In this document: piece after piece, positions 1-64,000 of the stretch
Layout of the letters: each line of letters starts with the position of its first letter
Numbering within the stretch: position 1 is the first letter of the stretch
DNA from: Deltaproteobacteria bacterium
GTDB lineage: Bacteria > Myxococcota_A > Polyangia > JAAYKL01
Length of the DNA: 64,000 bases
Reading direction: 5' to 3'
Assembly (NCBI GenBank): GCA_016935665.1
Contig: JAFGQN010000172.1
Span: forward strand, 1-64,000
Program-made: the position numbers and the translations under genes
Notes under the pieces: model-generated
What the model was told of the DNA's origin: nothing
The model's database searches: none
What the model saw: the letters and a program-made list of their open reading frames with translations, nothing else

Positions 1-1809
1 CTTTGCCAGGAGGGCGCCGATACCTTTGACTTCGGCGATTTGTTCCGGGGTGGATTCGCCAATGCGCTTGACGCTGCCAAAGTGCCTCAACAGTGCGTTT
101 CGGGTTTTGGGACCCACTTTGGGAATGCGGTCCAGTTTGGATACCAGCGTCTTTTTTCGTCTGGATTTTTCCTGAAATCCATTGGCCAGCCGGTGCGCTT
201 CATCCCTGGCCATGGAGAGCAAAAAGAGCGCTGAGGTTTTCGCTTTAACTTTGATGGGGTTCATTCGGCCGGGTAAAAAGGCGCGATCACTCTCGGCGCT
301 GTCAACACCGCTGCGCTCCTTGGCAAGCGCCACAATGGGCTGGTCGGTGATGTCCAACTCTTTGAGCACCGACAGGGCGATGTTCAGTTGCCCCTTTCCT
401 CCGTCAATGACCAGTAAATCAGGGGCTTCCCAGCCAACTTCATTGGCTTTGGCGCGGGTAAATCGCCGGTGCAGCACTTCGGACATGGCCAGATAGTCGT
501 CGCCCTGAGCCGCGGCTTTCACTTTGTACACTCTGGCTGTTTTACCATCGATGCGACCATTCACCACCGAGCTGATGGCGGCAACGGTGTTGGTTCCGGC
601 GAAGTGAGCGATGTCCACACATTCGATACGTACCGGTGGTTTGGGCAAAAAGAGCAGTTTCTGCACGGTGGAAAGGCGTTCTGCCATATCGTTTTCCTGG
701 CGCATGCGGGATTGAAACACTTCTCTGGCATTGTTATGCGCCATTTTTATCTGGTCCGTCCGCTTGCCGCGGCGGGGCGTATAGACGCGCACTTTTTTTT
801 CCCGCCGTTCACTGAGAATTTCCGACAGTGCACTCAAATCATCCAACACCGTGGGCAGCAGCACTTCATCGGGGATTTTCACATGCGCCGGGTACTGCTG
901 CACCACAAACTGCGACAAAATATCTTCATCGGGAAATTCCTGCTCATTAAAGAAGAAATCCCGTCGCCCTTCCAGTCGTCCCCGCACAATCTGCATCACT
1001 GCGATACACACAAGGTCTCCTTCCCGATACAACCCAATCACATCTCGATCTTCGTTGGAAATTTCGGTAATTTGCTGCGGAGCGATAGTATCTTCGATGG
1101 CCGTAATCTGATCCCGCAGCATCGCTGCCGACTCATATTCCATTCGAGTGGCCGCATCCGTCATCTGCCGGCGCAGTTTGTGAATCAGATCTTCTTTTTT
1201 GCCCTCCAGAAAAAGACGGACAAACTGGATTTGCTGGGTGTATACGTCCTTGTCCACGTCAAGGGTGCAGGGGGCGAGACAACGTTTTATCTGGTACTGA
1301 AGACAGGGGCGGACGCGATTTTGAAAACTGCGATCGCTGCAGGTGCGCAACTTAAAAAAACGGTTCACCAGTTTTAGCGTTTGGCGTGCTCCCGAGGCCG
1401 ATGGATACGGACCGTAATAGTGCGCGTTGTCTTTTTTTTTGGGGCGCCGCACCAGCTCCAGTCTGGGCCATTTCGCAGAAGTATCGAGGCGCAGGCACAA
1501 AAAACTTTTATCGTCCGTGAGACGAATATTGTATCGCGGCATATGCTTCTGGATCAGATTGTATTCCAGAAGAATCGCTTCTTTGTCGGTGGAGGTCACC
1601 ACTGTTTCGATGGTGGAGAGTTTCTGTTGCAGATTTTGAACAAAAAATCGGGTATCTGATGTGGATGGCTGAAAGTATTGACGCACCCGCGCGCGAAGGT
1701 TTTTCGCCTTGCCAACATAGACAATCTTACCTTGCAGATTTTTCATCAGATAGACACCGGGAGAAATCGGTAGATTTTCCAGCAGTTGACTAAGGTCGGC
1801 GTCTTTCAT
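1..1809 (-). CDS. uvrC: UvrC, excinuclease ABC subunit C (3' end cut by window edge)
   Basis: UvrC makes both incisions in the UvrABC nucleotide-excision repair complex in the cytoplasm. Translating the minus strand from ATG at 1809 gives 603 codons open to base 1, so almost the whole usual length (about 600-620 residues) is present and only the extreme C-terminus is missing. The N-terminal GIY-YIG nuclease domain is seen as PGVYLMKN followed by IVYVGKAKNLRARVRQYF. A Cys motif (CLQYQIKRCLAPC) and a UVR helix pair (around RRQMTDAATRMEYESAAMLR) follow. The RNase H-like half contains IECVDIAHFAGT and DLLVIDGGKGQL, and helix-hairpin-helix motifs (IPKVGPKTRNALLRHFGS) run into the edge. No clear Shine-Dalgarno precedes the ATG; the gene lies 74 bp downstream of the HU/IHF gene on the same strand and may be read from its promoter. 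The identity is firm. Confidence 0.95.
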   Translation of the reverse strand, partial: MKDADLSQLLENLPISPGVYLMKNLQGKIVYVGKAKNLRARVRQYFQPSTSDTRFFVQNLQQKLSTIETVVTSTDKEAILLEYNLIQKHMPRYNIRLTDDKSFLCLRLDTSAKWPRLELVRRPKKKDNAHYYGPYPSASGARQTLKLVNRFFKLRTCSDRSFQNRVRPCLQYQIKRCLAPCTLDVDKDVYTQQIQFVRLFLEGKKEDLIHKLRRQMTDAATRMEYESAAMLRDQITAIEDTIAPQQITEISNEDRDVIGLYREGDLVCIAVMQIVRGRLEGRRDFFFNEQEFPDEDILSQFVVQQYPAHVKIPDEVLLPTVLDDLSALSEILSERREKKVRVYTPRRGKRTDQIKMAHNNAREVFQSRMRQENDMAERLSTVQKLLFLPKPPVRIECVDIAHFAGTNTVAAISSVVNGRIDGKTARVYKVKAAAQGDDYLAMSEVLHRRFTRAKANEVGWEAPDLLVIDGGKGQLNIALSVLKELDITDQPIVALAKERSGVDSAESDRAFLPGRMNPIKVKAKTSALFLLSMARDEAHRLANGFQEKSRRKKTLVSKLDRIPKVGPKTRNALLRHFGSVKRIGESTPEQIAEVKGIGALLAK

Positions 1810-1883
1810 GGGAAAAAAATTGAGAACGTCACATGCCCTCTGGTAAACCGTGGCAAGACATCATTGTGTCACTTTTCGTGAGA

Positions 1884-2183
1884 CTACTCGTTTGAATCCG
1901 AATCGTCCACGATATTGACCATCTCCTTGAGTTCCTTGCCCACTTTGAAAAACGGCAATCGTTTGGATGCGACGTGGACAGGAACACCGGTTCGCGGATT
2001 TCGACCGCTGTAGGGTTTGTACTGACGTACCGTGAAACTGCCGAAACCTCTGATTTCAATCCCGTCGCCGTCTTTCAACGCGTCGGTCATGGAATCGAAT
2101 ACACAATTGACGACCAATTCAGCTCTGCTTTTTGTTACGTTCGTTTTGCTCGCAACTGCATCGATAAGCTCTGATTTTGTCAT
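1884..2183 (-). CDS. HU/IHF-family DNA-binding protein
   Basis: This is a 99-residue nucleoid-associated DNA-bending protein that would act as a dimer. The sequence starts MTKSELIDAVASKTNVTKSR, contains the family core GIEIRGFGSFTVR and the beta-arm tip motif GRNPRTG, and then PFFKVGKELKEMVN. The IEIRGFGSF core and the GKELKE helix resemble the IHF beta subunit more than classical HU, but several HU-like proteins of this group share them, so no gene symbol is assigned. The last few residues are an acidic tail (DDSDSNE). A good Shine-Dalgarno (AAGGAG) lies six bases before the ATG. A candidate sigma-70 promoter sits just upstream. IHF-like bending would be relevant to the sigma-54 promoter at 37.85 kb, but that is inference. 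Confidence 0.93.
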   Translation of the reverse strand: MTKSELIDAVASKTNVTKSRAELVVNCVFDSMTDALKDGDGIEIRGFGSFTVRQYKPYSGRNPRTGVPVHVASKRLPFFKVGKELKEMVNIVDDSDSNE

Positions 2184-2212
2184 GGTGCTCCTTACATTTT
2201 TGTGAAGGGTAA

Positions 2213-2241
2213 AACGTATCAGACAACATTCTTTTGGTCAA
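2213..2241 (-). promoter_or_regulatory. Candidate sigma-70 promoter of the HU/IHF gene
   Basis: Read on the minus strand, TTGACC (2241-2236) is followed after 17 bases by TACGTT (2218-2213), preceded by TG one base away (extended -10 form). It lies about 30 bp upstream of the HU/IHF start codon. The -35 is near consensus; the -10 is weak. Confidence 0.4.
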
Positions 2242-2475
2242 CTGCCAGATTAACCGGGATTATTCCCTTTAGGATAATGAATATAAGTTTTTCAGCGGAA
2301 TGTGCAACATATTGTGATTAACCATACAACTTTAAAGCGTTTGTAATTTTGAACCGATATTGCGTGTATATTGTTGGGACTACCCAAAAGAACAATTGAT
2401 TCCAGGCCCGTTATTGCGCTAAATTCAACTTTAAATTTTACGAGAAGGACATCCTCATTTAAGGAGTAAAAGAGC

Positions 2476-5007
2476 ATGAATGATTGGAACAACGATGACC
2501 AGGCAGGAAACGTACCCAGCATTCCCCAGGCACCGGATGGGCCGCAGGCACCCCCAGCAGCCCCTCCCCGGATGGCGCCGAACATGGGGATGCCCATGGA
2601 GGATTTTTCCGATGTCGATACTGATGTAAAAATCAGTGGCGGCAACAAGGGCATGATTATCGCTCTGCTGGCCGCGCTGGTGTTGGGCGGTGTAATCGGG
2701 TTTTTCTGGTGGCAGGATCAATCCGAATTCCAGATGTGGAATGATAAACTGCAGACCGCATTGAAAATCAAGGACGACACGCAGTTTAAAGCCGCGATGC
2801 GCGAGATTATGCAGAATTGCAAGCGTCACGACATTCTGACGCAGGTGGCGTTTGAGCTGGGTGAAATCAAAGATGCTGACGCAGTGGCATTGCTGACCAG
2901 GGCTGTGACCGAGGGGGAGGCTCTGGGCGAAGAGGCCGCCATGGCGCTGGCCAAAATCGACACACCCGATGCGAAAAACGCCGCGGATGCCATTTACGAC
3001 CAGATGATTCAATCTGAGGAGTTGCGTAAAGCCAAATACGCATGGGCGTTGGTTGTATTGGAGGATGAGCGTGGTTTTGGTCCGTTGCTGGAGGCCGTGA
3101 GTCGGCAAATTGTCAGCACGAAAACCATTTCCAATTACGACCCGGACGTCATTGCTCGGATGGGCACCACGGAAAAACTCATCGAGCTGGCGTCTGCTCA
3201 GGATCCCATGCTTAAAATGTATGCTGCCATGGAACTCGGATTCCGCAGCGACAAGGACCCTGTGCCTTCTTTGCTTAAGCTGCTGGGCGATCCCAATAAA
3301 AAAGTGGCGGAAGCGGCTGCCATTTCTCTGGGGCGTACTGCGGATGATCGCGCCGGTAAAGCACTTTTGAACAAGATACAGGAATCTCCCGATATGCTGG
3401 GACCGATTTTGTCTTCTGTGACACAGTCTGTGGGCGCTCCTGGTTTGTCTGCCATCTATAAAAATACAAGTGATCCGTCTATCAAATACAAAATATTGGG
3501 TAAATTAAAAACATTAAATGATCCGCGTTCAGCGGACCTGTTGCTTTCCATTACTGACGAACAATTCCCAGGATCGGATGACAAAGCCAAAATGGAAGGT
3601 GACGAGATCCGCAACCAGGCATTGTGGACGCTGGAAGCGCTGGGCGATCCTCGTATCGCCGAGAAAATGTACGCAAAGACCCAGTGGGAACCCATCGATC
3701 CTGAGAAGATTCCGGATGAGGCGGTTCGCTATCGTCAGGAGGATATGGCTCGTAAGATTGCCAACGGTGTTGTGACCTGGTTTGGAGATGCCAGACCTGA
3801 CAATGCTGCCGATTTCGTTGAGAAAATCTATAAGGATAACGAGCCCTACTCCAACAGCCCGGAATGTGCGAAGCGCGTCAAAGTGGATATTGGCCCGTTG
3901 ATGGATGCCATGGGCAAAATTGGTGACACGCGGTTTTGCAAAATTGTTGAGCCTTTCCTTACTAAAGACGAAGGTTTCTTCTCTCAGGCCGCGTCCATGG
4001 CGCTGGGCCGTTTGAAATGCCCGGGCACCGCGAAAGCATTTGGCAATATGATGGTAATGACGAAAGAAGAGCGCAAAGAAGACAAGTTCTCCACGCTTAT
4101 TGAAAGTCGCGACTGGCAAATGGAAGGCCGGCTGCAGGAACGTCGTAACTCCATTATCGCTTCCCGCTTCCTCGGCGATCCTTCTTTGGCAGAAACACTC
4201 ATGGATATCGCGATGGATCCGGTTGATGATCCGGAGCTTCGCGCTGAAGCGTCTAATTCTCTGGCGTATGTTGCAGACGACAAGGCGATGGATTTGATTT
4301 TAGAAAAGGTGAAAGACAATGCTCTGGATGTGGTAGCCCGTGCTTCTCTCATTAAAGGACTCTGGCACAATCCGTCCAAAAATGCAGTTGAAGCCATGAT
4401 GTCTCTGTTGGAGGGTCAGGGAAATGATGAGTTTGTTAAAGCTGCGGCCATCGTTGTGGGTGAAGCCGGTCTTCCCGAATACGAAGAACGCCTGAATAAA
4501 TTGTTGGATCACGCCGATGAAAACCGTCGTCGAGGCGCGGTGATGGCTATTCTGTTGGGCGGAAATCTCGATCGTCTGGACAGAATATTGGAACTGTTGA
4601 ATGATACCGAATCGAAACTGGTTATTCGTGAATGGTATCAGAGTCATCCGGTGTATCTGTCGGAGTCCATTTTTAAATCCAAACGGATTTACAAACGACT
4701 GCGTATCGCCGATGCAATTGTTGAGAAAACCCAGCGTTTGGGCGATCCTATTATGTGGCCCTGGAAATATCTTATGGATCGTCTCGAAAAAGGTTGGGAG
4801 ACGTCCCCCGGTGGGTTGACCACATTGCAGGTTCGCCAGCATCTGGTGAAAGACGTGAAGGAAGATGCGGAGAACAGAAAACTGGCAGCGGAGATACTTC
4901 GTGGTATGAACGAACGCGGTTATTTGCTGGCCCTCCAGGCTGGACAGGGTGAGGCGGCGGAAGTGGCGCGTAAAGTGGTTTACTCCATGAACCAGAGCAC
5001 CCGATAG
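2476..5007 (+). CDS. Membrane-anchored HEAT-repeat protein
   Basis: The 843-residue product has a short N-terminal Pro/Ala/Met-rich stretch (residues about 13-42), one strongly hydrophobic segment at about 60-79 (IIALLAALVLGGVIGFFWW), and a long C-terminal part made of repeated helix pairs. Examples are the stretches around ADAVALLTRAVTEGEALGEE, DPVPSLLKLLGDPNKKVAEA and DPELRAEASNSLAYVADDKA, typical of HEAT/PBS-lyase-type repeats. The family serves as protein-protein interaction scaffolds. The N-terminus would be cytoplasmic and the repeat solenoid periplasmic if it is a type II membrane protein. No catalytic motif was seen. The ATG follows GGAGTAAAAGAGC. It heads a same-strand run with the TMxGxP protein and the PP2C phosphatase, which hints at a structural or signalling role. 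The specific function is unknown. Confidence 0.85.
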   Translation: MNDWNNDDQAGNVPSIPQAPDGPQAPPAAPPRMAPNMGMPMEDFSDVDTDVKISGGNKGMIIALLAALVLGGVIGFFWWQDQSEFQMWNDKLQTALKIKDDTQFKAAMREIMQNCKRHDILTQVAFELGEIKDADAVALLTRAVTEGEALGEEAAMALAKIDTPDAKNAADAIYDQMIQSEELRKAKYAWALVVLEDERGFGPLLEAVSRQIVSTKTISNYDPDVIARMGTTEKLIELASAQDPMLKMYAAMELGFRSDKDPVPSLLKLLGDPNKKVAEAAAISLGRTADDRAGKALLNKIQESPDMLGPILSSVTQSVGAPGLSAIYKNTSDPSIKYKILGKLKTLNDPRSADLLLSITDEQFPGSDDKAKMEGDEIRNQALWTLEALGDPRIAEKMYAKTQWEPIDPEKIPDEAVRYRQEDMARKIANGVVTWFGDARPDNAADFVEKIYKDNEPYSNSPECAKRVKVDIGPLMDAMGKIGDTRFCKIVEPFLTKDEGFFSQAASMALGRLKCPGTAKAFGNMMVMTKEERKEDKFSTLIESRDWQMEGRLQERRNSIIASRFLGDPSLAETLMDIAMDPVDDPELRAEASNSLAYVADDKAMDLILEKVKDNALDVVARASLIKGLWHNPSKNAVEAMMSLLEGQGNDEFVKAAAIVVGEAGLPEYEERLNKLLDHADENRRRGAVMAILLGGNLDRLDRILELLNDTESKLVIREWYQSHPVYLSESIFKSKRIYKRLRIADAIVEKTQRLGDPIMWPWKYLMDRLEKGWETSPGGLTTLQVRQHLVKDVKEDAENRKLAAEILRGMNERGYLLALQAGQGEAAEVARKVVYSMNQSTR

Positions 5008-5081
5008 AAACACTCCGAGTCTCGGATTTCCTTTCTTTATTTTCATCCCCTCAAATAGACAATAAATCCATTCCATTGTAG

Positions 5082-5098
5082 ATTTGCATTGTGCAAAT
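5082..5098. promoter_or_regulatory. 17-bp inverted repeat, possible operator
   Basis: ATTTGCA, a 3-base spacer, then TGCAAAT: perfect 7-bp arms located 46 bp upstream of the ATG of the TMxGxP-motif gene. The position fits a transcription-factor site. No matching regulator is identified. Confidence 0.3.
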
Positions 5099-5144
5099 TC
5101 GTAAAGTCGGGCTACAGTAGGTGCCCAAAAGAAGGAGTTTTACT

Positions 5145-6077
5145 ATGGGTAAAACCATGTTCGGAATACCTGGCGTAAATGAAAAGAGTCAGTCCGGTGG
5201 TGCGATCGCACCCAAGGGAACTCCTGGGAGTACTTCTGTGGGAAAGGGTTCTGGCGGCAGATCCCAATCCGGTGGTCAAAATCAGAAGTGGCAGCCTCCT
5301 GCTAAAGAGAAGGCGCCAATGGCGAAGCCTGCAATGGCGAAGCCTTCTCCCGCCGGACAATCTATGATTTCTCCGGGGCGTACAACGACGCGCAAAAAAA
5401 GCGAAGCCAGCAGGACCATGTTTGGCATGCCTGCGCTTAATCTTCCGACAAAGCAAGCGGACGCTGCAACCGACAAAGAACTGGAAGTGGCGGCGACGGC
5501 AGCGACCGAGGCACCTCCTCCCGCAGAAATCGAAAAAACTATAAATGAGACTCCCTCCGGGGCAGCGGAGAGTGTCGTCAATGATAAGAGCGATGCGTAT
5601 GGCGCGACAATGCTAGGCGTGCCCGCAGTCACCGATGAAATGGTACAGACGGCGGTTGCAGAGCAGGCAGCGACTGAGTCTTCGGGGGCTGCGGAAGCGT
5701 CCGCTCAGGGAGTCGCATCGGATGTTGTGGATGCATCATTGGATTCCGTGGGGGTGTCCGGCAAGGCGTCCTCTCAAAGTTCAGTGATGGCCAAAACGAT
5801 GATTCAACAGGCTGCGGTTGAACCTGCGGCAGATGAAGTGGACGCGGCGTTGGATGCGGATGCCAATAAAACCGATGAAAATGTTATCATTGAAGAAGAG
5901 GAGACCTTGTCTGAAGATGATGATTCCGCACCCGAGGCTGCTTCCGCGGTTCAGGTGTCTCCCGTTGTTGTTCCATCAGGCGGACCATCCAAAGGATTGG
6001 TGGTTGGTCTGGTTATCGGTATATTATTAATGTTAAGTGCCATTGGATTTGTGGCCTGGAAGTTTTTATTCAGTTAA
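5145..6077 (+). CDS. Tail-anchored low-complexity protein with repeated TMxGxP motifs
   Basis: The 310-residue product is low-complexity and rich in Ala, Ser, Gly, Glu and Asp, with one C-terminal hydrophobic segment at about 284-307 and only a few residues after it, the layout of a tail-anchored protein facing the cytoplasm. A short motif recurs: KTMFGIP at 3-9, RTMFGMP at 90-96, ATMLGVP at 154-160 and a degenerate KTMIQQA at 217-223. The spacing is irregular and the linkers are disordered-looking. An in-frame GTG exists at 5121, but the ATG at 5145 is preferred because GAAGGAG lies eight bases before it. The PP2C phosphatase starts 12 bp downstream, so the two are probably co-transcribed. 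The conserved threonines are candidate phosphorylation or FHA-docking sites; that is inference. No enzymatic domain is visible. Confidence 0.75.
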   Translation: MGKTMFGIPGVNEKSQSGGAIAPKGTPGSTSVGKGSGGRSQSGGQNQKWQPPAKEKAPMAKPAMAKPSPAGQSMISPGRTTTRKKSEASRTMFGMPALNLPTKQADAATDKELEVAATAATEAPPPAEIEKTINETPSGAAESVVNDKSDAYGATMLGVPAVTDEMVQTAVAEQAATESSGAAEASAQGVASDVVDASLDSVGVSGKASSQSSVMAKTMIQQAAVEPAADEVDAALDADANKTDENVIIEEEETLSEDDDSAPEAASAVQVSPVVVPSGGPSKGLVVGLVIGILLMLSAIGFVAWKFLFS

Positions 6078-6089
6078 GCGAGGTTCCCT

Positions 6090-6857
6090 TTGAGTATGCC
6101 AGTTCAAGTTGCCGGCGAAACAGATGTCGGCCAAAAGCGCAATCATAACGAAGACACCTTTTCCATCAACGAAAGCGAAGCCCTGTTCGTCGTTTGTGAC
6201 GGCATGGGTGGACACGCCTCAGGTGAAGTCGCCAGTCAGATGGCGGTGGAAACAATTAGAACCTTCTTTAAAGACACAAGGGACGATCCGGAAGTGACCT
6301 GGCCCTACAAAATGGATCGTTCCCGGCAGTATGAGGAAAACAGGCTGACCACTGCGATAAAGTACGCCAATGTTCGGATCTTTGAGTCGGCGAAGAAGGA
6401 GCCCAAATTTCATGGCATGGGAACAACGATTACAGCATTGTATTTTATAGAAGATGGTGTGTATCGGGCCCATGTGGGTGACAGCCGCATTTATCGCTTT
6501 CGGGAAGGCGAGTACGAACAAATCAGCGAAGATCACTCTCTGCTCAACGACTATATAAAAATGAAGAAGTTGACACCGGAAGAGATTGCGTCTTTTCCTC
6601 ACAAAAATGTGATTGTCCGTGCGCTGGGAATGAAAGAATCGGTGAAAGTGGATGTGGTGATGGAGAAACCCAAGAGCGGCGACATATACCTGATGTGCTC
6701 CGATGGCTTGAGCGATGAAGTCTCCGATGAAAAAATGGCGGAGATTCTGGCCGCCCATGGCTCAGACGTGCAATCATCCTGCCATGCATTGGTGGAGGAA
6801 GCGAATCGCAACGGCGGTCACGATAATATTACGGTCGTTTTGGTTCGGGTCCCATGA
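6090..6857 (+). CDS. PP2C-family Ser/Thr protein phosphatase
   Basis: A 255-residue metal-dependent phosphatase of the bacterial Stp/PrpC type, expected to dephosphorylate Ser/Thr phosphoproteins in the cytoplasm. Key motifs are present in order: GQKRNHNED near residue 20, the metal-binding VCDGMGGHASGE at about 34-45, GMGTTITAL, HVGDSRIYR, EDHSLLNDY, MCSDGLSDEV and GGHDNITVVLV. It is a stand-alone catalytic domain with no transmembrane segment. The start is either TTG at 6090 (six bases after GCGAGG) or ATG at 6096; the TTG has the better spacing. It follows the TMxGxP gene by 12 bp. It is the only PP2C phosphatase in the window, while two Hanks kinases lie at 25-29 kb, so it could oppose them, but this is not shown by the sequence. 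Confidence 0.93.
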   Translation: MSMPVQVAGETDVGQKRNHNEDTFSINESEALFVVCDGMGGHASGEVASQMAVETIRTFFKDTRDDPEVTWPYKMDRSRQYEENRLTTAIKYANVRIFESAKKEPKFHGMGTTITALYFIEDGVYRAHVGDSRIYRFREGEYEQISEDHSLLNDYIKMKKLTPEEIASFPHKNVIVRALGMKESVKVDVVMEKPKSGDIYLMCSDGLSDEVSDEKMAEILAAHGSDVQSSCHALVEEANRNGGHDNITVVLVRVP

Positions 6858-6896
6858 GGGGATGGTGGTTCCTCAAGTTCAGGGAACAGGCCAGGT

Positions 6897-8570
6897 ATGA
6901 AGCAACCTCCCAATAGAGCAACCATCCGATTTTTAAAAGCCTACCTGACTGCCCTGTGGATTCTCATTTCATACGGCTGGTTTTTCTTTAAAGTGCGTCT
7001 TTTTGGCGCCGACTATCGATTGGAGCATATTGGCAAGGTGCATCAGCGGGCGGCTGTGCGCATCGAGAAAACGATTTTGGAATTGCAGGGATTGTTTATA
7101 AAGGTGGGGCAATTGTTCAGTATCATGACCAATTTTTTGCCGTCCACTTTTCGAAAGGGTCTCGAAAATCTGCAGGACGCTGTTCCCGCAAGGCCGTACG
7201 ACCAGATCCATCGACAAGTCGAATTGGAACTGGGGAGCCCACCGGAATCGCTGTTTGCGTCGTTCAGCACGACACCTATCGCTTCGGCCTCTTTGGGGCA
7301 GGTGCATGAGGCCATGACCATTGAAGGCGAGCGAGTCGCAGTTAAAGTGCGTCACCTGAACGTTGAGAATGTGGCCAAAGCGGATTTGAGAACCATCTGG
7401 CGCATTTTACAGCTGGTGAAGCGCTTTGTACGTGTGCGCGGGCTGGACAATTATTATTACGAAATCAAGGCCATGGTGCTGGACGAGTTGGATTTCAACA
7501 AGGAAATGGGGTACCTGGAGGCTATTGCTGACAATTTTAAAGATAACGATACAGTTGTGTTTCCATCTGTTTATAAGGAGCTGTCGGGAACACGCGTGTT
7601 AACCCTCAGTTATTTGAGCGGCCATAAAATTTCAGATGTGGAAAAACTTAACGCTGCCGGTTTGGATCTGCATCAGATTTCCACAAATCTGCTTACGGCG
7701 TATTGTCAGATGATTTTTGTGGACGGCATGTATCACGCGGACCCGCATCCCGGGAATGTGCTGGTACAGGAGAACGGCCAGATTGTTCTATTGGATTTTG
7801 GAGCGGTGGGCTTTTTAAGTTCGGAAATGCGCTCCGGGCTGAGCGCGTTGATGGAATCCATTATCAAGGCGGATGAGGAGCAGTTGCTGCGATCACTGAA
7901 GACTATGGGATTTTTACGCATTGGTACCCATCAGGCGGATGCGGCCGCAAAGGTAATTGAGCATTTTCATCGAAAATTTCAGGAAGAAATCAAGGTGACG
8001 GATTTCTCATTTTCCTCCATTCACGTGGATACCGGCAAGGGGCTTGAGCATTTGGCCGATCTCAAAGAGATGAATGTTGGTATTCGGGAACTCACCAGTG
8101 CGTTTCACATGCCCAGAGAATGGGTGCTTTTGGAGCGGACGGCGTTGCAGCTTACGGGTATCTGCAGTCAGCTGGATCCTTCGCTTTCGCCCACATCCAT
8201 CATACGCCCCTATTTGGAAGAGTTTGTGCTGGGCAAGGATACCGATTGGTCGCAGATGCTGTTTGACGTGACCCGGGAAAAAGTGCTGTCGTTTTTGTCC
8301 CTGCCAAAATTGATTGACAAATTCATCCACCAACTCCTGATGGGCAAGTTGTCCGTTAAGGTGGAAAATCTAAAACAACCCGGGATGTTGATTTATCTGG
8401 GACTGCAGCAGCTTTCCTTTGCACTGCTGGCGGCAACCGGTTTTGGGGCAAGTTTGTATTTTGATTATCGCGGCATGACACAGCGCGCCGATTACAGTCT
8501 TTGGACAACAGGTGTATTTTTATTTTTTATGCTGGTGTCCATGTTTCGGTCCCGTCGATTTAAAAAATAA
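6897..8570 (+). CDS. AarF/UbiB (ABC1) family atypical kinase-like protein
   Basis: The 557-residue protein carries the ABC1/ADCK/UbiB signatures: the KxGQ motif (FIKVGQLFS near residue 67), the Ala-rich loop in ASASLGQVHEA near 130 in place of a glycine-rich loop, the ATP-binding Lys in VAVKVRH near 148, HADPHPGNVLV near 280 and LLDFGAVG near 298. Two hydrophobic stretches at the C-terminus (around LSFALLAATGFGASLYF and LWTTGVFLFFMLVSMF) would anchor it in the inner membrane, as in UbiB. Family members assist ubiquinone biosynthesis or lipid transport, but no ubi gene is nearby, so a quinone role is only possible. It begins 39 bp after the PP2C stop. No strong Shine-Dalgarno was seen. Confidence 0.9.
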   Translation: MKQPPNRATIRFLKAYLTALWILISYGWFFFKVRLFGADYRLEHIGKVHQRAAVRIEKTILELQGLFIKVGQLFSIMTNFLPSTFRKGLENLQDAVPARPYDQIHRQVELELGSPPESLFASFSTTPIASASLGQVHEAMTIEGERVAVKVRHLNVENVAKADLRTIWRILQLVKRFVRVRGLDNYYYEIKAMVLDELDFNKEMGYLEAIADNFKDNDTVVFPSVYKELSGTRVLTLSYLSGHKISDVEKLNAAGLDLHQISTNLLTAYCQMIFVDGMYHADPHPGNVLVQENGQIVLLDFGAVGFLSSEMRSGLSALMESIIKADEEQLLRSLKTMGFLRIGTHQADAAAKVIEHFHRKFQEEIKVTDFSFSSIHVDTGKGLEHLADLKEMNVGIRELTSAFHMPREWVLLERTALQLTGICSQLDPSLSPTSIIRPYLEEFVLGKDTDWSQMLFDVTREKVLSFLSLPKLIDKFIHQLLMGKLSVKVENLKQPGMLIYLGLQQLSFALLAATGFGASLYFDYRGMTQRADYSLWTTGVFLFFMLVSMFRSRRFKK

Positions 8571-8846
8571 CGTCCAGCCATCGTGTTAGACCTGTTGTTT
8601 TGGGCATCTCTTGTGGCAAAGAAGTTGACCTTGGCAATGTCAATTTCATATCGTTGTTTTGAACAATGATATTCTGTGCGTTTGTTCAGCGAAAAAAAGT
8701 ATGTTCAGTAGAGCAGTTTCTTCTTTTTTTAACTATACTTACGACATTAATGGCAAGCGGTTTTTTTGTGCTAAGATTATGTCTTTACCGGATTTTTTTA
8801 GGCATACTGACTCCGGAGAGGCTGCCAACACGAAGAGAAGGACACT

Positions 8847-11800
8847 ATGACGAAGGACACCAATCGGGAAAATTTAGACAAATCGTTTGAATCCGCAAAA
8901 AAAGCACTTTCCAGGGCCTGGGATAGTGAAGATGCCTGGGACCATCTGGAAGAATTCGCAGAAACCCCTGGCTTTGATTCGCAGGTGGCTGGCGTGTATG
9001 CCGAAGCACTGGAATCCGGTTTGCCCGAAAGTGTGTTTGAGCTGGTTGCACAACGGGCTGTGAATTTTCATGATGAATGGTTTGGAGACGCTCCCCAGCA
9101 GTTGCAGAAACTGCTCAGCCGCATCATTGAATTAGAGCCGAATGCATCCTGGGCGTTCAATCGTCTCACCGAGCATCTGTCATCAATGGCATTATGGGAT
9201 GACCTATTTTCGGTGTATGACCGTGCTTTGGACAACGTGGCATCCACAAAGCGCAAAAAAGAATTGCTTGAGGAGGCGGCCAATATCGCCAGGGACATGG
9301 CGGACGAACCCGACCGCGCGCTGAACTATCTGCTGGCGTTGCATCGGTTGGACAAGTCCAATAAAGGACGCTTGCAGCTAATTGAGCGCATGCTCGAAAA
9401 AAGAGAGCGCTGGAGTGAGCTTATCGATCTCTGGCAGCAGCAGTTGGAGGTAATGACTCCAGACGAGGCGTTGGAAACCCGGCTGAATATCGCCGACTGT
9501 CATGTGGAAAAACTGCGTGAGCACGACAAAGCGCTTAAAATCATCGAGGCGTTTTTGCAGGAACACGCCGGCCATCGACGGGCCTGCGCGCTGGGCGAGG
9601 CCATTTTAGCGGATGATAGCGTCGACCCGGCATTGCGGATGCGTGCCCTCGACACCGTTCTTTCCAATTACCAAACCGCCGATCAACCGGAATCTGTGGT
9701 ACGCGTGGTGGAGATTGCGCTGACGTTTGCGCAAACGGAACAGAAAATATTTTTGTATCGCAAAGCGGGCGCCACGCTGAGCATTCTTGGAAAAGATGAG
9801 CAGGCAATGGCCAGTTATGGTGAATTGTTGGTTCTGGCTCCGGCCGATGGTGATGCCAACAAGCAGTTGCGGTTGCTGGCGGTACGCTCCAAACGTTTTG
9901 ATCTAAGGGCAGAGGCGTTGATTCGCGCGGCCGTCTGTGATGACGAAGTTCTCAAAGTGGCGCATCTGACAGATGCTGCGGAGTTATACGTGCGTCATCT
10001 GAACAACGCCGCGCGAGCCATCGAAATCTATTCGGAACTGCTGAGTCTGGAGAGTGCCGAACCGTCCACTTCCTTGAAGGTGGCGCATAACCTCAATGAA
10101 CTTCTGGCGGCCGAACAGCGGGACAGCGAGCGACTGTCGGTGCTTGAACAGATTGCCATTCTGGAATCCACATCAATGGTGCGTCGAACCGTATACCAGG
10201 AAGCGGCCAAGCTTGCTGAGCAATTGACCATGCCCGAACGCGCCCTGGAATTCTGGAACGCCGTGCTGAAAGAAAATGAAAATGACCTCGAAGCGCTAAC
10301 GGCATCCATTCGTTTGATGCATCAGACGGAACAATGGGAAGATGTGGTGGCCTATCTGCAAAAACGAGCGGCGGCACCCGTTCTCAAAGAGCAGCGGCGC
10401 AGTGATTTGGTGGAGGTGGCTGTTGTCCAGTTGAATTATCTGGAGGACCCTTCTGCTGCCATAAAAACCTGGAAAGAGATATTTGAAGAATTTGGTCCAA
10501 GGCCCGATTGTGTGAGCCAGTTGGACGCATTGATGAGCCAGGAGGGACGGTTTGACGAGTTGGCAGAGCTGCTGGTGCAGGCGTCTACTAAAACCGTTGA
10601 AAATGTGCAGGGAATCCTGTCGCGCCTTGGCGATATTTCAAAAGATCAACTGGAACTGCCGGAAAAGGCCCTGAATTATTATCGCAGTGTGCTGGCTTTG
10701 GAACGCAAAAATCCCCATGCCGTTGCTGCGGTGAAAGAACTGACAGAAGTGCCCGAGACGCGCGCGTCTGCGGTTCATCTGCTCGAAGAGATATATCGAA
10801 GCACCGAGGCATTTGACGAATTGATTATGTTGACGGAGTTGCGTCTGTCAGTTGCCACCGATGTCCCGGAACAGGTGGCTATTATGATGGAGGCGGCGCG
10901 TACCTATGAGAAGGAACTGCGGGACGCGGAGAATGCGTTCACCATGTACTGCCGCGCTCTGCCGGAAAGCCCGGATAATTCGCTGGCGTTGGAAAATCTG
11001 GTGCGCCTGGCTGAAGTAACCGAGATGTGGCGTCCATCGCTGGTTGCGCTGAAAACGGCAGCTGAAAAATGTATACCGGGATCGTCCCAACATTTGGGGC
11101 TACTGATGCACGTGGCCAAAATTCAGGAAGAAGAATTGGAGGATTTGCAAAGCGCTCTTTCAACTTGTGTGGAAATCGCGAGTGTATCCGTGGCCAATCT
11201 GGAAATATATGAGCGTATTATCCGGCTTGCTGCGGCCACCGAATCCTGGAGTGACGGTCTCAACGCATTTGCCAGCATCATTCGACAAACCGGAAAAGTG
11301 CAGCAGGACAAACTGCAACTGCTGGAAGAAGCGGCCACGAGTCCCGTTGCCTTTGCAAAACTGGCGGAAACGCTGAACACTACAATTATTGAGAACACAG
11401 AATTTACGCCGCTTATCCAGCGCGAACTGAATCTGATTCTTTCCAATTGGTATATGACCCAATGTGACGATGCCGCAAAAGCCAAAGACACGTTGAAGCG
11501 AGCGGTGGACGCGACGCCGGATTTCCTCCCGGCCAGACGGAAACTGGCGGAGTTTCAGCGCAAGGCGCCTTCGAAATCATTTCTGGAGAACCTTAAAGTG
11601 ATATTCCGGCTCTGTAATGATGACCTGGATCCTCTAATGGAAGCGGCGACGGTGGCCGTGGGAATTCTGGAAGAGTACGAAGAAGCCAGAATTTATGTGG
11701 TGAATCTGTACGATGAGGCATCAAAGCTGTGGCGCATGGGGACGACCGTCAAGGGACGGTACAGTGCCGAGGAGTGTGTATTGCATGCGGTGACCCAGAT

Positions 11801-14800
11801 TGCGCAACTGGATTTGGAAAACGGATTGAAGGAGCGCGCGGCGTTGTTTCTGCTCGAAGGCGCCAAAATGCCGTTCGACGAGATTCGTTCCCGATTTTTG
11901 CGGAAGAAAGCCGCATCGATATTTGCAGAAATCAATATGAATCCGATGGCCATCGATGTGTATAATCAGGTGCTCACTCGCAATCCGGATGACATGGAGA
12001 CTCTGTTGGAGATGGATGCGCTTTTGGAAAAGGAAAACCGTATCCTGGAGCTGCTGGGTGTGCGGCAGAAACGACTTGAATTGACCAGTGACCCGGATTT
12101 GCAGCTGACGTTGCGACTGGAGATTTCATCACTGGGCGGGATGCTGGAAGGCAGTGAATCGCGTTTGGCCCTGCTCAAGGAAAATCTGACGCAAACGCCG
12201 GGGGAGGCCAGAACTATCGAGGCGATTCACCAGCTTTTGGAAAAACACGGTCGTTTTCGGGAGTTGGTGGAGCTGTTCAATGAGCAGGCGAATTTCCTGC
12301 TGACCAAAGGGGAATCGTCCCAGGCGGCATTTTTGTTTGAAACAGTGGCCTCTGTGGCACAGAACAAGCTTGGTGATGTGGATAAGGCCATTGCCGCCCA
12401 TCGTAAAGTGGTGGAGCTGAAAAACAATCCCCAATCTCTGGATGCATTGGCCAAACTGTACACACAGAAGGGGGACCTGGCGGAGGCGGTGGATTGGCTC
12501 AAAAGGCGACTGCAAGTGGCGGAGCCGGAAGAGCGGGTTTCCACAATGATTCGATTGGCGCGCACCCAGCTGAAAATTGGTCAGGTGGAGGAGGCGGTGG
12601 AGGTTTTGGAGAATGCGTTTGATGCGGCCCCTCAAAATGCCGAAGTGCGCAAACTGTTGCTGGAGCGGTATCGGGAATTGAAACTGTACCAGAAGTTGGC
12701 TGATGCTCTCGAACGCTCCATTGGCAATCTCCACGACAACAAGACGGTGCTGACGTATGCCAGAGAAGCGGCCTACATTATTTTTGAACAGTTGAATTCG
12801 CCCAGAAACGCAGTATCTGTGCTGCAAAAAATTGTGACACTGCAGCCCGATGCCAAAGAAGAACAGACCATGCTTGCCGAGGCGTTGCTGGATGCGGAAC
12901 GATACGATGAAGCCCGCGTGCTTCTGGAAGAAATTCTGGAAGCATTTGGACGCCGACGCTCGCCGGGACGCGCTGCAATTCATGCCAAACTGGCGCATGT
13001 GATCAACGCCCAGGGGGACACGGATGATGCCATTTTGCATCTGGAGCAGGCGGTACGCATGGATAGCCAAAACATTCAGATTGCAAGAGAATTGGCGGAA
13101 ATGGCCGGTCAAAAAGGCGATTTGGATCTTGCGGAACGAACATATCGCTCGTTGCTGATGACGGTTCGACGTGGGCAAAGCGGTGCGGCGAAATCGCCGA
13201 TTGGTCCCGCTGAAATTTTACTGGAATTGAGTTTTATCGCGAAACTGAGAGGTCAGGAAGATAAAGATGCAGAACTGCAGGAATCGACCATAGAGGCGTT
13301 GCGTCAGGATGACTCACAGGCATCGGCGCTGGAGAAGCGGCTGTTGGAGGCGGAGGAATACCCGTTTCTGGTGAAGATTCTGGAGAGTCGCCTGGGCTAT
13401 TTGAAAAAGAATGTGATTCGCGCCCGCGTACTCGGCAAATTGGCGGATATTCTTGAGTATCATCTGGAACAGCGGGACAAAGCTTTTGAGATTCGCTTGA
13501 AAGCGGTCACCAGCGATCCCGGGGCGCCCCAAAACCATGACAGCGCCATTCGGTTGGCCAAAGAGCTTGATTTATATGATGAGTACGTGGAAGTTGTGGA
13601 GAATCAGATGTCCACGACACGCAGAGATGTGGATGCATTGACGCGCTGCGAACTGTTGCTGCGAATTATGGACGCCCGCATTGAGGATGAAGAGCTGGAG
13701 GATGCCACTGAACTGTTTGAACAGGCCAAGAAGCTGGATGTGCGTGAAGTGGATGTGATTCGAGCGGGGGCACGTCTGGCAGAAGCCAGGGGCGACGATG
13801 AGCTGCAGGTGCAACTGCTCACTGAGTTGTCGAAAATGGGCGAGAGCGGAGACAGTTCAGAAACGCATGTGAACGCGCTGTTTCGTTTGGCGGAAATTCA
13901 TCTTGGGTCTGAAGAAACGTTTGATGAAGGCATTGAGCAGTTGGATGCCGCATTTACAGAGTCTGGGAATTGTGAGCGAGCGGGACGAATTTTGAAACGA
14001 CTGGTGCGCAAAGGGGTGCAAAGCGATGCATTGCTTCATGTGTTTGAACGGGTATCCAAAAAGTCGGATGACAAGTATTTGATGCTTGAATATTTCGAGA
14101 TGTTGTCCAATCTGGCGTCCACCACTCCGGCACAGATTCAGGATGGTGCAAGGCTGGCGCTGGAGCTGGACGAAAAAGATCGCGCCGAAAAACTGATGGA
14201 ACGCATTATAGATGCGTCGGAGGAATTTCCGGAATTCGGTGAAGCAATTACCTGGGCAATGTTGGGCCTTGGTCACAAACGATTAGAGCAAAAAGACCTG
14301 GCAGGCGCGGTCAAATGGTTCCATGACGCTGCTGAAATTGTGGAAGACGACGAGGTGTTTGAGTTTGGTGCGGCGGTGGCGCGTTGCATTTTCGAAGAAA
14401 GCGACGACCTGATACTGGGATCCAGAGTATACGAAAAGCTGCTCGAAATGAAACCGGGCGACAAAGTAGTGTGGGAACCTCTGAGTGATATTTACCTGAA
14501 GCTTGGCAATATCGAGGGATTTGAATGTTTGGTGGAGGAAACGATGTACTCGCTGGAGAGTACGCAGGAGCGCAACGCGTTGCGTCAGAAATGGGCGAGG
14601 ATGCTGCTCGACAACGATGGTCGCGAGGCGGACGCGGTGGATGTATTGAAAAACATACTGCTGGACGAGCCGGGACACAGCGAGGCGCTGGCGTTGCTGT
14701 CGGACTACTACAAACGTTCCGGGAGGGAAGAGGAGTTGATAGACCTGCTTAAAGACCGGTTCTCATCAGCGGCAGACCGCCAGGCTGCGGATGAAGTCAA

Positions 14801-16598
14801 GGGCCTGGCTCTGGAACTGGGGCGCCAACTCAACGATAGAGATGAAGTGCAGAATCTGTATCGGCGGGCCCTGTCGGTTTCAGTGGATGATTCGGCGCTG
14901 TTAAAGGCGCTCATTGAAACATTGGATCCCCATGACGATGCACGGGAACGCCTGTCTTTGCTGGAACGAACCTTGCGTAACGAATCCGGTGACGACGCCG
15001 CATCCCTGACATTGCAGCTGGTATCTGCATATCGGGAGATGGACGACGGTGAAGGTGCGACGCGAACATTGAAATTCGGATTTGAAAGAGCGCCTGGAAA
15101 CAGCGATTTGAAAAAGGCGCTGGAACATGATTATCGATTGCGGGGCGATTTTGATGGTCTGGTCGAAATGCTGAAATCCACCGCTGCGGAAGTGGAGGAT
15201 GTGGATGCGAAATTGCGTGCATTCAGTGAAATCGCAGATTTGTATAAAGATGAAATCAACGATGTTACCGGGGAACTCGATGCATTGATTCAGATGGCGG
15301 AATTCGTTGATGGCGATTTGGCATTTACTATTCGCCTGATAGATGCATTCCGGCGTGCCGGCAAGTATGACGAGGCGTTGGAAAAAGCACAGTCTGCGTT
15401 GGATGCGGTTACGGAGCCCCAGAAAAGGTACGAGTTACTGCTGCTGCGCTCCAGAATGCTGAAGTCCAGGGGGGATGTGGATGGCGCGCTCGATGATTTG
15501 GAAATGGCTGTGTCCATAAACGAAGAAGCTGCGGAGTCGTTCGAGACATTGCTGCTTGAAAAACGTTCCGAGGCCGCTGCGGAACAGGACGTACTGGCAG
15601 AGAAAGACGCTGTGAACAAGTTGACGGGATTGTATCTGTACCAGGAACGCGTGGCGGAACTGACGTCACTGCTGCAGAGCTGGCTGGCGGGTCATGGAGA
15701 GGATGTGGATTCCTGGAGACAACTGTTGCAGTTGCATCAGCAGGCGGACAATCATGAAGGCGTGATAGACGCCTGCAAAAAACTGACAGTGCTTACCAGT
15801 GGTGAGGAACAGCTGGAAGTGGGCGCTGTGTTGACCCGGGCCTGTCTGGAGACGGGTGAACTGGAGATTGCCAGAAGGGGGCTGGAGTATATTTACAAAG
15901 AAAATATCGATGGGGTGCGGGTTCGGGATGAACTTAAAATGGTCTACGAAAAAATTGGTGCATTTCACGAACTGGCCACGTTGCTGGCCCATGATGCCAA
16001 ATCCGCTGAGGACGTTGTGGAACGCGCAGAACTGTTCAGGCGGGCGGGGCACGCGTATCTGAAGGCGGGCGATCCCTCCACTGCCTTGCTGGCGTTGAAT
16101 GAATCATTGTCGCTGGAGCCGGACAATATCGATTCCGCACTGCTGGTCATTGACATCGAGATTGAGCAGGGTGATTTGAATGCCGCAGAGGTACATGCAG
16201 ATGCGGCGCTGGAGGCATACGGTAACCGGCGCACGCCTCAGCAGGCGTTGTTGCTGTATAAAAAAGCCGTCATCAGTAAACAGCGGGGCGATCGGATGGA
16301 GCAGATGGAATGGCTGGAACAGGCCGCCACATCCAACCGAACCGATGGTGTGATTGCCGCGGAACTGGCGGAACTGGCCGAGGAACTGGAACAGTGGGAA
16401 ACCGCCCTCAAAGCTCTGCGCAATATTTCGCTCATGAAAACCAACTGCCCCATGTCCAAGGCGGAATCCTTTTTCAGACAGGGACGTATTTCCTATCGAA
16501 CCGGAGATGAAAAGCGCGCTGTCCTGTACCTGAAAAAAGCCCTGCAGGAAGACCGGGATCACGGCGAAGCCGAGGCGTTTTTACAGCAGATTTCGTAA
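8847..16598 (+). CDS. Giant tetratricopeptide-repeat protein (2583 residues)
   Basis: One uninterrupted frame of 2583 residues composed almost entirely of TPR-like helix pairs, for example DKAIAAHRKVVELKNNPQSL, DEARVLLEEILEAFGR, DPSTALLALNESLSLEPDNI and KRAVLYLKKALQEDRDHGEA. There is no signal peptide and no transmembrane segment, so it should be cytoplasmic. The composition is rich in Glu, Leu and Ala, and no catalytic domain interrupts the solenoid. Very long TPR proteins of this kind occur in Myxococcota and relatives and are presumed scaffolds; the partner is unknown. The ATG follows AGAAGGACACT. A 276-bp gap separates it from the aarF-like gene. The end overlaps 18 bp with the convergent gene at 16581-17006. 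The TPR call is firm; the role is unknown. Confidence 0.88.
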   Translation: MTKDTNRENLDKSFESAKKALSRAWDSEDAWDHLEEFAETPGFDSQVAGVYAEALESGLPESVFELVAQRAVNFHDEWFGDAPQQLQKLLSRIIELEPNASWAFNRLTEHLSSMALWDDLFSVYDRALDNVASTKRKKELLEEAANIARDMADEPDRALNYLLALHRLDKSNKGRLQLIERMLEKRERWSELIDLWQQQLEVMTPDEALETRLNIADCHVEKLREHDKALKIIEAFLQEHAGHRRACALGEAILADDSVDPALRMRALDTVLSNYQTADQPESVVRVVEIALTFAQTEQKIFLYRKAGATLSILGKDEQAMASYGELLVLAPADGDANKQLRLLAVRSKRFDLRAEALIRAAVCDDEVLKVAHLTDAAELYVRHLNNAARAIEIYSELLSLESAEPSTSLKVAHNLNELLAAEQRDSERLSVLEQIAILESTSMVRRTVYQEAAKLAEQLTMPERALEFWNAVLKENENDLEALTASIRLMHQTEQWEDVVAYLQKRAAAPVLKEQRRSDLVEVAVVQLNYLEDPSAAIKTWKEIFEEFGPRPDCVSQLDALMSQEGRFDELAELLVQASTKTVENVQGILSRLGDISKDQLELPEKALNYYRSVLALERKNPHAVAAVKELTEVPETRASAVHLLEEIYRSTEAFDELIMLTELRLSVATDVPEQVAIMMEAARTYEKELRDAENAFTMYCRALPESPDNSLALENLVRLAEVTEMWRPSLVALKTAAEKCIPGSSQHLGLLMHVAKIQEEELEDLQSALSTCVEIASVSVANLEIYERIIRLAAATESWSDGLNAFASIIRQTGKVQQDKLQLLEEAATSPVAFAKLAETLNTTIIENTEFTPLIQRELNLILSNWYMTQCDDAAKAKDTLKRAVDATPDFLPARRKLAEFQRKAPSKSFLENLKVIFRLCNDDLDPLMEAATVAVGILEEYEEARIYVVNLYDEASKLWRMGTTVKGRYSAEECVLHAVTQIAQLDLENGLKERAALFLLEGAKMPFDEIRSRFLRKKAASIFAEINMNPMAIDVYNQVLTRNPDDMETLLEMDALLEKENRILELLGVRQKRLELTSDPDLQLTLRLEISSLGGMLEGSESRLALLKENLTQTPGEARTIEAIHQLLEKHGRFRELVELFNEQANFLLTKGESSQAAFLFETVASVAQNKLGDVDKAIAAHRKVVELKNNPQSLDALAKLYTQKGDLAEAVDWLKRRLQVAEPEERVSTMIRLARTQLKIGQVEEAVEVLENAFDAAPQNAEVRKLLLERYRELKLYQKLADALERSIGNLHDNKTVLTYAREAAYIIFEQLNSPRNAVSVLQKIVTLQPDAKEEQTMLAEALLDAERYDEARVLLEEILEAFGRRRSPGRAAIHAKLAHVINAQGDTDDAILHLEQAVRMDSQNIQIARELAEMAGQKGDLDLAERTYRSLLMTVRRGQSGAAKSPIGPAEILLELSFIAKLRGQEDKDAELQESTIEALRQDDSQASALEKRLLEAEEYPFLVKILESRLGYLKKNVIRARVLGKLADILEYHLEQRDKAFEIRLKAVTSDPGAPQNHDSAIRLAKELDLYDEYVEVVENQMSTTRRDVDALTRCELLLRIMDARIEDEELEDATELFEQAKKLDVREVDVIRAGARLAEARGDDELQVQLLTELSKMGESGDSSETHVNALFRLAEIHLGSEETFDEGIEQLDAAFTESGNCERAGRILKRLVRKGVQSDALLHVFERVSKKSDDKYLMLEYFEMLSNLASTTPAQIQDGARLALELDEKDRAEKLMERIIDASEEFPEFGEAITWAMLGLGHKRLEQKDLAGAVKWFHDAAEIVEDDEVFEFGAAVARCIFEESDDLILGSRVYEKLLEMKPGDKVVWEPLSDIYLKLGNIEGFECLVEETMYSLESTQERNALRQKWARMLLDNDGREADAVDVLKNILLDEPGHSEALALLSDYYKRSGREEELIDLLKDRFSSAADRQAADEVKGLALELGRQLNDRDEVQNLYRRALSVSVDDSALLKALIETLDPHDDARERLSLLERTLRNESGDDAASLTLQLVSAYREMDDGEGATRTLKFGFERAPGNSDLKKALEHDYRLRGDFDGLVEMLKSTAAEVEDVDAKLRAFSEIADLYKDEINDVTGELDALIQMAEFVDGDLAFTIRLIDAFRRAGKYDEALEKAQSALDAVTEPQKRYELLLLRSRMLKSRGDVDGALDDLEMAVSINEEAAESFETLLLEKRSEAAAEQDVLAEKDAVNKLTGLYLYQERVAELTSLLQSWLAGHGEDVDSWRQLLQLHQQADNHEGVIDACKKLTVLTSGEEQLEVGAVLTRACLETGELEIARRGLEYIYKENIDGVRVRDELKMVYEKIGAFHELATLLAHDAKSAEDVVERAELFRRAGHAYLKAGDPSTALLALNESLSLEPDNIDSALLVIDIEIEQGDLNAAEVHADAALEAYGNRRTPQQALLLYKKAVISKQRGDRMEQMEWLEQAATSNRTDGVIAAELAELAEELEQWETALKALRNISLMKTNCPMSKAESFFRQGRISYRTGDEKRAVLYLKKALQEDRDHGEAEAFLQQIS

Positions 16599-17006
16599 AG
16601 CCTGGCGGAAGAATATCTTCCTATATTCGCGAGGCGCCAGAGCAACACGCCCCCCACGCAATGGAATACTTTTATCGGGACTTGTTTTTTTTTTGTCAAA
16701 ACCGCTCGGCGTTGGCCTGTTGTTACTGTCTGTACTGCCAGGTACACGGTAGATGACAGTCGCACCTTCCTCTATATCTGTTTGATGCATTTTTTGTAAA
16801 TTGGCAGGAAGGCTCATCCGAGCTCCTTTCTTGAGAACCAGCCACAATGCCACCTTTTTTCCTGCTGATTCAAATACCTGGCAGCTGAACTGAGCGGCAT
16901 TGGGATTAAAGCCCCATGCAACGCCGATTGCTTCCCGTAAAGTGCCATTTTCTCCAACAAAAAATGTAACTGAATGATGAAGAGAAAGCGAATCAAGATG
17001 TTTCAC
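16581..17006 (-). CDS. Hypothetical protein, 141 residues
   Basis: The family is not recognised. The frame begins at GTG 17006 (MKHLDSLSLHHSVTFF) and ends inside the 3' end of the giant TPR gene, with an 18-bp convergent overlap. The first 90 residues look like a compact alternating beta-rich domain (for example QFSCQVFESAGKKVALWLVL and EGATVIYRVPG). The last 40 residues are basic and Pro/Lys-rich. There is no signal peptide, transmembrane segment or Cys cluster. The start lacks an obvious Shine-Dalgarno. It could be a stand-alone small cytoplasmic protein; coding status is moderately supported by its length and lack of a competing frame. Confidence 0.5.
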   Translation of the reverse strand: MKHLDSLSLHHSVTFFVGENGTLREAIGVAWGFNPNAAQFSCQVFESAGKKVALWLVLKKGARMSLPANLQKMHQTDIEEGATVIYRVPGSTDSNNRPTPSGFDKKKTSPDKSIPLRGGRVALAPREYRKIFFRQALRNLL

Positions 17007-17274
17007 GGCATTTAAACAGAGGGGGTATTTGTTAAACGACTCGACATTATTCCGACGTAATTTGACCTCGATTAGATAATGTTCTTCCAGTGGCTCCTCC
17101 CATACTGCAGAAATATTCTCTGTTCATTTTTTTACCCCGCGATCAGCCTTCAATTCCAGTTTCGATTTTTTTGCGATATGACTATAGTAATCTACCTCTA
17201 CTACGTGCCCGTATTCCCTATTCAAAATTCGCAGTTTGTCGGAATGAGGGAACACGGCGAGAAGGAGCATTGCG

Positions 17275-17844
17275 ATGAGTAAAAAAGTGGTCGTCACTGC
17301 AACCCATATTAAATGTATCGATCCTCAGGATCCGTATCTGGATGAATTGTATTTTGTAACCGGCACCAATAGAGCATCATTCACTTCGAAGACGAAGCGT
17401 CGAATCAGTAAAGGATTTGACGAGGATGTTCAAATTGAGTTGCTGAAAACAGAAATCAGCGACAATGTAATTACGCCCGTATTAATAACACTCTGGGAGC
17501 AGCGGGCGTTCAAAGACAACGGTCGGATTGCCAAAGTTATTGAGGAAGCCGCAGAGAAGGCGTTGAAATATGCGAAACGTCATCTGACTGGATTGAGCTG
17601 GCCTGAGCTTGCCATAAAAGCCGGCGCCTGGCTGCTGGACCATGCGGTTCATTTTTTCAAGCGAATAATGAAAGACTCTCCTTTGGGTTTCAAGGAGATC
17701 GTTCTGCCGCGGGTAGCAGGGCCTGGGGAAGCGTACGATTACCCCAATAGCATTGAAGGAGAAACCCAATATCACTTCACGGCAAAAGGAGACAAAGAAT
17801 CCTTTTATCACTATGAAATTGATTTGATGGTGAAAATCAGCTGA
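17275..17844 (+). CDS. Hypothetical protein, 189 residues
   Basis: The family is not recognised. The start is well supported, with GAAGGAG eight bases before the ATG. The N-terminal part looks beta-rich (KKVVVTATHIKCID, DELYFVTGTNRASF). A helical middle follows (IAKVIEEAAEKALKYAKRHL and ELAIKAGAWLLDHAVHFFKR, both amphipathic). A beta-rich C-terminus ends YHFTAKGDKESFYHYEIDLM. There is no signal peptide, lipobox or clear transmembrane helix. It stands alone between a convergent unknown gene and a convergent lipoprotein gene, so context gives no functional hint. The amphipathic helices could let it bind membranes or oligomerise; that is speculation. Confidence 0.7.
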   Translation: MSKKVVVTATHIKCIDPQDPYLDELYFVTGTNRASFTSKTKRRISKGFDEDVQIELLKTEISDNVITPVLITLWEQRAFKDNGRIAKVIEEAAEKALKYAKRHLTGLSWPELAIKAGAWLLDHAVHFFKRIMKDSPLGFKEIVLPRVAGPGEAYDYPNSIEGETQYHFTAKGDKESFYHYEIDLMVKIS

Positions 17845-17921
17845 GACACAATGGGGACAGGATAGGAATGGCTCCAATTGGGTGTCTTTTTCGGGATTAA
17901 ATACTTATCTGAATTTCACGT

Positions 17922-18824
17922 TTACGCGTCATCGCTTGTCCCTTCGAGTCCCAAAAGGTATGGAATTGCAAAGATAACCGAGGAGAGAATGCGAGTTCGC
18001 CCGTTGTCGCACCAAACAATATTACTGTCAGAATATAGCGCATCACCTTCGCGGCAATAGCCATCTGCATCCTGGCACACGTCAACAGCGCTTAACTGAT
18101 TATTGTCGGTGTACTTGATTCCTTCACACAGAAAATTTCCCGTACACTCATCGCCCACTACGGACGAGGTGGCGTCCCCGCAATTTGTGTGCGCGACGTC
18201 AATGGATGGCATCGGTTTCAGCAGTGAGTCATCGCAGAGAAGGTATCGGACCAGATATGGCGATACAGAAGAACCATTGACATTTACTGTGAGGTTATCG
18301 CCACACGAGACCCGTTCAATACACCCCCCTTCGAGAGGTGTGTAACATGAGAAAACGCCTTCGCATTTCTCTCCGGAGCGACCGTCTGCAAGAGCTGAAC
18401 AGTCTGTCCATACCACATCTGGCCGTGGCTCGGCTTCTTCCTGAGCGATTACGTTGGTTGCACTGATGCTGCCACGCATGCACTCCACGAATCGGGATGA
18501 CGGAACACCCGCAGCCTCCGGCGGTTGCGCAACACCACAGCCAAATCGGTCGTAGCAGCTGTCTGCTTCGGGATCGTTGGTGTCGCAGGTATTGTCGCAA
18601 ATGTCTCCGCTTTTGATGGCTGCAAACGATGCATCGTTGTCGCAGGCGTCGGCCTTAACGAATTCCGGCAACCGGTCATTGTTGGTATGGAGAGTGCCAT
18701 CGTATTTGAGATTGGTACCGGATTCACCGGTCAACACTGTTGCCGTTGAGCCGTCTTTAAAATCGTAGCATCCCAAAAGCAGAACCGCTAAAGTGAGTAA
18801 ATAGATTGTTTTCATACTGGTCAT
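17922..18824 (-). CDS. Cys-rich predicted lipoprotein, 300 residues
   Basis: Starting at ATG 18824 (MTSMKTIYLLTLAVLLLGC), with AAAGGAG six bases upstream, the product has a lipoprotein signal ending in the lipobox LLLGC, so it should be lipidated and sorted to the outer membrane or periplasm. The mature part is rich in Cys, Asp and Gly, with paired-Cys stretches such as SGDICDNTCDTNDP, CFGVAQ-like loops and VGDECTGNFLCEG, consistent with several disulphides. An upstream in-frame ATG at 18851 is less likely because it lacks a ribosome site. No enzymatic domain is recognised. It is divergent from the ECF sigma gene at 19010, and the shared 185-bp intergenic region holds an inverted repeat, so it may belong to that regulon (inference). 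Confidence 0.75.
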   Translation of the reverse strand: MTSMKTIYLLTLAVLLLGCYDFKDGSTATVLTGESGTNLKYDGTLHTNNDRLPEFVKADACDNDASFAAIKSGDICDNTCDTNDPEADSCYDRFGCGVAQPPEAAGVPSSRFVECMRGSISATNVIAQEEAEPRPDVVWTDCSALADGRSGEKCEGVFSCYTPLEGGCIERVSCGDNLTVNVNGSSVSPYLVRYLLCDDSLLKPMPSIDVAHTNCGDATSSVVGDECTGNFLCEGIKYTDNNQLSAVDVCQDADGYCREGDALYSDSNIVWCDNGRTRILSSVIFAIPYLLGLEGTSDDA

Positions 18825-18893
18825 CGTTTTCTCCTTTGCAACCGAATGCAACTATTTATGCATTGATGCGGTCTGAGGACCGGGAGCTGGGAT

Positions 18894-18980
18894 AAACGGC
18901 TCATGGAGCAAAAAAAAATAGTTAAAAAAATTCCCACAAAAAAAAGTACATTTTGATACTGAAGAAAAAATGAGCCGTTT
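18894..18980. repeat. Pair of 11-bp inverted repeats in a divergent intergenic region
   Basis: AAACGGCTCAT at 18894-18904 is exactly the reverse complement of ATGAGCCGTTT at 18970-18980, separated by 65 A/T-rich bases. The pair lies between the divergent lipoprotein and ECF sigma genes, so it could be a two-site operator for both. A small hairpin (CGGTC, TGAG loop, GACCG) lies just to the left, near 18870. Confidence 0.4.
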
Positions 18981-19009
18981 GGGCTGTCTCAGGGTCCGGT
19001 AACATCCGG

Positions 19010-19606
19010 ATGAAAAAACCAATTGTACCAATAACTTCGTTGAGTAATACAGACAGTGTGGATGATGCCACGCTGGTGTTGCGCATGAAAGAAGGCGATG
19101 TTTGGGCCATGGAGGCATTTTACCATCGGTTTGTTCACAAAATTACCGGGATTTCCGCCAGACTGCTGAGAAACAGCTCCGATATTGAAGATGTTGTCCA
19201 GGATACATTCACAGAGGCCTATAGAGATATGCCTCAAATTAAATCACCGCAACTGGTGGAGCGATGGCTGGTACGAATAGCGGTTCATCGTGCCCATCGC
19301 CGGTTTCGTCGACGAAAACTGAAAAGAACCCTGGGGCTGGACCGTTCCATTGACGATGAGCGCCTGTTCATTCAAGTGGGGGTGCACGCATCCCATGAAG
19401 CACGGGCTGAAATTGCCCTGTTGGATTCCGTATTTGATACCATGAACATATCTGAACGCACCTGTTTTGTGCTGCGATACATTGAAGGATATCGACTGGA
19501 GGAAGTGGCGCAGATAACAGGTTACTCGCTGGCGACGGTCAAACGCCGAATTGTGAACGCCAAAGGTGCGGTGGACCGACATTTTGAGGAGGAATCCCAT
19601 GGTTGA
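19010..19606 (+). CDS. ECF-type RNA polymerase sigma factor
   Basis: A 198-residue extracytoplasmic-function sigma factor. Region 2 is recognisable in GDVWAMEAFYHRFV, then DIEDVVQDTFTEAYRDM. Region 4 follows a spacer: LLDSVFDTMNISERTCFVLR, YIEGYRLEEVAQITGYSLAT and VKRRIVNAKGAV, a canonical helix-turn-helix. It has no extra domain. The stop codon overlaps the start of the FecR gene by 8 bp (GAGGAGG ribosome site inside the sigma gene), so the pair is translationally coupled, the usual arrangement for a sigma factor and its membrane regulator. It probably drives the downstream surface-protein genes. The Shine-Dalgarno of this gene itself is weak (GTCCGG). Confidence 0.93.
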   Translation: MKKPIVPITSLSNTDSVDDATLVLRMKEGDVWAMEAFYHRFVHKITGISARLLRNSSDIEDVVQDTFTEAYRDMPQIKSPQLVERWLVRIAVHRAHRRFRRRKLKRTLGLDRSIDDERLFIQVGVHASHEARAEIALLDSVFDTMNISERTCFVLRYIEGYRLEEVAQITGYSLATVKRRIVNAKGAVDRHFEEESHG

Positions 19607-20807
19607 TATGGATCGTATCAGGAACGCATTTGCGGACAAACAGTCTCCTTTGCGGGTTCATCGCATGTGGCAGTCAATCGAGGCAGCGTGTATTGACACC
19701 AGTCCCGCGCCATCTCGATGGTGTGTAACAGTCCTTGCCACAGGTGCGGTTGTGGCGGCCGCGTTGATGCTGGCACTGATATGGCCAAAGGCAGATGTGG
19801 GACCGTTGATGCTGCAGGCGGGTGCGCCGATAAAAAATACAATAGTCACTGCCCAGCCCATGCGAACACGCTTTTCCGATGGATCATTTCTCGACACAGC
19901 CAAAGGCACATCGTTAAAACTGGTGGAGAATACCAGTCATTCCGTGGCGTTTTCAATGTTGCAGGGGGAGGCGTATTTTAATATTCAACCCGGTGGTCCC
20001 CGCGTGTGGCGGGTCAATTGCATGGGGATTTTTGTTACCGTTGTGGGCACAGCGTTTGTGTGCAGGGGACAAAGCGAACAGGTGACTCTGGAAGTGAAAC
20101 GAGGCGCCGTTCTGGTTGACGGCAAAGGTGTTGAAAAAGGCCCCCGGAAACTGGTCGCCGGGAATGCGATTACCGTAGGGCCAAAGCATGTATTCACAAA
20201 AAAGGATAAGGATAATAACAATGATAACGATGTGAATAATGTGGATAATATGAACAATGCGAACGAAAATGGCGACAATGCAGGACGCAGTAACCTTACT
20301 GCGTCCCGAGCGCCCCACGCGTCCGCCGCGCAACCTGTCTGGAAAATTCAGGCAGAAGCCGGAAACTATATAGAAGCGTTCGATCGTTTGGGCGCCGACA
20401 AAGTGGCGTCATTGACGGCGCAGTCCAACGATGTGGACGAATTGTTTCAACTGTCGGATGTGGCGCGACGAAATGGTCATCCCCGTGATGCGATTGGACC
20501 TCTTGAGACGATTATTCGTCGATTCCCTCAAAACGCCCGCGCTGCACTGGCCTCCTACACGCTGGGACGCCTGTATCTGGAGCATCTCAAGGCGCCGGTG
20601 AAAGCGACAGAGGCATTTAAAAAAGCTTTGTCGCTGGGACTACCGGCCGCATTGACCGAGACCGCGGAAGCAAAACAGATTAGGGCGATGCTGCAGTACA
20701 ACACAACAGAAGGGAAAAAGCTGGCATCGGAGTATCTGATGCGGTATCCAGACGGTCGTTATCGACAGAAGGTGGAAGCCTGGCTGCAGGCGACCGTGTC
20801 TCAATAG
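19599..20807 (+). CDS. FecR-domain membrane protein with TPR C-terminus, putative anti-sigma regulator
   Basis: The 402-residue product starts at ATG 19599, with GAGGAGG seven bases upstream. Residues 1-40 are cytoplasmic, a transmembrane helix lies at about 41-62 (WCVTVLATGAVVAAALMLAL), and the periplasmic part begins with a FecR domain: RFSDGSFLDTAKGTSLKLVE, VVGTAFVCRG and VTLEVKRGAVLVDGKG. A low-complexity Asn/Asp run (KDNNNDNDVNNVDNMNNANE) links to a C-terminal TPR-like domain (HPRDAIGPLETIIRRFPQNA). FecR proteins relay a surface signal to an ECF sigma factor. The 8-bp overlap with the ECF gene argues that this is its regulator. The short N-terminus lacks a clear zinc anti-sigma motif, so the inhibition mode is not shown. 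Confidence 0.85.
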   Translation: MVDMDRIRNAFADKQSPLRVHRMWQSIEAACIDTSPAPSRWCVTVLATGAVVAAALMLALIWPKADVGPLMLQAGAPIKNTIVTAQPMRTRFSDGSFLDTAKGTSLKLVENTSHSVAFSMLQGEAYFNIQPGGPRVWRVNCMGIFVTVVGTAFVCRGQSEQVTLEVKRGAVLVDGKGVEKGPRKLVAGNAITVGPKHVFTKKDKDNNNDNDVNNVDNMNNANENGDNAGRSNLTASRAPHASAAQPVWKIQAEAGNYIEAFDRLGADKVASLTAQSNDVDELFQLSDVARRNGHPRDAIGPLETIIRRFPQNARAALASYTLGRLYLEHLKAPVKATEAFKKALSLGLPAALTETAEAKQIRAMLQYNTTEGKKLASEYLMRYPDGRYRQKVEAWLQATVSQ

Positions 20808-20823
20808 GAGAGCATCAGAGTTT

Positions 20824-21789
20824 ATGTTTTTTTTAACTGTGCTGGCATCGTTTATGATTCAGTTGTCCGAAGTCACAGTGATTTCCTGTGACGCACGGTG
20901 GATTGACCCGAAACGACTTTGCGATGTGCTTGAAACAGAACTCAATGAGTTTGATGCCGATACGAGAGCAGGCGCAATATTCATTATTGATGAATGCACA
21001 CCGCAGGCGGTGCGGCTGCGCGTTGTGGGGCGCCAAAAACAGCTTCAACGAAGTGTACCGTTAGACGACATTCAAACGGAAGCGCGCATCCGAACAATTG
21101 CGTTGACGTTTGGTGAACTGGCACAGGACGCGCTGATTATTTTACCAGCGGATGGGGCGGATGCACCCATTCAAATCAGACCGGAACCGCAGGCCAAAGA
21201 TGGCTCGTCAAACAAACTCCCCAACGAATGTCCAAAGGTGGCGTCATGCGACGCGTCAACAGCATCGACAGCGGCTGAGATGGGTGCGTTGGCATCCTGG
21301 AAAGATTCCTTGCGATATGTGGTCACTGCTGGACTCCGTGTATTTCCTGTGGCCAAATCACTGGCCCCCGAAGCACGATTTGGAATACGCCAGGGGCGAT
21401 GGCGGTACGACGTTCGCGCATATGCCATGCGCTGGAAAGAATTGCAAATAGGAACCACCTGGCTCGCTGCCGCGTGTCTCACCGGTGGACCCATACTTTT
21501 TCAATACGAAGGCAATGTACAGTTTGAGATTGATGCTTTGCTGGAGCTGGGCGGCATTGCCGCACTGGGCGAGCCTGCCAACGCAGATGTGAAATATACA
21601 CCGAAATTCAACTTTCTGATTGGCGCCCATCTGGCCATGTGGTTGACCATCCCCGGTGAAAGACGGTTTAAACCGCTGCTTACGTTGGAAGGAGGACTGG
21701 TACGAGGCCTCAACGTTTATGCGGGAGACGAATTTCAAGGCGGCTTTGAAGGTCCGTCCACATCCATTGGAATTGGTGGCATCTGGTAA
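20824..21789 (+). CDS. Predicted surface or outer-membrane beta-rich protein, 321 residues
   Basis: The family is not recognised. The N-terminus (MFFLTVLASFMIQLSEVTVI) resembles a signal sequence, so it is probably exported. Residues up to about 115 form a soluble mixed alpha/beta-looking region; then a Ser/Ala/Asp-rich linker; the last 160 residues are alternating hydrophobic strands ending in Trp, such as YVVTAGLRVFPVAK, WRYDVRAYAMRWKE and IGIGGIW at the terminus, which fits an outer-membrane beta-barrel. It lies 16 bp after the FecR gene, with AGGAGAG upstream of the ATG, so it is in the same operon and is a candidate sensor or target of the sigma/FecR pair. Confidence 0.65.
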   Translation: MFFLTVLASFMIQLSEVTVISCDARWIDPKRLCDVLETELNEFDADTRAGAIFIIDECTPQAVRLRVVGRQKQLQRSVPLDDIQTEARIRTIALTFGELAQDALIILPADGADAPIQIRPEPQAKDGSSNKLPNECPKVASCDASTASTAAEMGALASWKDSLRYVVTAGLRVFPVAKSLAPEARFGIRQGRWRYDVRAYAMRWKELQIGTTWLAAACLTGGPILFQYEGNVQFEIDALLELGGIAALGEPANADVKYTPKFNFLIGAHLAMWLTIPGERRFKPLLTLEGGLVRGLNVYAGDEFQGGFEGPSTSIGIGGIW

Positions 21790-22043
21790 ACGCGTTTCAG
21801 TAACAGGGGCGTCAAAACACCCTTCTTCCCGCAACACTTTCACCAATTCGATAATGTCATCCATTCTGTGGCGGTGTATATATGCCCAATGCCGATGTAT
21901 GTGTTCTGATGTTTTTTAAGGCCCAACATCCCATTGAAATTCGCCTCGTTCTGATATGCGATGGAATTGTGCAATTTATCGGGCTTCCCCCTGAAATTTT
22001 TCTGGAATGTGTCGTTACTCATATTTGCGTTATATTGAAATAG

Positions 22044-23657
22044 ATGGTTCAACATATGTATTTAGTCGATTTTAGAGCTTCAGCGCGCAATTCCTCCAGA
22101 TATCAATCCTGCGAGTTGGTCGGTTTTTTAAGGCACAGTGGTCTATCGACTGTGCTTTTTGGAATTTGTACGTGTGTGTTATTGGCCCTATTATCCCTGC
22201 CGGCGACTGCGGTTGAACAGGAATTGGGTCGTTCGGGGCTGGCTGGTGGTGACCAGGTGGGGATTCTGGAGACCGATGGAATGAAGTTGTCTTTTGTGGG
22301 GCACGCGGGGTATGGATTTTTAGACAGTACTGGACCGGTGGCGGGAGCGCATCATGGACTTTACGGGAATATGGCTGCTGGACTGCATCTCATGCCCCAG
22401 TTTAGCGCGGCGCTTGGGGTAAAAGGGGTGTTGCAGTTTCATCCGGAAGATGAATTTGGGAAGGACAAAAGCATCCTGGGCGAGCCATGGCTGCTATTGC
22501 GCAGCGGGATTCCCCTTCGTCCGAATCTGCTATTGGGCGGCGAAATCGGGCTTATGATTCCCGGTACGCGAGCGCCGTCGCTGGAATGGTCAGCGCTGAT
22601 TCTGGACATGGCGGCCCTTTTGACGGTGCGTCTGTCCAGTGCCATGACTCTGGCGGCCAAAGGGGGATTTCGTCTTGACCAAAGTGAGAAGGCGGCGCCG
22701 GACCTGGCCCACACGCGATATGGCGACCGCATTTCATTTCCCCTGTCTTCGTATCACGCGGTGCTCGCGGGTGTGCTGTGGATGTATCAGTGGACGAATG
22801 TTTCGGTCTGGACTGAGCTTTCCGCGGATTTTCTGGTGGGAAACGATGGAAAATTCGCCACATCTCCCATGCGCTTCGGTGCGGGGGGGCGTTACCACGT
22901 GACCCGGAAGATCACTTTGCATTTGAATGCGTCCACGTCGCTGAGTCGACGACCGATTCTGGAGAACGAAGATTTTGTGATCCCCATTGAACCGCGATTT
23001 CTGGTGCTCGTGGGCGCCGGCGTTACCCTGGATTTCAGCAGGGGAACATCGTCATTGCCGCGGTCGCAAGAAGAGATTGAGCCAGTAGTGACACCGCAAC
23101 TCCCTATAGAGCCAAAGGACGAAACGCTCATTGCCGCTCCCAGGGAGGAGTTGGAAACAGGCAGTATTGCGTCGGTGGTACTCGACAGTGATGGGCTGCC
23201 TGTGGCGGGGGCAAATGTCACTGTTTCGGCGGGAGAATCGTTCACGGCCACGGTGAAGACAAACAGAGAGGGGCGCTTTGAAATCGACAACGTTCCAAGT
23301 GGGGTGGCGACGATGACCATTCAGATGCCGTTTTTTGAAACCCGAGAGCAAACCGTTGAGGTGGCTGGCGGGCAAACATGGGCAGAGGAAATGCCGCCAC
23401 TGCAGGAAAGTGAGGTGGGCAGCCAGATTCGTGGATTGGTGCGCAATTTTGAAGGGTCGCCCATTGACGCGACGATTACTGTGAATCCCGGTGGGGCGCA
23501 GATTGAAGCCGATGATACTGGGGAATTCCTCCTCGATGTGGAGCCGGGTAAGTATGTGGTGGTAATTGAAGCGCATGGCTACAAAACGCAACGACGACGT
23601 GTTAAGGTGGGGAAAAACAGTGTGGAGATACTGAATGTGGAACTGCGAAAGAAATAG
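22044..23657 (+). CDS. Exported barrel-like protein with two C-terminal carboxypeptidase-regulatory (Ig-like) domains
   Basis: A 537-residue exported protein. A hydrophobic stretch at about 35-55 (LSTVLFGICTCVLLALLSLP, then ATA) looks like a signal sequence, so the true start may be later than ATG 22044; no ribosome site supports the 22044 codon. Residues about 60-345 contain alternating strands and Gly-rich turns typical of outer-membrane barrels (ALGVKGVLQFHPEDEF, LHLNASTSLSRR). Two carboxypeptidase-regulatory-like domains follow: one near 372-443 (VLDSDGLPVAGANVTVSAG, NREGRFEIDNVPSG) and one near 460-535 (IRGLVRNFEGSPIDATITVN, YVVVIEAHGYKTQRRRVKVG). Such domains are beta-sandwich modules found in secreted and TonB-linked surface proteins. 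It is followed by the second FecR gene with a 23-bp overlap. Confidence 0.75.
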   Translation: MVQHMYLVDFRASARNSSRYQSCELVGFLRHSGLSTVLFGICTCVLLALLSLPATAVEQELGRSGLAGGDQVGILETDGMKLSFVGHAGYGFLDSTGPVAGAHHGLYGNMAAGLHLMPQFSAALGVKGVLQFHPEDEFGKDKSILGEPWLLLRSGIPLRPNLLLGGEIGLMIPGTRAPSLEWSALILDMAALLTVRLSSAMTLAAKGGFRLDQSEKAAPDLAHTRYGDRISFPLSSYHAVLAGVLWMYQWTNVSVWTELSADFLVGNDGKFATSPMRFGAGGRYHVTRKITLHLNASTSLSRRPILENEDFVIPIEPRFLVLVGAGVTLDFSRGTSSLPRSQEEIEPVVTPQLPIEPKDETLIAAPREELETGSIASVVLDSDGLPVAGANVTVSAGESFTATVKTNREGRFEIDNVPSGVATMTIQMPFFETREQTVEVAGGQTWAEEMPPLQESEVGSQIRGLVRNFEGSPIDATITVNPGGAQIEADDTGEFLLDVEPGKYVVVIEAHGYKTQRRRVKVGKNSVEILNVELRKK

Positions 23658-25272
23658 CGTTGGCTGGAGCTGGTGGTTTGTGGGCGTTCCATTTGCGGGA
23701 TGGCTTTTGATGTGGCTGGTGGGCTGCGTGTGGGTGTGCGTGGGCTGTGAAGGTTGTGAGCAATCCCCTCTGGCTCGGTTGGCCAGCCACAAAGGGATTG
23801 CAGAGCGCGATTTTGCCAATGCCCGGCAGGTATGGAAACCGGCGAAGGACGGAGAACGTTTTTCTGTGAATGACGGCGTGCGCACTGGTGCGTCTTCGAC
23901 GGCGGAACTGTGGCTTAGGGACGGTTCGGGGTTGCGCATGCAGCAAAACGCGGTGATTCGATTTGCCCGGTCATTGCCCAATCGCAATCAAATCGGACTG
24001 AAGATTGAGGAGGGTGTGATATTTATTGACGCCGCCTCGGATGATTTCGAAATTAATACAAAATACGGCGTGGCCATCCTGAAAAAGGGAACGCGGATTA
24101 AGCTGACAAAAAGCGATGAGGGTATTTTACTTCACGTGCAGATTGGCAGCGCGCGGTTTTTGTCGGAAGAGGACGAACAGTCGCTGAAGGAAGGACAACA
24201 GCTCAATATCAAAATGGGCACGGCAGTATTGATTTCCGACGCGCCGTTAATCGACGCTTCGGAGTCGGTGGATGCGGTCGAGGATGCGGGGGACACGGGC
24301 TCTGAGACAGCCGCTGCCAGAAGGGAATTGCCAGCAATGGATTCTGCGTCTGATTCGGCGTCTGCAGATGTGCCCAACGGTGAAAAAGCGAAAGACGGCA
24401 AAGGGGAGGAAACGCCGGATTTTCTGGCGCTGGTGCGGGAAACAACGCAGTTGCCGGCGGATATGTTTATTGCTGCTGGGGAATCGGCCTGGATTCACAG
24501 CCCGGCGATGCCCGTCCACGTGGCCATTCGCGTCTTTGGGGTTTGTGAGTTGGGGGCGTTTGTGACAATGCGGGGAAAACAACAGAGAGTTGGTGGAACA
24601 GCTCAGGTGGTGATTCCCCTTAATATGGGACGCAATCGGTATGCGGTGCATTGTGTGCTTTCGGACGGTACGTTGAATCGGGAAGCGGTTACCAAAGGGA
24701 TGCTGTTTGTTGTGAGGGATACCGGCAAAGTGACGCTGGCACAGACGCCACCCCTGTCCACGGTGCTCATGGATGGTCGCACATACACTGTGAACTACCA
24801 GACGCGACTGCCGACCATACGCGTGAAGTGGCCCACCGCACCGGACAGCAATAGTTTTACGCTGTATGTGTCCGGAGACAGTGCTCAACAGTATTCTCTT
24901 GACAAGCCCCAGTATCTGTTGGCCGCAGGAACGTTGCTCGAGGGCACGCATACGTTTAAATTTGTTGATGATAAGAGTGGTGTTCGTTCACGCAACACAA
25001 CGCTGAAAATTCATTTTGACAATGTGTCTGACAAGGCGGCGCTCATCGAACCTGGAGACCGTGCATTTGCACCGGGAACGTTGGTTCGGGTGCGCGGCAC
25101 TGCCATGTTGGACTGGGAAGTCAGTTCACCCCTTGGAAAAATTGCCATGGACAGCAGCAGCCGATTTGAAGGGTCGTTGCAGCACAACACTATGTACCGG
25201 GCGATATGGCTCAAGTTGTCCCACGCTCAAAGAGGGGTACACTACTATCTGCGGCGTCAGGCAACACCGTAA
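23635..25272 (+). CDS. FecR-domain membrane protein, 545 residues
   Basis: It starts inside the end of the previous gene (23-bp overlap), so translation is likely coupled. The N-terminus has a very hydrophobic Trp/Val/Cys-rich segment at about 10-40 (GWSWWFVGVPFAGWLLMWLV) that would be a membrane anchor or signal; a cluster of Cys follows it (CVWVCVGCEGCEQ). A FecR-type domain covers about 55-190: RTGASSTAELWLRDGSGLRM, IGLKIEEGVIFIDAASDDF, YGVAILKKGTRIKL and VQIGSARFLSEEDE. The rest is beta-rich with an Ala/Ser/Asp-rich linker near 205-250. No TPR or catalytic domain was seen. It is the second FecR-type protein of the locus; its partner is unclear, since the nearest sigma factor genes are 19010 (same operon direction) and 28985 (opposite strand). 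Confidence 0.75.
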   Translation: MWNCERNSVGWSWWFVGVPFAGWLLMWLVGCVWVCVGCEGCEQSPLARLASHKGIAERDFANARQVWKPAKDGERFSVNDGVRTGASSTAELWLRDGSGLRMQQNAVIRFARSLPNRNQIGLKIEEGVIFIDAASDDFEINTKYGVAILKKGTRIKLTKSDEGILLHVQIGSARFLSEEDEQSLKEGQQLNIKMGTAVLISDAPLIDASESVDAVEDAGDTGSETAAARRELPAMDSASDSASADVPNGEKAKDGKGEETPDFLALVRETTQLPADMFIAAGESAWIHSPAMPVHVAIRVFGVCELGAFVTMRGKQQRVGGTAQVVIPLNMGRNRYAVHCVLSDGTLNREAVTKGMLFVVRDTGKVTLAQTPPLSTVLMDGRTYTVNYQTRLPTIRVKWPTAPDSNSFTLYVSGDSAQQYSLDKPQYLLAAGTLLEGTHTFKFVDDKSGVRSRNTTLKIHFDNVSDKAALIEPGDRAFAPGTLVRVRGTAMLDWEVSSPLGKIAMDSSSRFEGSLQHNTMYRAIWLKLSHAQRGVHYYLRRQATP

Positions 25273-25292
25273 AATGCATTCAGGAGTTTTGG

Positions 25293-27185
25293 ATGAATGG
25301 TGGCAGCAGAAAACACAGCGACTTCTCGATAGATCTGATCGGCAAGCAGGTACTTGGGCGCTACCACATTGTTCGTAAAATTGCCGCGGGCGGAATGGGG
25401 GTTGTGTATCTGGCGCGCTACACGGGGGCTCACGACTTTGCAAAGCCGGTGGTGGTAAAAATTATTTTGCCAGGGTACGCCAAAGAGGAACAGTTTTTAA
25501 AAATGTTCATTCGAGAGGCGAAAATACTGGCCTCGCTGCATCATCCAGGGATTGTGGAAGTGATAGATTTCGGGGAGCAGGATGATTTCTACGTGATGGT
25601 GCTGGAGTATGTGCATGGTTTTGAGTTGCGGGAATGGGCGGTGTACCGGGAACATATTGGCAAGGTTTTTTCAATTGATGTGATTTTGCAAATCGTCATC
25701 GAGGTGCTGGAGGCGCTCGATCACGCCCATACCCTGGTAACCGCGGATGGCGTCGCGAGACCGGTGATTCATCGGGATATCTCCCCGTCGAATGTGATGC
25801 TCACTTCCCAGGGGAGGCTCAAACTGGTGGATTTTGGCATTGCGCGCATGAACAACATGACCGGCGGATATCGCACCGAGACGGGATCATTTCGAGGGAA
25901 GCTGTCTTACTCGTCTCCCGAGCGGTTTGGCAAGGTGGAGTTGACACCGGAATGCGATATTTACTCTGTGGGGGTGATGCTGCACGAATTGCTTACCGGG
26001 GAAAACGAGTTTTATACCGGCGACCATGCCAGCACCATTGCGCGGGTGCTGAATCACACGGTCAGTTCCGTGCTGCATAAACGCCCCGACGCCCCGTCTC
26101 GCCTGGATCAGGTGATTGCGAAAGCACTGGCCAAAAATCCTGCGGATCGTTATGGCAGCGCCATGGATTTTGCGAATGATTTAAGGCAGATGCTTGTACA
26201 GAGCGAGTCAGCGGTCAAGGAGAAAATTGCCTCGTTGATTCGGGAGGATTTCAATGACGATATGGCAGCCTACCTGGGCTGTGAATCACTCAATGCCCTG
26301 GAGAGCGCCTGGCGCAATCCGTCCACATCTCCCATTGCGGACTGGTCGTCGGACGCGTTGGACAGCACCGTCAATTTAAAACGCCAGTTGGAAGGAAAAG
26401 TAGAGCGGGCGCCCGTGATTACCGATGTTTACCGCAACCGCTACAAATCCAGTCTTCCCGCAGAACGGGACCCGTCTTTGGTGATTGCGTTGCAGCAGGG
26501 GATGGCCGAAGACACAGAAGTGCTGAACGGTCACCGGACACAAAAGACGGAAGTGATTTTTAGAACACGCCCCGCTGTGGTAATCGGAGTGCTGATTTTT
26601 CTGATCGCCGCAGTGGCCCTGGCGGTGGTGTACGGGTTTGTGTTTCACGACCAGCCGGAAAAGCCGGATAGGTTTTACCTGGTGCAGGGAAACGACGCGG
26701 CGCCCCTGAAACAGCCAAACGATGACAAATCCGCGTTTTCTGACGAAGAGCGTCCAGCCGCGGATGATCGGGTGATGACGGATTCATCGGAAAAACCGAT
26801 TGGCGGTATCAACAACAGCACCGGTGCCGCTGAAAATCGGACAAAGAATAAGACCGCTGTGGGGTACAGCACAAAAGATGAGGCGCCGCTGACTGAAGAA
26901 GAACAGCTGATGATGCTATCATCTGTGTTTCAGAAAGAACAGCGCTCGGTTGAGGCGTGTCTGGCGAACAATGAAACCGTGCTGGCTGGGATTGAGCGCA
27001 TTTTTGTTCGATTTGCTGTGGAAAAAGACGGCACGGTCTCACAGTCGTCGATAGTGCCCGCGCGGTTGAAGGGGACCCCTCTGGCGCGGTGTATTCAGAA
27101 TGTGGCCCAAAAGACCCGCTTCCCCAGAATGAGCAAACCCCTGTCCTTTGCCATTCCCATTGCCGTGACCCGTGCGGGGGATTGA
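25293..27185 (+). CDS. Hanks-type Ser/Thr protein kinase with transmembrane segment and AgmX/PglI-like C-terminal domain
   Basis: ATG 25293 is chosen because CAGGAG lies six bases upstream; an in-frame start exists further 5'. The 630-residue product has an N-terminal kinase domain (about 20-310): KIAAGGMGVVYLAR (Gly loop), PVVVKIILPG (Lys), EAKILASLHHPGI, VIHRDISPSNVML (catalytic loop), KLVDFGIAR, YSSPERF and DIYSVGVMLHELL. A transmembrane helix lies near 428-450. The periplasmic C-terminus ends in a conserved-looking tail (about 550-625: RIFVRFAVEKDGTVSQSSIV, CIQNVAQKTRFPRM) resembling the AgmX/PglI tail found in myxobacterial surface and signalling proteins. It would link a periplasmic module to cytoplasmic phosphorylation. 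The gene follows the FecR gene by 20 bp. Confidence 0.92.
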   Translation: MNGGSRKHSDFSIDLIGKQVLGRYHIVRKIAAGGMGVVYLARYTGAHDFAKPVVVKIILPGYAKEEQFLKMFIREAKILASLHHPGIVEVIDFGEQDDFYVMVLEYVHGFELREWAVYREHIGKVFSIDVILQIVIEVLEALDHAHTLVTADGVARPVIHRDISPSNVMLTSQGRLKLVDFGIARMNNMTGGYRTETGSFRGKLSYSSPERFGKVELTPECDIYSVGVMLHELLTGENEFYTGDHASTIARVLNHTVSSVLHKRPDAPSRLDQVIAKALAKNPADRYGSAMDFANDLRQMLVQSESAVKEKIASLIREDFNDDMAAYLGCESLNALESAWRNPSTSPIADWSSDALDSTVNLKRQLEGKVERAPVITDVYRNRYKSSLPAERDPSLVIALQQGMAEDTEVLNGHRTQKTEVIFRTRPAVVIGVLIFLIAAVALAVVYGFVFHDQPEKPDRFYLVQGNDAAPLKQPNDDKSAFSDEERPAADDRVMTDSSEKPIGGINNSTGAAENRTKNKTAVGYSTKDEAPLTEEEQLMMLSSVFQKEQRSVEACLANNETVLAGIERIFVRFAVEKDGTVSQSSIVPARLKGTPLARCIQNVAQKTRFPRMSKPLSFAIPIAVTRAGD

Positions 27186-27521
27186 GCGACCCGTTTGAGC
27201 GCATGGGTTTGGATGCATCGCTTTAAAGTGGTATCAACAAAAAAATCGGGGATGACTTTTGGGTGTTAACCATTATTCGCCGGAACAATATCCCTGGTAC
27301 TTTTGTCCCGTCCTGAGGTCAATATGGTCTCAACGGCCGGGTTGAAGTGGGTCGGTCGTGGTCAGTGAGGTCTGTCCGTACCCTCATACGCATCTGCCAC
27401 CTTGCGATCATACAGGCGTTTTTAAGGCCAGTATTTCCGGGCGCGTCCAACGGGATCGTATCATGGCGCGTTCTTTGCATTATCCGGCAGCCGGTGGCCT
27501 GCTGTGCCTGAAGGAGCTTGA
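27186..27521 (+). other. Intergenic region between the two kinase genes, 336 bp
   Basis: No gene, tRNA or strong terminator was recognised here. Only short overlapping frames without ribosome sites occur. Base composition is mixed, with a T-rich stretch near 27290-27310. The region could carry the promoter of the second kinase, but no convincing -35/-10 pair was found. Confidence 0.4.
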
Positions 27522-28931
27522 ATGTCCAGCAACTCGTTATCTCACAAAACAATGTTTCGATTTCACCCCGATTACCAGATTATTGGAAAACTGAGAACCG
27601 GCGGGATGGGTCGCGTTTATCTGGCCATTGCGAAGGGGCCCTTGAATATTCGGCAAAAGGTGGTGTTGAAGCTCCCGCTCAATTTGAGCGAAGGCATACG
27701 CTGGCGCAAGGATTTTGAAAATGAGGCTCGGGTGATGGCCCAGCTGAATCATCCCAATATCGTACGCTCCCTTGAGTGGATTGAAATGGATGGTTCCCCA
27801 TGTATGGTATTCGAATACATTGAAGGTTTCGAAGTGGCAGATATTCTCAGGCACTTCAGAGCGCAGAATAAACGTATGCCGCTGAGTATGACGTCTCAAA
27901 TCATGCTGCAGGTGTGTGAAGCAGTGCAGTACATGCACAGCGCCAGAACCATTGACGACCAGCCTTTGGCGATTGTTCACCGGGACCTTGACCCTTCAAA
28001 TATCATGCTGACAGATGATGGCTACGTAAAGATTATCGATTTTGGGATTGCCAAGAATGCCATGCAGGAAGTGATGACCAAACCAGGGGTGTACAAGGGG
28101 AAACTCATCAATTTACCCCCGGATGTGTTTTTGTTTGAAAAAGTCGACCACCGCGCGGACATCTTTTCGCTGGGTCTCCTGTTGTTCGAAATGCTGACGG
28201 GACAGCGCGCCCGGAAATTTGAGGTGACCGACAGTCTGACCCGTATTGTTGAGCTGTTGAGAAAAAGGCCTATTCCGTTGCCCTCTGAGGTGTGCCCGCA
28301 GATACCGGATGTGTTTGACCACATTGTGGCCAAAGCCACGGCTTCGAACAGAGACGCCCGCTATCAGAGCGCTGCCGAGATGTTCAACGATTTGCGGCAG
28401 GTATCCAAATCACTGTCCGTTGGACCAAATCATCTGATTGTAAAAAGATGGATTCACGAAGATTTGAAGTCGCTTCGAACCCGGCGAGCTGAAAAAATGC
28501 GCCTGCTTTTGGATGGAAGGGATGCACTGACCGAGTTGTCGCCGTCCGGCAGTACTGTATTTAAGCGAAATCGCGTTCGTTCGAGTTTTATTTCAGGTAT
28601 GAAAAACAGAATTACTGCATTGAAACTACAGATTCACGGTCAGTTGATTCTGCTGCAGCGATGGTCAGTGATTCGCAGTCTGTCGCTGGTGTTCATTCTG
28701 GCGATTTCCATGACCATTCAGGACAGTTCCGTTTGTGACACACCTCTGTCAATCTCAGCCCATCCGGATGTTCAGACTGTTACGGCAAACAGCACCATTT
28801 TTGTTGACGCAGACAATAGCATCGCAACACCAGGGCTACCATTGTTGCAAACTGTCATGTTGCCGGCCGTGCGATTAAACGAAGCAGAGCAGAATTCTTT
28901 GTGGGTATCTCGAAAAACCCCAATGCAGTGA
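27522..28931 (+). CDS. Hanks-type Ser/Thr protein kinase, membrane-anchored
   Basis: The 469-residue product begins at ATG 27522, with GAAGGAG seven bases upstream. A short N-terminal stretch (residues 1-20, containing KTMF) precedes the kinase domain (about 20-300): KLRTGGMGRVYLAI (Gly loop), KVVLKLPLNL (Lys), IVHRDLDPSNIML (catalytic loop) and VKIIDFGIAK. The activation segment ends in INLPPDVFLFE rather than a clear APE, which differs from the first kinase. A single hydrophobic segment lies near 381-401 (IRSLSLVFILAISMTI), and about 65 residues follow outside. The catalytic Lys, HRD and DFG are all present, so it should be active. It lies 336 bp after the first kinase and probably has its own promoter. 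Confidence 0.9.
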   Translation: MSSNSLSHKTMFRFHPDYQIIGKLRTGGMGRVYLAIAKGPLNIRQKVVLKLPLNLSEGIRWRKDFENEARVMAQLNHPNIVRSLEWIEMDGSPCMVFEYIEGFEVADILRHFRAQNKRMPLSMTSQIMLQVCEAVQYMHSARTIDDQPLAIVHRDLDPSNIMLTDDGYVKIIDFGIAKNAMQEVMTKPGVYKGKLINLPPDVFLFEKVDHRADIFSLGLLLFEMLTGQRARKFEVTDSLTRIVELLRKRPIPLPSEVCPQIPDVFDHIVAKATASNRDARYQSAAEMFNDLRQVSKSLSVGPNHLIVKRWIHEDLKSLRTRRAEKMRLLLDGRDALTELSPSGSTVFKRNRVRSSFISGMKNRITALKLQIHGQLILLQRWSVIRSLSLVFILAISMTIQDSSVCDTPLSISAHPDVQTVTANSTIFVDADNSIATPGLPLLQTVMLPAVRLNEAEQNSLWVSRKTPMQ

Positions 28932-28984
28932 CAACGAATACCAAAGCAGCACGATAGATGGGGTGTCGATTATCCAGGTTCGAT

Positions 28985-29473
28985 TTACGCTGTTTCAGTA
29001 TGGCTTAACTGTTTCAAACTGCGTTCCACTCGTTTGCGCATACCAGACACAGACATGTTCATCTGTCGCGCCAGTTCTCTTAAGGAAAAGCCGCTCTGGA
29101 ATCGGAGCAACATGATTTCGCTTTCCAGAGGACCCTGTAGCGTTTTAATGCGATCGAAAATCGTCTCCGGAGTATCCGCACTCCAGTTCATCTGTGTCAG
29201 CGAGTTGTTTTCCTGCGTCAGGTTCTGCATGCATCGATGGTATGCCTTTTTGGATCGAATTCGATTGATGCAGGTATTGGTGGCGGCGCGGTAAAACAGA
29301 CCGCCGTTGAGTTCATCCCTGGGGGATTGCCCGTAGCGCAGGAGGATTTTCACGAATGTGTCCTGCATGGCGTCCAGCGCTTCTTCTTCGCAGTTTAAAA
29401 TGGTGCGACAACGACGCAACACCATGGGTCCGTAAAGTGTGTAATACTCTTCAATATTTTTCTGCAGTCCCAT
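28985..29473 (-). CDS. ECF-type RNA polymerase sigma factor
   Basis: A 162-residue ECF sigma factor starting at ATG 29473 (MGLQKNIEEYYTLYGPMVLR) with GCGGAGG upstream. Region 2 includes NCEEEALDAMQDTFVKILLR; region 4 includes LESEIMLLRFQSGFSLRELA, then RQMNMSVSGMRKRVERSLKQ. It lies on the strand opposite to the kinase genes and is convergent with the second kinase, closing the signalling locus. No anti-sigma or FecR gene directly flanks it on its own strand, so it may be an orphan or be regulated by the FecR proteins to the left. Target promoters are unknown. Confidence 0.88.
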   Translation of the reverse strand: MGLQKNIEEYYTLYGPMVLRRCRTILNCEEEALDAMQDTFVKILLRYGQSPRDELNGGLFYRAATNTCINRIRSKKAYHRCMQNLTQENNSLTQMNWSADTPETIFDRIKTLQGPLESEIMLLRFQSGFSLRELARQMNMSVSGMRKRVERSLKQLSHTETA

Positions 29474-29644
29474 ACATAGCCTCCGCAGATCGCAGCAAAT
29501 GGTTTTTGTTCGTTAAATGACATTAGCCACTATTTCCAGTGTGTTCTTGACCCTGAATGCCAAAGTTTTAACTCTGGATGACAAAATTGATGATTGGTCC
29601 ATCGCAAATGGGGGCGAACGGGAAAACGACTTCGTACCGGGGAA

Positions 29645-30493
29645 TCAGCCTACGTTCAGATATTTCCGGTAATGATCAAACAGGCGCTGATCCATATACT
29701 GTTCATTGAGACTGTGTCTGTCAAAGTTGGGGCTGTTAATCAGTACATCTTCGGGCAGGTCGACACGCACCACTTTGTCGTGCCAGGACACATGGCGAAT
29801 CCATGCCGGCGATAAGGGAACCAGTCGGGACGTCGCGAGTTTTTCATCGTAAATATCGGCCACAAATAACGCTACCCGCCAGTTTTCCAGATGGAAAACG
29901 ATGTCCTCCACAATGCCCACAATTTTTCGGGATGCATCGATTTCATACCCAATGATTTCGTTGGCACTGCGCAGGTGCACCCGGTCTTCGAAATGATTCA
30001 CCAGAGACGCCACTGCGCCGGGATCGGTTACCGAGCCTGTACTGGTGACCAGAGGCGTACGAGCGTACAGGAAGGGCGGAATACACCACCCAAAATGGTC
30101 CAGTAGTTTTCGTTCATACTGTTTGGAAACCGGTTCGTTCTCCGCCAGCGGTGGCGCACTGCGTACTTCTTCTACCGTATGCTTCACCGCCAGCCAGCGA
30201 CTGGTCAGGTCCGCATGATGGACAGATTCCACACTGAGCACCACTTTTCGCCCTGGGAGCCATTTGCCCGTGTTCACCACAAAATAATTGGTTCCCCAAA
30301 AGCGGTCGTCAATGAGTACATCTTTTACTTTCCCCAATACTCCATCGACTCCCGCCAGATGGCACCCTTTTGTTTCGCTGTACAATCCTCTCATGACACC
30401 CCCAAAATTGTCTTGCATCATCGGGCCGCCGACCGTTAGATGCGGATTGACTGCTTCTTCGTACAAATTGCTGCTGATATCGAATGTTTGCAT
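29645..30493 (-). CDS. PRC-barrel domain protein
   Basis: A 282-residue protein with two PRC-barrel-like halves: residues about 33-95 (CHLAGVDGVLGKVKDVLIDD, YFVVNTGKWLPGRKVVLSVE) and about 175-240 (IIGYEIDASRKIVGIVEDIV, VALFVADIYDEKL). PRC-barrels bind metabolites or proteins; the tandem form is widespread in bacteria, and its function here is unknown. There is no signal peptide or transmembrane segment. The start is uncertain: the earliest ATG (30493) lacks a ribosome site, and ATGs around residues 25-34 sit just before the first barrel. It is not obviously in an operon with its neighbours. Confidence 0.8.
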   Translation of the reverse strand: MQTFDISSNLYEEAVNPHLTVGGPMMQDNFGGVMRGLYSETKGCHLAGVDGVLGKVKDVLIDDRFWGTNYFVVNTGKWLPGRKVVLSVESVHHADLTSRWLAVKHTVEEVRSAPPLAENEPVSKQYERKLLDHFGWCIPPFLYARTPLVTSTGSVTDPGAVASLVNHFEDRVHLRSANEIIGYEIDASRKIVGIVEDIVFHLENWRVALFVADIYDEKLATSRLVPLSPAWIRHVSWHDKVVRVDLPEDVLINSPNFDRHSLNEQYMDQRLFDHYRKYLNVG

Positions 30494-30633
30494 ACAATCG
30501 TATCACATTTTTGCACATAATCCACTCGTTCAGGTGAATCAGTAAGGGTAAAAATGTGATTTTTTTTAAAAAAAATGGTCTCATTGAAAATAAAGCATCT
30601 ACATCTGAACATATTTTCCGTGTTTTTCAGATT

Positions 30634-31206
30634 TTATTTTGCAACATTAATGTTTTTTTTTATTTTTTGTACAGTGAATCCCCGAAATTCCATGTGGAAA
30701 CTCTGAACGATTTGGCAGGGCAGGAAGTGATTTTCGTCTTTTTTAGGGGATGGGATAGTCAAACGGTGTATTACAGGGCGATGGGGATTTTTGGGCGCGA
30801 AGTTGTCGCTTATTTGCCAGCAGGTGGCTATGCCCCTTTTTAAGCAATACACAATGAATTGAGTGTGAAATGACTCAACACCGATGGCATTGCGCCAACC
30901 GGTCAGAAACGTTCTGGACGGATGATCGGCCACCTGGTCTTTAAAGGCATTGTCTTTTATCTGATGAAGCGTACCGGATACTCGCACCTGCATCTGCATT
31001 TCGTAATCGTTGTAGCACAGCTCCACGAGAGGATTGGCTTCAATCTGCCGGTACACATTCCGCATGTTGCCCGTGTGAAAAATGATGCCATCGTCAGTGG
31101 CGCTATACGTCAGCATCCCTCTGACGCGGGGTTGGCCGTTATCCACTGTTCCCAGATGAAACACAGGATTCCGGTTGATAAATTCGAAAACGTCGTCTTT
31201 GGTCAT
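30634..31206 (-). CDS. Pyridoxamine 5'-phosphate oxidase-like flavin protein, C-terminus altered by a probable frameshift
   Basis: From ATG 31206 (MTKDDVFEFINRNPVFHLGT), with AGGAG seven bases upstream, the first 140 residues show the PNPOx-like split-barrel pattern: GQPRVRGML, GIIFHTGNMRNVYRQIEANP and VRVSGTLHQI, followed by VYCLKRGIATCWQISDNFAP. Members bind flavin (FMN or F420) and perform redox chemistry on varied substrates. The family normally ends soon after an F-P-K motif. Here the frame runs on for another 45 basic, unfamiliar residues to 30634. In the other frame, NPIAL and a stop follow directly at 30771, so a one-base insertion around 30783-30792 (runs of G/C and A/T) is the simplest explanation. 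Intact length would be about 144 residues. Confidence 0.75.
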   Translation of the reverse strand: MTKDDVFEFINRNPVFHLGTVDNGQPRVRGMLTYSATDDGIIFHTGNMRNVYRQIEANPLVELCYNDYEMQMQVRVSGTLHQIKDNAFKDQVADHPSRTFLTGWRNAIGVESFHTQFIVYCLKRGIATCWQISDNFAPKNPHRPVIHRLTIPSPKKDENHFLPCQIVQSFHMEFRGFTVQKIKKNINVAK

Positions 31207-31280
31207 GGTGATTCTCCTGTCACAAAAGGTCCAGTGGACAGTATGCGGAATCGCCACACATGACGATTTTCAATATCTGC

Positions 31281-32375
31281 TCATTGTTTTTCACTTTTCA
31301 GCTGACTTTGCAACTCCAGTGCCTGCAACAGCAGAGGAATGAATTTGTGATTGGCACCGGGAAAGGCAAATCGGCCCAATTCAGCGGGGCGAACCCATTG
31401 GCAGGCGACGGGCCCGCGCAGGCGCACGCGTCCATTTTGGACGGCACACATAAAGACGTCCATGACAATTTTAAAGTGGCTGTAGGCATGGCGAACGGTG
31501 GTCAGTTTACCGGTGACACGCACCGTCAGGTTCACCTCTTCTTTGCATTCGCGCACGCAGGCGGCTTCGGCGCTTTCGTCTTTTTCCACACCACCGCCTG
31601 GAAACTCCCAGAGTCCCCCCAGCAGTCCATCCGGTTTGCGCTTGCAAATCAGCAATTGGTTGCCTTTTTGAATCACGCCCACGGCAATATGCCGGGTGGG
31701 CACTTTCTTTCGCTGTTCCACCTTGGGATATTGAACCACTGCATCCTGCTTATAGGCAGTACACATCTGTCGAACCGGGCACTGTGAACAGCGCGGTGTT
31801 TTGGGCTGGCAGACATTGGCGCCAAGTTCCATCATCGCCTGATTGTGATCTCCCGGGGCGTTGGGATTAAAATAACGGTCGGCAATGGGCTGGTACACTG
31901 CGTGACTGCTCGCGGCGTTCACAGGTGCGTCGTTCATGGTCACGCGTGAAAGCACGCGTTTTACATTGCCATCCACTGCGGCGGCGGGTCTCCCAAAGGC
32001 GATACTCATCACGGCCGCCGAAATGTATGGTCCCACACCAGTGAGCGACTGAAAAGAAGCTTTATCGCTGGGCACCTGCCCATTGAACAACTGCACCACC
32101 TGCCTTGCGGCCCTTTGCAGATTGCGGGCGCGCGCATAATAGCCAAGCCCCTCCCACAGTTTGAGAACATCGTCTTCGGACGCCTCGGCGAGCGCTGCCG
32201 GAGTGGGAAATGCAGTTATAAATCGATTGAAATACGGAATGGCCGTGTTTACCTGCGTCTGTTGCAGCATGACTTCCGACACCCAGATGGCAAAGGGATC
32301 CGAAGTGTTGCGCCACGGCATTTCACGTCGATTCGCGCGGTACCATTTGAGTAGTTGAGAATGAAACCGTTTCAT
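31281..32375 (-). CDS. mutY: MutY, A/G-specific adenine glycosylase
   Basis: MutY removes adenine mispaired with 8-oxoguanine and so prevents G:C to T:A mutations. The first residues after the chosen start (MKRFHSQLLKWYRANRREMP) match the family; an earlier ATG at 32426 lacks a ribosome site. The catalytic Glu lies in VSEVMLQQTQVNTA and the Asp in AAAVDGNVKRVLSR. The helix-hairpin-helix is LTGVGPYISAAV. The 4Fe-4S loop is complete (C-x6-C-x2-C-x5-C in CQPKTPRCSQCPVRQMC). The C-terminal NUDIX-like domain contains GGLWEFPGGGVEKDES and REC..EE. The length (364 residues) fits the family. It is followed on the same strand by nothing close; the PNPOx-like gene lies 75 bp downstream. Confidence 0.95.
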   Translation of the reverse strand: MKRFHSQLLKWYRANRREMPWRNTSDPFAIWVSEVMLQQTQVNTAIPYFNRFITAFPTPAALAEASEDDVLKLWEGLGYYARARNLQRAARQVVQLFNGQVPSDKASFQSLTGVGPYISAAVMSIAFGRPAAAVDGNVKRVLSRVTMNDAPVNAASSHAVYQPIADRYFNPNAPGDHNQAMMELGANVCQPKTPRCSQCPVRQMCTAYKQDAVVQYPKVEQRKKVPTRHIAVGVIQKGNQLLICKRKPDGLLGGLWEFPGGGVEKDESAEAACVRECKEEVNLTVRVTGKLTTVRHAYSHFKIVMDVFMCAVQNGRVRLRGPVACQWVRPAELGRFAFPGANHKFIPLLLQALELQSQLKSEKQ

Positions 32376-32536
32376 GCCCGAGAATATAGGGATGCCATTC
32401 GATAACGGCAACCCTGAGGTTGCCATCGGTTGAAACAGGCAGCAATGATATGGTGAATCCTGATTTTGCAGAAAATGTTTTTTTTTGACATCGTGGAGTT
32501 CTTGAGGTCCGGGGCCGAGGGTAAGGAAGCAGACCG

Positions 32537-32851
32537 TCAGTTCACCTGCTCGATGATGTTGCCCTGTGCATCCTTTTTGCCGCGATACAATTTAATTTCA
32601 ACTTCGTTGACATCGGGAACGTACTTTTTGGTCAATTCGTTAATTTTCTGTTTCTGCTCTTCGTTCACGTCTTCGGCCACCACCACTGTCACGGTCTTGA
32701 TGCCATTGGCTTTTTTAACAATGACTTTGTATACGTCGCATACTTCATTTTCGATGGCGTTGTGAGTTTGTCCGGATTGTTTTGCCATTGCGCAGCCCAA
32801 AACGGAAACTGCCAGCCCAATTACAAATAAAACAGTGATAATTTTTTTCAT
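32537..32851 (-). CDS. Small predicted lipoprotein, 104 residues
   Basis: The product begins MKKIITVLFVIGLAVSVLGC, a textbook lipoprotein signal with lipobox SVLGC, followed by a short mature domain of mixed charged residues (EDVNEEQKQKINELTKKYVP). No known domain is recognised. It is probably a small envelope lipoprotein. GGAAACGTT precedes the ATG. It lies between mutY and purU on the same strand with gaps of about 160 and 116 bp; a small inverted repeat (GGGGT, TCA loop, ACCCC) lies in the upstream gap at 32877-32889. Confidence 0.75.
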   Translation of the reverse strand: MKKIITVLFVIGLAVSVLGCAMAKQSGQTHNAIENEVCDVYKVIVKKANGIKTVTVVVAEDVNEEQKQKINELTKKYVPDVNEVEIKLYRGKKDAQGNIIEQVN

Positions 32852-32967
32852 AACGTTTCCTTACCATACCTTGTCTGGGGTTCAACCCCGTTTGTTATTC
32901 TTCGGAGTTGGACCGGGTTGAATTCCGCTTATTCAGATATTGACGACGTCGCCCTTTGGGCAGCGGG

Positions 32968-33816
32968 TTAATCAAATACAATCGTTTTGTTGCCGTTGAC
33001 AAAAACGCGATCGTTCACCACCAAATCGAGCGCTTTGGCCAATACGGTTTTTTCAACATCCTTGCCGGCTCTTGACATGGCGGCCGACGTGAACCGATGA
33101 TTCACCGGCACCACATCCTGACCGATAATGGGCCCTTCATCCAGGTTGTCGGTTACAAAATGCGCGGTGGCGCCAATTATTTTAACGCCACGCTGATATG
33201 CCTGTTTGTACGGACTGGCCCCAATAAACGCCGGTAGAAACGAGTGATGGATGTTGACGATGCGATTTTTATATTCCGAAACAAACTCCGGCGGCAGAAC
33301 GCGCATGTACTTGGCCAGCACCAGATAGTCGGGATTGTAGGTTTTGATAATGTTCAGCATTTCCATGGCGTGGGCCAGGCGATCTCTGTTGTCGCTGGAA
33401 ACCAGATGGAATGGGATTTTAAATTTTTCCACCAGCGGACCCAGTGTGACACGATTGGCCACCACCGCCTCTATAGTTGCGTTCAAATCATCGTAAGTAC
33501 TGCGAATCAGCAAATCACCGATACAATGAGATTCTTTGGTGGCCAGCACCACCAGTCGCTTTTTGCATTTTTCAGCCAGACGGATATTGGCGCCTTCAGG
33601 AAGAATCTGTTGCAATGCATTCAACAGCTCCTGGTGATTCGTGGTGCCGGAAAACTCGGTTCTCATAAAAAACTGCCACGATTCGGGACAGACAAATTCC
33701 CGATTTGAAAAAATATTGACTTCCCGCTCGAACAACGCTGTGGAAATTTTAGACACCAGTCCTTTGGCATCCGGGCAATCGATGAGCAACACGTAACGAT
33801 TTATGTCTTTGGGCAC
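32968..33816 (-). CDS. purU: PurU, formyltetrahydrofolate deformylase
   Basis: PurU hydrolyses 10-formyl-THF to formate and THF, feeding formate to PurT or balancing one-carbon pools. GTG 33816 is preferred because AGGAGAAG lies about eight bases upstream; it gives 282 residues, the normal family length. A longer in-frame form from 33954 (328 residues) is possible but has an atypical N-terminal extension. The N-terminal ACT domain (YVLLIDCPDAKGLVSKISTA) is followed by the formyltransferase-like hydrolase domain with NIHHSFLPAFIGASPY, GVKIIGATAHFVTDNLDEGP and IIGQDVVPV, which carry the catalytic Asn, His and Asp. Identity is firm. Confidence 0.95.
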   Translation of the reverse strand: MPKDINRYVLLIDCPDAKGLVSKISTALFEREVNIFSNREFVCPESWQFFMRTEFSGTTNHQELLNALQQILPEGANIRLAEKCKKRLVVLATKESHCIGDLLIRSTYDDLNATIEAVVANRVTLGPLVEKFKIPFHLVSSDNRDRLAHAMEMLNIIKTYNPDYLVLAKYMRVLPPEFVSEYKNRIVNIHHSFLPAFIGASPYKQAYQRGVKIIGATAHFVTDNLDEGPIIGQDVVPVNHRFTSAAMSRAGKDVEKTVLAKALDLVVNDRVFVNGNKTIVFD

Positions 33817-34093
33817 GTTTTTCTTCTCCTGCGATTCGCTGATATGGCTGCTGGCGCCACATATGTTTAACGTATAAAAGTCATATTGACCATTCGCCCT
33901 GTCAAAATCAAAAATCAGGCGCTCTTTTCGCCGGGTGTACCGTTTTTCAAACAAGAAGGCTTGTAGAAGATTTTCCCAGGCCGGGGATCGTTTTCGCTAT
34001 AATTGCTTGCAAATCAGAAAATTTCCAATAGGTTTGCCCCATACAGGAGGGTGTTATCCGCAACTGACAGCGGACACCGAAGAGTGAGATATC

Positions 34094-35404
34094 ATGGGAA
34101 AAAGCATTAGACACAGCATTGTTGGCCCCACCGCAGGCAAATTTAAATACGAAATTCGTGAAATTGTGGCCCTGGCCAACGAGCTTCGAGCCATGGGGCT
34201 CGACATTATTTTTGAGAATATCGGCGATCCCATCCACAAAGGGGAAATGTTGCCCGATTGGATGAAGGAAATCGTGGTTGATTTGGTTCGTGATGATGAC
34301 ACCTGGGGATATACCGCCACTCAGGGCGATTTGGAGACCCGAAAGTTTTTATGCGCACGCACCAACGCGCGCGGCGGTGTACACATTCGGCCGGAAGACA
34401 TCATTTTTTTCAACGGTCTTGGTGACGCGGTGGCGCGCATGTTTGGCTCCATGAAACGAGAGGCGCGGATTATCGGACCCTCACCGGCGTATCCCACCCA
34501 CTCATCGGCCGAGAGCGCCCACTCGGGTTACGATCACGTCACATACGATTTGATGCCTGATGACAACTGGAACCCCAATCTCGAGGAAATCGAAAAAAAA
34601 ATTAAGTATAACGACACCATCGCGGGCATTTTGGTCATCAATCCGGGCAATCCCACTGGTGCGGTGTATAGTCGGCAAACCATGGAAACCATTGTGGATA
34701 TTGCCCGGCGCTACGGAGTGATGGTGATTGCGGACGAAATCTACCAGGAAATCACGTACAACGGGGCACATTCCACTGCGCTGGGCGATATCATTGAGGA
34801 AGTGCCAGGCATTTCGCTCAAGGGCATCTCCAAGGAATTTCCCTGGCCGGGCGGGCGGTGCGGCTGGTTTGAGGTGTACAATCAGCACACGGATCGCAGT
34901 TTCCGCGAGTATATCGACAGCATAGTGCACGCCAAGATGCTTGAAGTATGTTCCACCAGTTTGCCTCAGCGGGCCATTCCGCTCATCATGGGAGATCAGA
35001 GATACCCGGCGCATCTGGAACGAAGACGCCGCATGTTTGAAGCGCGCACCAATGAAGCCTGCGATATATTCAGCAAGGTGAGAGGGATTCGTGTTATTCG
35101 TCCTCAGGGCGCCTTTTACATGTCAGTGGTCTTTGAAGATGGCGTGCTCAACGATAAGCAGACACTGCGCATCCGGGACTCCAAAGTACAGGCGTTTATC
35201 GAAACCCGCCTGGCCAACCTGGAGCTCGACAAGCGATTTGTGTATTACCTGCTGGCCGCACGAGGGATTTGCGTGGTGCCCCTAACCGGATTTTGCTGCA
35301 CCACCTATGGATTTCGCATCACCACACTGGAATGCGATGACGAGAAACGGGTTCACACCTGGAACACCATCGCCGACGCGATTGACGAATATCTGAATTC
35401 CTGA
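34094..35404 (+). CDS. Class I/II PLP-dependent aminotransferase, 436 residues
   Basis: A fold-type I aminotransferase. The PLP Schiff-base Lys is K247 in LKGISKEFPWPGGRCGW. Other family signatures are INPGNPTGAVYS, VMVIADEIYQEITY and the C-terminal YGFRITTLEC with its conserved Arg. The substrate is not clear: it resembles the alanine/aspartate aminotransferase group but is longer (436 residues) and has the unusual FPWPGGRCGW motif after the Lys. No biosynthetic operon surrounds it. The upstream region contains TATAAT at 33998-34003, without a good -35. The general class is firm; the exact substrate is not determined. Confidence 0.9.
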   Translation: MGKSIRHSIVGPTAGKFKYEIREIVALANELRAMGLDIIFENIGDPIHKGEMLPDWMKEIVVDLVRDDDTWGYTATQGDLETRKFLCARTNARGGVHIRPEDIIFFNGLGDAVARMFGSMKREARIIGPSPAYPTHSSAESAHSGYDHVTYDLMPDDNWNPNLEEIEKKIKYNDTIAGILVINPGNPTGAVYSRQTMETIVDIARRYGVMVIADEIYQEITYNGAHSTALGDIIEEVPGISLKGISKEFPWPGGRCGWFEVYNQHTDRSFREYIDSIVHAKMLEVCSTSLPQRAIPLIMGDQRYPAHLERRRRMFEARTNEACDIFSKVRGIRVIRPQGAFYMSVVFEDGVLNDKQTLRIRDSKVQAFIETRLANLELDKRFVYYLLAARGICVVPLTGFCCTTYGFRITTLECDDEKRVHTWNTIADAIDEYLNS

Positions 35405-35507
35405 AAAACGTTCTCCATTATTTACCACGGATAAAGTGAGCTTCACCCGGGAATAAATAATTCCATTTCGACTGGATTAAGTGCGATGCCGTGTTACATT
35501 CGGCGGT

Positions 35508-35948
35508 ATGAATGATGTACACCATGAAAAATTGGCAAAAGGCACTGAACGGACATTTCCGGGGCCCAGACTGTTCCTGGTCAGCGGGTACGATACCGAA
35601 GACATAAACACCCTGGCGGCGTATTTGCAGTCCATTGGATATTCCGGCGTGAAAGTGAAAGGGTGTGCGGCGACGCAAATTGAAGAAACACTGGAAACGG
35701 TGTTGCACAGTGACATTGATGAGACCCCGGCGGGAAGAGGGCAACTGCCCAACACCATGATATTTTCCGGGATGATGCCCAGTGACGTCCAGCGAGTGAT
35801 GCGCACATTTTCTCAATGTGGCCTGCAAAGGCCGATTTTCGCCACCACCACGCCAACCAATCTCAGTTACACCATGAAGAAACTGCTGTTACATCTTCTT
35901 GAAGAACAGCGCGCCGCCATTGGCGCCTCGACGCCACAGTCCAATTGA
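35508..35948 (+). CDS. DUF3783-like protein, 146 residues
   Basis: The region LFLVSGYDTEDINTLAAYLQ near the N-terminus and the C-terminal pattern RPIFATTTPTNLSYTMKKLL, then LHLLEEQRAA, match the DUF3783 layout (short alpha/beta protein of unknown function). The start is uncertain: ATG 35508 has a poor ribosome site (GGCGG), and an in-frame GTG lies at 35481. There is no signal peptide or transmembrane segment. It is convergent with the sigma-54 activator gene 18 bp downstream. A thioredoxin-like or ribonuclease-like fold has not been demonstrated for the family, so no role is assigned. Confidence 0.65.
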   Translation: MNDVHHEKLAKGTERTFPGPRLFLVSGYDTEDINTLAAYLQSIGYSGVKVKGCAATQIEETLETVLHSDIDETPAGRGQLPNTMIFSGMMPSDVQRVMRTFSQCGLQRPIFATTTPTNLSYTMKKLLLHLLEEQRAAIGASTPQSN

Positions 35949-35966
35949 ATCGCCAGATTCTGCGGA

Positions 35967-37697
35967 CTATTCCAGCTGGTACTTTTTAAGTTTTCGAAAG
36001 AGGGTGGTTTTGTGAACTCCCAGTCGTCTGGCGGCCTTGATTTTGGAGCCGTTGCAGTCGGTAATAATGGCTTTGAGATAGGATGCCTCCAGCTCCTCAA
36101 ATGAGCTGAAGCGCGTCAGAAGTTCACTGCCGGCTGTGGCGGGAACGCCGCCCACTTCATCGGGCAAGTGGCGGACATCAATGTGTGTTTCGTTGCAAAA
36201 CACAAATGAATGCTCTACCGTGTTTTCCAGCTGTCGAATATTTCCAGGAAACGGATTGCTCATGAGCACATTCATGGCTGCACCGGTAAATCCTTTGATA
36301 TTTTTATTGAAAATCCGATTGAATCGTGAAATAAAATGTTCGCACAACGCCGGGATATCCATCGTTCGTTCCCGCAGGGGGGGCAACGGAATGCGCACCA
36401 CATTGAGTCGGTAAAACAAATCTTCGCGAAATTCACCCTTGTATACCATCTCCTGCAGATTGCGATTGGTGGCGGCGATGACCCGAACATCCACCTTTAC
36501 CGACTGGGTCGCGCCCAGTGGCTCAAATGTTTTTTCCTGCAATACCCGAAGCAGTTTTGCCTGCATGGCGCCCGAAATATCACCAATCTCATCCAGGAAA
36601 ACGACACCTCCATCGGCCAGTGAAAATTTACCGGGCTTGTTTTTCTTCGCATCGGTAAACGCGCCGGCCAGGTAGCCGAACAGCTCGGACTCTATCAGGT
36701 TGTCCGGCAGCGCGCTGCAGTTGAACGCTACAAACGGCTTGTCGCTGCGGTTGCCATTGGCGTGAATAGCGCGAGCAATCATCTCTTTACCGGTACCACT
36801 TTCACCGTTGATGAGCACGTTGGTGTTCGCATCGGCCACTGGCCCCAGCATCTGGAAAATCTGTTTCATCCGGGGACTACGGGTCACCAGGTTGCCAAAC
36901 GTGTAATTGCCCGCAGCTTCCTGACGCAAATGAGCAATCACCTTGCGATCCTCTTCTTCCTTTAGCCGCTGCGCGGTCACATCCAGCATTTGCAACAGAT
37001 AATGCTGTGCACCACCAATGGCGCCCAGCGGCGTGAGGCTCCATTCCATCAGCAGGGTGTGTTTTTCTCGATTTTCCGTGTCAAAGCGCTGCTCTCCTTT
37101 CAATACTGCGCCTCGGTTCAGCACCGCCCGGCCCTCGGTGGAAATGGGTAGCAGCGCTTCCAGTTGCACAGACACATGGCGATATTGAATTGCCGGTAAA
37201 ATACGCTGAAACGCACCATTGGAGTCTATGAGGATGCCGTCGTCGTCGAAAATGGCGACCGCAATGGGAGATTGATAAAAAATGCGCCGAAACTTTTCTT
37301 CGCTCTGCTGCAGTTCCCGTCGAATTCGGTTTCGTTCACGCACATCCGTCAACGTGGAACGGATGCCCACCACCGCCCCATCCTGGAAGATGGGTGCGCT
37401 GTTCATCTGGTATTCGCCCAGGGTGCCATCCTTGTGAATAATGCGGTATTCCTGGGAGCCCACCGTTTCTCCCGCCAGAATCTTCTGCAGATTGCCGCCG
37501 GCTTTCGCCGCATCTTCCGGCGGGATTAGCTGGTTAAGACCTACCCCCTTTGCGAAGTCCTCGTTGCTGTAGCCAGTGACTCGATAGCCGGTTTCATTAA
37601 CATAGGTAATTTGAAATGCGCGGTCCACCTCACAAATAATCACTGGAAGAAGCTCTGCAGTATCTGCGAATCGTTGTCGCCAGTCTTTGTTTTGCAT
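35967..37697 (-). CDS. PAS-PAS-AAA+ sigma-54-dependent transcriptional activator
   Basis: A 576-residue bacterial enhancer-binding protein. Two PAS domains lead (about 10-120 with ITYVNETGYRVTGYSNEDF; about 130-245 with VAIFDDDGILIDSNGAFQ), so the input is a small ligand, redox or light cue rather than a phosphorylated receiver. The AAA+ domain (about 265-500) has Walker A GESGTGKE near 300, the sigma-54 contact loop as GAFTDA (a variant of GAFTGA) near 345, Walker B GGVVFLDEIGD, and RLNVVRIPLPPLRER. The C-terminal Fis-type helix-turn-helix is KAARRLGVHKTTLFRKLKKY. It is divergent from a radical SAM gene that has a strong -24/-12 element. The activator probably controls that gene, which is the simplest reading of the context. 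Confidence 0.93.
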   Translation of the reverse strand: MQNKDWRQRFADTAELLPVIICEVDRAFQITYVNETGYRVTGYSNEDFAKGVGLNQLIPPEDAAKAGGNLQKILAGETVGSQEYRIIHKDGTLGEYQMNSAPIFQDGAVVGIRSTLTDVRERNRIRRELQQSEEKFRRIFYQSPIAVAIFDDDGILIDSNGAFQRILPAIQYRHVSVQLEALLPISTEGRAVLNRGAVLKGEQRFDTENREKHTLLMEWSLTPLGAIGGAQHYLLQMLDVTAQRLKEEEDRKVIAHLRQEAAGNYTFGNLVTRSPRMKQIFQMLGPVADANTNVLINGESGTGKEMIARAIHANGNRSDKPFVAFNCSALPDNLIESELFGYLAGAFTDAKKNKPGKFSLADGGVVFLDEIGDISGAMQAKLLRVLQEKTFEPLGATQSVKVDVRVIAATNRNLQEMVYKGEFREDLFYRLNVVRIPLPPLRERTMDIPALCEHFISRFNRIFNKNIKGFTGAAMNVLMSNPFPGNIRQLENTVEHSFVFCNETHIDVRHLPDEVGGVPATAGSELLTRFSSFEELEASYLKAIITDCNGSKIKAARRLGVHKTTLFRKLKKYQLE

Positions 37698-37721
37698 ATC
37701 AAAACTCTAAACAAAAAAAAT

Positions 37722-37742
37722 GCAATTTCGCAACGAAAATGC
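37722..37742. promoter_or_regulatory. Imperfect 21-bp palindrome, candidate activator-binding site
   Basis: GCAATTTCG, CAA spacer, then CGAAAATGC: 8 of 9 arm positions are complementary. It lies about 110-130 bp upstream of the -24/-12 element at 37853, within the usual distance for an enhancer-binding protein site, and near the start of the divergent activator gene. Confidence 0.4.
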
Positions 37743-37768
37743 GATTTTGATACCTGAAAACTGAAACA

Positions 37769-37784
37769 GTTGCGTATTTGCAAC
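37769..37784. promoter_or_regulatory. 16-bp palindrome, candidate activator-binding site
   Basis: GTTGC, six bases, then GCAAC: perfect 5-bp arms, about 70-85 bp upstream of the sigma-54 promoter at 37853. Together with the palindrome at 37722 it could form an upstream activating sequence. Confidence 0.35.
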
Positions 37785-37852
37785 CAGTCGGGAGTCATTA
37801 CAATTGACACATGGTGTAATAAATTCAGTTGGTTACGGGAATTTGAGCTTTC

Positions 37853-37868
37853 TGGCACGGAACCCGCA
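37853..37868 (+). promoter_or_regulatory. Sigma-54 promoter (-24/-12 element) of the radical SAM gene
   Basis: TGGCACGGAACCCGCA has the invariant GG at 37854-37855 and GC at 37866-37867 with the exact 10-base spacing of the TGGCACG-N4-TTGCA consensus. It lies about 50 bp upstream of the radical SAM start and is divergent from the AAA+ activator gene. Confidence 0.65.
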
Positions 37869-37919
37869 TCGGTAGGAGGCAACAATTGAGTGAATGAATG
37901 AAAGAGAACAGGTCGTCTC

Positions 37920-39284
37920 ATGAATACCGAATTTAAGGTTCAATATCATAGCGCATGTACCAACCATCTCCACGATATCCCGTGGGATGACAGTGCCAAT
38001 GTAATGGCCTGTATTGAACTCACTCAGGAATGCAATCTGTCATGTCCTTATTGTCAGCGCAAAGATTCACCTCGGCAAACGGGCAGAAAGAAGCACAAAA
38101 CCATTCAAATGGTGGAGCGGGAAATTGTAACACTTACAGCGCTCAGTAAAAGTGATGCCATCGTACTCACTGGCGGCGAGCCGCTGCTTCATCCCGAACT
38201 GGAAGCGGTGGTACAGATGGTGTCGTCTGTGGGAAGAAAACCAATTCTGTTTACGAACGGTATCCTGATAACCCGAGAGCGCTTAAGAGCGCTTAAAAGC
38301 GTGGGACTTTTTGGTGTCCTGTTTCATATCAATTCACTGCAAAACAGACCCGGTTTTGAAGGTGCGTCCGAAATGGATCTAAACGAGATGCGCAGTGAGT
38401 TGGCGGATTTAGCGGGTGAGTTCCAGCTGCATTGCGGCTTCAGTACGCTCGTGTTTCCATCCACACTGACCGAAGTGCAACGCATCGCGCTGTGGGCCAG
38501 CGCCAGGCCCGACAAGGTACATATGCTCACATTTGTGGCCGCGCGGTTTTTTGAGACGGCGATTGTCCGGCAGGAAGTCGAAAAAGATGTTCGGCACAGT
38601 ATCCTTCTATCGCCTTACAGTATCAACGCGGAGCTGGACGCCGATGAGGGCATTTTGTCGAGTCACGACCTGTATGACCAGATTCAGAGCGTTTTTCCCG
38701 GCTATAGATTTAACTCTTTTTTAGGCAATGCCGCACAATCGGGTGTCCTGAAATGGGCCATGGGTACCCATTTGTGCCGCGCGGGCCAGCGGATTGGGAA
38801 TCTGGGGCCCATCGCAGTGCGCATTTTGCAACTGCTGGGTCGAAAACTGGCGGGTCGCGATGTGTCGCATTTTTCGCCGCGTATTACCCGTCATGGCTGG
38901 ATTGCCCTGCTCACCGGATGGTTGGATAGGGAGACCCGAAAGACCATTCGACGGCATCTGGTCACTGCTTTTAGAAAACCACTTGAATTGTTTCGGACAC
39001 TGCATCTGCAGACTTTTGTTGTGATGCAATCCATTGATATAATACCGGAAGGGGAAAGATACAGCTGCAACGGCTGTGTTCAAAAGACTACTAAAAGATC
39101 GGATCGGTGTTCTTTGGGGCGTGACTGTGAAAGTTATGTGCTGAGTGCTCCCAATGCGGCAGAGGGGGTGCTGGAGGACAGCGCGCAGATGCAGTGGCCG
39201 AGACAATCCCCGGTAGATTGGCGCAACAGCGAACTGGAGCGCATTGGGCGTGGAAATGTGGAGGCGGACAAAACAAAAAACTGA
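37920..39284 (+). CDS. Radical SAM protein, 454 residues
   Basis: The SAM-radical 4Fe-4S motif CNLSCPYC (C-x3-C-x2-C) lies at about 37-46, followed by the TGGEPLLHPELEAV glycine motif near 80. The C-terminal part includes further cysteines (around CNGCVQKTTKRSDRCSLGRD), as in proteins with a SPASM-type or other auxiliary cluster, but the spacing does not clearly match a SPASM domain. The substrate is not predictable from the sequence. The start is ATG 37920; the frame upstream is closed at 37887, so there is no earlier start. The ribosome site for this ATG is poor, while a strong AGGAGG at 37874-37879 leads into a 9-codon leader frame that ends on the start codon (ATGA overlap). Expression is probably sigma-54 dependent. 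Confidence 0.85.
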   Translation: MNTEFKVQYHSACTNHLHDIPWDDSANVMACIELTQECNLSCPYCQRKDSPRQTGRKKHKTIQMVEREIVTLTALSKSDAIVLTGGEPLLHPELEAVVQMVSSVGRKPILFTNGILITRERLRALKSVGLFGVLFHINSLQNRPGFEGASEMDLNEMRSELADLAGEFQLHCGFSTLVFPSTLTEVQRIALWASARPDKVHMLTFVAARFFETAIVRQEVEKDVRHSILLSPYSINAELDADEGILSSHDLYDQIQSVFPGYRFNSFLGNAAQSGVLKWAMGTHLCRAGQRIGNLGPIAVRILQLLGRKLAGRDVSHFSPRITRHGWIALLTGWLDRETRKTIRRHLVTAFRKPLELFRTLHLQTFVVMQSIDIIPEGERYSCNGCVQKTTKRSDRCSLGRDCESYVLSAPNAAEGVLEDSAQMQWPRQSPVDWRNSELERIGRGNVEADKTKN

Positions 39285-39287
39285 CCG

Positions 39288-39899
39288 TCAGGGGGACTCG
39301 CTTTTCACCCCCACAAGGCGTCTCGTTTCCGGCACATCCATATCCAGCAGCGTTTTTGGCAACCCGCGCCATATGGTGTGATAACCAAAACCGCCCCGCT
39401 TCATCTCCTGTACCGCATCCGTTGCGGTCCAGCCTTCCACCACCATTCGATATGCGGCCGCCATGGTGCCCGTTCGGTCAGAACCGTGCTTGCAGTGAAA
39501 GAAAACGGGATGATTTGCTTCATTTCGCACAATCCGCAGGAACTGCACAATATCGTCTATTGACACGTCCCACGCATTCATGGGCAAATGGAAAAGAGTC
39601 AGCTTGTCAGATAAATTCACCGCTGCGGTTTTGTCGGTATCGTCGTGAAAGCGGCGCAGGGAAATCACGGTTTTGATTCCCATCCGGTGCAGGGATGCAA
39701 TGCCTTCCTGTGTGGGCTGCGCCCCGCGATACACAGTGCCAGTGATTTGATACATGTTTTCGACGCCAGCTATGGAAACCGGTTTTGCCCAATTTGCAGG
39801 TCGCTGATGTTGCGGCAATGCCGTAGCGCTGCACCCCCAAATGACGAGCGCGGTAACAAACAGACAGTTAAAACAATGCCGGTGAATTGCGTGCTGCAT
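39288..39899 (-). CDS. Predicted lipoprotein with tyrosine/dual-specificity phosphatase domain
   Basis: A 203-residue protein with a signal peptide and lipobox-like VIWGC (residues 19-23), so it is probably exported. The catalytic P-loop HCKHGSDRTGTMAA gives the Cys and Arg of a protein-tyrosine or dual-specificity phosphatase, and DVSIDD or similar Asp residues upstream could supply the general acid. GTVYRGAQPTQEGIASLHRM and VISLRR are further family features. Substrates are unknown: in the envelope it could act on phosphotyrosine, phosphoinositides or sugar phosphates. It begins 2 bp after the stop of the phosphotransferase gene, so the two are one operon (inferred). Confidence 0.85.
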   Translation of the reverse strand: MQHAIHRHCFNCLFVTALVIWGCSATALPQHQRPANWAKPVSIAGVENMYQITGTVYRGAQPTQEGIASLHRMGIKTVISLRRFHDDTDKTAAVNLSDKLTLFHLPMNAWDVSIDDIVQFLRIVRNEANHPVFFHCKHGSDRTGTMAAAYRMVVEGWTATDAVQEMKRGGFGYHTIWRGLPKTLLDMDVPETRRLVGVKSESP

Positions 39900-39901
39900 C
39901 G

Positions 39902-40942
39902 TTAAAAGTTTTCAGGATCTACCTGACGTAGGAGGGCCTTCAATTTATCGTGTCCGGAAATTCTCAAAAGCGCTGATTTCACGCGGGAATACGACTTTTT
40001 AACAAACGGCAAAAAAGACGGATCGCCTTTCACCTGATCAATAAATACGAATCGACCACCATCTTTCAGTTTACGCTGAATCGTAATAAGATTGAACTCA
40101 TGTTCTATTTCCGATGCAGACAGACCGCGGTTTTGGGCGTATCGGGCGATAAGCCGCTGCTGCATGTCGAATGGCAGGTCCACATAGGAATCGTTGAGCA
40201 GCGCCACCAAATCATATGTGCGCGGACCCGTGAGGGCATCCTGAAAATCGATGATCGACAAATGGGACGGATTGGGTGCATCCGCAGTTACCATCAGATT
40301 GCGCGATTGATAATCCCGGTGCACAAATCCTTTGGGCAGGGCATCAATTTCCGCGGCATATCGGTCGAATACCGCATCCATCTGTTGCCGAATTTTGCTT
40401 TCCAGTGTGATCCCCAATCGTTTTTCCACCCCCCATTCCCTGAAGTGATCCAGCTCCCAACGCAGCAGTTCGTAGCCAAAATAGCGATTGGCCGCAAAAC
40501 ACGCGTTGGGCACTGGCCACATGGCATCGTGCATGGTGGAGAGCAAATCCACCGTGGCATTGTACCAGTCTTCCACTTCTTCAATGGATTTTGACTTCAG
40601 ATTGGCGTTCAGCGTCACCTGTCCCAGATCTTCCAGCAGCAGATGGCCGCGGTCGGTGGCATCGAGAAATATTCTGGGTACTGGCAGACCGGCGGCGGCC
40701 ATGTGTCGCTGCACGTTCACAAAGGGAAGTTCATCAAAGTCGTCGTCGTGTGACGCTTCGTCACTTTTCATAGCGTCATAGGGCAACACCATTTGTACCA
40801 CGTTTTGCGGCGTATCGGCGCCGTTCGACGACAGAATCACTCTAAAATAACGCCTGCTGGACGCGCCCTTTTCCATTTCGGTGCGGGACAGCAATGACGT
40901 GTTTTGACCAAAAGCTTCTTTAATAAGTACATGTAAAGTCAA
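39902..40942 (-). CDS. Phosphotransferase of the APH/AmgK-like family
   Basis: A 346-residue kinase-like phosphotransferase. The catalytic loop FVHRDYQSRNLMV and metal loop LSIIDFQDALTGPRTYDLVA are typical of aminoglycoside-phosphotransferase-like sugar kinases, in particular the AmgK type that phosphorylates N-acetylmuramate or N-acetylglucosamine at the anomeric position in peptidoglycan recycling. The start is TTG 40942 with GGGAG eight bases upstream; an alternative start was not found. It heads a two-gene unit with the phosphatase at 39288-39899 (2-bp spacing). A recycling partner (a MurU-like nucleotidyltransferase) is not seen next to it, so AmgK is only the best guess. Confidence 0.8.
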   Translation of the reverse strand: MTLHVLIKEAFGQNTSLLSRTEMEKGASSRRYFRVILSSNGADTPQNVVQMVLPYDAMKSDEASHDDDFDELPFVNVQRHMAAAGLPVPRIFLDATDRGHLLLEDLGQVTLNANLKSKSIEEVEDWYNATVDLLSTMHDAMWPVPNACFAANRYFGYELLRWELDHFREWGVEKRLGITLESKIRQQMDAVFDRYAAEIDALPKGFVHRDYQSRNLMVTADAPNPSHLSIIDFQDALTGPRTYDLVALLNDSYVDLPFDMQQRLIARYAQNRGLSASEIEHEFNLITIQRKLKDGGRFVFIDQVKGDPSFLPFVKKSYSRVKSALLRISGHDKLKALLRQVDPENF

Positions 40943-41005
40943 TGTTCATTCTCCCATGCTCGCCACAATACCACACCCTTCCCAAAAATCGAAACATTGA
41001 CATTG

Positions 41006-41772
41006 TCATCTCTGTTTTACGGCCCCCGAGCCATCTATCTCTTTGTGGACCACCGGGCTGCCCACATAGGTGATTTTGGCCGACCCATCTATCCACACAT
41101 TCAAGGTTTCCTGGGCGTTCACATTGCAGTCGGCCGCCCCGTCCACATCTACTTCTGTCGTTTTTGTAAGGAGCGCCGGCGCATTGATGTTGGCGCTGCC
41201 GTCCACAAAAATACCGTGGTAATCGCTGGTGCCCCGCAATGTGACCGACGCGGAGCAGTCAATGCGGGTATCTATTTCCTGTGCCTGTACCGTTGCCTCA
41301 ATATCGCCACTGCCATTGATTTTCAGCTCAACGGATCTGGCCAAAATGGGCGCCAGCGTTCGCACTTTACCGCTGCCATCAATGGTAATATTTTTTTTTG
41401 TGTTTCATACTGGTCATTTATCTGTACCTTGGCGTTGCCATCAATATCGATCCACGACAGGTATGCGGTGGTCAGGAAAAAGTTCAATTTGGTGGGGTTT
41501 AGCCAACAATCATGCTTTTGACGGATATACAGCGTGTCACGCAGAACTTCTATTTTGATGTGGGCAAAAATATTGTCGTCGGTTTAGATAGTCACCCTGG
41601 ATTGGGACCCTTTTCGAATCACTACGGTTGCGGAGACGTCGATGTTGACTTTATCGTAGAGCGACAGTGCAGCCGTGCGTTTTTCAATGTTTCCCGACCC
41701 ATCCACGCAATGGCATCCCAGCAGTGCTATGCCCGGAAGAATTAAGGTAATAAGTCTGATTTTGCTATTCAC
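41006..41772 (-). pseudogene. Broken GIN-domain (DUF2807) lipoprotein gene
   Basis: A GIN-type beta-helical domain is visible in two pieces. The 5' piece from GTG 41772 begins VNSKIRLITLILPGIALLGC, a lipoprotein signal with lipobox LLGC, and reaches KGSQSRVTI before an in-frame TAA at 41586-41584 (a one-base change from GAA would restore it). The frame continues with TDDNIFAHIKIEVLRDTLYI and then shifts at a run of nine A/T at 41391-41399. The 3' piece in the new frame contains ELKINGSGDIEATVQA, VDGAADCNVNAQETLNVWID and EIDGSGAVKQR, the Gly-Ser-Asp pattern of the family. So one stop and one frameshift interrupt an otherwise complete gene. Either the gene is inactive or the sequence has two errors. 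Confidence 0.8.
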
Positions 41773-41919
41773 ATCATACCTCCCGGATAAATCATTCGTT
41801 GTTGTCTGTATCCCTTGAAACACCGGCCCTGCCGCGAAGTGTTACTGTTGTTTAATCCAATTGAAAATCCTTAAAAAACGGATGGCACTGAAACACGGGA
41901 ATCGTTACAACACTCGTGA

Positions 41920-42564
41920 ATGAACTGGAGGGTAAAAAAGGAATTGAACAGCGAGGACACAATACAGATATTGACGCGACCACTGCAGGAGTTGTCGCTG
42001 ACGGCATCCGCAGCCCAGTGCTCGGCACTGGCACGGTACGCGGAACTGGTGCTGGAGTGGAACCCCAAAGTCAATATTACCGGCGCAAAAGATGTGCAGA
42101 CATTTGTTGCAGGTCCCCTGTTTGATGCCCTGACACTGTTGAGGGTCCTGGAGCCCTGCCACCGCTTTGTGGATATTGGGTCTGGCGGTGGATTGCCGGC
42201 GATTCCGCTGTGCATATTTCATCCCGAAATAGATGTGACGATGGTGGAACCCCGAGGCAAGCGGGTGCAGTTCCTGCAAATGGCGCTGACGACGCTGCAA
42301 CTGAACGCTACAGTGCTGCATACCCAGGATCGAGAATTGTCCATTCCTGAATTTGATGGCGCCTCCGCACAGGCAGTTTTTCCGCCAAAAAAATGGCTGT
42401 TGCGGGGAAAAAAACTGGTGCGTGCGGGAGGAGCCATCTACGCGCTGTCCAGTGAACCGGTAACGGATATTATGTGCCCCGGCGGAGTTTCGCTGGAAAC
42501 TCAACAGATATTTCATCGCAACGAAACAGCGCGATATGCGGCCAGATTGCGAAAAACAACGTAA
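41920..42564 (+). CDS. rsmG: RsmG-like 16S rRNA m7G527 methyltransferase
   Basis: RsmG methylates G527 of 16S rRNA using SAM. The protein has the family hallmark VNITGAKD near 50, the SAM-binding motif FVDIGSGGGLPAIPLCIFHP, and the acidic-loop EPRGKRVQFLQMAL. The start is uncertain: ATG 41920 or TTG 41944, both near GGAGGG or AAAAAGG; the RsmG core begins soon after, so either gives a full-length product (about 206-214 residues). It is convergent with gyrB (37-bp gap). The gene is often near gid or parAB, which are not in this window. Confidence 0.9.
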   Translation: MNWRVKKELNSEDTIQILTRPLQELSLTASAAQCSALARYAELVLEWNPKVNITGAKDVQTFVAGPLFDALTLLRVLEPCHRFVDIGSGGGLPAIPLCIFHPEIDVTMVEPRGKRVQFLQMALTTLQLNATVLHTQDRELSIPEFDGASAQAVFPPKKWLLRGKKLVRAGGAIYALSSEPVTDIMCPGGVSLETQQIFHRNETARYAARLRKTT

Positions 42565-42601
42565 ACCGGATACCGCCTCATCATTTCAGGGATAGCAGTA
42601 A

Positions 42602-45079
<2,478 letters not shown>

Positions 45080-45439
45080 TAAATAGCTTTCAAAAATCAG
45101 CCGATGCGAACGTATCATACCATTTAAAAATCCGGTACTGGAAAAGCGTCTTTTGGAGGGACAATCGACGTCATCCGAAGACTCTTTCTTCCGAAGCAAT
45201 GTCGCCAGGAATGTAAAAAATGTGGGATGAGACACGAATTCCTAAAAAAAATTAGAAAAAAACAAAAAATTGGAAAAAATTTCGCTGTTTTTTTGCACGA
45301 TTCTAATCCGACTGTATAATCTTGTAATCATTACAGTATTTTGGATAATTTGTATTAATTTATTGTAAAATTAGTGCTAAAAGAACATAAAATACCTATA
45401 ATTTACATATAATTATGGGGTATTTTAGATGATTATTTA

Positions 45440-45468
45440 TTGACAACAGGTGGGATTCACAACATAAT
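45440..45468 (+). promoter_or_regulatory. Near-consensus sigma-70 promoter of the histone-like gene
   Basis: TTGACA (45440-45445), 17 bases, CATAAT (45463-45468). A transcription start near 45475 would leave about 30 bp before the ATG at 45505, which is preceded by AGGGAGGG. Confidence 0.6.
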
Positions 45469-45504
45469 CCAATACAAAGTCAGCCAACAGGGAGGGTTCC
45501 AACA

Positions 45505-46026
45505 ATGGCTACCAAAAAAAAAGCGGCCGCAAGCGCGCCGGCGACAAAAACAAAAAAGACTGCTGCGAAAAAGAAAGTTGCCAAAAAAGCAGCGCCCAAA
45601 AAAAAAGTAGCGAAAAAGAAAGTTGCCAAAAAAGCAGCGCCCAAGAAAAAAGTAGCGAAAAAGAAAGTCGCCAAAAAAGCAGCACCCAGGAAAAAAGTAG
45701 CGAAAAAGAAAGTTGCCAAAAAAGCAGCACCCAGGAAAAAAGTAGCGAAAAAGAAAGTTGCTAAAAAAGCAGCACCCAGGAAAAAAGTAGCGAAAAAGAA
45801 AGTTGCTGAAAAAGCAGCACCCAGGAAAAAAGTTGCGAAAAAGAAAGTTGCTGAAAAAGCAGCACCCAGCAAAAAAGTAGCAAAAAAGAAAGTCGCCAAA
45901 AAAGCAGCACCGAAGAAAAAGGTAGCGACGATGCAAGTCGATGAAACGGCAACACCGACTAAAAAGGTTGCCAAAAAGAAAGTCGCCAAGAAAGCCGCTC
46001 CTAAAAAAGCGGCAAAAAAAAAATAA
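45505..46026 (+). CDS. Lysine/alanine-rich histone H1-like protein
   Basis: The 173-residue product is almost wholly Lys, Ala, Val and Pro and is built from a 15-residue unit, [15 protein letters not shown] and close variants (nine copies plus a partial one). Such proteins resemble eukaryotic histone H1 tails and bacterial Hc1/AlgP-type DNA-binding proteins and would bind DNA or RNA through their positive charge. There is no globular domain. Translation starts at ATG 45505 after AGGGAGGG, with a strong promoter upstream. The gene ends in a run of ten A immediately before TAA, and an open -1 frame continues to 46433, so a longer product may be made by slippage (listed separately). It is divergent from gyrB. 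Confidence 0.85.
45577..46023 (+). repeat. Tandem 45-bp repeat within the histone-like gene
   Basis: Nine consecutive 45-bp units plus a partial one encode the 15-residue basic repeat. The first seven units are highly similar at the DNA level and later ones diverge, suggesting expansion by replication slippage or recombination. Copy number could vary between strains. Confidence 0.85.
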
Positions 46027-46433
46027 CGACCAAATTGTCCCCGTCGAAGCAGTCGACATCCCCGAAACAACAGAAGAATGAGATAGACGAGACCGTCCTC
46101 GAGGAGGCGGTGTCATCCAAATCTCAGAAATCTGCTCCCAAAAAGAAAAAGCCTCCAAAGAAAACTGAACAGTTCAGTGCTGCTGAACAATTGAAGGCCA
46201 GAATACCATCCTCGCCACCTGCTGCCCTGATTGATGAATCCGAAAAAATTCCATTCAGTGAAGTGGGTACCGAGAACAACGCGGTTATACCCCCGCCCAT
46301 TGTAAAACCGGTGGCGCCGGTAGTTAAAGTACGCAACCGAACGCCTTTGCCTATGCCGGTGATGCCGCAATCCTCCGAAATGCCCGTTGACCCTACAGAC
46401 TCCGGCACAGATTTCAGCGCTGAATCAGAGTAG
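46023..46433 (+). CDS. Open -1 frame extending the histone-like protein, possible frameshift product
   Basis: A 137-codon frame in the -1 phase directly behind the histone-like gene. It can be joined by slipping one base on the A10 tract at 46014-46023; the read then continues I-T-T-K-L-S-P and ends at 46433. The composition changes from purely basic to mixed and then Pro/Val-rich ([14 protein letters not shown]), with a Lys/Pro patch near the start ([11 protein letters not shown]) that matches the upstream protein in style. No independent ribosome site precedes the only internal start (TTG 46035). The full slipped product would be about 309 residues. An alternative is a separate small gene, or a one-base assembly error in the A-tract. 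Confidence 0.55.
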
Positions 46434-46474
46434 TATTTCGCTTCCAAAATATAATAAAATTCGTCGGGTTGGAA

Positions 46475-48298
46475 TCAGGGGGTGCAATCGAGATGCAATG
46501 TCACCGACGTGGGGGGCGATAACGCTGTGGTCGTTTCCAGAACCACCCGATACTGGGTAGCCGTTTGCGATATTGGGAAAACCAGGGAGTCGGTGCCAAA
46601 CGCCACGCAGTCCTGTTCATCGCAGGGTGGATTGTCAAATCGCATCAACCGCAGCGAATTGTAAGCCGGGGGATCGATACTATCTATTGAAACAGTCGCC
46701 GATGTATATGCCGTTGTGACATCCAGAATAACCTGTGCCTCTTTGCCTGCAAACAGATCATTCATTGGATTGCAGTTATCGTTGTAGTCGAAATAATCAC
46801 AGTGTAAAAAATCCTTCGCGTAAACGACAATGGAATCGGGATCACTGCAATTTAGATATTTGTATGGGGGATTTGTGTCATAGTTGCATTTGAATGTGTT
46901 TCCTGCTGCCGAGAAGACTTCCTCGCACGTGGAGTACTGGCAAATACCGTTGTTGGGACAAACATCGGTTTTGGGAATACACGCCATATTTGACGTGCCG
47001 TCTATCATTTCGCATGTGGCTCCGGCGCCAAAGCAGGAAAATTCGCTTGTGCACGGAGCGCCTTCTGCCACTGGGAAATTGCTGCATTGGGGGATGCTTC
47101 CCTGGGCCGTGCACGAATCCGTGGTGCATGGGTCGTTGTCAAAACACGCTGCAGTGTTCAGGGGGCCGGGTTGACAGACACCAAAAACACACCGGTCGGC
47201 GGAGCCATTGCAAACATCGCCATCATTGCAGGAAACACCATCGTCAACAAACATGGTTTCACACATGAAGTCCGAAGCGCCGGGGCCAGTCACGACGCAG
47301 TCTTGAGTCTCGCATTGCGCAGTTGGATTATAGCACGGATCGGCGCCTGCCTGGCAGGTATCATTGGCTTCATCACATGTTTGTGGATTGCATGAGGTGA
47401 CGGGGCAGGGGTCGTCGATGGGAACATTCATGTTGCACACTCCGGATTGACAGAGGAACACTCCATTGCAAAACTGATCGTCGTTGTCGCAGTCCGCGTC
47501 AGATTCACAACAGAGTCCTTCGACACAGCAGAAATTGCCGGGACCGCAGTAGCCAGAGAGGCATTCCGCCCCAGTGCTGCAATCCCCACCATTGGCCAGC
47601 AGCGCTCCGTTGGGAACACAGGCGCTGTTTTCACAGTGATACCCGTCGGCGCAATTGGTATTCTGGTTGTCTGCAGTACAGCTGGTGAAGCAAGTGCTGG
47701 CCAGCGTGTCGGAACAGGTTACCGTCAAAGTGGATTTATATGCGCCACAGTCAGTCAATAAGGGCACACACTGGCCACTGCCGTTGCAGACGTCGCTGCC
47801 GCTACACGTATTCGCACCGGATGATATTTGAGAACCACACGGAAACTGGACGGTGGAATAGCTGCATTGCGCGGTTGTACATGCGGCACTGAAACATGCA
47901 GATTGCGGACAATCCGTAGCCACCGCGCAACAGGTACCCGTTTCACAACAGAATCCGTTGCTGCAATGCCCCGAATAACATTCGCAATCACTGCTGCACG
48001 ACTGCGCATTTTCAACAGTGGGAAGTGCCGTGCATTGGATGGCGGCAGTCGATGTGTCGTTGCCGGAGTCCTGTGTGTCGCCGGTGGCTGACGGTGTGTC
48101 CGTATCTGTTGCGGTATTGGTGTCGCTGCCGAACTCCGCAGCCAGAGTGCATTTGCCGTTCAGGCAGATTTGGTTTATACCGCAATCGGATTTCGTGTTG
48201 CATCCCTTTTTATCGTCGTCCTTGCAGGATGTGGCCAAAAGCAGTGCAAAAAGCACAATGACGACACTGTTTGCGGTGGGGTGAATGCCTCTTTTCAT
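46475..48298 (-). CDS. Large Cys-rich predicted lipoprotein
   Basis: About 607 residues starting at ATG 48298 (MKRGIHPTANSVVIVLFALL, lipobox-like LLATSC). The mature part contains many closely spaced Cys pairs (for example CSSDCECYSGHCSNGFCC and NCADGYHCENSACVPN), a Thr/Asp/Ser-rich segment near the N-terminus, and a C-terminal beta-rich domain. The pattern resembles EGF-like or dickkopf-like disulphide modules in secreted proteins of Myxococcota, but no specific family is recognised. It follows the 48316-51438 gene by 17 bp on the same strand, so the two form an operon. It is probably an outer-membrane-anchored surface protein. Confidence 0.8.
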   Translation of the reverse strand: MKRGIHPTANSVVIVLFALLLATSCKDDDKKGCNTKSDCGINQICLNGKCTLAAEFGSDTNTATDTDTPSATGDTQDSGNDTSTAAIQCTALPTVENAQSCSSDCECYSGHCSNGFCCETGTCCAVATDCPQSACFSAACTTAQCSYSTVQFPCGSQISSGANTCSGSDVCNGSGQCVPLLTDCGAYKSTLTVTCSDTLASTCFTSCTADNQNTNCADGYHCENSACVPNGALLANGGDCSTGAECLSGYCGPGNFCCVEGLCCESDADCDNDDQFCNGVFLCQSGVCNMNVPIDDPCPVTSCNPQTCDEANDTCQAGADPCYNPTAQCETQDCVVTGPGASDFMCETMFVDDGVSCNDGDVCNGSADRCVFGVCQPGPLNTAACFDNDPCTTDSCTAQGSIPQCSNFPVAEGAPCTSEFSCFGAGATCEMIDGTSNMACIPKTDVCPNNGICQYSTCEEVFSAAGNTFKCNYDTNPPYKYLNCSDPDSIVVYAKDFLHCDYFDYNDNCNPMNDLFAGKEAQVILDVTTAYTSATVSIDSIDPPAYNSLRLMRFDNPPCDEQDCVAFGTDSLVFPISQTATQYRVVLETTTALSPPTSVTLHLDCTP

Positions 48299-48315
48299 TT
48301 TGCTATCACTTTCCT

Positions 48316-51300
48316 TTATTTGAAGTTGCATGGCGTGCTGTCCACCACTTTTATCCATTCTGCCTTTGCACAGTACTGTTCGCAGAGTTCCAACTTAGTG
48401 GGACTGGAATCCGTATCTGTATACACTTTCGGTGCATACTCGAAACCGATGGCGGCCCCAATAAATCGGTTGCAGTCCGGATTGTCGGGATGGGCGTCAT
48501 ACAGTTCGATGTAGCCGTTGGCGCCAATATCGTTGAAATGGTCGTCATAGGTGAGCAGCCAATCTGTGAGATAACATCGATTGCCCGAGGCATCCTCAAA
48601 TACCAGCGAAACTTTGATGACCATTGGATGCATGCAGAATCCGTACTTACCCTCGAAGCGGCAGTCCTGCGACGGGCCAGGGACGGTATTGTTGGAATAG
48701 AAGGAGATGCCATCGCATTCATACGGTTTGTCGGTATCCGCTTCTATGAACATGCAGTTTTCGGTGAAATCAACCATGCGAGGCGGCGGCCAGATGTTCT
48801 CAGGGTTGGTGTTGGGCTCTGCTCCATCAATTGGAAATCGCAGGACGAAGGCCTCGGCACTGCCGGGATCACAATTCACATGAGTTTCGGCCGGATCGTA
48901 AAATATGGACAGGTCGTACGTGCTGCCGATCTGAGTGCCGCGGGTACCAAACTCGTAATGGCCGTCCACCAGCACATAATATGGCCCATTGGATTCCACC
49001 ACCGGGGTGGTCGGGCGAATCTGCGGCGCGGTTTTATTGGGACAGGTGCTGTTGTTGTCATTAAAATCAATGCGTTCTCCGTGACAGTTGAATACCGCCA
49101 GCATCGGATCAAATGACTTGTTGAACGGCGTGGAACTGTTATCCGTATCAAAGCCACCGCCGTAATCCCCCAGTGATGCGCTGAACTGAGCCCCATCGGC
49201 CTCGATGGATAATTCCCACATCTCATCATATCCTCCCCATGCATATGGGTTGTTGGTGTCATAACCCGCCTCCCCCGATTGTGGATAATAGGAGTTGTTG
49301 GATGTAGACGTGTTGCCGCTTACTACCACACCCGTCACCGTCCCCAGCGTGCCTTCCTGTACCTGGTCTGCGGCTGGCACCGGATCGAAATTGACGCCAT
49401 CAATGGGAATAGAGATGGGATACGTTTCCATGGTGCGGTGCACCCGGCCTGGATAGAAGAAATCCGCCGTTCCAGGCAGGGGGCAGTCTGTTAGCGCTTC
49501 TTTGGTCACTGACAAATAAAATTCGCCGCCATCCTTATGGGTGGTCCCGTCCCCGTCCACATATACATAAACCGTGATTGCCTCAGTGGTGTTGGTGCGT
49601 TCCTTTAAAACGGTTTGCGCTATTTTGGCGTTGGCATATTTGGCGCTTCCTTCTGTTGAGGTACATGGCGTGAGGTCGTCGTTGTAGCAATCATTCTCCT
49701 GGCATGTGGTTTCACCGTCCGGATAAATTCTGTGGCAATTGTCATGGGTTATCACCTGGCTGGGAATGGTATCGGTGTCAGAGGACGCTGCACCACAGGC
49801 ATTCTCGCTGGCATAGACGGCACCATCGTACATCAGGCCGTTGTTGTCCTCGATAATTTCCAAAACAATACGATACTGATATGCAGGATAGTACTCTCCG
49901 CTGCCGGTATAGGTAAAGGAATACACCAGGTCTCGTCCTCCTCTGGAACCATCCAGTCTCATTCCACCAGAGCCCAATGGCGTGTACGGGTCAATAGCAT
50001 CATCGCAGTGTCCCCGATCCAGTGACCAACGGTTACTGGCGTAATGATTGTTGGTCACGCACCGGTTATCCCCGTACACTGCCAGTCTGGTCCCTGCCGG
50101 ATGGGCGTTGGTAAATCCACCAATGTTCCTGGCGCTGTTGCACTGGGTATTGGTGGGAATGTCGGGATCGGACATCGGGGCGCTGCAGTTTCCCTGATCC
50201 GTATCAGCCGGGTTGCACTCATAGTCCAGGCATGCATCAAGTGCACTCTTAAGGGCGCAATCCGTATCCGGTGTCAGTTTTATGGGAATATGAATGCCAC
50301 TCCCGTTGTCCACGCAGGTCCACCAGGCGCAGATACCATTTGGATTTTTAACATCGGTATCCCACGGCACCTCCCGGTTTTCGTTGCAAAGGTATCCGTC
50401 GGTATTGGCGCTATCGGTATCCAGTACACACTGATTGACACAGGTGTTCACCTGAAGTGAGTTGGTTTCGTCCATATACGTGGGTGTGGGACATCTCGGG
50501 CCACTTTTCTGACATTGCTGCGTGGCGGAACACCGGTATATATCGCATGCGCTGGCATCTGTATCATCTGCGTCAGCCGTGCATTCCGTGCCAGTGGCCA
50601 GGGCCGTGTACATGCAGCGATTGGTTTCTGAATCACACGATACAGAAATGCAACCATCGCTCCAATCGGGGTTGTTTTCACTGGGGCTGGCACAGTCTGT
50701 GTCGGACTCGCATGTGGAAACAGTCAGAATATCGCCAGCACAGCTGGAATTGCCAAATGTTACGATGCCTGGATTTTCGTCGGGATTGCTGTAGTGCTCG
50801 CTTTCGCAGCAATACATCCCCAATGTTTGGGCATCATTCATAGGGGTGTTTGTTTGCGACGGATCATTTCCGTCCCACCACACACATCCGCCCCAGCAAC
50901 TGCAAACGTAGTAGCCGTTGCAAATGGAGGGACCACACAATTTCAGTTCTTCGGACGCGTCCGGCGCTGACGCCAAAAAACAGCTGCCCCCCTTTCCTTC
51001 GGAGTCGCGGCAATCGCCGTGATTGGCACATTCGCACATTCCCTTGTACATTTCCTTTGCCCGAACGAATTTCTCCATGTCGACGGCGGCAGTATTGCAT
51101 GGGCGTCCGCCACAATCCGAATCGGAATTGCAGAAAATAAAGCCTTCCTCGTTGTCATCCAGGGCATCTTCTTCCCAGCAGTCGTTGGCGTGTCCGGGAT
51201 TCTCGCAGCAGGCCTGATCATCAAGCGGGTCAAACTGAGGAATCATTTGCATCGCACCGGACGTCCCCAGGGAAACAGTCTCGGTGTCACCGCCCATATC

Positions 51301-51438
51301 GGGGATGAAAGCCCCGGTGTCCATTGCGTTTATCCCCGCGCCCACAGACGTGTCCTTTTCTGTGCACGCAGGCGTCCCCGCCCCGATTAGCAACAGCGAT
51401 ACAACTGCGCAAAATTTATATACCAATGACTTGTCCAT
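48316..51438 (-). CDS. Very large Cys-rich predicted lipoprotein
   Basis: The 1040-residue product starts at ATG 51438 (MDKSLVYKFCAVVSLLLIGA), with AAAGGAC upstream and a probable lipobox in GTPAC near residue 25. The mature protein is rich in Cys, Asp and Thr, with repeats such as CNSDSDCGGRPCNT, STCESDTDCASPSENNPDWS and CDSETNRCMYTALATGTEC, and a beta-rich C-terminal half (IPIDGVNFDPVPAA, LRFPIDGAEPNTNPENIW) that may contain proprotein-convertase-P-like or pre-peptidase C-like sandwiches. It is the first gene of a two-gene operon with the next Cys-rich lipoprotein. The nature of the cargo or ligand is unknown. A good sigma-70 promoter lies upstream. Confidence 0.8.
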   Translation of the reverse strand: MDKSLVYKFCAVVSLLLIGAGTPACTEKDTSVGAGINAMDTGAFIPDMGGDTETVSLGTSGAMQMIPQFDPLDDQACCENPGHANDCWEEDALDDNEEGFIFCNSDSDCGGRPCNTAAVDMEKFVRAKEMYKGMCECANHGDCRDSEGKGGSCFLASAPDASEELKLCGPSICNGYYVCSCWGGCVWWDGNDPSQTNTPMNDAQTLGMYCCESEHYSNPDENPGIVTFGNSSCAGDILTVSTCESDTDCASPSENNPDWSDGCISVSCDSETNRCMYTALATGTECTADADDTDASACDIYRCSATQQCQKSGPRCPTPTYMDETNSLQVNTCVNQCVLDTDSANTDGYLCNENREVPWDTDVKNPNGICAWWTCVDNGSGIHIPIKLTPDTDCALKSALDACLDYECNPADTDQGNCSAPMSDPDIPTNTQCNSARNIGGFTNAHPAGTRLAVYGDNRCVTNNHYASNRWSLDRGHCDDAIDPYTPLGSGGMRLDGSRGGRDLVYSFTYTGSGEYYPAYQYRIVLEIIEDNNGLMYDGAVYASENACGAASSDTDTIPSQVITHDNCHRIYPDGETTCQENDCYNDDLTPCTSTEGSAKYANAKIAQTVLKERTNTTEAITVYVYVDGDGTTHKDGGEFYLSVTKEALTDCPLPGTADFFYPGRVHRTMETYPISIPIDGVNFDPVPAADQVQEGTLGTVTGVVVSGNTSTSNNSYYPQSGEAGYDTNNPYAWGGYDEMWELSIEADGAQFSASLGDYGGGFDTDNSSTPFNKSFDPMLAVFNCHGERIDFNDNNSTCPNKTAPQIRPTTPVVESNGPYYVLVDGHYEFGTRGTQIGSTYDLSIFYDPAETHVNCDPGSAEAFVLRFPIDGAEPNTNPENIWPPPRMVDFTENCMFIEADTDKPYECDGISFYSNNTVPGPSQDCRFEGKYGFCMHPMVIKVSLVFEDASGNRCYLTDWLLTYDDHFNDIGANGYIELYDAHPDNPDCNRFIGAAIGFEYAPKVYTDTDSSPTKLELCEQYCAKAEWIKVVDSTPCNFK

Positions 51439-51543
51439 GACAGTCCTTTCAAAAAAACAAAGGTGTGTGTTTTGGCACTGCCCCCACTTTATCGAAAATG
51501 GCCAGAGGAATGCCACTTTCGGTTCCTTTTCATTAGATAAAAT

Positions 51544-51573
51544 ATAATAGACAATTTCCTTTCAATTAGTCAA
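51544..51573 (-). promoter_or_regulatory. Candidate sigma-70 promoter of the Cys-rich lipoprotein operon
   Basis: On the minus strand TTGACT (51573-51568), 18 bases, TATTAT (51549-51544); each hexamer matches consensus at five of six positions. It would give a leader of about 100 bp before the ATG at 51438. Confidence 0.5.
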
Positions 51574-51699
51574 AAACTACATCGAGGGGAAAATTTTACA
51601 GTGAAAATGTATGTAAATATGCCGTGTTTACTTACTTTAAACTGAAAAATGAAGCGAGAGCTAAACTATCGCGGGGGGATTGAAAAACGATGGGTTCGA

Positions 51700-52053
51700 T
51701 TATTTGTTAGCAGATTCTTTTTTCAGCTTTTTGGAAAGGGACTTGTGATAATCCCACAGCCTTGGCAGCCCCCAGTTGTCGAAACGCTCTTTTAAACCGG
51801 TGTCTTTGGCACGGCCCAATTTATCCAAAAGGTCTGCAATCAACTTATCGCGGGAGCCAAATTTGTCTTTAACCACCTGAGCGGTATCATACAATTTCAA
51901 CAGTTTGGCATTGGCAACGCTGGCCAATCCTTTGTCGGTGTTCAGGCGCTCAATAAACAGGTCGCCTTTATCGAACATCGCCTTCAGCTCAGATACCAGT
52001 TTTTCTTTTGACCCAAAACGGTCGTTGATTAATTGTAGAGGTGTCTTTTTCAT
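51700..52053 (-). CDS. Small protein with two copies of a DxFGSxxKL motif
   Basis: A 117-residue protein starting MKKTPLQLINDRFGSKEKLV, with AAGGAAGTG upstream. The motif DRFGSKEKLVSEL near residue 11 recurs as DKFGSRDKLIADL near residue 63, with similar predicted helices around each, so it is probably an internal duplication of about 50 residues. It is highly charged and all-helical; no signal peptide or transmembrane segment. The family is not recognised by name. It is divergent from nothing close; the GH8 remnant lies upstream and the lipoprotein operon downstream. Confidence 0.75.
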   Translation of the reverse strand: MKKTPLQLINDRFGSKEKLVSELKAMFDKGDLFIERLNTDKGLASVANAKLLKLYDTAQVVKDKFGSRDKLIADLLDKLGRAKDTGLKERFDNWGLPRLWDYHKSLSKKLKKESANK

Positions 52054-52109
52054 TTTTTTTCACTTCCTTTGCAACAGCCATTTCATGCGGCTATACACGG
52101 TCGATTCCG

Positions 52110-52975
52110 TTACCACACCCAGGCAGGAGACGCAAGCGGAAGGTCCACTATTTGCGTGGCCATTATGAAATCGCGCAAAGCACTGAAACTGTGTTCACGA
52201 TAGCCCTCCTGGATGCATCGTTGCCGCTGTAACTGTGCCGGGGCGATGGCTAAATTCGGTGGGGGCGCCAGATCGCCGTTGAGCATGAGCAGTGAGAGTG
52301 ACGCTGTGCACTTTTCGTAACAGATGGTGCCCGCAGTCAATTCCTGTGTGGCCACGGCGATGTATGCGCCGTCGACAAATGCCTGATTCTCAATGCTGTC
52401 CATAGCGCCAACGCCGGCCAGACTCACAAACGACGCCAGTTGGGCTTCCGTCCACAGCGCGGGAGCGTTTGGGCATGCCGTCCAGTTCCAAGCCAACCAC
52501 GATTTGAGCAACGGCCACTGCCGTGTAGAATCCCGTTTTTTTATATGCGCTTGCGCGTGGCTCGCCAAAAATAGCAGTTTTCAACCAATCTTCGTTGCCG
52601 GTATCCGCCGCAAAAATCCGGAAATAGGCGGAGCGAAATATGGCGGATTGGCCACATCCACATTGCCCTATGAGTTCCCGGCCTTAAGCATGTAGTCACG
52701 GTCGAAATCCACTTCGCATTCCCAGATAAGAATTACTGATTTAATGGCATACTCTTCCTGGGTTTGTAAGGGAAGTCCCTGACCGCCCCATTTGCGCGTC
52801 GCCATCACCAATGCGAACGACGTATCCTCATCCCCGACAGTCGCCGCACCGGAACCGGAGTCGGTGACGTTTCCATCCGGGCCAATTTTCCAATCATGGA
52901 AGAAGGAATAAATTGAGTGGTTTCAAAAAAGGGCGCCTTGTTTTATGGTACGCTTCCAGCGCCAGAGATTAGTAG
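52110..52975 (-). pseudogene. Decayed GH8-family glycosidase (endoglucanase-like) gene
   Basis: Reading the minus strand in pieces restores parts of a glycoside hydrolase family 8 catalytic domain: FHDWKIGPDGNVTDSG, ATVGDEDTSFALVMATRKWG, then YMLKAGNS, a stop codon, GNVDVANPPYFAPP, a frame change and YFRIFAADTGNEDWLKTAIF. A further frame change gives ASFVSLAGVGAMDSIENQ, and CTASLSLLMLNGDLAPP closes the region. The order matches a normal GH8 protein (acidic ADED-type motif, NPSYFAP-type motif, NASF-type motif near the end). The N-terminal third with the general-acid Glu and at least one internal segment are missing. At least one stop and two frameshifts are needed, so this is a remnant rather than a functional gene. 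Confidence 0.75.
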
Positions 52976-53030
52976 AACACAATTTTTAAACAGATAGTGC
53001 AATTTTTCTATCGAATGAAGGTGCCCGCTC

Positions 53031-53918
53031 ATGAACAAACCCATTGAAAGTACGCATCTTGGAAAACCAACGGATTATCCCTGCGCCTATGCGCCCCAGT
53101 TGCTGGTGGCTGTGCCCCGGGATGTCAATCGGAGACAATTTCAGATAGAGGCCAATCGCCTGCCATTTATCGGTGTCGACGCGTGGCATGCCTTTGAAGC
53201 GGGATTTCTCACAGACAATGGCTTGCCCGTAGTTGGCGTGCTGAAGCTGATTTATCCGTGCACCAGCCCATCTTTGGTGGAAAGCAAATCGCTGAAACTG
53301 TATTTAAATTCATTTAATATGGAAAAACTGGGCCCCACGCCGCAGGCGGCTGCGACTCAATTTGTCAGCCAGGTGCGCACGGATTTGTCAAAACTGCTCA
53401 ATACTGAAGTGGATGCCGTTTTTTTTGCCGAAGATGGAGGCGACATAACGGATTTGGACGGTTACCAGCTCATCGATACAATGCCTCAGATGCAGCAGGT
53501 GGTGTTTTCGACGCACACCGAATCACCGGCGCTTTTAACCGCACAGGAGACGTCTCAAAGCGGTTCCCAAACCATCCGTGTCTGTTCTCATCTGCTGCGC
53601 AGCAACTGCAAAATTACCCATCAGCCGGATTGGGGAAGTGCGTTTATCACCATGACGGGAAGCACATTGCCCACCCTGACATCGCTACTGCAGTACCTGG
53701 TCTCGTTTCGCAATGAACACCACTTTCACGAGGAAGTGTGCGAAATGATATACAAACGACTATGGGACATATTTGCGCCGGATGCGCTTTGCGTGGCCTG
53801 TATCTACACCCGTCGCGGCGGTATTGACATTTGCCCGGTTCGTGCGAGCGCGCCCCACATGTTGCTCAAACATCTGACGTCGCCAAAGGTGCTCACTCGT
53901 AAATTGCATCGGCAGTAG
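53031..53918 (+). CDS. queF: QueF, NADPH-dependent 7-cyano-7-deazaguanine reductase (long, tandem-fold type)
   Basis: QueF reduces preQ0 to preQ1 in queuosine synthesis. The 295-residue length marks the bimodular type with two T-fold halves. The NADPH-binding motif ESKSLKLYLNSF starts at residue 84, in the N-terminal half. The catalytic Cys is C193 and the acidic residue is D200 in SNCKITHQPDWGS. The C-terminal half has FRNEHHFHEEVCEMIYKRLW. ATG 53031 has a moderate ribosome site (GAAGGTG). No preQ1 riboswitch was recognised in the leader, and no other queuosine gene (queC, queD, queE) lies nearby. Confidence 0.95.
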   Translation: MNKPIESTHLGKPTDYPCAYAPQLLVAVPRDVNRRQFQIEANRLPFIGVDAWHAFEAGFLTDNGLPVVGVLKLIYPCTSPSLVESKSLKLYLNSFNMEKLGPTPQAAATQFVSQVRTDLSKLLNTEVDAVFFAEDGGDITDLDGYQLIDTMPQMQQVVFSTHTESPALLTAQETSQSGSQTIRVCSHLLRSNCKITHQPDWGSAFITMTGSTLPTLTSLLQYLVSFRNEHHFHEEVCEMIYKRLWDIFAPDALCVACIYTRRGGIDICPVRASAPHMLLKHLTSPKVLTRKLHRQ

Positions 53919-54018
53919 CAATTGGACTTTGGAACTTATGCGCTCTGCCGTTGTCGAATGCCATTTATGTCATGCGCTATTTCCCGGATTTTCGTTTCCT
54001 GATTGTTGAAAGGCCTCA

Positions 54019-55626
54019 ATGAAGAATATTCCCGATTTGCTGAATGCCTCCCCCTTTAACCCCCCGTCGTTCAAACGGTATCAGCGGGCATTGGGCTACG
54101 CTTTCACCACGGGGGATTCCGCAGGTGCGCTGCGGCATTTGCTGGACGACGCCCCGGTGTCCCCGTCCACTTTCGATGCGGAAAATTTTTCCGAAGACCT
54201 GTTCATCGATGAGTTGATAAATCGCTGCTTTCAATTCCGTTTGGAAAAATGGGCCCCCTCTTTCAATGTGCGCTATTTTAAACGGGTTCTGTGTCATCCC
54301 CCTGAAGACAGGTCCTCCACCCTCTTTCGTCAGGGTATACAAAAGGAATTGGCGGCCAACAAAGACTGGCGCAGGCAGTTTAAGCGCTTGTACCGGACCA
54401 TGGTGGAATTGAGAGACGAATTTGATACTCAGGGAGTGATGGGCCCCATGTTTTTCACAAGGCGTCGCATCGATTTACTCACCGATGTTAAAGATTTGAT
54501 TGATATGGCAAAGGACAGCTTTGACGGCGCCACTTCGGGCCTGTCGCGTATTCGGGACTGGGCCATGGAGTTGAAGCAAACAGAGGGCTATCAAAAGCTC
54601 TTCGATTTTTTAAATTACGAAAACAACCTGGCCACAGTAAAGCTGGAACTGGGCGTGGCGGCAGATGGGAGTGTGCGTCGCTTCAACATCATCGAAATTC
54701 AGGAAAATAAAAAAAACCGATATTACCAGCATCCTGTGCAGCGCTTTTTTGTGAAGGTGGCCATGGTCCTCAGGGGGTATCGCGTCAGCAGTGAAGGTCT
54801 TGTGGCCAGATGGGTGGAGGACGTTTTTGAATCCATTTGCAACAATTTTGCCTACTTCATCGCACTGATTGGCGACATGGAGTTTCATCTGGCCGGTCTG
54901 CATTTCGTGGACAAAGCTAAAAAGGAAGGTCACCGCTGCTGTCAGCCAAAATTCATTGAAACGCGAAGCGCCAGGGGGCGCTGCATCGAAAAGCTGTTCA
55001 ATCCCCTGCTGCTGGGCGAGGAAAAGCCGGCGGTGGCCTGTCATCTGTGCGCGACGCGCAGCGATGCCGTGGTGATTATCACCGGCCCCAACTCCGGCGG
55101 CAAAACGCGATTGCTCCAGGCCATTGCTTTGTCACAGCTGCTGGGACAGGCGGGACTGCCGGTACCGGGTTCATCGGCCCATATTCACTGGGTGACCAAC
55201 CTCTTTGTGACGTTGCTTGACTCAAACAGGGCGGACCAGAAAGAGGGACGTCTGGGCACGGAACTGTTGCGAATCAAGCGTGTATTTGAAAAAGCCAGTA
55301 GTGGCTCGCTGGTGGTGCTCGACGAACTGTGTTCCGGTACCAATCCCCAGGAGGGGGAGGAAATCTTTTTGCTGGTGGTGTCACTGCTTCGGGAACTGAC
55401 TTTCGAATCGTTCATCTCCACTCACTTTTTGCGATTTGCCAGTCATCTGGAGCAGTCGGAGCAGCAGCTGGATTTGGAGTTTCTGCAGGTGGAGCTCGAT
55501 GAGAAACAGGATCCGACCTATCAGTTTGTTCCAGGCGTGGCGGATACATCACTGGCCACGCACACGGCCAGGCGCCTGGGCATTACCCGGGAAGAGCTCA
55601 TTAAACTTATTAAAACAAAAGAGTAG
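54019..55626 (+). CDS. MutS-family ATPase, stand-alone
   Basis: A 535-residue protein whose last 200 residues form the MutS-type ABC ATPase domain: Walker A GPNSGGKTRLLQAIALSQ near 355, LLDSNRADQKEGRLGTELL as the signature-like region, and Walker B GSLVVLDELCSGTNPQEGEE near 430. It lacks the MutS mismatch-recognition N-terminus and the Smr nuclease of MutS2. The N-terminal 330 residues are helical, with a lever-like part (ELKQTEGYQKLFDFLNYENN). It resembles the orphan MutS-like families whose role is not established. The gene lies 100 bp after queF and stands near no other repair gene. Confidence 0.85.
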   Translation: MKNIPDLLNASPFNPPSFKRYQRALGYAFTTGDSAGALRHLLDDAPVSPSTFDAENFSEDLFIDELINRCFQFRLEKWAPSFNVRYFKRVLCHPPEDRSSTLFRQGIQKELAANKDWRRQFKRLYRTMVELRDEFDTQGVMGPMFFTRRRIDLLTDVKDLIDMAKDSFDGATSGLSRIRDWAMELKQTEGYQKLFDFLNYENNLATVKLELGVAADGSVRRFNIIEIQENKKNRYYQHPVQRFFVKVAMVLRGYRVSSEGLVARWVEDVFESICNNFAYFIALIGDMEFHLAGLHFVDKAKKEGHRCCQPKFIETRSARGRCIEKLFNPLLLGEEKPAVACHLCATRSDAVVIITGPNSGGKTRLLQAIALSQLLGQAGLPVPGSSAHIHWVTNLFVTLLDSNRADQKEGRLGTELLRIKRVFEKASSGSLVVLDELCSGTNPQEGEEIFLLVVSLLRELTFESFISTHFLRFASHLEQSEQQLDLEFLQVELDEKQDPTYQFVPGVADTSLATHTARRLGITREELIKLIKTKE

Positions 55627-55654
55627 CGGACTAAAAATCGACAGGCAAATCGGG

Positions 55655-55951
55655 CTATGCCTCGTTGGCGTGGGCCACGATTACTTCAAGTATGGCGGGA
55701 ACATCGGCCATGGTGCAATTGTTGAATGAAATTTCCTGGGGATAGATAAATACATTCGGGCCCTTTGCGCAGATGCCCAGACAACCACTGGTGGAGACAC
55801 GCGCGCTGATTCCCCACAATCCGAGTTTCTTGAGCTCTTTTTTTAGAGCGTCCTTTATTTCGCTGGATGCGCCATCCGCACAGGATTTGCTTTTACCCTG
55901 TCGGTCGTTGGTGCATACAAACGCGTGAACCTTATAAGGGGTCGTTCCCAT
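55655..55951 (-). CDS. Thioredoxin-like 2Fe-2S ferredoxin
   Basis: A 98-residue protein starting at ATG 55951 (MGTTPYKVHAFVCTNDRQGK), with GGAGG six bases upstream. The Cys pattern, one in HAFVCTN, one in KSCADG and two in STSGCLGICAKGP, fits the thioredoxin-like 2Fe-2S ferredoxin family that is also a domain of NuoE. It is convergent with the MutS-like gene, and no redox partner lies next to it. It would be a small cytoplasmic electron carrier, and the partner is unknown. Confidence 0.85.
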   Translation of the reverse strand: MGTTPYKVHAFVCTNDRQGKSKSCADGASSEIKDALKKELKKLGLWGISARVSTSGCLGICAKGPNVFIYPQEISFNNCTMADVPAILEVIVAHANEA

Positions 55952-56173
55952 GTGCATCCTCCATATCTGCAACGAAGTTGGTTATATACATTTTATTCTT
56001 AAAGTCAGACAAGGGAATCCAAATTTTCACGAACACCATCGCATTGCAAAGAGGGTTGAAATGGGATTTTGGGGTTTTTGTCGCAAGGCCCCTTGCTAAA
56101 TGGCTCCAAAGCAGGGCAGAATTGAAAGACGGTTTTTGGGGGAAAACGAGCGCGAACCCCAAAAGGAGCATTT

Positions 56174-58213
56174 ATGAGTTACAGGTGGTGGCTTATTTTT
56201 CTGTTGATTTTGGCCGGATGTTCGGCAAATGGCAAATCGAACAATAGCTCGCCGGCAGATACTGCAACGCAGATCGATAGTGCCGCCGATGGCGACAGTG
56301 ACAGCGATGGGGACGGCGATTCTGATGGAGATGGGGACGGCGATTCGGACAGCGACGGAGACGGAGACACCGATTCCGATGGCGATACCGATACTGCAGG
56401 CGACGGTGACTCGTATGGGGATGGGGACAGCGATGGGGACGGCGATGCCGATACAGACACAGAAGATGTGCCCGATTCAGATCTGGGGATTGGCGATTAC
56501 TGCATTGATGTGCCGAAATACGATGGTTTGGGAACCTACGAAATCCTGAATCCCGGTGCCAACCGGCACGAGGTGGCGTCCGCGCATTTTGTGGCGCGCT
56601 GGGATGACGGTGATGAGGTGCCGCTTTCGGAGGGAGAGGTCCAGCAGAGTTTGGAGGGCCTGGAAGGTGTGTGGGATTTGTTTATTGATGAAATTGGTTT
56701 TGCGCCGCCCTACCATGATGATACAAAGCGATATAAAGTAAGTATTTTTGTCAGTGACGAAGGATATGCCACCGGTGCCGGGACGGGGGAAAAGGATCCC
56801 GCCATGTGGGTTCATTACGACGTGATAAACAATCTGTCGGTGCTGGCCCATGAGTTTACCCACACGCTGCAGTTTTCCACTCGCGGAATGAGAGATTCCA
56901 ATTTTGTGGGCTGGTTTTGGGAATCCCACGCCAACTGGATGCGCTACCAGGCGTTTACCGAAGATCCCGACTGCGCCGAGATGCTGGTAAATGGCCCGCA
57001 TTTGTATTACGGCTCCACGCGAAACCGTTATTGTAACTGGCACTTTTTCGAATTCCTGAAAGACAAATACTGTTATCGCATGATTAACGATATGTGGGAC
57101 AAAGGACCCAAATTAAACGACGAGGCACATTGGACCAGTGATCCGTTTACGGTGCTGCGCGAAAATGTGGGGTGGACGCAAAGTCGACTCAACGATGAGT
57201 TTGCTGACTGGGCGCTTCACAACGCCACCTGGGACTACGACAGAGGTGATATTTTTAAAAAACGGTTTGGCAGTTACGATTCCCAAAATGGGGAAAGACG
57301 CCGCCGATTGACGCGCCTCAATATTCTTGATGAAGCTGCAAAGCGCTATGTGGTCCCGGACTATTGGGCGCCGCAGCGTTGGGGATATAATCTAATAAAG
57401 CTACATCCGGATTCAAACGCAGATACCCTCGAAATCGTTTTTCGCGGAGTTATTCAGGACGGCGCTGAGAATAAAAATTTTTCACCATACGAGGAAGCGC
57501 CCGCAGATGTTCCCGGGGCGCACTCGGATTGGCGTTGGGGCGTGGTTGCACTGGAGAACGCCAATCAGCGCCGATACAGTACACTGCAAAAAGGTGCCAA
57601 AGGCGAATTGTCATTCACGTTAAAACCTGGTGACCGGGAATTATGGATGGTGGTCATGGCCACACCTTCCGAAAATCATCCCATTGAATGGGACCAGATT
57701 TATCCCACCATTTATCGATATCCGTGGATGGTTCAAATTCACGGTGCAGTGCCCGGTGGGTTCGAGGTGGATGCACAGACACCTTCTTCAAACGGAGCAT
57801 GGCACAGCAATGGCGGCGGTTGGGTGGATGCGAGCGCATCGGTGAGCGCGAGCGCCTTTGTGGGACCTCATGCGATGGTACTGGGAGGTACGGTGAGTGA
57901 TAACGCACGAATCGAAGACCACGCAATCGTATTAAAAGGAACTGTCAGGGACAATGCTGTTATTGGCGCACTGACCATTGTAGATGGTGGTACCGTTGCC
58001 GGAAATGCAATTGTAAGGACTGTCTACAATACTGTAACCACCAAAATCAGCGGAACCGCACAGATGTTGGGAGATATGGAGCTGCTGACAGACATTTCCA
58101 GCGGCGTGTATTATGGTTTTACAGATTCCAGCGTTTTGAATGCGACACACGGTTCCAGCGAATCGAGCCCAGTGACTGAAGTGACCACTCCTGGACCATA
58201 TGCCTGGTACTAG
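56174..58213 (+). CDS. Predicted secreted lipoprotein: Svx/AvrXca-like zinc metalloprotease
   Basis: A 679-residue lipoprotein with a clean signal and lipobox (MSYRWWLIFLLILAGC). Residues about 38-100 are an Asp/Gly/Ser repeat of the calcium-binding type. The catalytic domain has the HEFTHTLQF zinc motif at 226-234 and a plausible third ligand, E250, in FWESHANW, giving a gluzincin arrangement. Its sequence around this motif resembles the Svx/AvrXca family, secreted proteins of plant pathogens that contain a DUF6055-type domain. The C-terminal 120 residues show hexapeptide-like repeats (SASAFVGPHAMVLGGTVSDN, IEDHAIVLKGTVRDNAVIGA) of a left-handed beta-helix. It follows AAAGGAG. The role (predation, biofilm or nutrient release) is unknown. 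Confidence 0.8.
   Translation: MSYRWWLIFLLILAGCSANGKSNNSSPADTATQIDSAADGDSDSDGDGDSDGDGDGDSDSDGDGDTDSDGDTDTAGDGDSYGDGDSDGDGDADTDTEDVPDSDLGIGDYCIDVPKYDGLGTYEILNPGANRHEVASAHFVARWDDGDEVPLSEGEVQQSLEGLEGVWDLFIDEIGFAPPYHDDTKRYKVSIFVSDEGYATGAGTGEKDPAMWVHYDVINNLSVLAHEFTHTLQFSTRGMRDSNFVGWFWESHANWMRYQAFTEDPDCAEMLVNGPHLYYGSTRNRYCNWHFFEFLKDKYCYRMINDMWDKGPKLNDEAHWTSDPFTVLRENVGWTQSRLNDEFADWALHNATWDYDRGDIFKKRFGSYDSQNGERRRRLTRLNILDEAAKRYVVPDYWAPQRWGYNLIKLHPDSNADTLEIVFRGVIQDGAENKNFSPYEEAPADVPGAHSDWRWGVVALENANQRRYSTLQKGAKGELSFTLKPGDRELWMVVMATPSENHPIEWDQIYPTIYRYPWMVQIHGAVPGGFEVDAQTPSSNGAWHSNGGGWVDASASVSASAFVGPHAMVLGGTVSDNARIEDHAIVLKGTVRDNAVIGALTIVDGGTVAGNAIVRTVYNTVTTKISGTAQMLGDMELLTDISSGVYYGFTDSSVLNATHGSSESSPVTEVTTPGPYAWY
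56288..56480 (+). repeat. Asp/Gly/Ser-rich repeat region in the metalloprotease gene
   Basis: The DNA encodes many degenerate copies of a DGDSDGDG-like pattern with related 6-bp units. It resembles calcium-binding repeat linkers of surface proteins. Such low-complexity tracts are prone to length variation. Confidence 0.8.
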
Positions 58214-58263
58214 ACGAAACTGATATTTTTGATGATAAAAGATGGGTGGCATTGTTGCTGACG

Positions 58264-59715
58264 TCAGCAGGGGCAATCGGACTGGGGGATTTTTATTTCA
58301 TAGACAAACCAGTCTTCGTCGACTTTATACATCAGTTTGTTTTTACCGATAAATTCAGGTACACCATCGTGGTCAATATCGATGGTTTGAATAACGTCTC
58401 TGTTGTCTATAAACGGATCTTGAAAAAAGAATGCGGGACTGCCCATGTCATAAAGGGTACCTCGCTGCATATGAAACAGACCCTGCATATATCCATAAAA
58501 TCCACCACACCCCTTTCCCGATGAAATAGACACAGCTGCGAATCTCCGATTGCCGCGAGGACTCTTAAACATCTTGCCGCAGACCATTGGTTCGTAGTCC
58601 ATCCAGATGCCAGATAAGCCAAATGATTCATAGAGCGCTTGCAGTTTTTTGGATTCCCGGCGTTTGCGAAAACGGCGCATGATGTTTTTAATGTACGATT
58701 TGTCCAGATTTCGAGCTTTGTAAATTTCAGGAACTCTGGGGCGAACCGGATGCGCCCACAACGCCCCCCTTTTTGTTTCCTTAAGGATGCCAACAAGGTA
58801 CACAGACCCCGCATCAGACGCCAGTTCCCAAAGCAGCTCGCCCATCTCCACTTCTGAAAGACCCTGTTTTTTCCAGTAATTTTCAATGGCGCCATGCACT
58901 GCGTATTTGGCAATGGCACGTGTATCTGTGATGCCCATGACCGACGTGGTGCCATTCTGGTAGCCCACTACAAATTTTCGTTTTAGCAACTGACGAAATT
59001 TTCGGGGAACCACGTTGCGACGAGCCCGTTTCAGTGCGGTGGTGTCGTTGACAAACAGTGCGCCATCTTTGTTCATCTCAGTGGTGGAAAAGACAACATA
59101 TCGATTGTCCAGCACGAAGAAGAATTCATCCAGCAATTTGTGGTCTGGCCGTTTGAATCCGGTATCCATTACCGCGTCGGGTTCTAAAATTCGTTCGCGG
59201 GCAATTTTAAGCCTGCCGTCCTCTGCTACAATTAACAACTGCTTTTGCGACTCAACAGTTTCTTCGCCTGCAACCATTTTTTCGCGGATAGACACATCGG
59301 CGCCACCGGGAATCAGTTCGATGATCGTTTTGGAAATGGCCACATCCCGCAATCGCCCGAAACGCTTTTCCTCTTTACCAAGCCATTGTTCCCGAACAAA
59401 ACGCACTGGAACGGGACCGCGCATATCGACGCCGTCAAATCGCGTGGCATACAGTGCCGAATACGCTTCAAAGTTCTGGTTATTGCGAGCGTTTACCCAT
59501 TCGCGCAGAAGCTCGTGAACTGACAAATCGGTGAATTCCGGCAGCGGTGAATCTTCGACAGAAGTGGTTTTGACGCGTTTTTGAACTGGTGACGGTGTCG
59601 CCTCTTTCATTGGCGCGTCGGCCGTTTCCTCGCCGCAGGCAGCAAAGACCACCATGGACAGCCAAATAATGGCAATGGTGGGGGAAACAACTTCCGTTCG
59701 AAAAAACTGATACAT
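58264..59715 (-). CDS. Predicted lipoprotein with an NTF2/SnoaL-like domain, 483 residues
   Basis: Starting at ATG 59715 (MYQFFRTEVVSPTIAIIWLS), with AAAGGGT upstream, a signal ends at a lipobox in VVFAACG. A Ser/Thr/Pro linker leads to an NTF2/SnoaL-like fold near residue 65 (VHELLREWVNARNNQNFEAY, SALYATRFDGVDMRG). The remaining 250 residues form a separate beta-rich domain of unknown type ending IDIDHDGVPEFIGKNKLMYK, which could be a VCBS- or FG-GAP-like element, then a Cys-containing tail. No catalytic residue pattern is evident. It is convergent with the metalloprotease gene. Confidence 0.7.
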   Translation of the reverse strand: MYQFFRTEVVSPTIAIIWLSMVVFAACGEETADAPMKEATPSPVQKRVKTTSVEDSPLPEFTDLSVHELLREWVNARNNQNFEAYSALYATRFDGVDMRGPVPVRFVREQWLGKEEKRFGRLRDVAISKTIIELIPGGADVSIREKMVAGEETVESQKQLLIVAEDGRLKIARERILEPDAVMDTGFKRPDHKLLDEFFFVLDNRYVVFSTTEMNKDGALFVNDTTALKRARRNVVPRKFRQLLKRKFVVGYQNGTTSVMGITDTRAIAKYAVHGAIENYWKKQGLSEVEMGELLWELASDAGSVYLVGILKETKRGALWAHPVRPRVPEIYKARNLDKSYIKNIMRRFRKRRESKKLQALYESFGLSGIWMDYEPMVCGKMFKSPRGNRRFAAVSISSGKGCGGFYGYMQGLFHMQRGTLYDMGSPAFFFQDPFIDNRDVIQTIDIDHDGVPEFIGKNKLMYKVDEDWFVYEIKIPQSDCPC

Positions 59716-59730
59716 GGCACCCTTTCGCAT

Positions 59731-60073
59731 TCTTAAAAACTATCAACTCAGCCATCAACCGCTCTATATATCAAGTGGAGAAATATGGTCAACCAGGGGT
59801 GTCCATGCTTTTCATATTGATACATGTGCGCAAATTAGAGTTTATGCGATATTGATTTTTCGATTTAAGCGCCTTTTTTGGTTTTTTGTCTGTTGAATCC
59901 ATTTGCATAACGATGATTCCAAGACTGGTTCATGAAAGCTAACTGCTTAAAATCATGTGCTTAATCCGTTTGGAACGCTCTTCTTGAATCTCAAATACAT
60001 ACATTGTGTTCAAATGTAGACAAAAATGAAACTGAGTGTTATCATGGATTTACACACTCAATAAGAGGTCCTA
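59731..60073 (+). other. Intergenic region with promoter, 343 bp
   Basis: Divergent region between the lipoprotein gene and the AMIN-like membrane protein gene. It is A/T-rich with no coding frame of note; one good sigma-70 promoter reads towards the plus-strand gene. Confidence 0.5.
60017..60045 (+). promoter_or_regulatory. Candidate sigma-70 promoter of the AMIN-like gene
   Basis: TAGACA (60017-60022), 17 bases, TATCAT (60040-60045): five of six matches in each hexamer. A start near 60052 gives a leader of about 22 bp containing AGAGG before the ATG at 60074. Confidence 0.55.
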
Positions 60074-61054
60074 ATGAAAAACGCAAAAAAACGAAAACAG
60101 TCGAACAGAAGTCGGCGGAATCGGCGGGTGCGGGAACGAATCCAGATTGGAGGAATACTCCAAAAGAATTTGGGCATCACCCCTGCCAAATTGGCAGGGC
60201 AATATGATCGTGTACGCGAAAAGCTATTTGGTATTGCCGGCTGGATTTATTTGCGGGTGATATATAAAATCCTTTGGCCCAGATTGGAAAAGTCTCTCAT
60301 CCGATTCGGAAAATGGAATCGTAAGTCCATGTGGCCCCGGTTTTTGCGGGATATGACGCGTCTTGGACGAAACAGTCGTCGCATGGTTCGCGAGGAAAAT
60401 CGCGTTGCACTGGCACAAATACTGTCTCGTGTCACTGACCGCAAAACGCCAATGGACGCTCACTGCTGTTTGTCTTGGCGAAAGTTGCGCGTGATACTGT
60501 CTTTTTTTAATCCCCAAACCGTTTATGTGGCGTCGCCTTCGCGATTCAAAGCACGGTTTCGAGGCATTACTTTTTGTTTTGCGTTGTGGGGCACTGCAAT
60601 GGTGGCGCTGCTGGCAGTGATTCTGTGGCAATTGATGTCCCACCCCAGTGACGACGTGCAAACAAGCCGGATTATCGCGGAGATGAACGGCGACGCTATC
60701 GGCGAGACGAAAAATGCAGATGGCGGCGACGCGTTGGGGGATTCGAAAAGGGAGGGTCCAAACGCCATAGATGCCGATTTTTACAATCCGTTTTTTATTT
60801 TCACTCAGGCAGAGGCCAAACACGTCGAGGCGTATCCCCTGGCGGATCCCCCGGGACTGGTAGTGGATTTACACGGTATCTCAGAGCCCCCACAAAGTCC
60901 GGCGCAAATGGTGGGAGATGACGTTCGCGTTCTTAAAGTACGACGGTTAAAAACATCGAAGGGGCTCAGATACATTATTCGACTATCTCAATCCATTAAA
61001 CGCATCAAAAGCCAATCCAACGGCAATGTGGTGACTGTCAGCCCGCTTTCCTGA
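60074..61054 (+). CDS. Membrane protein with basic N-terminus and AMIN-like C-terminal domain
   Basis: A 326-residue protein. The first 150 residues are very basic and helical (RKQSNRSRRNRRVRERIQIG), followed by a transmembrane helix near 165-190 (ITFCFALWGTAMVALLAVIL), an acidic linker, and a C-terminal periplasmic region that resembles an AMIN domain (LVVDLHGISEPPQ, DVRVLKVRRLKTSKGLRYII, SNGNVVTVSP). AMIN domains target proteins to the cell wall and septum. The basic cytoplasmic tail could bind nucleic acid or phospholipid. The architecture is unusual and no specific family is recognised. It overlaps 17 bp with the convergent epimerase gene. Confidence 0.75.
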   Translation: MKNAKKRKQSNRSRRNRRVRERIQIGGILQKNLGITPAKLAGQYDRVREKLFGIAGWIYLRVIYKILWPRLEKSLIRFGKWNRKSMWPRFLRDMTRLGRNSRRMVREENRVALAQILSRVTDRKTPMDAHCCLSWRKLRVILSFFNPQTVYVASPSRFKARFRGITFCFALWGTAMVALLAVILWQLMSHPSDDVQTSRIIAEMNGDAIGETKNADGGDALGDSKREGPNAIDADFYNPFFIFTQAEAKHVEAYPLADPPGLVVDLHGISEPPQSPAQMVGDDVRVLKVRRLKTSKGLRYIIRLSQSIKRIKSQSNGNVVTVSPLS

Positions 61055-62024
61055 ACGACGCAATAATCGTGTCGAGAATGTCATTTTCGCGCTGATGAAT
61101 AGTTTTTCTGGCGGGGTTTTTGTTGAACCAGTCCACGGTGCGGCGGACGCCCTCGCGAAAGGGAATGGTGGCCACAAAACCTGGAACGAACGCTTTGATT
61201 TTGCTGTTGTCGAAAATGGCGCTGTGACTTTTGTCTCCCAGCAGTGTACCTTCCAACTCGGGATAGATCGATACAATGAAATCGCTTGGAACGTGGACAA
61301 TTTTCGCCTCGCAATGAAGAGCATCTGCAATGGTGGAGTAAATCTGGTTCCAGGTGAGCAGCTCATCCGATGTAATGTGAAAACTGTGTCCGGTGGCCGT
61401 CGAATTACCCATCAGTGGGATAAACCCTTTGGCAAAATCGTCCGCATGGGTGACTGTCCATAAAGACGATCCGTCGCCGTGAACGACAATTTCCTGGCCG
61501 TCGCAAATTCGCTGTGCAAGGGTAAAACACCCCCAGCCTCCCAGCGCAATGGGAAACAATGTGTTGTACGTGAGGGAGGGCCGCACAATAACAACGGGAA
61601 AACCGGATTCTCGATACGCCTGCATCAGCATTTCCTCACAGGCGATTTTATTTCGCGAATATTCCCAGTGCGGATTGCGCAGCGGGGTTGACTCTGTCAC
61701 AAAGGGGGATGTGGGTGGCTTTTGATAAGCGGATGCGGAACTGATAAAAATGTATTGCCCGGTGCGTCCCGCAAACAGTCGCATATCCCGGGCCACATCG
61801 CTTTGTGTAAACGCAATCCAGTTGACCACACAATCGAACGTCTTATCGCAGAGCGCATCTGCCACGGCCAGTTCATTGGTGATGTCGCAGGAAAGTGTTC
61901 TGGCACCGGGAATGGATGGACGCTGACCGCGATTGAGCAGGGTCAGGTCAATGCCCTTTGCGATGGCCATTTGGCTCACCGCAGAGCTGATGTTGCCTGT
62001 TCCACCGATAAACAGAATTTTCAT
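61038..62024 (-). CDS. NAD-dependent epimerase/dehydratase (extended SDR)
   Basis: A 328-residue short-chain dehydrogenase-type protein. The Rossmann motif is GGTGNISSA near residue 7; SSASAYQKPP follows and the catalytic Tyr-x3-Lys is YSRNK (in HWEYSRNKIACEEML). The family acts on nucleotide sugars or related substrates, and the substrate is not predictable here. AGGAGG lies nine bases before the ATG. It follows the M23 peptidase gene by 20 bp on the same strand and so may be read with it; no sugar-biosynthesis operon is present. Confidence 0.88.
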   Translation of the reverse strand: MKILFIGGTGNISSAVSQMAIAKGIDLTLLNRGQRPSIPGARTLSCDITNELAVADALCDKTFDCVVNWIAFTQSDVARDMRLFAGRTGQYIFISSASAYQKPPTSPFVTESTPLRNPHWEYSRNKIACEEMLMQAYRESGFPVVIVRPSLTYNTLFPIALGGWGCFTLAQRICDGQEIVVHGDGSSLWTVTHADDFAKGFIPLMGNSTATGHSFHITSDELLTWNQIYSTIADALHCEAKIVHVPSDFIVSIYPELEGTLLGDKSHSAIFDNSKIKAFVPGFVATIPFREGVRRTVDWFNKNPARKTIHQRENDILDTIIASFRKAG

Positions 62025-62044
62025 GATGTTGTTCCTCCTGCGGA

Positions 62045-63574
62045 TTACAAATCGTCGTGCCCCATGGGATAATCATTGTCTGGAACCTGTTCGATTTCGC
62101 CCTTTGGGGGTTCGATGGCTGTACGTTTCAGCACAGCGCGTCTATCACTGATCACCTGCTCCAGTTCGTTTTTATGTGCCGCGGCCACCTTGCGGCCGGG
62201 AATGATTTTGTATTTCAGCGGGTCGATGAATTTGCCGTTCAGTTTCACCCCCCAGTGCAGATGCGGGCCCGTAGACCGTCCGGTGGTTCCCACGTAGCCA
62301 ATGACCTGCCTGCGCCGCACTTTAACGCCTTCTCGAATACCTTTTTCGATGTGATGCAGGTGCGCATAATACGAGCTCAACCCATCATCGTGCTGAATAC
62401 CTACCAGATTTCCATTGGCGCCTTTATTTCCGGCGATAGTGATGGTTCCATCTGCACATGACCAGACGGGCGTGCCGGTGGATGCGGAAAAATCAACCCC
62501 GTTATGCAATTTGCGGCGTTTGAGAACGGGATGGATGCGCCACCCGAACGGGGAACTCACGCGAGAATAATACAGGGGAAGCGTCAACGCCGAGCGCGGC
62601 GTGGAGACCAGATTGTCGTCGTAGTACGAGGGTGTCTGCCGTCCTTCCTGAAAGCGATACAGGCGACGCTGGCCCGCTTTGACGCCATTGTATTCCAGCG
62701 CCAGCACTGGGCCATACCCAAGGTATTCTCCGTCGAGACTTTCTTCTTCCACCATGACCTTAAACGTATCGCCGGGGCGCTGTTCCTTCAAAAAATTTAC
62801 CTGAGTCGACAGAATATCGGCCACTTTGCCCGCCAGTGCCGCTCTCGCCCCCAAATCCTTCAGCGTGCCAAACAGAGAAGAGGTGATGGTCCCTGCAAAC
62901 GTTTTCATTGTTTTATCTGTGATGACATTCAGTTTGCGGCCCTTGAACGCATCGCCGTTTCTGTTTACGACAAAAATATCTGTTTTGGATGCTTCGTATT
63001 TGAACTGATCGGGCCGACCGCTGGCAATGTCAAACTGCACTTCCAACATATGGCCCGGTCGCGCCCTGCGAAAGTCAAATATCCCGTCCAACGCGTTGAT
63101 TATCAATTGTGCATCGGCCGCGCTGGCTCCCAAATCCGTTAGGGCAGTCACCACCGCCTGACCCGATTTCAGTGCCACACGGTGAAATTCTTCATCTCCG
63201 GAAGCGACCACCGGAGGTTGTGGCGGAGCGGAATCGTCGGGAGCCTCCCTGGAGGCGTCTGCAACGATTTCTTCACTTTCAAGTGCGAGGTTTTCGCTGT
63301 CGGTCGCGACCTGTCCCAGCCATGTAGACGTTTTGGGCGATTCCGATGACGCCAGCGTTTTGGGCTTTGGCTTGTCGGAGGCCACAAACATGCCCAGCAT
63401 TATGCCAAACAATCCTGCCAGCGCGATACCCGAAATGAACAGCGCATTTTTGTGTTTGTCTTTCAGCCCTGGTCTTTTTGGCGGGGAGGGCACCCCAGGC
63501 GCGATTGCTTCTGTCTCAGTCGGGTTCACGTCAAGGTCCACTTGTTCCGGCATGGGTGTTGATTCGTCGTTCAT
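62045..63574 (-). CDS. M23-family murein endopeptidase, membrane-anchored (MepM-like)
   Basis: ATG 63574 overlaps the ruvC stop codon (ATGA), so the two genes are translationally coupled; the product is 509 residues. A transmembrane helix lies near 46-66 (ALFISGIALAGLFGIMLGMF), then a linker, an OapA-like middle region (VALKSGQAVVTALTDLGASA), and the LytM/M23 domain with the zinc and catalytic residues HNGVDFSASTGTPVWS and HLHWGV. Other hallmarks are SPFGWRIHPVLKRRKLHNGV and GYVGTTGRSTGPH. It would cleave peptide cross-links in peptidoglycan during growth, as MepM does. The C-terminal tail is short and charged. Confidence 0.9.
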   Translation of the reverse strand: MNDESTPMPEQVDLDVNPTETEAIAPGVPSPPKRPGLKDKHKNALFISGIALAGLFGIMLGMFVASDKPKPKTLASSESPKTSTWLGQVATDSENLALESEEIVADASREAPDDSAPPQPPVVASGDEEFHRVALKSGQAVVTALTDLGASAADAQLIINALDGIFDFRRARPGHMLEVQFDIASGRPDQFKYEASKTDIFVVNRNGDAFKGRKLNVITDKTMKTFAGTITSSLFGTLKDLGARAALAGKVADILSTQVNFLKEQRPGDTFKVMVEEESLDGEYLGYGPVLALEYNGVKAGQRRLYRFQEGRQTPSYYDDNLVSTPRSALTLPLYYSRVSSPFGWRIHPVLKRRKLHNGVDFSASTGTPVWSCADGTITIAGNKGANGNLVGIQHDDGLSSYYAHLHHIEKGIREGVKVRRRQVIGYVGTTGRSTGPHLHWGVKLNGKFIDPLKYKIIPGRKVAAAHKNELEQVISDRRAVLKRTAIEPPKGEIEQVPDNDYPMGHDDL

Positions 63575-64000
63575 TTTCCTCGCGCCCCAATGGCTGACGC
63601 ATTTGCATGACAAATGGCAATTGCCAGCGCGTCGGCTTCGTCTTCCTGCAGTGGTGATTTCGCACGTAAAATTGCGCCCACCACGCGCTGAATCTGAGTT
63701 TTTTCGGCCCGTCCCCCACCTATGATAGATCGCTTTACCATAGCTGGCGGATAAGATGCAATGGATAGGGCGTGGCGTTGCATGCACAACAGAATTACTC
63801 CGCGCGCATGCCCCAGTTTAAGCGCCGAACTGGCGTTTTTGGAAAAAAAGAGCGATTCCACTGCACCCTGGGTGGGCCCGTTGGTCACGATAATTTCATT
63901 GAGTTTGTCAAAAAGCTCAGGCAATCGCTCTTCGTACGGCAATTTCGTATTCAGCAGGATGACGCCGGAATCCAGTCGCGTCAACCGACTGCCGTCTTTT
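63571..64000 (-). CDS. ruvC: RuvC, Holliday junction resolvase (5' end cut by window edge)
   Basis: About 143 residues in frame to base 64000, lacking the N-terminal segment with the first catalytic Asp. The internal Glu is in GAVESLFFSKNASSALKLGH. The C-terminal QEDEADALAIAICHANAS has the last acidic residues of the RuvC active site. The KSIIGGGRAEKTQI-like pattern fits (here KRSIIGGGRAEKTQIQRVVG). RuvC resolves four-way junctions with RuvAB; ruvA and ruvB would lie beyond the edge, if present. It ends in an ATGA overlap with the M23 gene. Confidence 0.93.
   Translation of the reverse strand, partial: KDGSRLTRLDSGVILLNTKLPYEERLPELFDKLNEIIVTNGPTQGAVESLFFSKNASSALKLGHARGVILLCMQRHALSIASYPPAMVKRSIIGGGRAEKTQIQRVVGAILRAKSPLQEDEADALAIAICHANASAIGARGK

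Follow-up and report, generated by a model that had tools for sequence, protein, structure and literature searches.

A conserved barrel-FecR-kinase cassette beside an ECF/FecR operon: two predicted signalling systems at one Myxococcota locus

The window, a 64,000-nucleotide stretch of contig JAFGQN010000172.1 from an assembly (G000) of 8.16 Mb in 249 contigs, contains a block of eight genes, labelled SIG1, FECR1, BAR1, BAR2, FECR2, KIN1, KIN2 and SIG2, that spans 10.5 kb with seven of the eight on the same strand (Table 1). All eight genes named in the initial annotation were recovered at the same positions from open reading frames and Pfam and NCBIfam domains, and six of them are predicted to form two neighbouring systems rather than one, a SIG1-FECR1-BAR1 operon and a BAR2-FECR2-KIN1 cassette. 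The reported 23-bp overlap between BAR2 and FECR2 is real and was also found in genome G001, and the 8-bp overlap between SIG1 and FECR1 holds if FECR1 starts at the ATG at 19599. The initial annotation took these overlaps as support for co-expression of the plus-strand genes; a single transcript is not implied, since BAR1 and BAR2 are 254 bp apart and the gap from KIN1 to KIN2 is 336 bp. Pattern scans of the region for sigma-70 promoters and terminators gave matches no more frequent than in shuffled sequence. Elsewhere in the window, a 2583-aa TPR-rich protein is encoded on the plus strand at 8847-16598, 3' of a UbiB/ABC1-type atypical kinase gene at 6897-8570.

Table 1. Genes and promoter-like elements of the block and its upstream flank, with positions in the window.
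Feature	Position	Strand	Basis
Divergent lipoprotein gene	17922..18851	-	
Promoter-like element GGACC-N12-AAACGGCTCAT, upstream of SIG1	18877..18904	+	
Second, inverted GGACC-N12-AAACGGCTCAT copy, pointing at the divergent lipoprotein gene	18970..18997	-	
SIG1, ECF sigma factor	19010..19606	+	Pfam Sigma70_r2 E 3e-11, r4_2 1e-9
FECR1, membrane FecR-TPR protein	19599..20807	+	Pfam FecR 2e-9 and TPR; overlaps SIG1
BAR1, exported envelope protein	20824..21789	+	Position in SIG1 operon
BAR2, exported predicted barrel with two CarboxypepD_reg/PEGA-type beta-sandwich modules, 537 aa	22044..23657	+	Pfam, AlphaFold, Foldseek, alignment A2
FECR2, exported FecR-domain protein, 545 aa, C-terminus HYYLRR	23635..25272	+	Pfam FecR 5e-9; family alignment A1
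KIN1, Hanks kinase with one transmembrane helix and a periplasmic TonB/AgmX-like tail	25293..27185	+	Pfam Pkinase 3e-42, NCBIfam NF033768
KIN2, second Hanks kinase with transmembrane helix	27522..28931	+	Pfam Pkinase 4e-37
SIG2, ECF sigma factor convergent with KIN2	28985..29473	-	Pfam Sigma70_r2 3e-8

Across G000 there are 33 FecR matches, 65 Pkinase matches (approximately 64 kinases) and 63 Sigma70_r2 matches, numbers so high that finding a kinase close to an ECF-FecR pair is in itself unsurprising. Coordinates and annotated neighbourhoods placed an ECF gene just 5' of the FecR gene, often overlapping it, in 28 of the 33 cases; the FecR genes with no preceding ECF gene were both FECR2 copies (in the window and on contig C201) and those on contigs C36, C62 and C243. 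SIG1 and FECR1 have the arrangement that defines an ECF-FecR operon, an ECF gene directly upstream of a gene for a membrane FecR protein. The topology of FECR1 comprises a cytoplasmic N-terminus of 42-53 aa, a transmembrane helix (residues 54-72, numbered from the GTG at 19566), the FecR domain and the TPR part, and FECR1 is the probable anti-sigma factor for SIG1. Both BAR proteins had originally been labelled as barrels, which a 12-strand model supports for BAR2; BAR1, at most a putative barrel, has no Pfam match and no recognisable domain. A paralogous operon on contig C3 of G000 carries ECF, FecR and BAR1-like genes in the same order, the BAR1 homologue matching at E 2e-21.

Two exact copies of the GGACC-N12-AAACGGCTCAT element lie face to face on opposite strands between SIG1 and the divergent lipoprotein gene, and a similar face-to-face pair occupies the same place at the C3 operon, where the divergent gene encodes a Fib_succ_major protein; the second copy of each pair aims at a divergent lipoprotein gene. 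A degenerate form of the element had four exact matches in G000 against approximately 0.24 expected, three of the four being at the SIG1 and C3 loci. The pair is likely to be an autoregulatory ECF promoter pair, and the divergent lipoprotein of the window a probable SIG1 target. This lipoprotein is a Cys-rich protein of 309 aa for which neither a Pfam match nor, at the fetched loci, a homologue was found. The element was searched for upstream of BAR2 and not found, which again speaks for a separation of SIG1 from the cassette, and SIG1-FECR1-BAR1 is predicted to be an ordinary, independent ECF/FecR relay.

Within the cassette, BAR2 matches CarboxypepD_reg twice (Pfam 3e-26), in agreement with the carboxypeptidase-regulatory modules already ascribed to it, and also PEGA (6e-8). 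Its AlphaFold model (pLDDT 78) arranges the strands of residues 81-330 as a 12-strand barrel followed by two C-terminal sandwiches, the cassette models being of moderate quality (pTM 0.48-0.52, 12-13 sequences), and Foldseek matches included OmpG, FapF and the COG4313 channel (TMt 0.5-0.65). On this model BAR2 is probably an outer-membrane barrel; with 12 strands and no plug, it differs from TonB-dependent receptors, which have 22 strands, a plug and a signalling domain.

Proteins of the FECR2 family begin with an export signal and most have a lipobox-like cysteine. The strict lipobox pattern was present in 19 of 34, further WGC, MGC and TGC variants were recognised by eye, and a lipobox was clearly missing from three (L108, L109 and L112), so that membrane placement may vary. 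The window protein is probably a lipoprotein, and as such is probably located in the outer membrane. The cytoplasmic anti-sigma N-terminus and transmembrane helix of FecIRA-type FecR proteins are not present in FECR2, which has the export signal instead; lacking a cytoplasmic part it cannot bind a sigma factor, and its predicted topology rules it out as an FecR-type anti-sigma. In the AlphaFold model (pLDDT 76), a FecR beta domain is joined to Ig-like beta domains by a disordered linker at residues 194-271. By structure comparison the FecR part resembles 4m0h, a putative anti-sigma structure (TMt 0.46), and a sequence search of the PDB with FECR2 returned nothing significant. From approximately residue 275 to 545, FECR2 and its homologues share a conserved Ig-like C-terminal region with the motifs DGR-Y-YQ, RFDN and HYYLRR (alignment A1), for which there is no covering Pfam model. 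A similar C-terminal region also occurs in a shorter, 377-aa protein encoded directly 3' of an ECF gene (L057, G045:C204).

The longest KIN1 open reading frame starts at 25206, from which residues are numbered here; the in-frame ATG at 25293, behind AGGAG and 20 bp past the FECR2 stop, is the likelier start. The protein is laid out as a kinase, a transmembrane helix at approximately 457-475 and a tail at 572-650. The catalytic Lys, Glu, Asp, Asn and Asp residues (K85, E104, D191, N196 and D209, including the HRD and DFG Asp) are invariant in all 13 family members, and the kinase domain is predicted to be intact. The AgmX-like character first proposed for the tail was upheld: the window copy scores 30 bits against the AgmX/PglI model NF033768, whose cut-off is 40 bits, yet 13 of 13 family members match it at E <= 1e-3, and the tail profile has weak similarity to the TonB C-terminal domain 5lw8 (E 7e-4). 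A strong tail was found in two of the approximately 64 G000 kinases, namely the two cassette kinases, the next best match being 90 bits lower.

When FECR2 was the query, 16 of 59 relatives yielded homologues, and among 379 genomes from the phylum a FECR2 profile gave strong matches in at least 22 (three candidates scored per genome), all from the same class; the closer subset of alignment A1 gave six named loci, all in MAGs labelled Deltaproteobacteria or Myxococcota. Profile annotation of the neighbourhoods of FECR2 matches yielded 34 strong loci, in which a cassette kinase was counted if its match to the KIN1 profile ran through the tail to the end. In 30 of the 34, such a tail kinase adjoins FECR2 in the same orientation, the exceptions being three loci at contig ends (L046, L107 and L113) and L053, where the kinase is 6.3 kb away; the tail lacking from L046 probably corresponds to one found where contig C300 of the same genome begins. 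BAR2 is adjacent to FECR2 in 28 of the 34, is found downstream in the opposite orientation in L049 and was not recognised in five (L103-L106, including Sandaracinus-like genomes, and L115), which suggests that the barrel may be replaceable. At the Sandaracinus-like loci L103 and L104, a gene whose product ends in an AhpC-TSA/thioredoxin domain replaces BAR2 upstream of FECR2, and a thioredoxin-domain gene precedes FECR2 in the Sandaracinus-like genome G224, which has FECR2-KIN1 and no recognisable BAR2; the thioredoxin domain at this place in L103 and L104, together with two tail cysteines (Cys585 and Cys629) that are invariant in 13 of 13 KIN1 family members, raises a redox question. A diverged version was also seen, with a BAR2-like gene (E about 1e-48) near a tail kinase on opposite strands (G022:C393, G030:C42 and G038:C222) and the FECR2-like gene on a different contig, where its neighbour encodes a PEGA or BAR2-like protein (L054-L056).

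Among the 17 loci outside model building (L099-L115), the tail kinase was adjacent in 15 and BAR2 in 12, both kinase misses being contig ends. The usual order is BAR2-FECR2-KIN1, often with 4-bp overlaps, and the kinase comes before BAR2 and FECR2 in L048, L050 and L114; the genes stay together although their order varies, indicating that the trio survives rearrangement. Strong FECR2 matches (E <= 1e-20) occurred in 13 of the 59 relatives, with BAR2 in 13 and the tail in 12 of these 13, and the copy numbers of BAR2, FECR2 and KIN1 tail were 2/2/2 in G000, 3/3/3 in G001 and 2/2/2 in G002. Within these three genomes the paralogue groups agree for all three proteins, one group uniting the window cassette, L038 and L039 and another the C201 cassette, L042 and L044. 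Correlations between pairwise distance matrices were 0.75-0.83 against a label-shuffle maximum of 0.26, a null that ignores the shared species tree; part of this correlation is common species history, and the fidelity of paralogue partners is the better evidence of co-inheritance. BAR2-FECR2-KIN1 is accordingly described here as a separate, conserved three-gene cassette.

ECF genes were present in only two of the 34 cassette loci, the window (two) and L112 (one), and these three compare with 3.4 expected from the G000 ECF density over 437 kb of flanks. The conserved synteny anticipated for the whole block was clear for barrel, FecR and kinase, but there was no conservation of an ECF-kinase association, and the neighbourhood comparison rejects both ECFs as part of the cassette unit. 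In G002 the KIN2 ortholog is 3.7 kb away from FECR2 and oppositely oriented, in G001 it is on a separate contig, and tail-less kinases in cassette flanks numbered eight against 3.4 expected, a weak excess; KIN2 was rejected as a cassette member on these grounds. The best relatives of SIG2 are 36-43% identical and, among those listed, none is on a cassette contig. Ortholog and relative positions gave no support for a KIN2-SIG2 pairing beyond adjacency, and both genes are predicted to be loose neighbours outside the conserved cassette. Phospho-activated ECF43 factors have lost the acidic sigma2.2 motif and are encoded beside a kinase gene, examples of kinase-activated ECFs being those of PknS-EcfK and PknT-EcfP (PMC13147305, PMC8999054). 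Membership of ECF43 was judged by loss of the acidic DxxD of sigma2.2, with Thr instead; SIG1 (DIEDVVQD, with DIED) and SIG2 (EALDAMQD, with EALD) both retain the acidic motif and were rejected as members, and the cassette kinases of relatives, save that of L112, have no linked ECF.

In classical systems, the FecR domain receives the signal from an outer-membrane receptor. A comparable relay can be proposed for the cassette, whose domains, topology signals, three-gene linkage and co-inheritance are read from sequence and whose contacts, signal direction, ligand and substrate are inferred. BAR2 would sit in the outer membrane with its two beta-sandwich modules facing the periplasm, KIN1 would sit in the inner membrane with its flexible linker and TonB-like tail spanning the periplasm, and FECR2 would couple the two through its FecR domain. 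A change at BAR2, in ligand or envelope state, would pass via FECR2 to the KIN1 tail, which would switch the cytoplasmic Hanks kinase, and the kinase would thereby occupy the output place held by the ECF sigma factor in FecA-FecR-FecI signalling. Such an outer-membrane-to-Hanks-kinase relay made of FecR/TonB parts is considered a reasonably probable function of BAR2-FECR2-KIN1. Surface signalling at the locus is supported, as is the FecR protein-Hanks kinase link first suggested, which is real for FECR2-KIN1. That the trio constitutes a new surface-signalling class within one Myxococcota class, in which a barrel and a FecR lipoprotein directly control a TonB-tailed Hanks kinase, is a possible but somewhat doubtful extension.

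The main rival to the relay is a regulated transport or envelope-assembly machine, in which the KIN1 tail would act on BAR2 from the inside out and FECR2 would be a structural adaptor. The TonB-like tail, a barrel that carries CarboxypepD_reg modules like SusC-type receptors and the GltG/GltJ-like architecture would suit such a machine; it is nonetheless unlikely, as the cytoplasmic module of KIN1 is an intact kinase, the modelled BAR2 barrel has 12 strands and no N-terminal plug, and no ExbB/ExbD-like gene was recognised among annotated cassette neighbours (from annotation only, unsystematically). The initial annotation's own proposal, that two ECFs bracket one combined circuit with both FecR proteins and both kinases, in which the kinases phosphorylate the sigma or FecR proteins, is improbable. 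ECFs occur near cassettes at the chance rate, with none at the C201 cassette of G000 or at the G001 and G002 cassettes, FECR2 has no anti-sigma segment, both sigma factors failed the ECF43 motif test and the SIG1 promoter-like motif does not recur upstream of BAR2. These observations outweigh the clustering of the genes within 10.5 kb, seven of eight on one strand, the ECF that L112 also has beside its cassette, and the existence of kinase-activated ECFs (PknS-EcfK and PknT-EcfP; PMC13147305, PMC8999054).

Two further possibilities would retain a link to sigma factors. The SIG1 operon, 254 bp upstream on the same strand, might have been recruited locally to drive cassette transcription in this species only, and the shortness of that gap and the finding that terminator-like patterns are no commoner than chance in the region are in its favour. 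However, the gap exceeds those inside either operon, BAR2 has no upstream repeat of the promoter-like motif and the cassette is present in relatives without SIG1, leaving only a slim chance that this is so. Less probable still is that FECR2 is a diverged anti-sigma of an unlinked ECF, adjusted by the kinase: despite its resemblance to the putative anti-sigma 4m0h, and although most G000 FecR domains accompany ECFs, FECR2 has a signal peptide/lipobox N-terminus with no cytoplasmic segment, and the genes conserved beside it are BAR2 and KIN1 rather than ECFs.

Hanks kinases are hugely expanded in myxobacteria and, to our knowledge, the route by which signals from beyond the outer membrane reach them is largely open. 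The barrel-FecR-kinase trio offers concrete partners and a testable path for such signals. Further, the locus shows that proximity to an ECF gene does not make every FecR domain an anti-sigma factor, a point of consequence for annotation, since such genomes encode many FecR proteins. The parts of the cassette are known, no description of the BAR2-FECR2-KIN1 trio was found in the open-access literature searched, and their combination appears to be new.

Among known systems, one close comparison is with FecA-FecR-FecI cell-surface signalling, as in iron-responsive ECF systems (e.g. PMC3597554). The cassette resembles it in that an outer-membrane protein and a FecR-domain protein would relay towards the cytoplasm, while SIG1-FECR1 fits its sigma/anti-sigma part; unlike it, the cassette FecR is exported, as a (lipo)protein, and has no anti-sigma domain, its partner is a Hanks kinase, and BAR2 has 12 strands rather than the 22 of a plugged TonB-dependent receptor. 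The ECF43-kinase systems (EcfP-PknT and EcfK-PknS) resemble the locus in having a transmembrane Hanks kinase whose sensor domain lies in the periplasm, and an ECF gene is present in the block as well. They differ in that the ECFs are unlinked to the cassette in relatives, SIG1 and SIG2 keep the acidic motif, the periplasmic part of KIN1 is TonB-like rather than the TPRs of PknS, and a FecR or barrel partner has not been reported for them. GltG of the myxobacterial gliding machinery has an FHA domain in the cytosol and a TonB-like part in the periplasm (PMC3169522), and KIN1 likewise joins a cytoplasmic signalling domain, a transmembrane helix and a TonB-type periplasmic part, with a kinase where GltG has FHA and a tail from the same family as GltJ (PglI/AgmX); no Glt or Agl motor genes were recognised among neighbouring proteins in a general Pfam scan. 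For the kinase domain itself, the closest curated model is that of PASTA-type kinases (PknB/Stk1; NF033483), which KIN1 matches at 246 bits against a 450-bit cut-off and from which it differs in having a TonB-like tail instead of PASTA repeats. Overall, these comparisons place the cassette as a variant of FecR/TonB surface signalling outside both the FecIRA and ECF43 systems.
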